39,750 nt of DNA from a virus: positions 1 through 39,750 of the IMG/VR virus record IMGVR_UViG_3300030101_003550; one strand, 5' to 3'. Positions 1 to 39,750 of this stretch are shown here, piece by piece (position 1 is the stretch's first letter; each line of letters opens with the position of its first letter). Both the position numbers and the translations under genes were made by a program. The notes under the pieces are model-generated. The model was not told the DNA's origin and did not search any database. It saw nothing but the letters and a program-made list of their open reading frames with translations.

Positions 1-89
1 ATGGGGAAATTGACCTGAGTAGGGAAGAGCAAAAAGAATTCGAGGAATTTATGAATATGGGGCGGAAAATGTTTGCTCCTAAAAAGTGA
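1..89 (+). CDS. 3' end of an unknown protein (5' cut by window edge)
   Basis: An open frame runs from the window edge (first full codon at 3) to TGA at 87-89 and gives a charged C-terminal tail ending in MGRKMFAPKK. Only about 28 residues are visible, so no function can be given. It is followed at once by the first hairpin leader module. It is probably the last part of another small plus-strand early gene, since the next genes share its strand and style. Confidence 0.5.
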   Translation, partial: GEIDLSREEQKEFEEFMNMGRKMFAPKK

Positions 90-167
90 ATCTTGACTCT
101 GCCCCTCTCAATGAGGGGGGCAGGAATCAGGACTCAATGAAGAGACTGGACCAAACCAAAAAAAATG
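88..167 (+). promoter_or_regulatory. Leader module 1: hairpin plus conserved leader
   Basis: The module starts at the end of the preceding stop codon. TTGACT at 93-98 is followed by an 11-bp stem (99-109 with 113-123, one T-G wobble, loop AAT). Next come GGACTC at 130-135, two CCAAA units, an A run and the ATG at 165. Module 2 at 529-620 repeats the same plan with compensated stem changes. No -10 box is seen at normal spacing from TTGACT, and no T run follows the stem. A plain promoter or intrinsic terminator is therefore not the best reading; an RNA leader or processing element is. Confidence 0.6.
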
Positions 168-527
168 AATACAAAGACAAAGACAAGAGAAGAACAAATC
201 TCAGTGGTTGAAGACGCAATTTCAAAACTAGAGGGAACTCTCATGGGAGATTGGCTGACTGAATCAATTGGACCAGCGGAAGCCGCCATTGAATCCGATT
301 ATCTTCCCTCGCTATGGGTTGAAGGAATAAATGGGTGGGTTCAATCAAAAGTCACCGCTTCACTTTCGGAAAGAGAAGCCGACTTTGACAAGAGAGAAGC
401 CGACCTCGCCAAGAGGGAAGCCGACTTTGAAAGGACGGAAAAAAACTTTGAAAATTGGAGAAAAGAATTTAGGGAAACCGTAAGGGAAACGCACTCGAAA
501 CTAGAGTATTGTCTGGACCACCTTTAG
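165..527 (+). CDS. Unknown early protein with coiled-coil C-terminus
   Basis: 120 residues, not recognised. Residues 1-65 form a mixed domain. From about residue 68 there is a charged helix with a clear 7-residue repeat (READFDK, READLAK, READFER), encoded by three near-identical 21-bp units at about 373-435, so a coiled coil that oligomerises or binds a partner is likely. It starts MNTK after an A run, the same start context as the next five genes. Its leader (88-167) is duplicated upstream of the following gene. It probably belongs to the accessory early block; no function is assigned. Confidence 0.75.
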   Translation: MNTKTKTREEQISVVEDAISKLEGTLMGDWLTESIGPAEAAIESDYLPSLWVEGINGWVQSKVTASLSEREADFDKREADLAKREADFERTEKNFENWRKEFRETVRETHSKLEYCLDHL

Positions 528-528
528 A

Positions 529-620
529 GAATCTTGACTCTGTCCCTTCCGACTTAGGAGGGGACAGGACTCAGGACTCAATGAAGAGACTGAACCAAAC
601 CAAACCAAACCAAAAAAATG
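529..620 (+). promoter_or_regulatory. Leader module 2: hairpin plus conserved leader
   Basis: Paralogue of module 1. TTGACT at 534-539 is followed by an 11-bp stem (540-550 with 557-567) whose T-G wobble is in the same place as in module 1. GGACTC occurs twice (567-572 and 574-579), then ACTGAA, four CCAAA units (595-614; module 1 has two) and the ATG at 618. Three stem pairs differ from module 1 and each change is compensated (C-G to T-A twice, T-A to C-G once), which is direct evidence that the stem itself is conserved. Confidence 0.62.
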
Positions 621-797
621 AATACAATAAAACGACAATACAAAATTGAGAGGGGCCGCCCCTCTTGGCATCAAAGCAAAGCCGGACACATCTTTTCGGG
701 AACCGTAACAGTATCTTTAACCGCGGGGGAATTGACGGCATGGGAAAACAAACTTGAAAAAACGGGGGAACCTTTCCAAATCACACTTATAAAATAA
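618..797 (+). CDS. Small unknown protein (59 aa)
   Basis: ATG at 618 after a (CCAAA)4 and A-run leader, TAA at 795-797. The product starts MNTIKRQYKI and ends FQITLIK. It is basic at the N-terminus and has a pattern compatible with a small beta fold followed by a helix (AGELTAWENKLEKTG). Not recognised. Support for its being real: the conserved leader module directly upstream, the shared ATGAATA start, and no competing plus-strand frame. A minus-strand open frame covering the same bases has no leader and is taken as a shadow. Confidence 0.6.
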   Translation: MNTIKRQYKIERGRPSWHQSKAGHIFSGTVTVSLTAGELTAWENKLEKTGEPFQITLIK

Positions 798-810
798 TTG
801 AATAAAAAAA

Positions 811-839
811 TTGACCTCTTCAAAAATTTCGAGTTTAAT
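811..839 (+). promoter_or_regulatory. Sigma-70-like promoter for the ardA-like gene
   Basis: TTGACC (811-816), 17-bp spacer, TTTAAT (834-839), 16 bases before the ATG at 856. Good -35 and a fair -10. The predicted transcript would have a very short A-rich leader. Confidence 0.5.
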
Positions 840-855
840 TCAAAGCACCAAATAA

Positions 856-1398
856 ATGAATACAAAAATGAATACCAAAGAACAAGACACGCCCCGCATT
901 TATGTGGGAACATATCGCAAATACAATAACGGCTCTATCGCTGGGGGTTGGTTGGACCTTGAAGACTACCCAGACAAAGAGGAATTTTTAGAAGCGTGTG
1001 CCAAACTGCACAAAGATGAATCAGACCCCGAGTTTATGTTTCAAGACTGGGAAAACCTCCCGTCGGGAGTAGTCGGGGAATGCTTTATTAACGAATCAGT
1101 TTGGGAATGGCTCGCTTTAGATGATCACGAGCGGGAACTACTCGCCGTTTATCAGGAACACATTGATTCCTCCGCCGACATTGAGACGGCACAAGACAAC
1201 TTTGCCGGAAGGCATGACAGCGAAAAGGAATTCGCGGAAGAGTGGACCCACCAGACAACAGGGGAAGCCGACTTTGACAGCATAGAATCCCGCCTTGGAA
1301 TTGTTATTGATTGGGAGGCGACATGGAACAGCTATTTAAGACACAGCTTTTCAAGTTGCCGACATAATGGAGAACACTGGTTTTTTCACAGCCGCTAA
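856..1398 (+). CDS. ardA: ArdA-like anti-restriction protein
   Basis: 180 residues, very acidic. The N-terminus matches the ArdA family (PRIYVGTYRKYNNGSIAGGWLDL, here split as PRIYVGTYRKYNNG then GGWLDL) and the rest follows its layout: an acidic middle (GECF, LAVYQEHI, AQDNFAGRH, EFAEEWTHQTT), then IDWEATW and a C-terminal HWFFHSR. ArdA proteins mimic DNA and block type I restriction enzymes; they are carried by plasmids, conjugative elements and phages. The gene has its own promoter (811-839), which fits very early expression. MNTK is repeated at the start (ATGs at 856 and 868), so the true start could be either. Confidence 0.85.
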   Translation: MNTKMNTKEQDTPRIYVGTYRKYNNGSIAGGWLDLEDYPDKEEFLEACAKLHKDESDPEFMFQDWENLPSGVVGECFINESVWEWLALDDHERELLAVYQEHIDSSADIETAQDNFAGRHDSEKEFAEEWTHQTTGEADFDSIESRLGIVIDWEATWNSYLRHSFSSCRHNGEHWFFHSR

Positions 1399-1419
1399 AA
1401 TTAAAATTAAAATTAAAAT
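1396..1419 (+). repeat. (TAAAAT)4 tandem repeat leader
   Basis: Four exact TAAAAT units. The first TAA is the stop codon of the ardA-like gene. The repeat fills most of the gap to the next ATG at 1436, followed by CTAACCACTGAAAAAA. Confidence 0.9.
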
Positions 1420-1435
1420 CTAACCACTGAAAAAA

Positions 1436-1975
1436 ATGAATATATCTGAGATTGAACTACCCACCCTGACCTCCGTTGTCTCTAATCCGAGCGGCTTAGA
1501 TAGTCTCGCTAACTATAGCGGGCCGGACCCCGACGAGTTCGCCCACTTGCTCGTCGTTCTCACCCGAAGCAGGGACAGCGATTGCCTCACCGAGTCTAAT
1601 TTTGAGGTAGCCCTTGAACAACTAGGCGGGGAGGAAAATGAACACGTTGAAATTCACCGCTTCGGTCACTGGGCTTGCGGCTGGTGGGAGGCCCTTGTAG
1701 TTAAGGAAGGGACTGAACAGCACCGTATAGCCCAAGAAATTGATTCAGCCTTGTCAGATTATCCTGTTCTCAATGATGAACATTTCTCTCTGAAAGAAAT
1801 GGAACACGCGAGCGATGTTTGGAGGGACTGCTACACCCACGAGGACAGAATGGAACACCTAAAAGAGAATGAGCATCAATTGGCAACCTACTTCACAAAG
1901 TTCAGCGACTTGCTGGAGTGCGCTAGAGGAAACTACTGCCCCGACTTTAACGGCTACTGTGAAATTATTAACTAA
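1436..1975 (+). CDS. Phage protein of unknown function with HWACGWWE motif
   Basis: 179 residues, acidic, soluble, no membrane segment. A run HFGHWACGWWEA-type (read in the protein as HRFGHWACGWWEA, about residues 74-86), preceded by LTRSRDSDCLTESNF and followed by IDSALSDYPVLNDEHF, resembles a small-protein family I have seen in actinobacterial and other phages, for which I know no function. No catalytic signature is certain. It follows the ardA-like gene, so an anti-defence role is possible but this is only context. It starts MNIS in the same ATGAATA context as its neighbours. Confidence 0.75.
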   Translation: MNISEIELPTLTSVVSNPSGLDSLANYSGPDPDEFAHLLVVLTRSRDSDCLTESNFEVALEQLGGEENEHVEIHRFGHWACGWWEALVVKEGTEQHRIAQEIDSALSDYPVLNDEHFSLKEMEHASDVWRDCYTHEDRMEHLKENEHQLATYFTKFSDLLECARGNYCPDFNGYCEIIN

Positions 1976-1982
1976 TCTTAAA

Positions 1983-2546
1983 ATGAATATAAAAGAATTT
2001 ATTGAGGACAATGTCCCCGCTGAAGTGATCGCTGGAGCATATAAGAAATGTTTCACCCCCCGCCTTAACAGGACGGGCAAGTATGCAAGACACACTTTCT
2101 TGAAGCACTACCTCCAACAGCATTGGACTGGTCCCGCTGCTATCGCTGCAGTGGAGACAGCGACAGGGAAACCCAACTCAATCACGGTGCAATACAGGTA
2201 TGATAGGAAGGGCAGACACCCAATAAATGAGGGGGTAATCGGGACCAGATCACTAAGCTATTTTTGCCGTGATTGGTTCGCCCCCTACCTGTTTGATCAC
2301 TACACGCCTCCAAAACCGGAGCCAAAGCCAGAGCCAGAGCCAAAGCGCATTAATCTAGACGCGACGAAATTCTGGTGTTTTGAGGGTAAGACTAGAGAGG
2401 CGTGCCTCTCGAAATTGCGTGATGCTTTGAGAGAGATAGTTGAATCAAATGATATTGATCAGTTTCTTGATCAATTATCTTTGAAGTATTCCGACGAACC
2501 CCCGCTTGGTCTTGCCGATTTAATAGCTCAAAATATTGACCAATAG
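1983..2546 (+). CDS. Unknown two-domain protein with Pro-Glu linker
   Basis: 187 residues from ATG 1983. An upstream in-frame ATG at 1869 would overlap the previous gene by more than 100 bases and is rejected; 1983 has the usual AAAATGAATATAAAA context. The N-terminal domain (about 1-105) is basic and contains paired aromatics (FCRDWFAPYLF). A linker KPEPKPEPEPK (about 112-122) follows, then a short helical C-terminal domain (LRDALREIVESNDIDQFLDQL). Not recognised. Seven bases separate it from the gene before. Confidence 0.7.
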   Translation: MNIKEFIEDNVPAEVIAGAYKKCFTPRLNRTGKYARHTFLKHYLQQHWTGPAAIAAVETATGKPNSITVQYRYDRKGRHPINEGVIGTRSLSYFCRDWFAPYLFDHYTPPKPEPKPEPEPKRINLDATKFWCFEGKTREACLSKLRDALREIVESNDIDQFLDQLSLKYSDEPPLGLADLIAQNIDQ

Positions 2547-2558
2547 AATTATATTAAC

Positions 2559-2660
2559 ATGAATATACTACTGAATAAAAAGATAGATGAACTCAAAAGA
2601 GATATCATCCCCGCCGATAAATTAAAAGTAGGGGAGACTCAAGGCGACAGCGGCCCCTGA
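2559..2660 (+). CDS. Possible 33-aa protein
   Basis: ATGAATATA start at 2559, TGA at 2658-2660. The product is MNILLNKKIDELKRDIIPAD then KLKVGETQGDSGP. Its start resembles that of the previous gene (MNIKEFIEDNVPAE) in rhythm (N-terminal helix, then IPA/VPA), so it may be a truncated duplicate. Support is only the start context and position; it could be non-coding leader. Confidence 0.35.
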   Translation: MNILLNKKIDELKRDIIPADKLKVGETQGDSGP

Positions 2661-2693
2661 AACCTGAAACCTGAAACCTGAACTACTACTACT
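2656..2693 (+). repeat. (CCTGAAA)3-CCTGAAC plus (ACT)4 leader
   Basis: Three CCTGAAA units (2656-2676), one CCTGAAC (2677-2683), then four ACT units (2682-2693) abutting the ATG at 2694. The first unit contains the stop codon of the small ORF. A related pair of CCCTGAA units (2904-2917) spans the stop codon of the next gene. Confidence 0.9.
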
Positions 2694-2909
2694 ATGGAAA
2701 AAATAATAAGCAAAACCGCCCAGATACATGGGCGAGGATCGCAGCCCTACCGATGGGTCTCCCGCCTGACCGTTGAGGAACAACACGCCGTGAAAAGAGG
2801 CGAGTTAGTTCTAATCCGTGATCATCACCCTCTGTCAGGGTGTGATTACAAAAGAGTCGTGTATGACCCCCGATCAAAAAAATTCGGCCACCGCAACTAC
2901 AAACCCTGA
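2694..2909 (+). CDS. Small basic unknown protein (71 aa)
   Basis: Starts MEKIISKTAQIHGRG, contains LTVEEQHAVKRGELVLIRDHHP and ends FGHRNYKP. Basic, no cysteines beyond one, no membrane segment. The LTVEEQHAVKRGE stretch followed by short beta strands could be a small nucleic-acid or protein binding domain, but I do not recognise a family. Its start sits directly after the (CCTGAAA)/(ACT) repeat leader. Part of the plus-strand early block. Confidence 0.6.
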   Translation: MEKIISKTAQIHGRGSQPYRWVSRLTVEEQHAVKRGELVLIRDHHPLSGCDYKRVVYDPRSKKFGHRNYKP

Positions 2910-2921
2910 ACCCTGAACCGT

Positions 2922-2994
2922 GTGTCCTGTAGCCCCCGTGCAGGACGCATAGTTCAGGAGTCATGAAGACTCACTGAACCTAAACAAAACCATG
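2922..2994 (+). promoter_or_regulatory. Leader module 3 (diverged): two hairpins before a small gene
   Basis: First stem 2922-2929 with 2941-2948 (8 bp, one T-G pair, core GTCCTG/CAGGAC). Second stem GTTCAG plus GAGTC (2952-2962) with GACTC, bulged A, CTGAAC (2968-2979), loop ATGAA. The second part aligns with modules 1 and 2 (CAGGACTCAATGAAGAGACTGAACC there, split as CAGGACTCAATGAAG and AGACTGAACC). A short A/C-rich leader leads to ATG 2992. Confidence 0.5.
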
Positions 2995-3114
2995 ATCAGC
3001 AAAGCTCAAATAGCACTAGCGTCCACGATCTTTTTCGTCGCCGTGTATGCCATCCACACCGTCGGCCTCGATAACATCGTTCGCCGAATCATCTCCACAG
3101 TATTCGACCTGTAA
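2992..3114 (+). CDS. Small single-span membrane protein (40 aa)
   Basis: ATG 2992, TAA 3112-3114. MISKAQ is followed by a hydrophobic helix at about residues 7-25 (IALASTIFFVAVYAI, HTVGL) and a short basic tail (NIVRRIISTVFDL). One transmembrane segment is likely. It has its own leader module (2922-2994) and lies 5 bases before the next gene. Function unknown; small membrane proteins in early phage blocks are sometimes superinfection-exclusion or envelope-modifying factors, but nothing here shows that. Confidence 0.6.
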   Translation: MISKAQIALASTIFFVAVYAIHTVGLDNIVRRIISTVFDL

Positions 3115-3119
3115 CCACC

Positions 3120-3377
3120 ATGAATGATCCTATAAAAAACGAGAATGACGGTCTCATGAGAGACGTGGATGCGCTCCTTACTTACCCGAATAATTCAGGA
3201 TTGACCACGATTGAACGATACAAATTAGGCGAAATTGATAATCCGTCGGGTTATCTCATGGCGATCTCTCGACAAGTCATAAAAGTGAGATCCCCCCGCG
3301 ACATTTGGCGACGAAATAAAGCGGTGTTTCTATCTCTCGTTAAACTGGGGGCTAAAAAAATTGAAAAAAATAATTGA
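3120..3377 (+). CDS. Unknown protein (85 aa)
   Basis: Starts MNDPIKNEN. The middle is LLTYPNNSGLTTIERYKLGEID and the C-terminus is basic (RSPRDIWRRNKAVFLSLVKLGAKKIEKNN). Soluble and mostly helical by eye. Not recognised. Its stop codon overlaps the -35 box of the promoter at 3374-3401, so it likely ends a transcription unit or is followed by a new internal start. Confidence 0.6.
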   Translation: MNDPIKNENDGLMRDVDALLTYPNNSGLTTIERYKLGEIDNPSGYLMAISRQVIKVRSPRDIWRRNKAVFLSLVKLGAKKIEKNN

Positions 3378-3401
3378 CAACCTAATCACATATTCCATAA
3401 T
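3374..3401 (+). promoter_or_regulatory. Strong sigma-70-like promoter
   Basis: TTGACA (3374-3379), 16-bp spacer, CATAAT (3396-3401). The predicted start lies in GGGGACTCAAC (3402-3412), nearly the same sequence as at the promoter at 4637. ACTGAATATAAAA then leads to ATG 3432. Confidence 0.7.
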
Positions 3402-3431
3402 GGGGACTCAACTACAACACTGAATATAAAA

Positions 3432-3710
3432 ATGAAAGAAAGACCGAGGAAAAACATCACTATCACCAAGAAATTAACCTCTGAGCAGGTGATCTCCGAG
3501 ATCGTAAAACAATACGCCAAGTCGGGGCGTGCAATCTTCGGAATCGAGCTTGCGGAGCCTCTCGGTGTGAGTCGAGCCTACGTTGACGCATACATCGACT
3601 ATCACCGCCTCGATGTGCTCACTCTGATGAAGGTGAACCCTAACACCTCCAGTAAGCGTGCGAGAAAGAGCAAAGCGTATATTCCGGTCCCTGCTGAAAT
3701 AAAGATTTAA
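3432..3710 (+). CDS. Small helix-turn-helix-like protein
   Basis: 92 residues, basic. Residues about 35-58 read IELAEPLGVSRAYVDAYID, which fits a helix-turn-helix with GVSRAYV at the turn and start of the recognition helix. The N-terminus (MKERPRKNITITKK) and C-terminus (SSKRARKSK) are positively charged, as in DNA binders. It has a strong promoter of its own and is followed by the three-way-junction RNA element, so it could be an early regulator. The family is not identified, and the HTH call rests on pattern only. Confidence 0.55.
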   Translation: MKERPRKNITITKKLTSEQVISEIVKQYAKSGRAIFGIELAEPLGVSRAYVDAYIDYHRLDVLTLMKVNPNTSSKRARKSKAYIPVPAEIKI

Positions 3711-3714
3711 GATT

Positions 3715-3787
3715 TGACCTCCCCCGCCGTCTGTTGAAGACCGAGCCTAAGTTTGTGTGTTCTTAGTATAGGCTCGGGGGGAGGTCA
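3715..3787 (+). ncRNA. Candidate three-way-junction leader RNA
   Basis: P1: 11 perfect base pairs, 3715-3725 with 3777-3787. P2: GTCT/AGAC, 3729-3732 with 3738-3741, loop GTTGA. P3: 8 perfect pairs, 3742-3749 with 3769-3776, loop of 19 nt. P2 abuts P3 and P3 abuts P1 with no unpaired bases; only three bases (3726-3728) join P1 to P2. An alternative pairing CTAAG/CTTAG within P3 could compete with it. It starts 4 bases after a stop codon and ends 10 bases before the ATG at 3798. No T run follows. It could be a riboswitch-like or protein-binding leader, or an unusual terminator. No known class recognised. Confidence 0.6.
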
Positions 3788-3797
3788 CCTTTCACCA

Positions 3798-3860
3798 ATG
3801 AATATGATGAATTATGAATATGAATATGAATATGAATATGAATACAGATACTGCATCTAA
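3798..3860 (+). CDS. Possible leader peptide with Tyr-Glu repeats
   Basis: ATG at 3798 opens a 20-codon frame (MNMMNYEYEYEYEYEYRYCI) ending TAA at 3858-3860. It overlaps, in another frame, the tandem ATGAAT array used by the next gene. It sits just after the structured RNA, the place expected for a leader peptide. The frame could equally be a by-product of the repeat. Confidence 0.25.
   Translation: MNMMNYEYEYEYEYEYRYCI
3814..3843 (+). repeat. (ATGAAT)5 tandem start-codon array
   Basis: Five exact ATGAAT units, all in the frame of the following gene, giving up to five alternative start codons (3814, 3820, 3826, 3832, 3838). Unit changes keep frame, so slippage would only change the length of an N-terminal MN repeat. 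Confidence 0.9.
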
Positions 3861-4032
3861 AAATGCAGAAGAGAAATGGAGAGACGATGATTATAAAGAG
3901 GCTCTCGCCACCACCGATCTCCGCTGGGATCTTGGCTGGGCAATCGGACTATTAAATCCTGAGAACCCCGCCCTAGCTCAACGGCTAGATGCTAATCTAA
4001 AGAGGCATGAACAGAGGAGGGTTCAACAATGA
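3838..4032 (+). CDS. Small unknown protein (64-72 aa depending on start)
   Basis: The ATG at 3838 (MNTDTASKNAEE) is preferred because it has the ATGAATACA context of other starts; upstream in-frame ATGs of the repeat would add up to four MN pairs. The protein is charged and helical with a tryptophan-rich middle (DLRWDLGWAIGLLNPENPALAQRLDANLKRH). Not recognised. Its stop overlaps the next start (ATGA), so the next two genes are probably translated by coupling to it. Confidence 0.6.
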   Translation: MNTDTASKNAEEKWRDDDYKEALATTDLRWDLGWAIGLLNPENPALAQRLDANLKRHEQRRVQQ

Positions 4033-4271
4033 GCCTCGATCTAGAAGCCGTGGTCTCGGATGGCAAGCGAGCCTACGCGAACTGGTCAACCTTAGATTTG
4101 TGCGACTACATGGAAGCCCTCGACGCTTATCATGAATCGCTTGAAGACCAAGCCGAACAATCGGCATGGGTAAACATCGAGGAGTATCACGAATGGCTCG
4201 ACAAGCGAGCCGAAGAAGCCATCGAAGAGATGGATAAGGACAAAGAATACCAAGCTCACTTTACCCAATGA
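4029..4271 (+). CDS. Acidic unknown protein (80 aa)
   Basis: Start codon overlaps the previous stop (ATGA), and the same overlap links it to the next gene. The product is strongly acidic and helical (LDAYHESLEDQAEQSAWVNIEEYHEWLDKRAEEAIEEMDKD, read in segments), with several Trp and Tyr. Such a small acidic helical protein could be a DNA mimic or an inhibitor of a host protein, but there is no motif to show this. Confidence 0.65.
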   Translation: MSLDLEAVVSDGKRAYANWSTLDLCDYMEALDAYHESLEDQAEQSAWVNIEEYHEWLDKRAEEAIEEMDKDKEYQAHFTQ

Positions 4272-4627
4272 TTCCATTACTATTACTCGCGGCTTGGTTT
4301 TTAGCCACCGTATTTCTTTGCCGGATGTTCCACGTCTGCACGACATACGATCACCCCGTCATTGAAGGGGAGGAAGAGGAGGAAGAGGAGGAAGAGGAGG
4401 AAGAGGAATACGAGATGGAGATAGAGCAGTGCTATCGATGTGGTGTTGAAAACTATCCCGACGATGAGACGGTATCATGGAGAGACGAAGGCTATGAACA
4501 CGACGAACACGATGCCCTTTTCTGCGATTCGTGTTTCCAAGACAAAGACAAGTATGGTCAGCCATATCTCTCCGACCTAGATGATATGAGGGACAACCCC
4601 CACGACTACCTACCGTATGGGTATTGA
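4268..4627 (+). CDS. Membrane-anchored poly-Glu protein with zinc-ribbon-like Cys pairs
   Basis: 119 residues. Residues 2-20 form one hydrophobic segment (IPLLLLAAWFLATVFLCRMF). A run of about 15 acidic residues follows at 33-49 (EGEEEEEEE...), encoded by four exact AGGAAGAGG units (4371-4406). Then CYRCG (about 55-59) and CDSC (about 87-90) form a CxxC...CxxC pair fitting a small zinc ribbon, and the tail is acidic and Tyr-rich. The combination of a membrane anchor, acidic spacer and cytoplasmic zinc ribbon is unusual. Coupled by ATGA overlap to the gene before. Not recognised. Confidence 0.65.
   Translation: MIPLLLLAAWFLATVFLCRMFHVCTTYDHPVIEGEEEEEEEEEEEEEYEMEIEQCYRCGVENYPDDETVSWRDEGYEHDEHDALFCDSCFQDKDKYGQPYLSDLDDMRDNPHDYLPYGY
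4371..4406 (+). repeat. (AGGAAGAGG)4 in-frame repeat
   Basis: Four exact 9-bp units coding for glutamates. A 9-bp unit keeps the frame when copy number changes, so spacer length could vary between isolates. Confidence 0.9.
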
Positions 4628-4636
4628 AGAAAAGAA

Positions 4637-4664
4637 TTGACAACTGAATCACCTCGTCTATAAT
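4637..4664 (+). promoter_or_regulatory. Consensus sigma-70 promoter
   Basis: TTGACA (4637-4642), 16-bp spacer, TATAAT (4659-4664): both boxes match consensus. GAGGACTCAAC follows at the expected start point, as at 3402-3412. ACTGAATA occurs twice before ATG 4700. It would drive the operon 4700-6692 or further. Confidence 0.8.
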
Positions 4665-4699
4665 GAGGACTCAACTTCAACTGAATAACAAAACTGAAT

Positions 4700-5065
4700 A
4701 TGACAAAACTAGACAAACCAGTTCACCGTGAGGTGACAATAAACGGAAGCGACTACATCGCTTCTCTCGATCCCAAGATGGAGTTCACACTCCGTAAGAA
4801 AAGATCCAAAGAAACATATCGCCAGAAGATGGCTTTCTTTCTTAATGAGGAACCGCCATCAGAGGTAGCTCCTGCACTAGAACCGGAAGGAGATGAATTG
4901 ATGATGCTCCACCGTATAAAAGCGAAAGTGTCCATAAACCCTATGGATCTAAAATTAAAGATCGAAGTATTGAAAGCCATCGATGATCTCATCGAGCAGG
5001 GAGAATACCTCGCCCCAAAAAACTGGGACGAAGCTGATACTGAAACCCGAACCCTGACTCTGTAA
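4700..5065 (+). CDS. Unknown protein (121 aa)
   Basis: First gene after the strongest promoter in the window. The N-terminal half is basic with beta character (VHREVTINGSDYIASLD, LRKKRSKETYRQK); the second half is helical and acidic (INPMDLKLKIEVLKAIDDLIEQGEYL). No motif recognised. The TAATG junction with the next gene (5063-5067) implies coupled translation, and the operon continues into the helicase, so a role in DNA metabolism is possible by context only. Confidence 0.65.
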   Translation: MTKLDKPVHREVTINGSDYIASLDPKMEFTLRKKRSKETYRQKMAFFLNEEPPSEVAPALEPEGDELMMLHRIKAKVSINPMDLKLKIEVLKAIDDLIEQGEYLAPKNWDEADTETRTLTL

Positions 5066-5313
5066 TGTTAGTGCGTAAAATTAGCAAAGGTTTGTATGAG
5101 GTGATCGACGATCACAGCAACAACTACAGGGTGGAAGACAGCCAGCGACCCGACCCAGAATACAACGCGCCTGATTCACTAGAGCCGGATGAACGATGGT
5201 GTATCTTTGAGCAGGAAAAGGGTGAGTGGGTATTCCTCGATGCCAATGAGACTCTGAAGGACTCGCTCGGCGTGATCGAAACATGGGCAGCAGCATCTGA
5301 GCTAGGGACATGA
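5065..5313 (+). CDS. Unknown small protein (82 aa)
   Basis: Starts MLVRKISKGLYEVIDDHSNN, continues with an acidic middle (DPEYNAPDSLEPDERWCIFEQEKGEWVFLD) and ends AAASELGT. Alternating hydrophobic residues suggest a small beta domain. Linked by a 1-base TAATG overlap to the gene before and by an ATGA overlap to the helicase gene after. It may be a helicase partner, but only position says so. Confidence 0.65.
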   Translation: MLVRKISKGLYEVIDDHSNNYRVEDSQRPDPEYNAPDSLEPDERWCIFEQEKGEWVFLDANETLKDSLGVIETWAAASELGT

Positions 5314-6692
5314 AGACATTATTTCCCCGTCAAAAAGACGCTCACGATTTCTTTGTGGCTTGCTTGGAGAATGGGCAGAACACCTTGGACAGTTCCCATA
5401 TGGGAACGGGCAAGACTGTTGTGGGATCACAAGTCGCCAAGACTCTGTTGGATCAGGGCAAGATTACTGGTGTTGCCGTTGTATGTCCCAAAGCCGTCTT
5501 CCCTTCATGGGAGACAGAGTTAAAGGAAACAGGTATAGATCCCTTGTTTGTTTTGAATCTAGAGAAACTCCGCACTGGCAAGTCCGAATGGGTTAGTAAG
5601 GTGGGCAAGAAAACTTTCAAGTGGGATTTGCCGAAGGGAACTCTTGTCCTGTTCGATGAGATCCACAAAGCGAAGGGACCGTGGACACAGAACGGGAACC
5701 TCCTTATTGGTCTAACCAGATACGGGTATCGAGTTCATGGTATGAGCGGAACCCCCTGCGAGTCTCCGATGGAGATGAGACCCCTCGGCTATATGCTTGG
5801 GCTACATAGTAATGACAAGGCTCGGGGAAACAAGCTCAACTGGTTTCAATGGATGCGTTATCTTAAAGTAAAGTCGGGATACTTCGGGGGGTATGAAATG
5901 TCAGACCCCGCCTTCGCCCTGTCAGAATTAAGGAGAACGATGTATGGCAAGAACACGCACGGTCTTACTGTTGTAGATTTCCCTGATTCTTTCCGCGACA
6001 ATCGAGTTCTCGTGGACCCGATTGAGTTCACTAACAATGCTAAGATTGTTAAATCATATAAGAAACTCAATATGACAGCGGAAAACGTCAAGGAATACAT
6101 CGAAGACGGGAGACTCCCCGCTGAATGGTTGGAGGAGTCGGATGAGATGAGTGTCCTTGTTAAGATATTGAGGGCTAGGCAAGAGTGTGAATCGCTGAAA
6201 GTAAAAGACATCGTCACGATGGCCCAAGATGCAGTCGAAGAAGGATACAGTGTGGTAGTGTTTATGAACTTCACCGAGTCCCTGATGGAAACTGCTTCCC
6301 TACTTGATTGCCAGTATATCGACGGGACTGTGAAGCAGAAGGACCGTAATCAGATCGTCGAGGAATTCCAATCAGACAAAACCAACTGTATCGTGGTTAA
6401 TGCTGCGACAGGTGGAACAGGAATCTCCCTCCATGATATTCATGGAAACCGACCACGCCTTTCTTTGATTAGTCCTAGTTTCAACGCCAAAGAATTCAGC
6501 CAAGTGCTTGGGCGGATTCATCGAAACGGGGCGAAGTCCGATGCACTTCAAAAGGTTATGATATCGAATGGCTCAATTGAGCAATACGTTATGAAAGCCA
6601 TAAATCGCAAAATGAATAACATGAATAAGATACACCACTCCCAAGTTGGGGAGTTCACTTCCTCTTACTACACGGGGGACAACCAGTTTTAA
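5310..6692 (+). CDS. SF2 (SNF2-like) DNA helicase
   Basis: 460 residues with the full superfamily 2 motif set: Q-like FPRQKDAHDFF at the start, Walker A MGTGKT (31-36), DEIH Walker B (116-119), motif III SGTP (146-149), second RecA lobe with VVVFMNF (about 316-322), ATGGTGISLHD (about 366-376) and the arginine-finger motif QVLGRIHR (398-405). SNF2/UvsW-like enzymes of this size are common in phages and act in replication restart, branch migration or DNA remodelling using ATP. Start overlaps the previous stop (ATGA). Which branch of SF2 it belongs to is not certain. Confidence 0.88.
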   Translation: MKTLFPRQKDAHDFFVACLENGQNTLDSSHMGTGKTVVGSQVAKTLLDQGKITGVAVVCPKAVFPSWETELKETGIDPLFVLNLEKLRTGKSEWVSKVGKKTFKWDLPKGTLVLFDEIHKAKGPWTQNGNLLIGLTRYGYRVHGMSGTPCESPMEMRPLGYMLGLHSNDKARGNKLNWFQWMRYLKVKSGYFGGYEMSDPAFALSELRRTMYGKNTHGLTVVDFPDSFRDNRVLVDPIEFTNNAKIVKSYKKLNMTAENVKEYIEDGRLPAEWLEESDEMSVLVKILRARQECESLKVKDIVTMAQDAVEEGYSVVVFMNFTESLMETASLLDCQYIDGTVKQKDRNQIVEEFQSDKTNCIVVNAATGGTGISLHDIHGNRPRLSLISPSFNAKEFSQVLGRIHRNGAKSDALQKVMISNGSIEQYVMKAINRKMNNMNKIHHSQVGEFTSSYYTGDNQF

Positions 6693-6695
6693 TAT

Positions 6696-6992
6696 ATGAA
6701 AGAACCAAAAAATACTACCGCTGCTGTGATAGACATAAACGACTTTAGTTTATCCCTTAAAGCCAGACAGGATGACAACCAGATGAACCCCTCTGGATGG
6801 AGCATCATCGCCTTCGCCCCCGCTGCGAGTATCCGTTGCATAAGAGCGCACCAGAAGAGGCATCTAGATTTATTTATACGGAGCATCCTAGCCTTGGTTG
6901 GGGACGTAAGTTTAGACCCAAGACACTACAGGCTGGTCGAAAAAACGATTCATCAGATTACTAACGGAGTATTTGACGATGAAGATAATTAG
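6696..6992 (+). CDS. Unknown protein (98 aa)
   Basis: Begins 3 bases after the helicase stop, so likely in the same operon. Residues 1-30 are polar, a hydrophobic core follows (WSIIAFAPAASIRCIRAHQKRH), then LDLFIRSILALVGDVSLDP and a helical end. No motif recognised. The end overlaps the start of the next gene by 14 bases. Confidence 0.6.
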   Translation: MKEPKNTTAAVIDINDFSLSLKARQDDNQMNPSGWSIIAFAPAASIRCIRAHQKRHLDLFIRSILALVGDVSLDPRHYRLVEKTIHQITNGVFDDEDN

Positions 6993-7257
6993 AACAGTAG
7001 TCGAGACCCATAAACCTAACTACATGAAATTCTTATTCCAAGGAGAAGTTAAAGATGAAGATTATGTATGTCCGACAACAGTCAAAATTTATACGTTGTG
7101 GAAGAATTACAGTGGGGTAGATCGAATAGGCCCAGAGATAACTGGACCCGCTCCCGAATCTGTTTCTCTTTTATTTGAGGATGCTTACAGCCGAGAAAGC
7201 AAGTTACGGCTTAATGCCGCTGTGACATTAACCAAACTATTTAGAGAGTCTCAATGA
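6979..7257 (+). CDS. Unknown protein (92 aa)
   Basis: ATG at 6979 is chosen over a TTG at 6973 in the same frame. Starts MKIIRTVVETHKPNYMKFLFQ, with beta-type segments and GPEITGPAPESVSLLFEDAYS, and a helical C-terminus (LRLNAAVTLTKLF). Not recognised. Its stop overlaps the start of a 27-codon gene (ATGA). Confidence 0.6.
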   Translation: MKIIRTVVETHKPNYMKFLFQGEVKDEDYVCPTTVKIYTLWKNYSGVDRIGPEITGPAPESVSLLFEDAYSRESKLRLNAAVTLTKLFRESQ

Positions 7258-7337
7258 ATGACGAGACGATGGCTCTCATAATTATGTTGATTGCCCTGCT
7301 AGTTATCTTTATATCTCTATTTAAACCAGACTTATGA
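7254..7337 (+). CDS. 27-aa single-span membrane microprotein
   Basis: ATG 7254-7256 overlaps the previous stop, and its own TGA (7335-7337) overlaps the next ATG at 7334. The product is MNDETMALIIMLIALLVIFI then SLFKPDL: almost entirely one hydrophobic helix with an acidic N-terminus and a single basic residue after it. Exact ATGA coupling at both ends and the ATGAAT start are the evidence that it is a real gene. Function unknown. Confidence 0.6.
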   Translation: MNDETMALIIMLIALLVIFISLFKPDL

Positions 7338-7669
7338 CTTTAGAACAACTGCTACAACTCCACCAAGAAACTACCGATAAGTGTAGGGCTATCATGGAAA
7401 AGAAGAATAGTGATTACACCGGAGGCAAAGAAGCCGATGATGTGTTCGCTAATTTCCGATGCTCAACTATCTTGAACGTGCATCCTGTAACCGGAATCAT
7501 GATGCGAGTTATGGATAAAATCCAGCGGATCAAGACCTTCACGAACGATGGTGAGCTGTCTGTATCAGGAGAAACGGTTGATGATGCGTGTGAAGACATT
7601 ATCAATTACGCCATACTAGCAAAAGCAATGTTCCGGCAAGAAAGGGATAGTAAGGGAAATAAATCATAG
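7334..7669 (+). CDS. Nmad1 / DUF1599 family protein
   Basis: 111 residues. The family signature is visible: KNSDYTGGKEADDVFANFR (about 24-42), then GIMMRVMDKIQRIKTF and VDDACEDIINYAILAKAMF. This family (nucleotide modification associated domain 1) is common in phages and has been linked by gene context to base or nucleotide modification; the helical pattern with acidic residues recalls MazG-like nucleotide hydrolases, but the enzyme activity is not established to my knowledge. Coupled by ATGA to the microprotein before. No other modification gene is seen in this window. Confidence 0.8.
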   Translation: MTLEQLLQLHQETTDKCRAIMEKKNSDYTGGKEADDVFANFRCSTILNVHPVTGIMMRVMDKIQRIKTFTNDGELSVSGETVDDACEDIINYAILAKAMFRQERDSKGNKS

Positions 7670-7689
7670 CAACGAGCAAAGAATAAATA

Positions 7690-8043
7690 ATGAATAAAGA
7701 AAGAAAAATTAAGGGTCTCACCAAATACAAACAAAACGTCGTGGGAAAAGTATGCTCCCTAGTAGCGGATGAATTCTCGATTTACGAAGACGATCTGTTT
7801 AAAAAATCCCGAGCGTACCAATACTCGATTCCGAGATCTGTTGCAGTCGTTTTGCTACGAAAAAATTACGGGATTCAGCATCAGATTATCGCGGATTATT
7901 TTGGATACTCCTCTCACAGTAGTGTCCCCCATGCCGTGAGGGCAATAGATCGTAAAATTAACACCGACCCTGAGTTGCGGTCTATTATCCGAAATATTTT
8001 GAATAACGTAGATAAAGAAATTAAACCGAATCAAAGACCATGA
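7690..8043 (+). CDS. Stand-alone DnaA domain-IV-like DNA-binding protein
   Basis: 117 residues. From about residue 20 the protein follows the C-terminal domain of DnaA: VADEFSIYEDDLFKKSRAYQ, PRSVAVVLLRKNYGI, IIADYFGYSSHSSVPHAVRAI (the last segment, about 67-86, aligns with the DnaA signature with D-H-S/T-V-x-H-A). In DnaA this domain recognises the 9-bp DnaA box. There is no ATPase domain here. Likely roles are binding the phage origin or competing with host DnaA at its boxes. Start context is ATAATGAATAAAG, and an ATGA overlap links it to the next gene. The fold call is firm; the role is inferred. Confidence 0.82.
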   Translation: MNKERKIKGLTKYKQNVVGKVCSLVADEFSIYEDDLFKKSRAYQYSIPRSVAVVLLRKNYGIQHQIIADYFGYSSHSSVPHAVRAIDRKINTDPELRSIIRNILNNVDKEIKPNQRP

Positions 8044-8474
8044 GGATAAAAATAAAGTCCCCCATATTTATACTGGCACTGTGTATCACTCCGATTGCCG
8101 CTGTCTTGCTTATCTCGGCCTCGTCGGATCTCCCCGAACCTGTTGAGGAAGCAGTCAAAGAATCACCTAAAAAAATTAGTGCATCGGTAATCCTGTCGAA
8201 GTGGCAAGTGGAAAAGATGTTGGGGAGCTTTAACGATGACGATCATCCGTCAGATATGCGTGTCTTCACATCCGTAGTAAAGGAGTATGCGGAGGGGTGG
8301 AAAATATCGTCTACACACCTAGTCCGTAACCCGAAGGACGTGATCCTTCCGACCACAGAATTCCACGTCATAGATTCGGCATTCGTCGATTACTCTGGTA
8401 CTTTCAGAGAGTGTGTGGAGTATGCGAATGCCTTTAAAAACCACCATGATTATATCGTAGTTAAACTAAAGTAA
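8040..8474 (+). CDS. Exported or membrane-anchored unknown protein
   Basis: 144 residues. Basic MRIKIK, then a hydrophobic helix at about 8-28 (PIFILALCITPIAAVLLISA), so a signal peptide or N-terminal anchor. The rest is polar (DLPEPVEEAVKESPKK linker, then a mixed domain with TTEFHVIDSAFVDYSG). No lipobox or catalytic motif. Coupled by ATGA to the DnaA-like gene. Unknown role at the cell envelope. Confidence 0.65.
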   Translation: MRIKIKSPIFILALCITPIAAVLLISASSDLPEPVEEAVKESPKKISASVILSKWQVEKMLGSFNDDDHPSDMRVFTSVVKEYAEGWKISSTHLVRNPKDVILPTTEFHVIDSAFVDYSGTFRECVEYANAFKNHHDYIVVKLK

Positions 8475-8566
8475 TATTTTTGCCAAGAGAGTCTGGTTCA
8501 TAGTCGCTGGCGGGGCAGTGTGGCTCTCACCCCGAACTCAACAAATAATGATTTAACATCAAAGAT

Positions 8567-8824
8567 ATGAAAGGGAGTAATAAACAATCAAACGGTGATT
8601 CGGCCTTTGAGGACATACTTATCGCAGCACGTCGAAATAAACTAAATGAATGCCTACAAACTCTTCGCGAGTGGGTAGACGAGCAGACGCTGGGTGAACA
8701 AAACCCCAACACAACTCTTGAAGTTCTTAAAAGAAAGGTTCAAGAGGTAGTCCACTCCGTCGAGAAGGCAGGGTGGAACGCGCTACCAGAACACAAGAAG
8801 AATCAAACAAGTTCCCCTCGCTGA
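8567..8824 (+). CDS. Unknown helical protein (85 aa)
   Basis: Last gene of the left plus-strand block. Polar N-terminus (MKGSNKQSNGDS), then long helices (FEDILIAARRNKLNECLQTL, REWVDEQT, LEVLKRKVQEVVHSVEKAGW). Not recognised. The 92 bases before it hold no gene; CGGGG and CCCCG there could pair. It converges with the minus-strand genes, ending 59 bases from the stop of the 46-residue gene. Confidence 0.55.
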   Translation: MKGSNKQSNGDSAFEDILIAARRNKLNECLQTLREWVDEQTLGEQNPNTTLEVLKRKVQEVVHSVEKAGWNALPEHKKNQTSSPR

Positions 8825-8828
8825 ACAA

Positions 8829-8857
8829 TACCCCTCTCTCAAAAAGAAAATAGGGGG
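8829..8857. terminator. Weak hairpin between convergent genes
   Basis: CCCCT (8831-8835) can pair with AGGGG (8852-8856) across a 16-base A-rich loop, between the plus block and the minus block. The stem is short and no T run follows on either strand. Position suits a terminator; sequence support is weak. Confidence 0.25.
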
Positions 8858-8883
8858 AGTCAAAAAGCAATACTCTTTGAGGT

Positions 8884-9024
8884 TTAGTATCCCCCACCCA
8901 TCCGCTTATTAACAGCTTCAGTGAAGGATGCTTTACTCTTCTTAGCTGGTTTCTTTTTAGCTAATTTCTTTTTAGATTTTGGCTTAGAGCCGCCACTGTT
9001 TTGGTATCCTGTCCCGTAAGGCAT
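8884..9024 (-). CDS. Small lysine-rich protein (46 aa), MPYG family
   Basis: ATG at 9024 down to TAA at 8884-8886. Reads MPYGTGYQNSGGSKPK, then lysine/alanine repeats (KKKLAKKKPAKKSK) and ends SFTEAVNKRMGGGY. Tiny proteins that begin MPYG and carry Lys-rich tracts are often seen next to virion genes in marine podoviruses; their role is not known to me. The C-terminal SFxExVNKRM is shared with the neighbour at 9043-9294, so the two look like diverged duplicates. Probably the last gene of the giant-protein operon; possibly DNA-associated in the capsid. Confidence 0.65.
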   Translation of the reverse strand: MPYGTGYQNSGGSKPKSKKKLAKKKPAKKSKASFTEAVNKRMGGGY

Positions 9025-9042
9025 TGTATTGATTTCTACTGG

Positions 9043-9294
9043 TTATTTCATTCTCTTGTTGACTCTTTCAACAAACGAATCTCGTTCTTTCTTCGTCACT
9101 TCTTTCTTAGCGACTTTCTTAGCGACTTTCTTCTTGGCAACTTTCTTTGCGGCGGGGCTTAATTCATCGAAATGAAAAAGTTTCTCGCTGTCGGAGTTGT
9201 GTGATTTGCCAGTATGGAGTTCTCCATTCGGCATCTTGTGAGTGCCACCCTTGTGGATGGTCCCGTCTTTTTTGTAATGTGGTACGCCCTTCAT
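9043..9294 (-). CDS. Small lysine-rich protein (83 aa) with KKVAKK repeats
   Basis: Starts MKGVPHYKKDGTIHKGGTHK, then MPNGELHTGKSH, followed by AKKVAKKKVAKKVAKKEVTK and DSFVERVNKRMK. The KKVAKK repeats resemble histone H1-like or nucleoid-type tails, which suggests DNA binding. Start overlaps the stop of the giant gene (ATGA), so expression is tied to it. Shares its C-terminal motif with the next gene downstream (8884-9024). Likely a minor virion or DNA-condensing protein by context; not proven. Confidence 0.7.
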   Translation of the reverse strand: MKGVPHYKKDGTIHKGGTHKMPNGELHTGKSHNSDSEKLFHFDELSPAAKKVAKKKVAKKVAKKEVTKKERDSFVERVNKRMK

Positions 9295-12200
9295 TTTTCT
9301 ATATTGATAACTTCGTTCGGATATTTTTGTTCGTAATAGGATTCAAGATTACTAAGTCTCGTTCTCCCGTTTTTTGTTTCTTTTAGTTGTGCTTGTAAAG
9401 GTTTTGTTGGAGTAGGTCTTACCATGTAGCCTAGTCGATTCTGCTTCAATCGTTCTTTACTAACCGACCTAGACTTTGCCATCCGTTCGATATCTTTACG
9501 AGACACCCCCAGCTTTTCAAATCCTCGGATAGTTTGTTTGAAGTCATTGTTAAGATACAATCTAGTTTTTACCCATCGGTCGTAAGCTTCCCTCACTTCA
9601 CTTGCAGGAAGAACCTGTTGTTGTGTCATCTTTGATCTGAACGCTTGATCATTAGCACGATATTCGTTGGTGTGGTTGTAGAGATAACGCCCAACTCCCG
9701 CTGTGTAATCTTGTTGGTGTGGTCGGAATGGCAGCACCGATTTCATAAGATGACCAAGAGCTGAGTCGAAGAATGAAGCCGTCCTTTCTTGGGAAAGGAA
9801 AGAATCGTATGCGGCATCCGCTGACATGAGGGATCTAGGAGAGAACGCTTTTTCCCCGATATACTTCAAGCTTCTCATTAATTTGTCATCATCGCCAGCG
9901 AGTCTTATTGGTCTTCCATATTGATCTTCGTTTTCAAAAACGTCGAGGAGTGCTCCTGTCAGAATTTGTTCGCTGACATATGGTCTCAAAAACTGACCAA
10001 TAAATTTCTTGGAAGCTGTCCCGATTCCTTCACCTCTTAGCAATGATTCAACGGCCCTGATTGCTGGATCTTGAACGATAGCAAATGGATTGAGGTAAGT
10101 CATATCGACTGACCATGTATCCCCATCCGAGTCTTTGTATAAAAAGATACTCGCGTTTCTCATCCACTTCGGAACCATAGCACGGAATGCTTTGTCCTCG
10201 TCTTCATCGTCCATCCCCCATAAGAGCATCTGAGTTCCTTTGCCGAGTGCGACAGAAACAGCCGTTGTTCTTGTGGCTCCGAATAAACGCTTCCTCCCCC
10301 TAGCTTTGATAGCGGGGTTGTCGCTAAATATTTCGTCACGCGCTCTTAGAATTCCGTTGAAATAAACTCTAGGGACATCAGCCGCGAATCTCACATAAGG
10401 GGCGAGAGCAATTGATAGGCTGCTAGACGTAAACCGTTTGATAACAGGTAAGGCTCTGCTGTAAGATTGAGCCGTGTCTTTCACGATCTCAGCAGCCAAG
10501 TCCTTCATGGTATTGTTTGGATTCCCGTCATCATCGAGGAGTCTGCCATACTTACCGTTTGGTTTTCCGTTCTCAATGTCGTGTTTAGCAGCCGCTATCA
10601 ATGTCTGCATCTCAAAATCATAGAGGCCGATCTTAAAGAACCCGTCAGCGGCGGATGCAAGCAACCCACCTTTCTTTAACAGCAAGTCGTTGGCTTTACC
10701 TAAAGCTTTTAATGGCATCATACCTACTTTGCTTACGTTTACCCCCGCCTTCGCGAGTATTTCGAGGTGTTCGTCAGGGATTTTAACAGCTCCGCTCTTC
10801 TGCTTAATGTCTTTGAGGTAATTAGCCGCCGCCGCTACCTTATCTAGATCTTTTTGTAGACTTTCGTAGTTAGTTTTTCCTGAAACAAGGTCTTGGATCT
10901 GAGATACTTCAAGCTCATCCCCGTAAATATTTCTGCTTCTAAGCTCCATCAATTCAAAGCTCAATTCATTCCCCATTACTTGGTAGAATACCGAGTCGGG
11001 GTTCTTGGTATAAAGACCACTAGCATCTTTAGCGAAATCTTTTATCACTCTGTGCGATGGATAGCCCTGCATTGGACCGAAAAACAACATATTGCCAAGG
11101 ATGTTTCGGATGTAAAAAGCAGGGGAGCCTAGAGTCTTATAAGCGAGGGAATACCCAACCAACTTTCTAGTGGCGTTCACTATCATGCCCTGCACTTCCG
11201 CCATTTCGTTGAGTGGGTCGGTTATGTCGGGTTGCTTACCTCCGAATAGAGCGTCTAAATTCGACACTACTTCTTTAGGGACATACATATCCGCCAAAGG
11301 ATTAAGATCACTACTCTTCCCTTCGGTTAGGATTGGTTCCCAGTTTGGATACTTATCTCTGTTTGCTAAGTATTCTTTTTGGGTAACCATCCAAGGAGTT
11401 CCCTCAACCTTGCCAGTTTCTGGATTAACGCCAGTTCCTAATGCTTTTAGTTTATTAAAGAACGCCTGATTAGAGATCATACTAGCCGTGTGATTCAACG
11501 AATAGCTGAGATTATAAATCCCTGTATCTTCTTGGAACTCCCCAAGAAGTTCTCGGATTTCTTGAGGGATATCCTTCTTTTCATTAATCGTCTCAACAAT
11601 CTTTTGAAGTGGATCGTTTTTCCCGAACGATGCACCCTGTAGCACTAAATCCTGTTGCCCCATCTCTCGTTGGGAAGTCAGGAATTTCTTCCGCGCTTGC
11701 CCTTGAGAATAGCCATCGATGAAATCATTCATCATAGCTGTTGCTTGTGATTGCATATGTGAGTTCTTGCCAGTGGTCTCGGCTTTCAATTCATCGTTAA
11801 TTTCTTCTTTAGTTTTTCCCTGTTTGCTTAGTTCCTTGTCCCTTTGGTTCCGCAGTTGTTTCATAAAGTAAGCGACTGCTCGCTCGCGAACTTCGGCATA
11901 TTGGTCAGACTCTTTAACTTGCTTAGAGAAGTTACGGTCTTCAAACATACGATACGACCGTGTTAAATACAGACCCCGATTGAAATCAAAAGCCATGTTC
12001 AAATCTTCGGGATTCATGGTAGGTCCAAAGACTTCGATTGCTTTCTTTGAAAGCTGGTCTTGAAGCTGACGCATCTCAAGAACAAGGTTATACATATCAG
12101 GGGAGATTTTTAACAAATCATCCATTGCTCGATCCCTCTGATCGAACTGCTTCTTCCGATTAGTTTCACGGAAGTCCATTGTCATCTGCTTCTTAGAAGC

Positions 12201-15200
12201 TTCGGCTATATCAATAGCGGCATTCTTTTCTTCGGTCGTGGGGAGCGCCTTAGCTTTGGCAATGTCTTGCTCATACGATGCTTGAACAAGATCCTCTTGC
12301 TCCCGCGTTAGCTGTGATCCTTCGGTAGTTCCCGAAGCTCTCGCAATTAACTCGGCGGGAATGTTATCCGACTGTCCGGTAACAGCACTTAGTCGTTCGT
12401 TTTCTGCTTTTAAGATTCTGTTGTGTTTCTGTTGAAACTTATCAACAAGACCTTTTGTCTCACGAACAAAAGCTTTGTTCTGGTCGTAGAAGTTCACAAC
12501 TCTCTTGTCGGCGGAGCGAACAAAAGTTTTGTAGAGGAACTTCATTACCTTGTTCCGCTTTGTAAACTCATAGTCTTTGCTGAACTCTAAGAGAGGAACA
12601 TCAAGAATCTCTAACCAGTTACCGATGGATTTTTCCTGCATCTGAACTTCATCGAGGAAGTTAGGTATTTTAGAATCTTTGCTAAACTGAGATCCAGTAG
12701 CGGGTTGTGGAGTCGGTTGTCCCGCTGGTTGAGTAGGTTGTGATCCCAAAACACCAGCATCTGAATCTTGCTGCTCTGTTAAACGATTTCGTAAACTAGC
12801 CGTATCTGTCTTAGCAGTCGGCTGTAGCATATTCACATCGACGGCTTGCTCCATAAGTTTCTCGATGACCGCATACGGGTCGCGAGGATTGTGGTGCATA
12901 ATGCTAGGAGCTGGCTTGTAGTTAAGTGACAAAGCCCTGATCTCCCTGACCGTGTTGTTGACTGCCTTCCGCATCTCAGGAGAAACGTCATCCAATGTCC
13001 TGTGGTAAGTCAGTTTACTGAGGAATGCCTTCATGTAAGTGACGAAGGTTGGGATCAAGGATGGGTTGGACTGCAAGAACGCCATCTGTTGGTTGGTCGT
13101 TCTTCCGGTGGTAGCTAATTCAGTGTGTCTAGCGATAGCTTTCTTAGCTAGATCAAACCTCTCCGTAGCAGCAACCTTTCCGTCTTCACTTCTCAGTCTA
13201 TCGAATGCGGCTTGCTGTTCGTCTAGTGGGTATGCTTCTTTGATCTCAGCCTCAAGCTCTGACTGAGTCATTGCCTTAGTTATGTCAACATACTGAGTAT
13301 CAGATATCATCGTGTCTGCTGCCGCTTGACCCACTGCCTTATTTAAAATAATTCCAATGGCGTGTTTCCTTCTTTGGGCATCTAGTCCCGATACTCCTTG
13401 GTTAGCTAGATACAGAGCTGCTCGTTTTGGGTTTAGGATAAGCGCCCCCGTAGCACTATCGACAGTTGCTATCTCAGGGCTTGCATTATCGACAACCACG
13501 TTAAGCTCACTCGGAATATAAGCCCCCGCAAACTCAACGATTTCTTCCGCCCTCTGCTCAAGCTTTTCATTCACGGCAGCATCATTTGCCATGTCCATGT
13601 CCTTCGCCATCTGGTGTAGATCAGCTTGAGACTTGTGAATCCTATCTGCAGCCTGACTCGCGAACGCTGCTTTAGTTTCGGGCTGGGGTGCATAGGCTCT
13701 TTTGGTCAGGTCAAGTGCGTCTTGGAGAGCTGACCTCAGTTCCCTAGTTCTGATTCCCAGTAACTTAGCTAATGCTCTAATAGCTCTTTGGAAGAGATTT
13801 GTTTTTCCCTTCGCTGGAATCACGCGGTTGAGGAATGATTGAAACTCAGGATCAGTGAGGATGTGTGTCAGAAACTCGTCGATGTTTGATGTCCCGTATG
13901 TAAGATTGCCCTTACCTGATTTATCTGCAAAAGGTTTAGCAATACGGAGTAGCTCTTCTAGGTTCGCTACAGCTTCATTCTGCGCTTCTGTTCTAGATTC
14001 CGGTGGTGTTCTGAAAATTTCAGCCGTGAAGACATGGAGATACTCGTGAATTAAAGTGTCTGCCACACCTCTTTTTCCAGATCTGTCTACGTTAATTATT
14101 ACCGTCGTCTGCCCTAAGCCATCGACATACTGCACCCCCGCATAAAATGCGGGAGAACCCTCAATAATAAATCTCACCGAACGAATAAGATCTTTGTTTT
14201 TCAGCAGGGTTTTAGCTAAAAGTTTGAGTGGCTTATGCCCTGACTCTGCAATCCCTTCAAGAGCATCAATCACAGATTCTGGATCGTCATCTAGTAGACC
14301 TAGCTCTGCTATCTCTCTTAGGTTTTTGCGGCGTTTTTGTTTCCTAGTGCGTCCATCATTAACAGCTCTTTTTCGGTGGGCATGAGCTTGTTCTCGGACT
14401 TGAGTATAAAAAGTTTTTACATCCCCATATGAAAGTAATACATCCTTACCTACCAACTCTTGTAGTTCTGCCTCAATAAGCTGATACAAATTGATATCTG
14501 TATCTAAAGCGCCCTGCATTGTGGGGCTAGTTACTCCCAGCAAAGTAAGTGCGTTTTTCATGTCCTGTCCCAATTTGTATTCGGGATTAATAACATCTAG
14601 ATTACGATTACTTAGTTTCTGCTCTAATATCGCAGCGGGTTTATTAGTCCCACCTTTTGAAGCTAAGAAGTAAACAAGTTCTACAGCTACTTGCTCAGAT
14701 GAATAGTCATCGGTTACTTTCTTCCCACCGTGATATTCTTGATTGAGAAGTTTTTTCACATCTCGTCTGAGACGTTCATCTAATCTAATAGCCGTGGCTA
14801 CGTCATCAATTTTTGAAGCGGTATATTTACTTATCTTCGGAACACTGAGCGGTTCAATAGTCTGAACTCTTGGACCGTTGAAACCTCTGTCAGCTTGCTT
14901 CTCTGTATCGTGTAAGTCTGGACGCTTAGTTATATCAGTATTTGGTTCAAGCAACGAAGCCACATCACGGATAGCCTGTGATTTTCTCTCGGCTTGAACT
15001 TTGCTGAAAAACTCAGCATTCTTGATGGCAGATGCTTTTAAATCTATATTAATTGAAGGGGTAGATTGCCCCTCTCCGCCCCCTTCTATGGGTGCTGTGT
15101 CCCCATCTATAGTGGGAACACCTGCTGTGGTTCCTAGTGTTCCCCCAGATCGTGAACCAGCCTCTTTAGCTGCGTTATAAATCTGCTCTTGCAGATCTAG

Positions 15201-18200
15201 GCTCATGGTTATAGCCGCAGCATCGACGTAATCTTTATCGAGTTTAACTTTTGTGGCGGTTATGATCGGCTTGAGAGCAGTAAAATTTTTAGCCTCTTTT
15301 AATAACTCTGGCACTGTTGCCGAAACTGGTTTCTTTCCAGTTGCGGCTCGGAACGGACTTACCACCTTAACATCATTGATAGCCTCTAAATCAATACTGT
15401 TCTTTAAAGTAGTAAGTCTTCGGATCTTCGTCTTAACAGGACCGTAATCTGGTTCGTGAACCCCGATCTTGTTTATTGGAGTCTTAGCCGAGATCAAGCC
15501 TCCCTTTACAGGAACCATGATGTCGGTAACATAGTATTGGTCCCCCTGTTTTTCTATGACGAAAGACTTATTAGTATTGGGGTTAGTCGCCTGATCTTCC
15601 GTTAATGGGATAGCTACGTTATTCCGCAACAAGGTAACCATTCCAGCGGGATCGTTGTTAAACACACCGTTGCCATACTGATCAATAACGACCGTACCTG
15701 ACGGAACTAAAGTATTAGGAAGCCTTACACCCCCATCCGGTTTTTTCGTATTTATTGTGGGGTATCTCTCTGCAATCTTTTCTTTGATTACTTTTTCTAC
15801 TGCCCGTAAATATTTTTCATCTGTCCTTTCAAGATCAAGGCCCAGTTGCTCTAGGTTCGTTCCAATATCTGCGACCGGAAAGCCCTGCTCAATGATTGCT
15901 TCCAGCTTATCTAAATCTTTCGTCGTTACCTCCGCTGGTTTAGCCTCATCAGCGATAGCTTTTTCCCGTGCCTTGGTTGCTTGTTTGATAAGACCACCTG
16001 CTGTTTCTGGGGAGACCAACTTTCCCGAAGCAACTAAAGCCTCAATCTCTTTCAATCGTTCAGCTTGAAGTGCTTCTGGAAGCTGTTCAGCAACCTTCAT
16101 TGCCTCGATGTATTTCCTTTCTCTCGCTTCGATATCCTTGATGGAAAACTCAAACTTCTGTTGGGGAGTCAGTGCGGGTTTAACATCAGGGTTACCTCCG
16201 GTAACATCCGCATTCGCAGCTTTTGGATTCGGGTCCGTTCCGGTGACATCAGTAATTGCATCACTGGTCGTGACAATAGGAGAAGCGTTGCCTTTTGGGT
16301 TTTTCTTTTTCTTTTCTTCGTTAATCAGCTTCTGCTGATCGTCTTGTTTAACATTAGCTTCGGCATCATCCGCTATTCTTTGAGCTTCTTCTTCGATTTC
16401 TTCTGGCGTTTGCTCGTCTGAATCTTCTGGTGTCTCTGCAGATTCTTCGCCCTCTTCAATTGCCTGATTTTGAGCATACCTAGCCTTAACTCTTTGAATA
16501 TACTCCGCATTAGTTTTGGGAGCTGTTTCTTCTAAAGCTTCAAACCTCTCTAATTCGTTATTATCCGCCAACCTCTGCCTAAAATCAGCCTCCACTTTCG
16601 CTTCAATATCGGCCATCCGATTGAGATCCGTGACTCTATCCCCTCCGACTTCTCTCGCAAGAGAACCGATAGCGGGAGACGCTGCACCCATAAGACCGCC
16701 AATCAACGCTCCTTGAATAGCTTGGGAAAAGGTTTCTTCTAAAGAGAAATCTTGTCGAGACCAAGCAGATTGAACAATTGAGTTCGCAAACTCATCAATG
16801 AATTCTTCACCAGCTTCACCAACAGCACCCCGAAGAATTTGACCCCCTATTCCTATCCCCGCCTCTTTAAAGGTGGAGGAAACAGCATCCTCCATGTATT
16901 TGAGAAACGCTTTATCCGAAGAAACCCGACCCACCATTCTGTCGGTTTGTTTCTTAATTGTTCTAAGACTGACTCCTGAAAGGACAGCACTCTCAAGACC
17001 ACCGTATTTACCACCCCCTAGTTTTCCTGCAATCGCGGTTATGAGTCCAGTAGTTGTTCCGGCGACAATCATGGACGAATAAGCGGTATCGTGAGCAACT
17101 TCCTTTACTCTTTCTTCACTCCAACCATCTACCCACTCTCCATTAACTTGATATCTTTGTGTGTAATCATCAGAAACGGCTTGGTGAACTGCACCATAAG
17201 TCATACTGCCTGACCGCAAGGCAGCGACTCCAAACTGAGGAGTCCTGATACCCAAAGTTTTTGCTAATTTGCTGTTATATCCTTTATATGCAGCAAGTAG
17301 CTGGCGGTTGGACAAACCTTTAAATGACCCCGATGCCTGTAATCTTCGTAACGCAGCTCCTGTGCTTTCTTTTACGGTTCTCCCCGCAACATCTCGCACC
17401 TGTTGCTTTAGCGCCGAATTAAAAGTGTTTTTAATTACAGCTTTTGCTGTAGCGGTTGCCCCCTGTTTTAGCGAAAAGTAACCCCCCGCTGCTGCAACAG
17501 ACGTACCTGCGGATGGTAAGGAGAATAACGCTGCACCAAAAGTAACAAGCGCGTCTATCGACATAGGAGCTATCTGCTCAGATGCTTGTTGGAAAAACCC
17601 AGCGTCTTGACCGAAGATTTGTCTCATCTGATTTAGGTGAGCTTGGTCTTTAGCGTTTTCTAATAATCCCTGTTTACCGTACTCCGCCCCAAACAATGCC
17701 CCCACCCCGTAATACAGAGTTGAAAAGCCCTGACCAATGCTCATACCGATCCCCGCTATTCCCAAGTTGGGATCTTCATCATCTACAAATTTCTGAACGA
17801 TCTCTGCTTGGGTGAGACCATCTTGTTTCCCTTGTAACTCTGCTTCAGCAAACTTCTCAGCATAGTCTTCGTCTGCTCTTAGGATATCACTCCGAGTATT
17901 TGCCAATAGCTCGTTACTCGCCAACCTCTTCGCGTCTTCGATCTCTATCTCCTCGTCAGAAAAATCATTTTGTTTCAACGATCTTCTAAACTTCTCTGGC
18001 TGCAACATCAAAGCGGGTTGCACAAACGTACCCATATACTTTCGTCGGACAGTATTTTGAGATAGGTCATCGTCATCTTCTTCATATAGGAGGGTCGAGT
18101 CGAGGGTTTTAGAACCATTCCCCGCTATCTCGACAACCATGTCATCAACAACATCTTCTAGAATCTGCTGACTAAGACCTGTCTTCTCTGCGAGATCATC

Positions 18201-19211
18201 AATAAGATCGCGTCGAGTTTGTTCTACGTCATCTTCAAACTCTTCCCGTAGGTTTTCAAACCTTTGATAGTCTTCCGAATATTTCTTTTCTTCATCGTCT
18301 CCGGTAGCCCAGTTCCAACTCTCCCTAATGTTTGAGCCAATGGAAACAAACACTTCCCCCGTAGAATCCCAACCCTTCTCGGCCCAACCCCAAGACTTAT
18401 CTTTACCAAGTGCAGTAGCTAGTGCTTCAAATCTAGCCCTGACTTTTTCATCTTTAAGATCTTGGAAGTCCTCTTTTAAATCTAAGAAGTCTTCGACTTT
18501 TTCCTGCGCTCTCTCTCGTATATCAACCTCATACGCACGCAAGCCGTTCTTATCTTTTTGAACTTCTCTTGATTGCCTAAAAGAAAAAATGTCTCTAGGG
18601 ACTACACCAAACTTACTTCCTTCTCTTAATATCTCCGCTTCGGATACACCTTCGTCCATCTTCCCCCCAAGAAAGACACGCTGACCACTCTTGTTGAAGT
18701 AGACTCCCGCCGACAACTCCCCATTTTCATACAGCTCCGTGATGTAGTTCTGCCTCTTTTGACGAGCTATCTCATGCACCTCATTAGCGTCTAGATCTTC
18801 GGGCAGTTCTTGCCCTGTCTCTAACGCTTTTGCGTATCGCAAAATCTTCTCTTGCTCCCCCTCCTCGAAATCCATCTCCTCCATCCCAACATCCATATTC
18901 TCCGCAACAAACTGGACATCTTTTTGATTTGATGGGAGAACCTCCGAATACTGAACGATAGCTTCTTGAGCCTGTTGGTAATTAGACTGTGTTAATATAC
19001 CCTTCTTAATCAGAACATTCTCAAAACTTTCTTGGAACTCTTTCTCAGTATCTTCGTTATATTTGCCAGCCGCAATATATTCAAGCCGAAGATTATCTAA
19101 GTGTTTAGTTCTACCCTCTAATTCATTTTCAAAGGGGTTTTCTGTAGCCCACACACTATATGGAGTGGGGCTAAACGGCGCTGTTGTTTTAGGTTCGCTT
19201 GGGTCTGACAT
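9291..19211 (-). CDS. Giant polyvalent / internal virion protein with zincin motif
   Basis: 3,306 residues, a quarter of the window. Visible parts: acidic helical N-terminus (1-500); hydrophobic Gly/Ala-rich segments at about 545-590 and 830-850 that could enter a membrane; acidic linker (about 905-975); zinc metallopeptidase motif HEYLH at 1722-1726 with a downstream NIDEFLTHIL (about 1775) able to give the third ligand; Pro/Gln-rich linker (about 2145-2180); long coiled coils; and a C-terminal region (about 2850-3010, with GLYDFEMQTLIAAAKHDI and APYVRFAADVPRVY) resembling the LPD38 domain of large polyvalent phage proteins. Such proteins travel in the capsid and enter the host with the DNA. 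Length recalls N4 virion RNA polymerase, but no RNA polymerase motifs were found. Domain limits are approximate. Confidence 0.75.
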   Translation of the reverse strand: MSDPSEPKTTAPFSPTPYSVWATENPFENELEGRTKHLDNLRLEYIAAGKYNEDTEKEFQESFENVLIKKGILTQSNYQQAQEAIVQYSEVLPSNQKDVQFVAENMDVGMEEMDFEEGEQEKILRYAKALETGQELPEDLDANEVHEIARQKRQNYITELYENGELSAGVYFNKSGQRVFLGGKMDEGVSEAEILREGSKFGVVPRDIFSFRQSREVQKDKNGLRAYEVDIRERAQEKVEDFLDLKEDFQDLKDEKVRARFEALATALGKDKSWGWAEKGWDSTGEVFVSIGSNIRESWNWATGDDEEKKYSEDYQRFENLREEFEDDVEQTRRDLIDDLAEKTGLSQQILEDVVDDMVVEIAGNGSKTLDSTLLYEEDDDDLSQNTVRRKYMGTFVQPALMLQPEKFRRSLKQNDFSDEEIEIEDAKRLASNELLANTRSDILRADEDYAEKFAEAELQGKQDGLTQAEIVQKFVDDEDPNLGIAGIGMSIGQGFSTLYYGVGALFGAEYGKQGLLENAKDQAHLNQMRQIFGQDAGFFQQASEQIAPMSIDALVTFGAALFSLPSAGTSVAAAGGYFSLKQGATATAKAVIKNTFNSALKQQVRDVAGRTVKESTGAALRRLQASGSFKGLSNRQLLAAYKGYNSKLAKTLGIRTPQFGVAALRSGSMTYGAVHQAVSDDYTQRYQVNGEWVDGWSEERVKEVAHDTAYSSMIVAGTTTGLITAIAGKLGGGKYGGLESAVLSGVSLRTIKKQTDRMVGRVSSDKAFLKYMEDAVSSTFKEAGIGIGGQILRGAVGEAGEEFIDEFANSIVQSAWSRQDFSLEETFSQAIQGALIGGLMGAASPAIGSLAREVGGDRVTDLNRMADIEAKVEADFRQRLADNNELERFEALEETAPKTNAEYIQRVKARYAQNQAIEEGEESAETPEDSDEQTPEEIEEEAQRIADDAEANVKQDDQQKLINEEKKKKNPKGNASPIVTTSDAITDVTGTDPNPKAANADVTGGNPDVKPALTPQQKFEFSIKDIEARERKYIEAMKVAEQLPEALQAERLKEIEALVASGKLVSPETAGGLIKQATKAREKAIADEAKPAEVTTKDLDKLEAIIEQGFPVADIGTNLEQLGLDLERTDEKYLRAVEKVIKEKIAERYPTINTKKPDGGVRLPNTLVPSGTVVIDQYGNGVFNNDPAGMVTLLRNNVAIPLTEDQATNPNTNKSFVIEKQGDQYYVTDIMVPVKGGLISAKTPINKIGVHEPDYGPVKTKIRRLTTLKNSIDLEAINDVKVVSPFRAATGKKPVSATVPELLKEAKNFTALKPIITATKVKLDKDYVDAAAITMSLDLQEQIYNAAKEAGSRSGGTLGTTAGVPTIDGDTAPIEGGGEGQSTPSINIDLKASAIKNAEFFSKVQAERKSQAIRDVASLLEPNTDITKRPDLHDTEKQADRGFNGPRVQTIEPLSVPKISKYTASKIDDVATAIRLDERLRRDVKKLLNQEYHGGKKVTDDYSSEQVAVELVYFLASKGGTNKPAAILEQKLSNRNLDVINPEYKLGQDMKNALTLLGVTSPTMQGALDTDINLYQLIEAELQELVGKDVLLSYGDVKTFYTQVREQAHAHRKRAVNDGRTRKQKRRKNLREIAELGLLDDDPESVIDALEGIAESGHKPLKLLAKTLLKNKDLIRSVRFIIEGSPAFYAGVQYVDGLGQTTVIINVDRSGKRGVADTLIHEYLHVFTAEIFRTPPESRTEAQNEAVANLEELLRIAKPFADKSGKGNLTYGTSNIDEFLTHILTDPEFQSFLNRVIPAKGKTNLFQRAIRALAKLLGIRTRELRSALQDALDLTKRAYAPQPETKAAFASQAADRIHKSQADLHQMAKDMDMANDAAVNEKLEQRAEEIVEFAGAYIPSELNVVVDNASPEIATVDSATGALILNPKRAALYLANQGVSGLDAQRRKHAIGIILNKAVGQAAADTMISDTQYVDITKAMTQSELEAEIKEAYPLDEQQAAFDRLRSEDGKVAATERFDLAKKAIARHTELATTGRTTNQQMAFLQSNPSLIPTFVTYMKAFLSKLTYHRTLDDVSPEMRKAVNNTVREIRALSLNYKPAPSIMHHNPRDPYAVIEKLMEQAVDVNMLQPTAKTDTASLRNRLTEQQDSDAGVLGSQPTQPAGQPTPQPATGSQFSKDSKIPNFLDEVQMQEKSIGNWLEILDVPLLEFSKDYEFTKRNKVMKFLYKTFVRSADKRVVNFYDQNKAFVRETKGLVDKFQQKHNRILKAENERLSAVTGQSDNIPAELIARASGTTEGSQLTREQEDLVQASYEQDIAKAKALPTTEEKNAAIDIAEASKKQMTMDFRETNRKKQFDQRDRAMDDLLKISPDMYNLVLEMRQLQDQLSKKAIEVFGPTMNPEDLNMAFDFNRGLYLTRSYRMFEDRNFSKQVKESDQYAEVRERAVAYFMKQLRNQRDKELSKQGKTKEEINDELKAETTGKNSHMQSQATAMMNDFIDGYSQGQARKKFLTSQREMGQQDLVLQGASFGKNDPLQKIVETINEKKDIPQEIRELLGEFQEDTGIYNLSYSLNHTASMISNQAFFNKLKALGTGVNPETGKVEGTPWMVTQKEYLANRDKYPNWEPILTEGKSSDLNPLADMYVPKEVVSNLDALFGGKQPDITDPLNEMAEVQGMIVNATRKLVGYSLAYKTLGSPAFYIRNILGNMLFFGPMQGYPSHRVIKDFAKDASGLYTKNPDSVFYQVMGNELSFELMELRSRNIYGDELEVSQIQDLVSGKTNYESLQKDLDKVAAAANYLKDIKQKSGAVKIPDEHLEILAKAGVNVSKVGMMPLKALGKANDLLLKKGGLLASAADGFFKIGLYDFEMQTLIAAAKHDIENGKPNGKYGRLLDDDGNPNNTMKDLAAEIVKDTAQSYSRALPVIKRFTSSSLSIALAPYVRFAADVPRVYFNGILRARDEIFSDNPAIKARGRKRLFGATRTTAVSVALGKGTQMLLWGMDDEDEDKAFRAMVPKWMRNASIFLYKDSDGDTWSVDMTYLNPFAIVQDPAIRAVESLLRGEGIGTASKKFIGQFLRPYVSEQILTGALLDVFENEDQYGRPIRLAGDDDKLMRSLKYIGEKAFSPRSLMSADAAYDSFLSQERTASFFDSALGHLMKSVLPFRPHQQDYTAGVGRYLYNHTNEYRANDQAFRSKMTQQQVLPASEVREAYDRWVKTRLYLNNDFKQTIRGFEKLGVSRKDIERMAKSRSVSKERLKQNRLGYMVRPTPTKPLQAQLKETKNGRTRLSNLESYYEQKYPNEVINIEK

Positions 19212-19257
19212 AGCAGAAGCAATATGTTAGGTATTAGTTTTTATTAGAGAGTGATAT

Positions 19258-20331
19258 TCAACCGCCCAGAATGTCCTCTAGATCTGGATTTCCTGTAGGG
19301 GTTACTGTAGGGGTTCCTGTAGTGGTTCCTGTAGTGGTTCCTGTAGGATCTTTGCCCATCAAAAATTTATTTCGCTTCCTACGTTTTTGCCCGATACCTT
19401 GTAGGGTCCGAGAACGAATTGTTTGTAATTGTTTTTGTAGTGCAGCAGCAATATCTCCCGTCTCTGGGACTTTGAGAGATTCCCCATTCGGAAGTTCGAG
19501 ACCATCGTATGTCGCTTCAAAATCTACAGTACCGTCCTCAGCCAACTTTTTATCGACTGCTACTTGTCTAAGAAGATCTTTCACTTGCTCAAGAGTTGTC
19601 TCCGCAATGGCTACCTCATTATTAAATATTTGAAATTCCCTAGACTCTCGTTCTTTTTTCTCCTGTGCTTCAAGCGCCGCAATATTTTTAGTTACCGCAA
19701 AACCAGCGTTCCTAAGATTAGCTCTTTCCCTTGCCGTAAGTTTTTCACCCCCCGCAGAATCTGGATCGAGATAAGATTGTCTCAAGTCTTCGACTTGTTC
19801 ATCCGCCTCCATTCTAAAAATAGTATTAGCATCTAATCCGGTCGTATCAGCAGATCTCTTCCGCTCATCTTCACTTCTTATCTTGCGGGATAGTTTTTCC
19901 CTTCTCTTCTGCATCTGAGACCCAATGAATCTACCCGCTGCAAGTAAAGATTGTTGCGCGACTTTACTATTAGCAAACGTGTCAGCGTTTTGCAGTTCGA
20001 TAAGACTTAGTTGTTCTTGTCGCTCAAAGGGATTAAGCTGATCGTCTTCCATAGTCATTTGAATTTGACCCAATAAGTCTTCGGCTCGTTGGTCAGCTTC
20101 TCGCTGATCACGAAGCGTTCTTTTTCTTTGTTTGAATTCAAAAATGCTAGTCTCGTATGCAAGATCAGCGGCTCTTTCTTGCCTTAGTTGTCCCCGCAAC
20201 TTGATCATCAAGTCAAGTTGGGGCATGATCTGTTGATCAGCTTTTGCATTCGCGAATGCAGCTTCAGTTCCCGTAAACCCAAAGGTGTTTCTTTCGGGTG
20301 CGATGTCTCGTTCAAAATTAAATTCAGACAT
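19258..20331 (-). CDS. Probable virion protein with coiled coil (357 aa)
   Basis: Mostly helical and highly charged (LRQERAADLAYETSIFEFKQ, KRRTLRDQREADQRAEDLL, read in segments), with long heptad-like stretches. The C-terminus carries GTTTGTTTGTPTVTPTGNPD, encoded by a short DNA repeat at about 19290-19345. Lies between a 293-residue gene and the giant gene in the order after TerL, where podoviruses keep internal core proteins. It overlaps the previous stop by one base (TAATG). Not recognised by family. Confidence 0.65.
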   Translation of the reverse strand: MSEFNFERDIAPERNTFGFTGTEAAFANAKADQQIMPQLDLMIKLRGQLRQERAADLAYETSIFEFKQRKRTLRDQREADQRAEDLLGQIQMTMEDDQLNPFERQEQLSLIELQNADTFANSKVAQQSLLAAGRFIGSQMQKRREKLSRKIRSEDERKRSADTTGLDANTIFRMEADEQVEDLRQSYLDPDSAGGEKLTARERANLRNAGFAVTKNIAALEAQEKKERESREFQIFNNEVAIAETTLEQVKDLLRQVAVDKKLAEDGTVDFEATYDGLELPNGESLKVPETGDIAAALQKQLQTIRSRTLQGIGQKRRKRNKFLMGKDPTGTTTGTTTGTPTVTPTGNPDLEDILGG

Positions 20332-21212
20332 TATCGGCGGCGGTTACTGTTAAATGCCGAAAGACTTTGGCCTATATTGAATGAATTGGAAGGCCCGAAG
20401 GGGCGAACAAGGTCTGTATTTCTCCTGTTACGGTTTCTCCTGTTACGGTTTCTCCCACCGCTTCGGTTTTCTTGTTCCGATAAATCAATTAATCGTTGTG
20501 TAAAACGCTCGTTCACAGCTCGTATTTCAGCAGCGGTAGCTGCATCCCTATCCATCTTAGCTCGCAGTTCTGGTGTCATAATTGCGGGAGCTGAAGCTTC
20601 TGGTGAACGGGCATAGTCTAATGCGACAGCTTCTGCGGCTCTAGTAAACCCATCTTTTCGTAACCGTTTGGCTAGTCTTAGTTTCCCTTGTCTTGAGTAG
20701 AGGTTCTTCGTATCCCCAACACGACCCCCGTCACCCAACAGCCTGTTAGGACTGTTAGCCCTAGCAAAGAAGTCATCATAATCAGCTTTCTGTTTCGCTC
20801 TTTTCGCATCTCTATTAGCTTGCATTTTTTCTATCCTCGACCCAACAAAATTCCTGCGCTCCTCAAGGATCTCACGATCCATTGCCGCTTGGTCAATCCC
20901 AAAGTCCCCGTCAGGATCAATACCCATTTCTCTAATACGACTTAGTTCTGCCTCCCGCGCATCAGGATCTCTCAATTTAAAAGCGTTAGTTATATCCTCC
21001 CTCAAACCAATCCTTCGATCCAGCGCACTCTCTTCTGAAAGAGAGTTAATCGCCCTACGATCCAAGTTATCCAAGAACTTCCGGTCCTTCTTTCTCATAG
21101 GTTTTTGCTCATCAAAAGCTGAGAGGAATCTTTGAGCGCCTTGTGAAAACCCAGATCCTATTCTTTCGGCCCCTTCTTGTGCGCCCGTTAAAAGATTTTG
21201 CAGGAATGACAT
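20331..21212 (-). CDS. Probable virion protein, Arg-rich (293 aa)
   Basis: Starts MSFLQNLLTGAQEGAERIGSG, an amphipathic opening, followed by charged helices (LDRRAINSLSEESALDRRIG, RIEKMQANRDAKRAKQKADY) and an Arg/Asn-rich repeat near the end (GGRNRNRRNRNRRNTD) plus a final NSNRRR. The repeat is encoded by near-identical 12-15 bp units around 20420-20455. Highly basic C-termini of this kind suit contact with packaged DNA. The order TerL, this gene, 357-aa gene, giant gene suggests a core or ejection module. No family recognised. Confidence 0.65.
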   Translation of the reverse strand: MSFLQNLLTGAQEGAERIGSGFSQGAQRFLSAFDEQKPMRKKDRKFLDNLDRRAINSLSEESALDRRIGLREDITNAFKLRDPDAREAELSRIREMGIDPDGDFGIDQAAMDREILEERRNFVGSRIEKMQANRDAKRAKQKADYDDFFARANSPNRLLGDGGRVGDTKNLYSRQGKLRLAKRLRKDGFTRAAEAVALDYARSPEASAPAIMTPELRAKMDRDAATAAEIRAVNERFTQRLIDLSEQENRSGGRNRNRRNRNRRNTDLVRPFGPSNSFNIGQSLSAFNSNRRR

Positions 21213-21218
21213 AGTTTA

Positions 21219-21247
21219 AATTTAAGGTATTTTCAAGAAAAAGTCAA
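21219..21247 (-). promoter_or_regulatory. Possible late promoter with almost no leader
   Basis: On the minus strand TTGACT (21247-21242), 17-bp spacer, TAAATT (21224-21219), then six bases and the ATG at 21212. The -35 box overlaps the TerL stop. A start at normal distance would make the mRNA nearly leaderless. The same design is seen at 33800-33828. Confidence 0.4.
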
Positions 21248-23031
21248 TCAATGAGGGTGGTTTCACTGTTCTGCAAAGCACTACTTAGGTTTTTTATAGT
21301 AGTCCTCCGGTGATGCATTGCAGAATTTGGTGTGTCTGGTGGGTCTACCGCCACTAAACCAAGCCGTTGCCGAGCGCAATCTAGAGCAAGAAACGCTGCG
21401 TCAGCGAGGTCTGGACTCCTTCCGAAGCGTGCTTTGAACTCCGGTTTAGATTCAATCTTCATTCGGAGGCTCCCACTCTTCACCATATCGTAGTTTCTTG
21501 ATGTCATTTCTTGAGCTAATTCTGATTCAATCCCAAATATTTGTTTAGTTCTCATCAATTCTTTTCCCACGAACCATAGCTCTGACACACGGTTGACATA
21601 TAGATCCGTCCCTACTTTAGAACTATTCGCGCTAACACGCTGGTCACTCGCCTTTCCGCCAAAAGAAATCCTCATAAATTTGTTTGACCACTCTCCAGCA
21701 AGAACATCACAGAAAGGCGCTCCAGCACCCGTGGCATCAACGCTTAGATTTTCTGGAAGCACGCCATGTTTCTTACATTCTTTTTGAATCTGCTCAACGA
21801 TTTGATATGTGCGCGGAACCGCTTTATTTGTGGCATCGTCATTTAAATGAATTATTTTCCCAAACTCTATAACATACTGACCAGTAGTGTCATACCCACA
21901 TCTGGCTAAAGCTAAACAAGTTCGGTCACCCCCATTGGTGAAACTAGGGTCCAGACCAGCTAGATTTACTGGATTTCCCTGCCAGTTCACTTTATTTAAC
22001 GCCCCGCTAGAAGTCAGTTCATTTTCTGTGTAGATGCCCGTGGTTTCATCGCTGTCAAAAAATACTGCCCGAACCATTCGCATATACCCCCGACTCTCAA
22101 CCCCCAATAGTGCCTTATCTTCGTCAAGTTTTTCTTGAGTTGGGAGCCACGGATAGATGACTTCTCCAGCTATAATGTTTGGTGATCTCTCCCCGTCTAA
22201 TCGAATATATTTCCCGTGCCATTTTGTTTCCCATTCGTCGGCAGTATTTGTATCGACACTATCCCAACCGTCTTTTGGAGTGGACCAAATCCCAAACGCA
22301 TCAAATCTTGAGTTGGGGTTACTCATTCCGATCATTTGGAATGAGGGGTTTTTAGACAAGTTCGTGAGTCCAGCGTTCAAAATTGCTTCCGACAATTCTG
22401 ATAATTCGTCTCCAATGAGTATCACCCTCGCTTGTTTTAAACCAATGAATTTTCCAACTGCCTCTTTAGTTTTACTCTTCTCCGCTGAGATCAAAGACAA
22501 CCCCGCCCTCTCAATGAGTGTTCCTTTCTCATTAACGTAAGATGCACTTCCGATTGAATCGCGTATCTTGATTGGTGCGCCCTCAATCACGGTTAGGAGC
22601 GCCATCACACTACCCCAGATTCGTTTGCGAGCTTCACGGAGCGTGGTGGAAGTCATCAGAACCAGCGTGTCTTGGGGTTGGGACAACCAATTTACGATCC
22701 CCCAAGCAGCCATAATATGAGATTTTCCTGATGAAGCACTACCCCCGATTGCGAGATATTTGTTTTCGAGTGCTGCTTTAATCATCATCTCCGCCCACGG
22801 GTGACGAACGCATAGTTTGTCTGGTAAGTCGGGGTGATTCCACAACTCATCGCAGATCCTCCAAAAGTAATATTCTTTCGCAACAACAGATTCATGATTA
22901 GCAAACCCGTAAAGAAGTGCGGTTATTAGACTAGTGGGAGGAAGCTGGAAACCACCAACATCCATTTTCTTTGTCTTTGGGTCAATCCTCGGTTCGAGTA
23001 ACTGCTTGCTCCTTTGTTCTTTTAAAGACAT
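21244..23031 (-). CDS. terL: Terminase large subunit
   Basis: 595 residues from ATG 23031 (a TTG five codons upstream is rejected). Packaging ATPase: Walker A GGSASSGKSH (96-105), Walker B VILIGDE with D208-E209, coupling region IGMSNPNSRFD (about 234-244). RNase H-like nuclease: LAGLDPSF with D361, LSVDATGAG with D432, and SPDLADA with D541/D544. It pumps DNA into the prohead and cuts concatemers at the portal. Full length with no missing residue. It is divergent from the TerS-like gene, with 29 bases between the two start codons, and has a promoter inside that gap. Confidence 0.95.
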   Translation of the reverse strand: MSLKEQRSKQLLEPRIDPKTKKMDVGGFQLPPTSLITALLYGFANHESVVAKEYYFWRICDELWNHPDLPDKLCVRHPWAEMMIKAALENKYLAIGGSASSGKSHIMAAWGIVNWLSQPQDTLVLMTSTTLREARKRIWGSVMALLTVIEGAPIKIRDSIGSASYVNEKGTLIERAGLSLISAEKSKTKEAVGKFIGLKQARVILIGDELSELSEAILNAGLTNLSKNPSFQMIGMSNPNSRFDAFGIWSTPKDGWDSVDTNTADEWETKWHGKYIRLDGERSPNIIAGEVIYPWLPTQEKLDEDKALLGVESRGYMRMVRAVFFDSDETTGIYTENELTSSGALNKVNWQGNPVNLAGLDPSFTNGGDRTCLALARCGYDTTGQYVIEFGKIIHLNDDATNKAVPRTYQIVEQIQKECKKHGVLPENLSVDATGAGAPFCDVLAGEWSNKFMRISFGGKASDQRVSANSSKVGTDLYVNRVSELWFVGKELMRTKQIFGIESELAQEMTSRNYDMVKSGSLRMKIESKPEFKARFGRSPDLADAAFLALDCARQRLGLVAVDPPDTPNSAMHHRRTTIKNLSSALQNSETTLID

Positions 23032-23034
23032 AAT
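23006..23034 (+). promoter_or_regulatory. Possible promoter for the TerS-like gene
   Basis: TTGCTC (23006-23011), 17-bp spacer, CATAAT (23029-23034), 26 bases before ATG 23061 and inside the first codons of terL on the other strand. -35 is moderate, -10 good. Confidence 0.4.
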
Positions 23035-23042
23035 TATTAAAA

Positions 23043-23071
23043 ACAATAGAACAGAAAAAAATGGGTATCAA
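23043..23071 (-). promoter_or_regulatory. Possible promoter for terL
   Basis: On the minus strand TTGATA (23071-23066), 17-bp spacer, TATTGT (23048-23043), with an A/T-rich 11-base leader to ATG 23031. It overlaps the TerS start and faces the promoter at 23006-23034, so the two start sites would compete. Confidence 0.45.
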
Positions 23072-23651
23072 TTCCAAACAAGACATTCAAGACCGTGCCG
23101 TTCAACTCTACAATTTAGATTGGAAAACCAGTTCTATTGCCAAAGAGTTGGGGGTTCATGCGGGAACGGTACGCCGATGGTTCAAAAAGAAAGGAATTCC
23201 AGCCAGAAAAAACGGGTTAAATATGCCTGTTAAGTCCGAAGACGATAACACAAATGAAAAACCTGTCGATGAGTTAGGAGATAAAATTGAACAGAACTTG
23301 GAGAACATGACCGACGAAGCTGTTCTCAGAGCAAAGCATGATGCTCGATTAGAAGAGGATGAAACGATGATGGAGATCGCGGAAAGTCAAAGTAGTCCCG
23401 CTGAGAAATATCAGCACTACATCGCGGCAGCCGGAATTAAACTTCTTCGGGACAACATGAATAACTTAAAAGGTCCAAAGAATGTCCGTGAACTTTCTGA
23501 ATTAGACCAGCTTATCCGAAGAAACTTAGGACTTAACTCTAAGACAGGAGGAGGGTCGAGTAGAATGCAGATTGATATTTCCATTCTCAATAATAAGAAA
23601 GCGGATAGGGGAAATGGAACTGTAATAGATATTCAATCCAATGATACATAA
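23061..23651 (+). CDS. Terminase small subunit-like, HTH protein
   Basis: 196 residues. N-terminal helix-turn-helix at about 7-45: DIQDRAVQLYNLDWKTSSIA, KELGVHAGTVRRWFKKKGIP, a resolvase/transposase-type HTH common in small terminases. An acidic linker (about 55-75), helical middle (EDETMMEIAESQSSPAEKYQ) and a Gly/Ser-rich tail follow. TerS binds the packaging site and hands DNA to TerL. The adjacent divergent terL supports the call. It begins the replication block rather than a packaging operon, so a regulator is the main alternative. Confidence 0.65.
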   Translation: MGINSKQDIQDRAVQLYNLDWKTSSIAKELGVHAGTVRRWFKKKGIPARKNGLNMPVKSEDDNTNEKPVDELGDKIEQNLENMTDEAVLRAKHDARLEEDETMMEIAESQSSPAEKYQHYIAAAGIKLLRDNMNNLKGPKNVRELSELDQLIRRNLGLNSKTGGGSSRMQIDISILNNKKADRGNGTVIDIQSNDT

Positions 23652-23970
23652 CTTTGACAACTTCTCATGGGACTACGACCCCAAAAAAGACCCTTATCAT
23701 AAAAGGTCTCTTACCCCAGAGGACTACAGAAAGACTGATTTTTCTGAAGTAATATTTTTTAATCAGCTTGAAGAAGCACTAGTTGGTATTGTTGAATTAG
23801 CGACTGGACCTCCCATAGCTTGTTACAGTAGTTCTATTGCGAGTACTTTACTGCAGGAAGAGCATGGACTCACGGAACAAGATGCCAAATTCGCCCTGTC
23901 CCAGCTTATCGATGCAGACTTAGGACCAAGTGCGCCCTGTTTTTTAGACACTAGTATTGTGGAAAAATAA
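23641..23970 (+). CDS. Unknown protein (109 aa)
   Basis: Overlaps the TerS-like gene by 11 bases. Starts MIHNFDNFSWDYDPKKDPYH, with KRSLTPEDYRKTDFSEVIFF, then a helical half (FNQLEEALVGIVELATGPP, LLQEEHGLTEQDAKFALSQL). The second half resembles a small winged-helix pattern, but I do not recognise a family. Linked to the next gene by a TAATG overlap. Confidence 0.6.
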   Translation: MIHNFDNFSWDYDPKKDPYHKRSLTPEDYRKTDFSEVIFFNQLEEALVGIVELATGPPIACYSSSIASTLLQEEHGLTEQDAKFALSQLIDADLGPSAPCFLDTSIVEK

Positions 23971-24203
23971 TGAAACTATTTAAAAACAAAGAGCTTGTTA
24001 GTGACCCCAAGGTAATTATCAGGAAAGAAGATTATGAGAAAAATGATTTCTACTTCACGATAAATCAACTTGAGGGGTCATTCTACCGAGTCAACCCATC
24101 GAACGCAAAAGAAGTTTTCTTTTTACAAGCCTTACCAAAAAATGTATTTGTCTACGCTCCCGCAGAAGGACACGGCTTAATAATTACTTTAAATTTGTTT
24201 TGA
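23970..24203 (+). CDS. Unknown protein (77 aa)
   Basis: Small, mixed alpha/beta: MKLFKNKELVSDPKVIIRKE, then DYEKNDFYFTINQLEGSFYR and FVYAPAEGHGLIITLNLF. Its start shares one base with the previous stop and its stop overlaps the TTG start of the resolvase gene, so it sits inside a tightly coupled operon. No motif recognised. Confidence 0.6.
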   Translation: MKLFKNKELVSDPKVIIRKEDYEKNDFYFTINQLEGSFYRVNPSNAKEVFFLQALPKNVFVYAPAEGHGLIITLNLF

Positions 24204-24685
24204 TAATCGGAATTGATAACGGGCTTGATGGAGGTCTCTGTGCCGTTTCTAAATTTGATGGATCTGTCATAGACAAGATCGCGATGCCGACGAAGTGGGT
24301 GGCCAAAAAAAGAGAGGTGGATACTCGTGTCATTAAAGAATGGGTTCTCGATCTAAACACTCCTTTCACAATTGCTATCGAAGAACCCCTCGCTCATGCA
24401 AAGAGTTCTCAAGCAGTGAGATCTATGGCACTTTCTTTTGGTAAAATTGTGGGGATGGCGGAGGCAAATAACTACGATGTCCAAAGAATTTCTGTTCACA
24501 AATGGCAAAAGGCTATTCTTGGATTCATACCTAAAGGAATGACTAAACAAGTTGCTCTCGCCAAAGCTGAAGAACTGGCTCCTAGAGAGTGCTGGTTAAA
24601 GAATAAAAGATGCCGAAAGGCGCACGATGGAATGGTGGATGCGTTCCTTGTTGCCCTTTATTACAGGGGTATGCAAAAAAATTGA
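24200..24685 (+). CDS. RuvC-like Holliday junction resolvase
   Basis: 161 residues with the RNase H-fold acidic set of RuvC enzymes: GIDNGLDGG (D6), AIEEP (E61/E62), and HDGMVDA (D143, D147). RuvC-type phage nucleases cut branched DNA, clearing junctions before packaging. The start is TTG at 24200, overlapping the previous stop (TTGA); the conserved first strand (MIIGID) begins right there and no in-frame ATG upstream fits. Length is typical. Confidence 0.85.
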   Translation: MIIGIDNGLDGGLCAVSKFDGSVIDKIAMPTKWVAKKREVDTRVIKEWVLDLNTPFTIAIEEPLAHAKSSQAVRSMALSFGKIVGMAEANNYDVQRISVHKWQKAILGFIPKGMTKQVALAKAEELAPRECWLKNKRCRKAHDGMVDAFLVALYYRGMQKN

Positions 24686-24730
24686 AAAAACTTATTGACC
24701 CAATTTCTGGTCTGAGTCACAGTCGGTCTG

Positions 24731-25846
24731 ATGAAAACACCAGACCATGCTGATAGAGGACACGCGGAGTTCTCTCCCTCGTCGCTAAAGTACTGCGCGG
24801 GGTGTGCGGGGTACAAAGGTCGCGAGGGAACCAATCCAGCAGCGGAGATGGGAACTCGTATACACGAGGCTATCGAAATTTTAGACCCGTCTAACCTTCA
24901 GAGTGAGCAAGAGATTTCTATCTACGAGGAGATCATTGCCGATCAAACCGAGTATTTGAAAAACTATGATGACAGGGAACTAACTGAAACTCATTCTGAA
25001 ATTCTTCTAGATATAGAACTTAAAGGAACCTCGACGTTTGGAACTTGTGATCACCTTTCAATCTTTGGACAAAAAGAAGGGGTCTTAATAGATTACAAGA
25101 CGGGTATTAGTGTAATCGACACACCCAAAAATAATTATCAAGCGCGTGCATATACAGTGGGGTGTTTCCAAAGATTCCCTGAGTTGGATGAAATTCATTT
25201 CGTGTTCTTTATCCCGCAACGAAATGAAATTTTATCAGACACATTTAAGCGTAGCGAACTTGAAGATCTTATTGATGATCTCTCTTCAGTCATTCTAGAA
25301 GCTGAACGAGTTCGACCTAAATGGGAAAACGGAACTCCCAGTTTAGAAGAATTGACTCCAACCGTTAATTGTCGCTTCTGCAAATATGAAGATATCTGCC
25401 CCGCACTAGGTGGTCTAGTTGTGGAAGTAGCTAAAAAGATAAACCCACAACTCCCTGATGTCGATCTAGATTCAACAACCGACCCCGAAGTCATTGAACA
25501 GTTATGGGCTATTCAAAAAATCGTAACGAATTGGGCAGATGGATTCAAAAAGAGGGCAATTAAACTAGCGCAAGAAGGCGTTGAGTTCCCCAATTTAAGA
25601 CTCAAGAAAATGGCGGGTAGGCGAAATATTACCGACCAGAAAAAATTTATTGAACTTGCCAAGGACTTTGGGATGGACAGCGAACAAGTATTGGAACACG
25701 TTTCCATCCCCCTCGCCAAAATTGCCAAAAGTATTGGTGACACGGCAGAAAGAGGTCAGAAAAAAATGAGGGCAGAATCCTTTATCCAGACCTGTCAGGA
25801 AAATTCAATCATTGAAGAATCTCCTTCAAGACACACCTTGTCTTGA
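24731..25846 (+). CDS. Cas4/RecB-type PD-(D/E)XK exonuclease (DUF2800-like)
   Basis: 371 residues. N-terminal SPSSLKYCAGCAGYKG with Cys about 18 and 21; GTRIHEAIE (about 41-49, the conserved His); FGTCDHLSIF with Asp about 107; VLIDYKTG (about 116-123, the D...DYK core); and a C-terminal cluster CRFCKYEDIC (about 217-226). Together these fit a RecB-like nuclease domain with an iron-sulfur cluster, as in Cas4, AddB and phage DUF2800 exonucleases. It probably resects DNA ends for recombination with the neighbouring RuvC-like and possible ssDNA-binding proteins. The 45-base gap before it starts with TTGACC but lacks a clear -10. Confidence 0.82.
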   Translation: MKTPDHADRGHAEFSPSSLKYCAGCAGYKGREGTNPAAEMGTRIHEAIEILDPSNLQSEQEISIYEEIIADQTEYLKNYDDRELTETHSEILLDIELKGTSTFGTCDHLSIFGQKEGVLIDYKTGISVIDTPKNNYQARAYTVGCFQRFPELDEIHFVFFIPQRNEILSDTFKRSELEDLIDDLSSVILEAERVRPKWENGTPSLEELTPTVNCRFCKYEDICPALGGLVVEVAKKINPQLPDVDLDSTTDPEVIEQLWAIQKIVTNWADGFKKRAIKLAQEGVEFPNLRLKKMAGRRNITDQKKFIELAKDFGMDSEQVLEHVSIPLAKIAKSIGDTAERGQKKMRAESFIQTCQENSIIEESPSRHTLS

Positions 25847-25887
25847 GGACAACAAGAAAAAAGAAACTAGAACCTAGAAACTGAACC

Positions 25888-26544
25888 ATGAGTAAAGAAA
25901 ATGAATTAGCAACTAAGCCCACTAATGCACTAGCAACAGGGGCATTGCCTGACACTATTGACGCATCGGATATTGATATTCCTCGCGTCAATGTAGTTCA
26001 AAAAACTAGCGACATTACTTGTCGTGACGGTGAACCCGCTCCATATGGGTCAATCGTCCTCGATAAGTCTGTCGTATTAGCCCAACCCGAAACTCCTATA
26101 AAGGTGATCCCCCTAATTGCAACGAAGCAATGGAGGGAAGATATTCCCTATGACTCTGATGATGTCCCAAGAATTGCGGGATCGGAAGAGGAGAAGAATC
26201 AACTTGCTTTGGATAGCGAGTATAACCTTCTTGAATTCGCAGAGATCACTTTCTTGTTTGAAGGAGACGATGATGTTGAGGCTTTCCCGCTCCCCCTCGG
26301 TAAAAACAACTATGCGATGGGTCGTATCAACGTGGCTAAAGACGCTTATCGTCAGACCTTTAAACGGTTGACCACATTTGCCGTCTTCAATAAGAAGACT
26401 CCAATTCATACTAGACTGTGGAATCTTACTTCTTCGGTTATCACCCGTGGAAAATATTCATGGTTCGCGCCCTCTCTTACGATTACGCAAGATGAGCCTA
26501 GCGAAGAAGTCGTTTCATTTGTGGAAGGTTTTATGAATCAGTAG
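25888..26544 (+). CDS. Unknown protein, possible ssDNA-binding or recombination partner
   Basis: 218 residues, acidic. Starts MSKENELATKPTNALATGAL, followed by a beta-rich core with aromatic residues (VIPLIATKQWREDIPYD, NLLEFAEITFLF, YRQTFKRLTTFAVF, TRGKYSWFAPSLTI). Acidic, beta-rich proteins of this size between a Cas4-like exonuclease and PolA are often ssDNA-binding proteins, but I see no OB-fold signature, so this is context only. The leader has AAACTAGAACCTAG and ACTGAACC just before the ATG. Confidence 0.6.
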   Translation: MSKENELATKPTNALATGALPDTIDASDIDIPRVNVVQKTSDITCRDGEPAPYGSIVLDKSVVLAQPETPIKVIPLIATKQWREDIPYDSDDVPRIAGSEEEKNQLALDSEYNLLEFAEITFLFEGDDDVEAFPLPLGKNNYAMGRINVAKDAYRQTFKRLTTFAVFNKKTPIHTRLWNLTSSVITRGKYSWFAPSLTITQDEPSEEVVSFVEGFMNQ

Positions 26545-26545
26545 T

Positions 26546-26743
26546 ATGAAAGATATTACACCACAAGAAGTTTACGAGACCGAAATTGAGTCTATGAAAA
26601 AATCTATTACAGATTTGGAAACAGTTTACAAGAATACGGAAACTGCTCTCAAGGCTAACAAGATTTTGCTTGAGGGGCTTGAGCAAAATTTAAAGGATCT
26701 CCATAAACAGAAGGAATTGGAACTCGTTAGTAGCACCGATTAG
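26546..26743 (+). CDS. Small coiled-coil protein (65 aa)
   Basis: Starts one base after the preceding stop. Almost one continuous charged helix: YETEIESMKKSITDLETVYK, NTETALKANKILLEGLEQNL, KDLHKQKELELV, with heptad hydrophobics, so a coiled-coil dimer is likely. Probably translated with the gene before and possibly its partner. No function recognised. Confidence 0.6.
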   Translation: MKDITPQEVYETEIESMKKSITDLETVYKNTETALKANKILLEGLEQNLKDLHKQKELELVSSTD

Positions 26744-26812
26744 GTAATGCGGCGGCGAAACCTACGCTGGTTAATCATCCGCCTTTGGGTAACCGCATAA
26801 AAGCCCGATAAA
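26744..26812 (+). ncRNA. Candidate structured RNA (possible pseudoknot) before polA
   Basis: Non-coding gap. ATGCGG (26747-26752) pairs with CCGCAT (26793-26798), with AACC/GGTT (26759-26762 with 26769-26772) inside. Alternatively GGCGG (26751-26755) pairs with CCGCC (26779-26783) while GGTTA (26769-26773) pairs with TAACC (26790-26794), which is an H-type pseudoknot closed by ATGC/GCAT. The two folds exclude each other. No known RNA class recognised; chance pairing is possible at these lengths. Confidence 0.35.
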
Positions 26813-26851
26813 TACCCCACCCTCTGCCATCATCTTTAGGAGGGTGGGGTA
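26813..26851 (+). promoter_or_regulatory. Perfect 12-bp hairpin 10 bases before polA
   Basis: TACCCCACCCTC (26813-26824) pairs fully with GAGGGTGGGGTA (26840-26851), loop of 15 bases. ACTTTATATT follows, then ATG 26862. No T run, so intrinsic termination is doubtful. Like the other leaders here, the 5' arm is pyrimidine-rich and the 3' arm purine-rich. It may shield, process or regulate the polA mRNA, or end the upstream transcript. Confidence 0.6.
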
Positions 26852-26861
26852 ACTTTATATT

Positions 26862-28655
26862 ATGAATACTTTCGCAATAGATTACGAAACTTATTATGAC
26901 AAGGAGTGCTCCATAAGAACTCTAGGAGTTTTGGGTTATTTCAGTCACCCCAACTTTGATGCTTACATGGTATCAGTTGTTGGAACAGAGGGGACAAAAT
27001 TTGTCGGTCACCCTAAAGACTTTGATTGGAGCTTGTTGGATGGCAATGTTGTCTTATCACACAACGCATCTTTTGATGAAACCTTGTTCCTGTATGGCGT
27101 ATCCCAAAACTGGTGGGATAACTGTGAACCAGCAGAATGGCACTGCACTGCAGATCTTGCAGCATATTGCAAGTTGCCCCGATCACTTAAAGGTTCCACG
27201 GCTCAACTGTTCAATCTTACAGTAGATAAGTCTACGCGAGACAATATGTCTGGTAAGCGATGGGAGAATATGTCCCCAGAGTTTAAAGAAGAGGTTAGTG
27301 AATATGCCCTCAAGGATAGTGAGTTGTGTCTCAGGTTGTGGGAAGAACTCAAAGATCAGTGGCCCCAGTTTGAACGGGACATAAGTGCGGTCAACCGTAA
27401 GATAGTTCAAAGGGGAATCCCTATAGATACTGACCTCTTAAAGACTCAGTTAGAGACTATTAACAAAGCTTTGTTTGAAGCAGAACAAAACATACCTTGG
27501 TTGGATGAGAAACCGCTTCTTAGTCGGGCAGCGTTTGATCAACAATGTTTACTTCTGGGTCTAACCCCACCACATAGTCTGGCCGAAGCAGACGAGGAAG
27601 CTCAAAAATGGATTGAAGAACATCGTGACGAACACAAATGGATAGGGGCAGTAAAAAGCTGGCGGAGGATAAACTCCATTAAAAAGAAGTTAGAAAGCTT
27701 TGATTATGCGACCATGCCGGATGGCAGATACTACGGGGGATGTATGTATTTTGGCGCTCATACAGGTAGGTTTAGTGGGTCTGGGGGGAACTTAAACCTT
27801 CAGAACTTACCCAGAGAAGAGATGTTTGGGGTGAACTTGAGGCATTTGATTTGTCCGAAACCCGACAAAAAATTAATAGTAGTAGACCTTTCTCAGATTG
27901 AAGTCCGAACACTTTGTTGGTTAGCTAAAGATCGCGAAATGATGGAGGAGATTAAAAATACTGACGATATCTATGAAGCGTTTGCTATTCGATTTGGGAT
28001 GTGGGATGAAGAAAAAGGAATACTTAAAAAAGAAGACCCCGAAAAAAGACACGCGGTAAAAGCAATGGTATTAGGTTGCGGGTATGGGGCAGGGGCTAAA
28101 CGATTTGCGAGTATGTCTTCTATTCCCGAAAAAGAGGCTCAAAAAAGAGTGGACACTTATAGGAGCAAGATGAAGAAAATTAAATCTCTTTGGTATGAAT
28201 ATAGCGAAGACATCAAAGGTTCAGTAAGTGTTACCGGAGGATATGATGCCGACGGTAAAAGATTGCACCCCAAGTTTACCGTGGACCTTCCCAGCGGGAG
28301 GATTCTGGACTACGGGACACTTCAAACAGGTGGAGATCCAAGTAATACACAATACACCGCTAAAGTCCCTCGGCATGGTAAATATGTTCCCGTAAGACTG
28401 TGGGGAGGGTTAGTAGCGGAGAATGCCTCCCAAGCATTAGCACGCGATATTTTCTCTGATATGCTTCTACGAGTGGATAAAGCAGGATACAATATTGTCA
28501 TGCACGTTCATGATGAGATGGTTGTTGAAGCTGACGCTAACGAAGCGGAAGAAGTGTTACACAATGTAATTAAAATTATGTCGGAACCCCCTGATTGGAT
28601 TTCCGATATTCCCGTGGCTGCTGAAGGATCAATACAAACTAGATATGAAAAATGA
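26862..28655 (+). CDS. polA: Family A DNA polymerase with 3'-5' exonuclease
   Basis: 597 residues. Exonuclease: DYETYYD (D7, E9), SHNASFDE (D72), YALKD (Y148, D152): all catalytic acids present. Polymerase: motif A VVDLSQIEVR (D342), motif B RHAVKAMVLGCGYG (R396, K400, L404, Y408), motif C HDE (550-552). The residue equivalent to E. coli Phe762 is Leu (L404), the variant linked in virioplankton studies with slower or temperate phages. No 5'-3' exonuclease domain, as usual for phage replicative PolA. Starts MNTF after a 12-bp hairpin; the stop overlaps the primase-helicase start (ATGA). It copies the phage genome. Confidence 0.95.
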   Translation: MNTFAIDYETYYDKECSIRTLGVLGYFSHPNFDAYMVSVVGTEGTKFVGHPKDFDWSLLDGNVVLSHNASFDETLFLYGVSQNWWDNCEPAEWHCTADLAAYCKLPRSLKGSTAQLFNLTVDKSTRDNMSGKRWENMSPEFKEEVSEYALKDSELCLRLWEELKDQWPQFERDISAVNRKIVQRGIPIDTDLLKTQLETINKALFEAEQNIPWLDEKPLLSRAAFDQQCLLLGLTPPHSLAEADEEAQKWIEEHRDEHKWIGAVKSWRRINSIKKKLESFDYATMPDGRYYGGCMYFGAHTGRFSGSGGNLNLQNLPREEMFGVNLRHLICPKPDKKLIVVDLSQIEVRTLCWLAKDREMMEEIKNTDDIYEAFAIRFGMWDEEKGILKKEDPEKRHAVKAMVLGCGYGAGAKRFASMSSIPEKEAQKRVDTYRSKMKKIKSLWYEYSEDIKGSVSVTGGYDADGKRLHPKFTVDLPSGRILDYGTLQTGGDPSNTQYTAKVPRHGKYVPVRLWGGLVAENASQALARDIFSDMLLRVDKAGYNIVMHVHDEMVVEADANEAEEVLHNVIKIMSEPPDWISDIPVAAEGSIQTRYEK

Positions 28656-30829
28656 AAATTAAATACCTCAAAAACTTAAAATCAAAAGACGCTTTAATAA
28701 CCGTAAATGATCCAACCGAGATCGATGTAAAACCCATACCACCTTTTAAATCCAAAGCTTTGTACAGGGAATGGTGTGCTAAAAGTGATACAGATCACGC
28801 ATTCTTGACAGGCTTTGAAGGAATTAATCCCAATGCAAGAATAGAAGGAGAAAACAAGATATGTAAAATTAACTCAATCCCAGCAGACTTCGACGCACCA
28901 CCCGATTGGCCTAATGTAAAAGACATCATCAAAGCAAAATGCCCTAAAGCTTTACCAGCTTGGTATTGCCGGACATACAGTGGTTACATCCGATTGTTTT
29001 TTGAATTAGAAGAGACTCTTTCAATCCACCATACTTTGGTAGCTGGGTTCTTTAAGTATCTTAAACAGGCTCTGCAATATCAAAAAATCTTTGCTGGTTA
29101 TGACAAGAAGTCTGAATCTCCGTCACAGCTAATGGAGATTGGAACAGATTGGGTAAACATGGGGGGCAAGATTCCTAGCTCAGTTGTTCAAACAGCTTTA
29201 TTCAAGGCAGCACAAGAAAAGCCACCCGAATCCAAAGATACATCTATCCCAATTGAAATTATTGCCGAAGAAGTTGAGAAAAAATTTCCAAACAGATGGA
29301 TAGGAGATTTTGAAGTTGGTTCACGAGGTCCATTATTTTGGATAGATGACGGTATTGATCGAGAGGGTTGTCAAGTATTTGAAGACGGCATGGTCGTATA
29401 CTCAGATCGCGATCTTGCTTGGAAAACATGGAGAGATATTTTTGGTCCCGATTTTGTCAAAGACTTTGAAGAACAGAAAATGGGGGATCTACTCGATGAG
29501 TATTGGTTCAATGGAAGACAATTCTTTAAACAACTTGATGGGACAGCTAAACCCATACCCAGAGATCAACTAGTATTGGAGTTGCGACAGCGAGGATTTA
29601 AAGGGGGCCGACCAAAAAAAGGAGAGAATGTCTCTGAGGTTGAAGCTGCCATTGTCCTGATAAGTAATACAAATAGGATCGATGAAATAGCTCCTGTTGT
29701 GTTTCGGCGTAATGAAAGGATTGTATCTTACAACGGGTTACAGATCCTTAACTCTGCAACGGTCTGCCCCATCGAACCCGCTATGGATGGAGACATAAAT
29801 ACTTGGCCCTTCTTAAATAAATTTTTTGATCAGTTCTTTGAGGACTCGACTAATATTCGTAGTAAGTATTATTTCTTCGGGTGGTTGCAGCGGTATTACA
29901 AAGCATTCTACAACAACAAAGAGGATCAAGGACAAGCCTGTATTCTAGTAGGACCAGCGAAGAGGGGTAAAACCCTTTTATCAAACAAGATAATAGCTGC
30001 CCTTGTAGGAGGGTTTGCTGATGCGAGCGACTACTTATCAGGGGGGACAAAATTCAATAAAGACTTGGGGAGAGCAGCGTGTTGGGTCATCGACGATACA
30101 GTTAGTGCTGCATCTTTCCAAGATCAACGAAAAGCAACTGAGCTAATTAAACGTGGGGTGGCTAACCCAAGGATTGAATTCATGGCAAAATACTCAGATG
30201 CCGTAACACTTCCTTGGGCGGGTAGGATTATAGTTAGTCTTAACGATGATCCGAACTCGATGAGTGTGCTACCAACAATGGACTCTAGCAATAAAGATAA
30301 GTTAATGGCTTTTAGAGTTTGTAAAGAACCGTTTGCTTTCCCAAAAAAGGCAGAACTAGAAAGTATAATCACACAAGAACTTCCTCACTTTGCTAAGTGG
30401 CTAATGGATTGGAAACCACCAGCAGAGATATTAGATGATGATAGATTTGGTATTAAGAGCTTTATAGACAAGAGTATTTCCTACGCTGCCTTCGATAACT
30501 CTAGCAGATCTCAAGTATCGGAACTAATCGACTTTTTTGCTAAAGCGTGTAGAGAACAAAACGAGAAGATGGATTCATGGCGAGGAACGATCTTAGAACT
30601 TCAAGTCGCATTGCACTCATACAATGGAGGGCGACCACTAGGGGCTTCTAATAAGATAGACTTTATACGCAATGGATTGTCGCATTTAGAAGATGTGGGT
30701 AAACACAGTAAAACTACTAGGCCCATAAAATCTGTTGGTAAAGGTAGTGGTAAGATCTGGATAATAGATGTTACATCCCCGTTCGATATTGATTATCAAG
30801 AGGTCACTTTAGAGAACCAGCCTTTCTAA
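28652..30829 (+). CDS. Primase-helicase (SF3-type ATPase)
   Basis: 725 residues. C-terminal ATPase: Walker A GPAKRGKT (434-441), Walker B CWVIDD (D481, D482), then RIIVSLNDDP (about 526-535, sensor position), the layout of D5/SF3 primase-helicases. The N-terminal half likely holds the primase: SIPADFDAP gives an Asp pair D79/D81 like the DxD of archaeo-eukaryotic primases, with further beta strands (YIRLFFELEE). It would unwind DNA and make primers for PolA, to which it is translationally coupled (ATGA). The C-terminal 26 bases overlap the convergent nuclease gene. The primase part is inferred. Confidence 0.82.
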   Translation: MKIKYLKNLKSKDALITVNDPTEIDVKPIPPFKSKALYREWCAKSDTDHAFLTGFEGINPNARIEGENKICKINSIPADFDAPPDWPNVKDIIKAKCPKALPAWYCRTYSGYIRLFFELEETLSIHHTLVAGFFKYLKQALQYQKIFAGYDKKSESPSQLMEIGTDWVNMGGKIPSSVVQTALFKAAQEKPPESKDTSIPIEIIAEEVEKKFPNRWIGDFEVGSRGPLFWIDDGIDREGCQVFEDGMVVYSDRDLAWKTWRDIFGPDFVKDFEEQKMGDLLDEYWFNGRQFFKQLDGTAKPIPRDQLVLELRQRGFKGGRPKKGENVSEVEAAIVLISNTNRIDEIAPVVFRRNERIVSYNGLQILNSATVCPIEPAMDGDINTWPFLNKFFDQFFEDSTNIRSKYYFFGWLQRYYKAFYNNKEDQGQACILVGPAKRGKTLLSNKIIAALVGGFADASDYLSGGTKFNKDLGRAACWVIDDTVSAASFQDQRKATELIKRGVANPRIEFMAKYSDAVTLPWAGRIIVSLNDDPNSMSVLPTMDSSNKDKLMAFRVCKEPFAFPKKAELESIITQELPHFAKWLMDWKPPAEILDDDRFGIKSFIDKSISYAAFDNSSRSQVSELIDFFAKACREQNEKMDSWRGTILELQVALHSYNGGRPLGASNKIDFIRNGLSHLEDVGKHSKTTRPIKSVGKGSGKIWIIDVTSPFDIDYQEVTLENQPF

Positions 30830-31340
30830 GCGCGGCAATCGGCAAATGATACCCATCCACTTTATATGTAAATCCATATTCATCGGGTTCACCCCGAAGT
30901 TTGTAGTCGGCTTTCCTCTGTATAGTGAGTGCGGTAGCCCAACCTAGAAGCCAAGCCTTCTGAAAATCATTACGAACACGAACGAAGAAATATGCTTTAG
31001 CGGGTAACTTTTTTCCTTCGGGACAATTAACAGAAGCTGTGTAGTGGGGTTGCGGAACCCCAGCACAGCTTTTTGATTTAATATCTATAGTGCGGTTACC
31101 TATAACATAATCGTGCTTAAAAGATTCATCCCCCTCATAAATAGCTTGGGGGTATAAACATTCAAATGCGACCTCCCCCAAGAAACCCGTCATACGTCCA
31201 GCTCCTCTGGTGAAAGAATTAGGCAATACTCCTAGCTTTTCACTGCGTTCAAAAGCCTCTTTGACATGGTCACTAGTAGGCGTAAAGACCAACATACCGT
31301 TGGATCTTTTGAAATGCTTTGGTAGTTTTTTCCTACTCAT
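30804..31340 (-). CDS. PD-(D/E)XK nuclease-like protein
   Basis: 178 residues. GFLGEVAFECLY (Glu about 56), KHDYVIGNRTIDIKSKS (D about 76, then D-I-K with Asp 86 and Lys 88): the E...D...DxK arrangement of PD-(D/E)XK endonucleases. Later beta strands (AYFFVRVRND, AWLLGWATALTI) fit the fold. It could degrade host DNA, process ends or restrict competing phages. Last gene of the lysis operon, overlapping the metallopeptidase-like gene by 8 bases and, tail to tail, the primase-helicase by 26. Confidence 0.7.
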   Translation of the reverse strand: MSRKKLPKHFKRSNGMLVFTPTSDHVKEAFERSEKLGVLPNSFTRGAGRMTGFLGEVAFECLYPQAIYEGDESFKHDYVIGNRTIDIKSKSCAGVPQPHYTASVNCPEGKKLPAKAYFFVRVRNDFQKAWLLGWATALTIQRKADYKLRGEPDEYGFTYKVDGYHLPIAALRKAGSLK

Positions 31341-31635
31341 CCTTTCCTACTCGTTTCAACAAACGCTCGTAGGCAGGAAAGAAGACTTCATCCATACACC
31401 GCACCACAGCTTCCTGCTCAAAGGTCTCGCAAAATCCCACCCCCGACAGGCATAGTGATGCTTCCATCAACTCATGGCGAACAGTGCTTAAAAGGGCTTT
31501 CCCTTCTAAATGTTCGGCAATAAAAATAATCTTTCGTTCGTGACTATAGTACCCATACAAGTCCTCGTCACTAAGATCTGAAAAACGAATCTTAATTGTC
31601 TGCCCCGCTACCCTTATACTTTTGGGTATAGTCAT
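31333..31635 (-). CDS. Metallopeptidase-like protein with degenerate zinc motif
   Basis: 100 residues. Layout resembles small ImmA/IrrE-like phage zincins: beta strands KIIFIAEHL, then STVRHELMEASLCLSG, then EQEAVVRCMDEVFFPAYERL. The expected HExxH reads HELME (about 54-58), so the second zinc-binding His is Glu. It may bind metal differently or be inactive. Start overlaps the amidase stop by 4 bases (ATGA). Function unknown; ImmA-like proteases usually cleave repressors, but no repressor pair is seen here. Confidence 0.55.
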   Translation of the reverse strand: MTIPKSIRVAGQTIKIRFSDLSDEDLYGYYSHERKIIFIAEHLEGKALLSTVRHELMEASLCLSGVGFCETFEQEAVVRCMDEVFFPAYERLLKRVGKDE

Positions 31636-32180
31636 TTCCCATAGAACGTATTTATTCCGTTGGCATAAACTGAGGCTAACTTATTCAAATCTGATTGTAT
31701 TAGGTCCAAATCAGATTTACTAGATCCAAAGAACGGCTCCGCGATACAAGCATAACAAGGAGTCTTACGGAGAAACATCGCCCCTCTTGATCCCTTACCT
31801 CTTGCTTTAACCCCACGAGACGCTAAATCAGGGTACGCTTCGTCCATTGCTTCCTTCAATTTCAAAGCTAATTTTTTTCCGCCCCTACTAGTCTCCCAAT
31901 ACAACCATTCATGTCCGGTTGCTTTTGGCCCAGCGGAATTAAAATGGAGTTCTATGCAAGCATCTACACCATCCCCTCTCATTTTTCGGGATACATAATT
32001 CATCGCTCCAACATAACTATACGCTTTATAATCGTCGTATACTTTATGGGGGACTTTTAATTTCGGTATGATTAACGAAGTCAATTCGGTGTTGAACGCA
32101 TGTTCACTAACGCTAGGCTTACCCACGGTGTAAGCTCCTGAGTCCCCCCTCCTTGAGTGTCCTATTGCCAACCCTATCAT
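31632..32180 (-). CDS. Endolysin: N-acetylmuramoyl-L-alanine amidase (Amidase_3)
   Basis: 182 residues. Zinc ligands and catalytic Glu of Amidase_3 are visible: IGHSRRGDSGA (H8), SEHAFN (E26), IELHFNSAG (H79), IAEPFFGSS (E148). It cuts the bond between N-acetylmuramic acid and L-alanine to break the cell wall at the end of infection. No signal peptide, so it needs the holin-like protein encoded just upstream, with which it shares ATGA. The first residue directly begins the core strand; length is typical for a single-domain enzyme. Confidence 0.9.
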   Translation of the reverse strand: MIGLAIGHSRRGDSGAYTVGKPSVSEHAFNTELTSLIIPKLKVPHKVYDDYKAYSYVGAMNYVSRKMRGDGVDACIELHFNSAGPKATGHEWLYWETSRGGKKLALKLKEAMDEAYPDLASRGVKARGKGSRGAMFLRKTPCYACIAEPFFGSSKSDLDLIQSDLNKLASVYANGINTFYGK

Positions 32181-32350
32181 TTCTTATACTTAAAAAGTAA
32201 CCTGTATAAAGATACGGCTGCTACACAGATACCGAGTAAAAGTGAAATAACGCGAAGCCAGTATTCTAATTGTTCTTGCATTGAAGCGGCAACAGCTATT
32301 GTGGGAGTTAAAGTTCCCAAAAGGGTATCTATTAATTTAGAAGAGTTCAT
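32177..32350 (-). CDS. Holin-like single-span protein (57 aa)
   Basis: ATG at 32350, TGA at 32177-32179 overlapping the amidase ATG. Reads MNSSKLIDTLLGTLTPTIAV, then AASMQEQLEYWLRVISLLLG and ICVAAVSLYRLLFKYKK. One clear membrane helix at about 33-52 with a basic tail, plus a weaker hydrophobic stretch at 9-22. Position directly before the endolysin and size fit a holin. Start overlaps the lipoprotein gene (ATGA). Confidence 0.6.
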   Translation of the reverse strand: MNSSKLIDTLLGTLTPTIAVAASMQEQLEYWLRVISLLLGICVAAVSLYRLLFKYKK

Positions 32351-32589
32351 TTGCTACCTATAATTATTGCCCTACGATAACTGTAATCGCTGTGAAATTT
32401 GTGTTCTCCCCTACCCGTCAATACCCCCTCTACAAAATGGTATTTAGTTCCCTCTATTAAAGTAATCGTAAGAGGATCATACAGTGCGCTTGAGTTCACG
32501 GTGGAGTCGTTTCGCAATCCGCTCCATCCGCAACTTGGCAGCAGGGCTACCATCGGCAGCAAGCTCATCAATCTCATCTTCCAGTTCAT
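32347..32589 (-). CDS. Small lipoprotein, possible outer spanin (Rz1-like)
   Basis: 80 residues from ATG 32589; a TTG two codons earlier is less likely. Positive start (MNWKMR), hydrophobic stretch LMSLLPMVALL and PSC at 18-20 fit a lipoprotein signal with Cys20 as lipid site. It overlaps the preceding gene by 113 bases in another frame, as Rz1 overlaps Rz. Unlike many o-spanins it is not proline-rich and it has a beta-type body (YDPLTITLIEGTKYHFVEG), so another small lipoprotein is possible. Confidence 0.5.
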   Translation of the reverse strand: MNWKMRLMSLLPMVALLPSCGWSGLRNDSTVNSSALYDPLTITLIEGTKYHFVEGVLTGRGEHKFHSDYSYRRAIIIGSK

Positions 32590-32662
32590 AAACAAATCTT
32601 CTGTGTTTTAATTTTATGTATAGAACATAAGCCTCTAGTGCAGCAGCGATGGCTCTAATCAT
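32477..32662 (-). CDS. Possible inner spanin (Rz-like), 61 aa
   Basis: ATG at 32662 (an in-frame TTG at 32683 would overlap the previous gene). N-terminal hydrophobic helix MIRAIAAALEAYVLYIKL followed by a charged helical rest (RRFVYELEDEIDELAADGSP, AAKLRMERIAKRLHRELKRT). One weak membrane span plus a coiled-coil body fits an i-spanin; the overlapping lipoprotein gene supports it. The helix has a Glu in the middle, so the membrane call is not firm. Confidence 0.45.
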   Translation of the reverse strand: MIRAIAAALEAYVLYIKLKHRRFVYELEDEIDELAADGSPAAKLRMERIAKRLHRELKRTV

Positions 32663-32663
32663 T

Positions 32664-32840
32664 TTATTTCTTCGCTTTTCCAATATTTAGCGCAGCCCAT
32701 TCAAGTAGGATATAGAGCTTTCTAACAATCCCGTCATCTTTAGGAGTGGGAGTTAAAGCACAAATTGCAGAGGCCGCTGCTACCACAGAAGTGGCAACGG
32801 AAATAAGACTGTCTCGGTTTTCAAAAATGTAGTTAATCAT
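32664..32840 (-). CDS. Small hydrophobic lysis-cassette protein (58 aa)
   Basis: ATG at 32840, TAA at 32664-32666. Reads MINYIFENRDSLISVATSVV, AAASAICALTPTPKDDGIVR, KLYILLEWAALNIGKAKK. Hydrophobic helix at about 11-29 and a second amphipathic helix at 40-54. The ALTPTPKDDGIV...LNIGKAK pattern is one I have seen in small proteins next to phage lysis genes; a holin or holin-associated role is likely but unproven. It is the first gene of the lysis cassette, one base from the next ATG and 3 bases after the tail gene's stop. Confidence 0.6.
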   Translation of the reverse strand: MINYIFENRDSLISVATSVVAAASAICALTPTPKDDGIVRKLYILLEWAALNIGKAKK

Positions 32841-32843
32841 AAT

Positions 32844-33794
32844 TTATAGTATATTAGGTATTCTTGATCCTGATCCACTAGGATCAAATCGTAAAACGGG
32901 TTTAGCTTCTCCTCGATACGCATCTAACTCTTCGTCGAGTAATTTTTTGCACACGTTCCAATGATAATTGGCACGTTCAAGGTCTGCGTTTTCTTCAGCC
33001 ACACTACCGAGAAGACCGTGTTTAATAGCGTTAAGGTTACTAGGTCTAACCGTGTCGTACGAGTTAATGAGCTGTTTAAACTTACGTTTAACCAAAACAC
33101 GCAATGTCTTCTTCACAGAAGAACTATTTGATATCCTGTATCTTCGATATGCGTTTACTTTGTTAGCTTCTTGAACAGTGCCTAATTCAAGCCTGTCTGA
33201 GATATCATTCGCATTGATCGCTTCAATTTTCACCGGATCTTTAAGGGAAGAATCCCCGTTCCTAATTTCTGTAATGTCAGTAAACGTAGAAGAAGAAGAA
33301 GTAAACTGAGCCGCCGTATCAAAAGTGGGGGTATAAGTCTGTGTAACAGCACTACTGTTTAGCCCCGTCACAGTAATAAAATTATTACTAGTTCTGGGAA
33401 TAGATTCTTGTGGCGCAACCGGCGTGACATGAATATGATAGGTTTTATTAGCTTCTAGTTCGTTTACTGTCGGGACTAAACCATCGTCAATTATACCAAA
33501 TCCAGCTAAAGTATTTCCATCTCTATTCCTTCCAGTGATTCTGTAATCATGGAATTGACTTTGCGCTTTGACAGGATCATCGTCCATAAGAGCCGAGACA
33601 ATTGCCTCTGCGTCATCTGGCAGCGTAAAATTACCATCTGTCGTAGATATCGTCGTTTCATACAGGAGATCCCGCCACATCCCCATTGCGTATAAACGAG
33701 GCAATACTAGATTAAGTTCCTGTATAAATGAGGAACCAACGGATTTAAACTTTGACAGGGCTTCTTCAACTCCCGCAACTGTAAGGGTAGCCAT
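32844..33794 (-). CDS. Tail or head-tail connector protein (316 aa)
   Basis: N-terminal helix with FIQELNLVLPRLYAMGMWRD, then beta-rich middle (Ser/Thr-rich, about 120-190), then YRRYRISNSSSVKKTLRVLVKRKF-type strands (read as YRRYRISN and LRVLVKRKFKQL), and a C-terminal helical end (SNLNAIKHGLLGS, DLERANYHWNVCKKLLDEEL). This order resembles short adaptor or tail-tubular proteins of podoviruses, but no single family is certain. It follows the tail genes and precedes lysis. A promoter-like site lies just upstream (33800-33828). Confidence 0.55.
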   Translation of the reverse strand: MATLTVAGVEEALSKFKSVGSSFIQELNLVLPRLYAMGMWRDLLYETTISTTDGNFTLPDDAEAIVSALMDDDPVKAQSQFHDYRITGRNRDGNTLAGFGIIDDGLVPTVNELEANKTYHIHVTPVAPQESIPRTSNNFITVTGLNSSAVTQTYTPTFDTAAQFTSSSSTFTDITEIRNGDSSLKDPVKIEAINANDISDRLELGTVQEANKVNAYRRYRISNSSSVKKTLRVLVKRKFKQLINSYDTVRPSNLNAIKHGLLGSVAEENADLERANYHWNVCKKLLDEELDAYRGEAKPVLRFDPSGSGSRIPNIL

Positions 33795-33799
33795 ACCCT

Positions 33800-33828
33800 A
33801 CTTTAACGGGAAACGAACTAATAGTCAA
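33800..33828 (-). promoter_or_regulatory. Possible late promoter, near-leaderless
   Basis: On the minus strand TTGACT (33828-33823), 17-bp spacer, TAAAGT (33805-33800), five bases, then ATG 33794. Same spacing and layout as the site at 21219-21247. GTCCTCTAGGAC just upstream (33836-33847) is a near-perfect inverted repeat. Confidence 0.4.
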
Positions 33829-33849
33829 GGTATGGTCCTAGAGGACTTA

Positions 33850-35871
33850 TTATGGACACAAGCTGCTCGTGGGGCATTCAACCACCTTAATGGGTTCACT
33901 AAGACCACCTGTGGGGGCATAAACGTCTACAGTGGTTCCGGTCATTAGAACTTCCACAGTATTAGTTGAATTAACCACCGTCACAGGAGTCAAGTCTTTT
34001 ACCACTTGAACCGTGTTTCCTGCCGTAGCTACGGCTGTTGTGGGTAAACTAGCAACAACAGATACTGTTGAACCTGAAGAAAGCACACTTACTCCTGTAG
34101 TAGAAGTAACAACATTCGATGTGACGGTTGTAACTTCTGAAACAAAATTTGTTGTTGGAATAGATTGCACAACATCTACAGGAGTTGTCGAATTAAGAAC
34201 CGTAGTTGTTGGGACAGATTGCACCACGCTTACGGGACTCCCCGCGTCAACAACATTAGTGGTGCTTAATGATTTAACAACACTAGTTAAACTAGCTCCT
34301 GTGATAAAAGAAGGAAATGTGGGGGGTGAGTTTTCAAATGCACCCGTCGCGGCAGCAGCCGCCAACACCCAATAACAATTGTCATCGCTACCACAACCTT
34401 GAACTTTGACGGCAAGAAGACCACCTCCCGCAGAAGAAATTCCGTCGTGCCAAACATCGACCATGTCGCTTGCCGGATTAGGAGCCAATGCAACAGGTGT
34501 GGTCGAAGAGGAAGATAGAACGGAAGCCATGTTACTCGCTGTAACAGGAGCAGCGACCGTTGTAGTTGTAGCAGTCGCTACGACTGAAGTAAAATTACCT
34601 GTGGTGACGGGTTCACAAGCAAGTTTATATGTAGTCTCATCAACTCCATGAACTTCAGTCTTATTCCCAGACGTAACTGGAGCAGCAGCAGTGGTCACTG
34701 CCCCAGCCGACACGACAGTAGCCATGTTGCTGTTGGTGGGTTCCAGTGATACGGTGACCGTTCCAGCACTAGTTAGGACTGTTGTAAATTGAGTAGCGGA
34801 GGGCGCTTGCGCTACAGAAATTGGAGACCCTGCCGTTGGAACAACAGTAGTTCCTGATGCAGCAGAAATAACAGTAGTCTCGTTAAGCTCTACACAAGTA
34901 AGGTCATTTAAACAGGTAACGAGTCCATCTTCGACAACCGCAACACCCTTACCATCTATTTTCCAATGCTTGTTGAATTCGTTTCCTGTGACATGAATTT
35001 CAGAGGCATCTGCTTGAGCGGCGTTATATTTTACTTTTACTTGCGGTTCTCCGGTAAACGGAGATGAAAGGCCGGACTGAGACCGTTCATTGATACTTCT
35101 AAATTCTTTTTCATCTTTGCCGTCTCGGACATATTTCTTGTAAACATTTTTACCTCCCCCTAAGTTTTTTATTTTATTGTAGCCCCTATGCCAATGGAGT
35201 GGCCCCCTAATTCCTTCCAGACTTCCATATAATCTAGCTTCCCTGCCATCCGTCTCTTCATTCCACTGGTGGCGGTATAGCTTCCCATCTTTTACCCAAA
35301 CAATGGGGATAAAGTATTTCCCTTCTTTCCCCCCAGAATTACTTTCATCGGGCAGTTCAAACTGAGTTGAGTCCGGTAAATCCTTTGCTTTCGATAGTCT
35401 ATATAGCGCACCATCTTGATTATCAGCATCTGCGATTACTTTTCCCTGCTCGTCAGTACTGAATTCTGAATAGATAACACACTCCCGATCCGCTTTTATT
35501 TGTAAAGGCTTTAACTCGTGCATCTCAACACAAGTTTCTGTTTTAGGGTGGATCTCATATAAGTGTGCTTTTGAAATACACACCGTATTATCCCCGTCTG
35601 GTTCGTACCGATACGGTTCGTGTTCTACTCGATACTGCTCGGGGATAGCGGGTACTTCCCTACCCACATCCGCTTTAGCAGTATAAAACTCAGCGGGAGC
35701 ATCTAATGTTCCTTCTGTCTTTGGAGAAAACTTAAAAGAAGGGATCTCTGAAATATCAGAATCTTGAATAGAAACGTCAGCTTCTTCTGGTTGTGAGAAC
35801 TCATTGATAGCTTCTTCGCTTTCCCCAAAGAGAAAGTTCTTTATCTTTTGAAAAAATCCTTCTCTAGCCAT
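33850..35871 (-). CDS. Tail structural protein with Val/Thr-rich repeats (673 aa)
   Basis: Start taken at ATG 35871 (MAREGFFQKIKNFLFGES), two bases after the previous stop; ten codons of in-frame upstream sequence overlap that gene. Residues 1-310 are a mixed domain with an acidic start. From about 320 on, Val/Thr/Ala-rich repeats follow in two blocks (for example TTTVAAPVTASNMASVLSS and VVQSVPTTTVLNSTTPVD), split by a non-repeat insert (GISSAGGGLLAVKVQGC). Such repeats suggest a beta-rich fibre or stacked sandwich. Likely a tail or neck appendage. No family recognised. Confidence 0.65.
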   Translation of the reverse strand: MAREGFFQKIKNFLFGESEEAINEFSQPEEADVSIQDSDISEIPSFKFSPKTEGTLDAPAEFYTAKADVGREVPAIPEQYRVEHEPYRYEPDGDNTVCISKAHLYEIHPKTETCVEMHELKPLQIKADRECVIYSEFSTDEQGKVIADADNQDGALYRLSKAKDLPDSTQFELPDESNSGGKEGKYFIPIVWVKDGKLYRHQWNEETDGREARLYGSLEGIRGPLHWHRGYNKIKNLGGGKNVYKKYVRDGKDEKEFRSINERSQSGLSSPFTGEPQVKVKYNAAQADASEIHVTGNEFNKHWKIDGKGVAVVEDGLVTCLNDLTCVELNETTVISAASGTTVVPTAGSPISVAQAPSATQFTTVLTSAGTVTVSLEPTNSNMATVVSAGAVTTAAAPVTSGNKTEVHGVDETTYKLACEPVTTGNFTSVVATATTTTVAAPVTASNMASVLSSSSTTPVALAPNPASDMVDVWHDGISSAGGGLLAVKVQGCGSDDNCYWVLAAAAATGAFENSPPTFPSFITGASLTSVVKSLSTTNVVDAGSPVSVVQSVPTTTVLNSTTPVDVVQSIPTTNFVSEVTTVTSNVVTSTTGVSVLSSGSTVSVVASLPTTAVATAGNTVQVVKDLTPVTVVNSTNTVEVLMTGTTVDVYAPTGGLSEPIKVVECPTSSLCP

Positions 35872-35873
35872 CA

Positions 35874-37151
35874 CTAAAATTGGGGTGGGAATACCGTCCA
35901 AGTAGTTCTCACATAACCACCCCTAGAAGGTTCTTGTTTGTCTCTAACAACAAGTCCTGTATTAGCTATTTCTTTTAAATTAGGTGGGGTAGTCACAGGT
36001 AAAGGTTTATTGTATACGGTATATTTGTAAACTGGATCTACTGTTCCAGTTGTGCATCTAATGGAACCACCATCAATTAAACATGGGGGGACAGAAATAC
36101 GAACGTAGGGAGTCCCAAAAGTAAATGATTGGGGGATCATTGCTTTTGCTTCTACCCCAGTGAATCTAGAGATGGAATATTGAACTGTTACTTTAGTTTT
36201 ACACGGGCCGCGATATCCTTCGGGGTTCATGTGATACTCAGGAAAAGTCAATAACTGACCATCGTGTCTCTCGAAATCAATAACATCTATACTCTCTAAA
36301 ACAGGCGGGAAAGTGTGATCCATGCTGGTAAAATACTCGTCCACTATAATTATGTTGCCAGATCCCGCCCCAGCAATTGTTTCTTGCCTAACTACTTCAT
36401 ACCAATCAGTAGATATCTGTCTTCCTTCTCGATAGGCAGCAACTTTTAAATTGGACTCTGCATCGTGTGTTATCAATGTCGTTTTCCACCAAGCATTATC
36501 TGGATCTACGATAAGCTCATCAATTGTTTTGGTTTGCCCCGTCGGTTGACCAGTTGGTATTTCTCCCGTGTAATAATACTGCAAGGCACTTTTAAGATTT
36601 CGGTGAGAAAGATCGTCCCACCTGAGCGTCTCGATAGTAGCCCGAACAAAATAAGTTCTTTGCTCTACAACAAAGATTCCGTCTAGCTCACGATCACCAA
36701 TTCTTTTCTGTTGGCGACCCATTAGCACATAACCTTTCCCCGAAAAATTAGCAGCAGCGGGAGCTGTAGGCATTGGAGAACCCGCTACCACCGTGCTATC
36801 GTCTTCTGTAAACGAAGAACGGAGGCTTATGTATGTCCTGACTACCGTATCAAACTTCGTTTGACCCAGACTAGATTGAGAATATTCAAAGTTGTAGTCA
36901 TCCTGAGAAGTCCTCGTATTTGCATAATAGTAATAATAAAACTGACCGTTAGGATCAGCCTGTTTTACATATGCTAGTGTGTGATCAGGAAAGTTTTCGG
37001 TGTCGGGGTGCGCGGTTCCATATGCAGGTGGTTTCTTCCCAACTCTCTGAGCGTCTATTGTTTCAAAAAACAATAAATCCTGCACATTCGGAGATACGAA
37101 TGTGAGTACTGTCTGCCTCTGAGGGCTGGGTTGATTCCTCTGTATAGGCAT
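35874..37151 (-). CDS. Tail structural protein (425 aa)
   Basis: Beta-rich throughout, Tyr-rich (GQFYYYYYANTRTSQDDYNF), with TYFVRATIETLRWDDLSHRN and YKYTVYNKPLPVTTPP. Starts MPIQRNQPSPQ. It lies between the fibre-side genes and the repeat protein in one minus-strand operon: it shares one base with the previous stop (TAATG). No domain recognised; a virion structural role rests on position and composition. Confidence 0.65.
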   Translation of the reverse strand: MPIQRNQPSPQRQTVLTFVSPNVQDLLFFETIDAQRVGKKPPAYGTAHPDTENFPDHTLAYVKQADPNGQFYYYYYANTRTSQDDYNFEYSQSSLGQTKFDTVVRTYISLRSSFTEDDSTVVAGSPMPTAPAAANFSGKGYVLMGRQQKRIGDRELDGIFVVEQRTYFVRATIETLRWDDLSHRNLKSALQYYYTGEIPTGQPTGQTKTIDELIVDPDNAWWKTTLITHDAESNLKVAAYREGRQISTDWYEVVRQETIAGAGSGNIIIVDEYFTSMDHTFPPVLESIDVIDFERHDGQLLTFPEYHMNPEGYRGPCKTKVTVQYSISRFTGVEAKAMIPQSFTFGTPYVRISVPPCLIDGGSIRCTTGTVDPVYKYTVYNKPLPVTTPPNLKEIANTGLVVRDKQEPSRGGYVRTTWTVFPPQF

Positions 37152-37348
37152 TATGCTACTTCAGTTTTAGGCTTCGCTCCCTCTGGCTTTTCTTTCTCCT
37201 CTTGTGAAGGGGATTTATCAGTAAATTTTTGAGCAAGGAAACTCGCAGCCTGTGACACCTTCAAACCCCCCGATACAGGGTTCTTTATGGCAAGGTCGAT
37301 TAGTTGGATAATACCAGCTCTTTCTTCGTCGGTGAATTCAATTGTCAT
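37151..37348 (-). CDS. Unknown small protein (65 aa)
   Basis: Starts MTIEFTDEERAGIIQLIDLA, helical, ends in a charged Lys/Glu/Pro-rich tail (SPSQEEKEKPEGAKPKTEVA). Overlaps the next gene by one base and has a promoter-like site upstream. Its place before a tail protein could fit a small assembly factor; no family recognised. Confidence 0.55.
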   Translation of the reverse strand: MTIEFTDEERAGIIQLIDLAIKNPVSGGLKVSQAASFLAQKFTDKSPSQEEKEKPEGAKPKTEVA

Positions 37349-37356
37349 ATCCGAGT

Positions 37357-37385
37357 AAAATAAAGTTACCTTCTTTGTTTTTCAA
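37357..37385 (-). promoter_or_regulatory. Possible late promoter
   Basis: On the minus strand TTGAAA (37385-37380), 17-bp spacer, TATTTT (37362-37357), eight bases, then ATG 37348. It lies in the longest gap of the tail block (37349-37451), which also holds a ten-base T run on the minus strand just upstream after a weak TCTT/AAGA stem, a possible terminator for the genes before. Confidence 0.4.
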
Positions 37386-37451
37386 GGCTTTAAAAAAAAA
37401 ATCTTAATCGGAAGACTCTTACGGCTGTTTAAAAAACTCTTGTTGCGGTTT

Positions 37452-37844
37452 TTAAACATCTGGTGAGTCAATATCTGGGGAGTCAGTCGGCTCTTCGGGT
37501 AATGGATCAACAGATTCGGGAGTCAGTGTAACAATATCATCACTAATGGTGAACTCTCTATTTGCACCCACTATTGCTCTTTTGACAATATTGGTATGAT
37601 TCTCAGCTAGAGAATTCAAATCAACAGCATAATCACTATGATTCGTGAATAAATCATTAAGAGAGTTATCATTATGTAATTGCTGCAATATCGCTTCTAA
37701 ACGATCATCGGGGAAAGCCCAAAACTCTTTATGAGCTTGATTCAAGAGATCAATGGCTATCGCCACTGCATCTTCGGTTTTGTTAATAGCCGTTTGAATT
37801 CGGTTGAGGTCTGATTGTAATTGTGTTTGATTATTAATTTTCAT
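37452..37844 (-). CDS. Unknown protein downstream of the tail fibre (130 aa)
   Basis: Helical N-terminal two thirds (LQSDLNRIQTAINKTEDAVA, LLNQAHKEFWAFPDDRLEAI), then an acidic Pro-rich tail (PEEPTDSPDIDSPDV). Starts three bases after the fibre gene stop. Small helical proteins encoded after fibres are sometimes fibre chaperones; here that is only a positional guess. Confidence 0.55.
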   Translation of the reverse strand: MKINNQTQLQSDLNRIQTAINKTEDAVAIAIDLLNQAHKEFWAFPDDRLEAILQQLHNDNSLNDLFTNHSDYAVDLNSLAENHTNIVKRAIVGANREFTISDDIVTLTPESVDPLPEEPTDSPDIDSPDV

Positions 37845-37847
37845 AAA

Positions 37848-39750
37848 TTATTCTGCGTAAAATCTTGCGCCCATAAAAGCTAGTTTAACCTGTGCGCCAG
37901 AAACATAATTGCTATCATTTGTAGCAACTTGAATTGAGGTATATTTACTCATTCCCCCAGCGGTAGTTGTTGGCCCCCCAGTTGTTGTTGCTGTTGTGTA
38001 ACTTGTAGTTCCATATGTAGCTGTATAAGCTGTGATATTACCTGATCCATCACTGTAAACCGCAACAGTACGGGGGTCCATACTATTTGAGATACCAGTA
38101 CTTGTAAAAGTAGAAGCAGTTAATGATGTCCCATTGTGTGCGAATACCCTCCATTCAACTGCTGTACCAGAACCCCTTCTAAATTCAACACCAAAGCCAT
38201 GACTCGAAAGAGGGTCTTCGTCAGCATATGTTCCCAGAGTAGAATCTGATCCAACTAATAATCTTGCTCTACACGAGTCCTCACCTGATAAAACAAATGC
38301 AGCCTTAATAGATACACCAATTGCACGACTATAATCAGCACCAGCTCCAGAAAAACCACCATAATCATTGTATGTATTCCTGATAAGAGTCGCCATCGCT
38401 CTACGACTAGCAGCCGCACCAGTTTGGATTAACGCGGGGACGTTACCATCAGACCTCGCCTTGAAGGTTCCCGAGTCCCCAGAAAAACCCGGAAGACCAT
38501 TAAATGTCCACATTCTCCCCACATGGAGCCAACTCATTACTTCGGCTGCGGTATTTCCGCCAGTAGTTATTACTCCAGTCGCATTAACATTTGCATCAAA
38601 GGTTGCGTCTCCAACAGACCGGAAAGTCCCATTAACATCTAACTGATGAGATGGACTCCCTGTATTTATACCAACTTTATTGGACTGAGACGTACCCCCC
38701 GAATTAACTCCGAATAAGACATCGTAACCCGATCCTCCTGCGTTATATACTCTTAAATCATTACCAGCATGGTTAAAATTCCATAAGTTGGCGACATCAC
38801 TGCGACCAAGCTGCAATGAAACATCATTACCATCTGTTGATTCAAATTTTGCAGTTCCTTGATATACATGGAGTTCCTGTTCTGGACTATCTATTCCGAT
38901 ACCAACACGACTAGTGAAATTTGCGTAGCCAGACCCATTAATAGTTAATCTTTTGGTATTATTGGTCCCTAGAGACAAGCTATCGTTAAATACATTAACA
39001 AATTCTAATGCATTAGTATTATTTTCGTAACCAATTCTGCCCACCACTATTCCACCATCTTGTTTTAAAACGATACCGGCATTATCTGTTTCGGTTGCAT
39101 TATCGGTATCTGCTTCAATAGTCAATACCGCTGGACCTGCTGATGCTAAATGAAGTAGAGAAGAAGGAACTGATGCTCCTATGCCCACATTACCACTAGA
39201 AGTTATACGAAATCTTTCTGCTGTAGCTGTTGGATCGTAAATACGCAAGCTGTCTGTTGCGCCATCAATTTGTAAATCATACGAGCGTGCATCATTAGTT
39301 AATCTTAAAGTTGGGTATGAGTTACTACCAGTGGATTCAATCTTTGCCTTTAAAGTTGTGGCGCTACCTTCTATATGAAATAACTCATCGGGAGAACTTG
39401 TTCCTATACCAACCCTACCATTACCTAAGTTAATCATAAACTTACTTAAATCAGTACTGGCGTTGCCAATATGAAAAGTACCACTGTTTGAAATAAGGTT
39501 TACATCCGCCCCATCGTCAAGTAACGCAATTATACTTTTACTATTACTACTTTGAAACGTAGCTACTGTGCTACTACTAGATACATGGAGAGCTGAAGAC
39601 GGACTAGATGTGCCTATACCTAGCTGAGTGTTTGCGACTGATAAAGCTCCTAAGACATTTGCAGTGTCCGTGACATCAGCATTAGTTTCAATGTTGTCCA
39701 ATTTATTTTGATCGTCATCCGTGAATACATTTGAGTCGGAAGCAGCCTGT
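37848..39750 (-). CDS. Tail fibre protein (5' end beyond the window)
   Basis: Open to the window edge, about 633 residues visible; the frame continues upstream of the first possible internal start. The visible N-terminus has FTDDDQNKLDNIETNADVTD, a linker typical of phage tail fibres. Five repeats with the core VGIGTSSP(x)n-LHV follow (GIGTSSPSSALHV, GIGTSSPDELFHI, GIGASVPSSLLHL, GIGIDSPEQELHV, GINTGSPSHQLDV), then a Ser/Thr/Gly-rich C-terminal domain (about the last 230 residues, ending AFMGARFYAE), likely the receptor-binding head. It recognises the host surface. It presumably follows other tail and head genes outside the window. Confidence 0.85.
   Translation of the reverse strand, partial: QAASDSNVFTDDDQNKLDNIETNADVTDTANVLGALSVANTQLGIGTSSPSSALHVSSSSTVATFQSSNSKSIIALLDDGADVNLISNSGTFHIGNASTDLSKFMINLGNGRVGIGTSSPDELFHIEGSATTLKAKIESTGSNSYPTLRLTNDARSYDLQIDGATDSLRIYDPTATAERFRITSSGNVGIGASVPSSLLHLASAGPAVLTIEADTDNATETDNAGIVLKQDGGIVVGRIGYENNTNALEFVNVFNDSLSLGTNNTKRLTINGSGYANFTSRVGIGIDSPEQELHVYQGTAKFESTDGNDVSLQLGRSDVANLWNFNHAGNDLRVYNAGGSGYDVLFGVNSGGTSQSNKVGINTGSPSHQLDVNGTFRSVGDATFDANVNATGVITTGGNTAAEVMSWLHVGRMWTFNGLPGFSGDSGTFKARSDGNVPALIQTGAAASRRAMATLIRNTYNDYGGFSGAGADYSRAIGVSIKAAFVLSGEDSCRARLLVGSDSTLGTYADEDPLSSHGFGVEFRRGSGTAVEWRVFAHNGTSLTASTFTSTGISNSMDPRTVAVYSDGSGNITAYTATYGTTSYTTATTTGGPTTTAGGMSKYTSIQVATNDSNYVSGAQVKLAFMGARFYAE

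Follow-up and report, generated by a model that had tools for sequence, protein, structure and literature searches.

The hairpin leaders of two adjacent small genes in an uncultivated phage are copies of a cis-acting structured RNA family formed in the coding-strand RNA. Compensatory change maintains its helices beyond what column and slid controls give, which is the general criterion for a cis-acting structured RNA. The element probably controls the cutting or the translation of a common mRNA. Tentatively, we read the leaders as copies of an intercistronic processing or stability signal on an early polycistronic mRNA. The family is uncatalogued and is used repeatedly by an uncultivated phage group for which no close cultured relative was found in searches, and its pairing is supported at the base level. 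The elements offer a handle on how phages of non-Shine-Dalgarno hosts separate and control genes in a common early transcript, and the two mutually exclusive helices give a testable switch model.

Copies of the element in the window

The window is the whole stretch of viral DNA that was analysed (39.75 kb). The initial annotation described two leaders at 88-164 and 529-617 with hairpin stems and CCAAA units, and both were found as described (Table 1). Their common block, the 19-mer GGACTCAATGAAGAGACTG, was confirmed as well; it occurs exactly twice in the window, and shuffles predict 0.00 occurrences at up to 3 mismatches. Both copies are real, and a third had been missed at 2908-2979.

Table 1. 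Positions of the hairpins, start regions and genes of the three elements in the window
Feature	Position	Strand	Description
Element 1 main hairpin	88-135	+	P1 91-96/127-132 plus 88-89/134-135; inner stem 98-109/113-124; loop 110-112
Element 1 alternative hairpin P2	127-149	+	UCAG 127-130 with CUGG 146-149; CUC 133-135 with GAG 142-144
Start region of gene 165-527	150-164	+	Unstructured, A/C-rich, CCAAA units
Gene 1	165-527	+	120 aa, coiled-coil-like
Element 2 main hairpin	529-579	+	P1 532-537/571-576; inner stem 539-550/557-568
Element 2 alternative hairpin P2	571-593	+	UCAG 571-574 with CUGA 590-593; CUC 577-579 with GAG 586-588
Start region of gene 618-797	594-617	+	Unstructured CCAAA repeats
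Gene 2	618-797	+	59 aa
Element 3 main hairpin	2908-2961	+	P1 2912-2918/2952-2958; inner stem 2920-2931/2939-2950
Element 3 alternative hairpin P2	2953-2979	+	UUCAGGAGUC-AUGAA-GACUC-A-CUGAA; z -3.83
Gene 3	2992-3114	+	40 aa, membrane-protein-like

The three elements are the top three 50-nt plus-strand folds by stability in sliding windows over all 39.75 kb, and element 3 is the most stable. Element 1 (88-152) folds at -29.8 kcal/mol (z -5.70) and element 2 (529-596) at -30.3 kcal/mol (z -5.15), with no shuffle as stable in either case; the covariance model returned them at E 6e-9 and 1.3e-7, respectively. The main hairpin of element 3 folds at -32.7 kcal/mol (z -7.51), and a tandem CCCTGAA stands just 5' of it. 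Element 3 has the same plan as elements 1 and 2 with an inner stem unrelated in sequence.

An 11-bp stem had been described in elements 1 and 2. This inner stem exists, but the stem as a whole is longer, about 20 bp in each element with the outer helix P1, and a small internal loop lies between the two helices. Three inner-stem pairs differ between elements 1 and 2, and all three are compensated (C-G/T-A at 102-120, and T-A/C-G and C-G/T-A close to the loop). A T-G wobble is unchanged at the same place, so the annotated pattern of base changes stands in full. The common block GGACTCAATGAAGAGACTG is a second hairpin (P2) that has UCAG in common with P1.

General plan of the element

At the base of the hairpin, P1 comprises 5-11 bp with a nearly invariant core, CYUGA:UCAGG. 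An internal loop of 0-3 nt separates it from an inner stem of 10-15 bp, in which the sequence is free, as it is in the terminal loop. The total number of pairs is 20.2 ± 2.1 per copy, whatever the sequence or terminal loop.

The elements are always intergenic, always 5' of an ATG and on the same strand, with a distance from UCAG to ATG of usually 19-54 nt. In 16 of 19 copies the previous gene has its stop codon between -12 and +9 nt relative to the element start, although in such compact genomes any intergenic element adjoins a stop and a start. P2 is followed by an A/C-rich, G-poor start region, often with short tandem units (CCAAA, CCCTGAA and others). The CCAAA units had been assigned to the common leader; they are present there, but CCAAA or CTAAA repeats are a separate feature that also precedes genes of relatives without a hairpin.

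Start regions made of short tandem repeats were also observed at 1398-1430, 2660-2690 and 3800-3842 of the window and at 14452, 14943 and 15926 of contig L058. The units are TTAAAA, CCTGAAA, ATGAAT (start codon included), CCAAA and CTAAA, as if they had arisen from slippage.

Occurrence of the element in related phages

An SNF2-type helicase alignment was used to gather further relatives. Seven copies served to build a covariance model that covers P1 and the inner stem; this model and structure scans, with the copies read by eye, gave 26 copies in 12 phage contigs. They are distributed as five in G001, four each in G005 and the contig of L103, three each in the window and G015, and one each in G003, L097, L096, G010, G012, G018 and G017. 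The G018 copy is identical to the G012 copy, and P1 is weak in the L096 copy. One further copy in L095, cut by the contig end, stands outside the 26. The initial annotation had proposed this kind of search, with missing copies and lost pairing in relatives as the outcome that would speak against a folded element; further copies were found, and pairing is kept in them. A 19-mer scan also located a third occurrence of GGACTCAATGAAGAGACTG in another phage, G001.

The structure scan at a threshold of at least 30 gave 24 matches in 772 kb of real sequence versus 3 in 455 kb after resampling; at a threshold of at least 35 the counts were 19 versus 0, the real matches counting both strands of some elements. 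Weak model matches at G018:46778, G012:7852, L024:1508 and L097:742, and on the two strands of L058 around 13.4-13.6 kb, were set aside after reading. Three bacterial loci from a DNA-pattern scan were judged to be chance inverted repeats.

No Rfam 15 family matched the elements at gathering or relaxed thresholds, and annotated phage records held no DNA similarity to the two leaders searched. Cultured relatives were not found by DNA, the only homologues being remote ones of the helicase and polymerase. A helicase scan of bacterial genomes, run as a host search, gave no relatives.

Elements are gained and lost among orthologues. In the gene family immediately ahead of the helicase, only 2 of about 19 members have the element; thus no single gene requires it, and a fixed association with the downstream gene was rejected. 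The gene at 2694-2909 has an element directly behind it in three of the six phages with the gene (the window, L020 and L028), each time ahead of a different gene, and has none directly behind it in L095-L097. A 3' element of the upstream gene was rejected on this count. In G005, a small membrane-like protein is encoded behind a related element.

Selection on the pairing of the helices

Because the inner stem was misplaced when all copies were aligned together with MAFFT, the copies were split into two sequence classes before pairs were counted. In the GAACCCUGAACC class (11 copies), 91.3% of cells are paired, and this collapses to 27-39% when partners are slid. Both sides changed in 25 cells, compared with 9.8 ± 2.7 in shuffles, and none of 500 shuffles reached the covariation score of 0.309. 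In the GAAUCUUGA class (9 copies), 98.0% of cells are paired versus 45-60% after sliding. Over the two classes, a slide of a single column leaves 33-60% of cells paired. In the GAAUCUUGA class the two other measures diverge. Its covariation score is above all shuffles, whereas its changed-pair count is not (95 of 500 shuffles reach the same count). Relatedness of the copies inflates the covariation scores of both classes. The compensatory changes sit in inner-stem pairs and the P1 core pairs hardly vary, so P1 is supported mainly by conservation and by a few co-varying extensions.

The orthologous copies are the cleanest cases of compensation, as in the direct compensation between GUGUGUCC/GGACACAC in G005 and GUGCGCCC/GGGCGCAC in its relative in L103. 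The claim of selection on a folded hairpin is thus borne out by copies that keep their pairing by compensation in 12 contigs. It had been left undecided between an RNA and a DNA hairpin. The folded element can be narrowed to the coding-strand RNA, because 41 of 384 pairs are G-U and the copies have one orientation, all 5' of a start codon.

The same leader stands on unrelated genes, is present or absent on orthologues, and follows the 2694-2909 gene ahead of three different next genes. Such a distribution would suit a linker for mobility or recombination, in the form of a short repeated cassette that moves from gene to gene and aids the exchange of small accessory genes, like the PeSLs of T4, with folding mainly for spread or insulation. 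We regard this as quite unlikely: neither fixed ends nor a target duplication were seen, and unlike PeSLs the elements contain no promoter. Moreover, since orthologous copies show compensatory changes, the pairing has been kept long after arrival, which counts against a linker.

An alternative hairpin on the same strand

P2 is present on the UCAG strand in 17 of the 19 copies folded and absent in two. Its short form is UCAGG-N5-6-CCUGA, and in the long form UCAG is followed by GAGUC-AUGAA-GACUC or the like and then by CUGA. P1 and P2 have UCAG in common, so their full forms are mutually exclusive. A CTGA lies 3' of UCAG in 14 of 19 copies versus 11% of background windows, the copies not being independent. 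Inner pairs of P2 covary in the pair count of the GAACCCUGAACC class (helix 3). For the MSH/MHN gene, P2 reads UUCAGG-AGUC...GACCGACCUGAA, UUCAGGGGUC...GACCCACUGAA and UUCAGAGGUC...GAACCACUGAA in three phages. One G001 copy has a central UCAGU with ACUGA on either side, the change being matched in both helices.

The UCAG strand common to both helices and the covariation within P2 argue for a bistable translational leader. P1 and P2 would be the states of a switch in which ribosomes at the end of the upstream gene, or a bound protein, favour P2 and alter initiation at the downstream ATG, and early genes would be coupled or autoregulated as a consequence. This reading is possible but doubtful. 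With P1 and P2 forced in turn, the energies lie no more than 2.7 kcal/mol apart in 11 of 19 copies, but several copies prefer P1 by over 4 kcal/mol. The short form of P2 ends about 8-10 nt 5' of the ATG and could block a ribosome, whereas the long form ends 16-33 nt away and would not. Taken by itself, P2 is weak in elements 1 and 2 (z -1.0 and -1.9), though relatives support the P2 of element 1, and is clear in element 3. The two copies without P2 also count against a switch. It is unlikely that the elements form a regulon-wide ribosome-responsive switch in phages without Shine-Dalgarno usage, in which one conserved UCAG would pair alternately with a CUGA on its 5' or its 3' side in many early gaps, and the end of translation of one gene would reset the fold for admission or processing of the following gene.

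The P2 loop of elements 1 and 2 contains an AUG that opens short overlapping frames (MKRL[D/N]QTK..., within 130-240), one frame off the gene, and an AGGA lies just 5' of it. The corresponding AUG of L103 and L026 shares its frame with a long ORF. A leader peptide from this AUG (MKRL...) was rejected as a general explanation, given the loops AAAAA, AAAAC and ACAAC and the short P2 copies without AUG.

Gene context and expression signals

The first genes of the window are small and mostly without an assigned function, and one is of the ArdA anti-restriction type. Shine-Dalgarno sites were found at 7 of 88 ORF starts in the window, compared with 11 expected by shuffling. A 117-aa protein at 7690-8043 has a DnaA C-terminal DNA-binding domain (PF08299, E 3e-12), which is unusual for a small phage gene. 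A 3306-aa protein at 9291-19211 on the minus strand has no Pfam match, in a phage record of 39.75 kb.

A scan of the window elements found no promoter-like site, and neither a -10 box nor a T run follows the hairpins, in agreement with the annotated view that they are neither plain promoters nor intrinsic terminators. A promoter-like TTGACA-16-TATAAT lies at 4637, and a site one base off lies at 3374, both outside the elements.

ArdA-type anti-restriction genes are found in plasmid leading regions. The ArdA-type gene nearby and the TTGAC at the hairpin base would suggest a DNA-level element, either an operator or a single-stranded or cruciform promoter of the N4 or F-plasmid Frpo type with TTGACT as its -35. 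This is highly improbable and largely refuted. TTGACT, which had been annotated as a separate box before the stem, forms the 5' arm of P1 in both elements 1 and 2 and is not conserved, reading CCTGA, CTTGAA or ACTGA elsewhere. The lack of a -10 and the G-U pairs speak against it as well, and the sites at 3374 and 4637 look different. A promoter with TTGACT as -35 was rejected on these grounds.

The regions 3374-3418 and 4637-4681 are near-identical, with TTGACA-16-(T/C)ATAAT followed by GGGACTCAAC or AGGACTCAAC. The sequence (A)GGACTCAA occurs also in elements 1 and 2 (129-137 and 573-581), either as a common initial sequence or by chance.

No terminator-like site was found on the plus strand in 1-8979, and stable GC-rich hairpins stand just after stop codons, as an unusual terminator or attenuator without a U tract might. 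We consider this very unlikely, because a start codon lies 19-54 nt further on and no promoter intervenes, and the free inner stem, conserved base and internal loop are not terminator-like. The intrinsic form, a GC hairpin followed by a T run, was rejected for want of a U run.

Other structured sequences were also seen. At 3714-3790 of the window (fold z -5.4) and at 7885-7955 of L005, a different leader, possibly a three-way junction, stands 5' of small genes in both phages. It reads GACCUCCCCC...GGGGGGAGGUC in the window and GACUCUGCCC...GGGGCAGAGUC in G003, with outer arms that are changed and still paired. An intergenic hairpin at 26808-26856, UACCCCACCCUC...GAGGGUGGGGUA (-26.6 kcal/mol, z -4.3), lies just 5' of the DNA polymerase gene at 26862 and is unrelated in sequence to the elements.

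Proposed mechanism

About two turns of interrupted helix and a conserved base are constant, and the inner sequence and loop are free, which favours a factor that measures double-stranded RNA over a loop-binding protein. Such a factor, taken with the likeness to the early gaps and R1.1 of T7, leads us to prefer processing or stability, with the P1/P2 switch second and the mobile linker third. No promoter, terminator or Shine-Dalgarno signal accounts for the elements.

The two-turn, loop-interrupted helix would be a post-transcriptional signal by which early mRNA is cut or stabilised gene by gene. The likeliest agent would be a nuclease specific for double strands, host RNase III for example, by analogy with the sites between T7 cistrons. 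After cutting or protection, each small gene would begin with a clean 5' start region free of structure, and the 3' end of the gene before it would be protected. The exchange of P1 and P2 may decide whether the site is presented, possibly driven by ribosomes that end translation of the upstream gene and would be positioned on the 5' arm of P1. The internal loop, which is smaller than that of T7 R1.1, argues against processing, as do the two copies without P2, the weak P1 of L096 and the orthologues of the same gene that can be without the element.

Comparison with known systems

In Rfam terms, the elements would be filed as a cis-regulatory leader, and they match no family. The SAS and ESAS repeats of cluster K mycobacteriophages lie just 5' of the start codons of unrelated small genes, and ESAS consist of imperfect inverted repeats separated by 4-13 bp (PMC3203893, PMC12699233). 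The elements are likewise repeated 5' of the start codons of unrelated small genes. However, ESAS have 17-bp arms of conserved sequence tied to GGGATAGGAGCCC, whereas here the inner arms are free and only a 5-nt base is conserved. The SAS motif GGGATAGGAGCCC beside the start codon is absent from the leaders, which are CCAAA- or A-rich, and the phage of the elements does not use Shine-Dalgarno sites.

PeSLs of T4-like phages are described as composite promoter-terminator stem-loop cassettes between shuffled accessory genes (PMC4503421). The elements resemble PeSLs so described as intergenic stem-loop cassettes in shuffled accessory-gene regions, and differ from them in having no early promoter at the window elements and no U tract.

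The closest likeness in geometry is to the early RNase III sites of T7 (R0.3, R0.5, R1, R1.1 and R1.3), which are hairpins of some 20 pairs, interrupted by internal loops, that follow a stop and precede a start between early genes. In both phages the early genes include one for anti-restriction. R1.1, a documented target of RNase III, has an internal loop of 4/5 nt (PMC6121014). That asymmetric loop contrasts with about 1-3 nt on each side here, whereas the two-turn stem with an internal loop between early cistrons is common to both. The elements are further set apart by their conserved CYUGA:UCAGG base and competing hairpin, and no sequence similarity to the T7 sites was seen. They are also carried by many non-homologous genes. 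With the same folding program, the early intercistronic gaps of T7, taken at the RNase III site positions, gave 19-25 pairs and upper stems of 9-13 bp in stretches of 62-85 nt. The elements therefore fall outside SAS/ESAS, PeSLs, intrinsic terminators and the Rfam families, and among these systems they share only the geometric part of T7-type sites.
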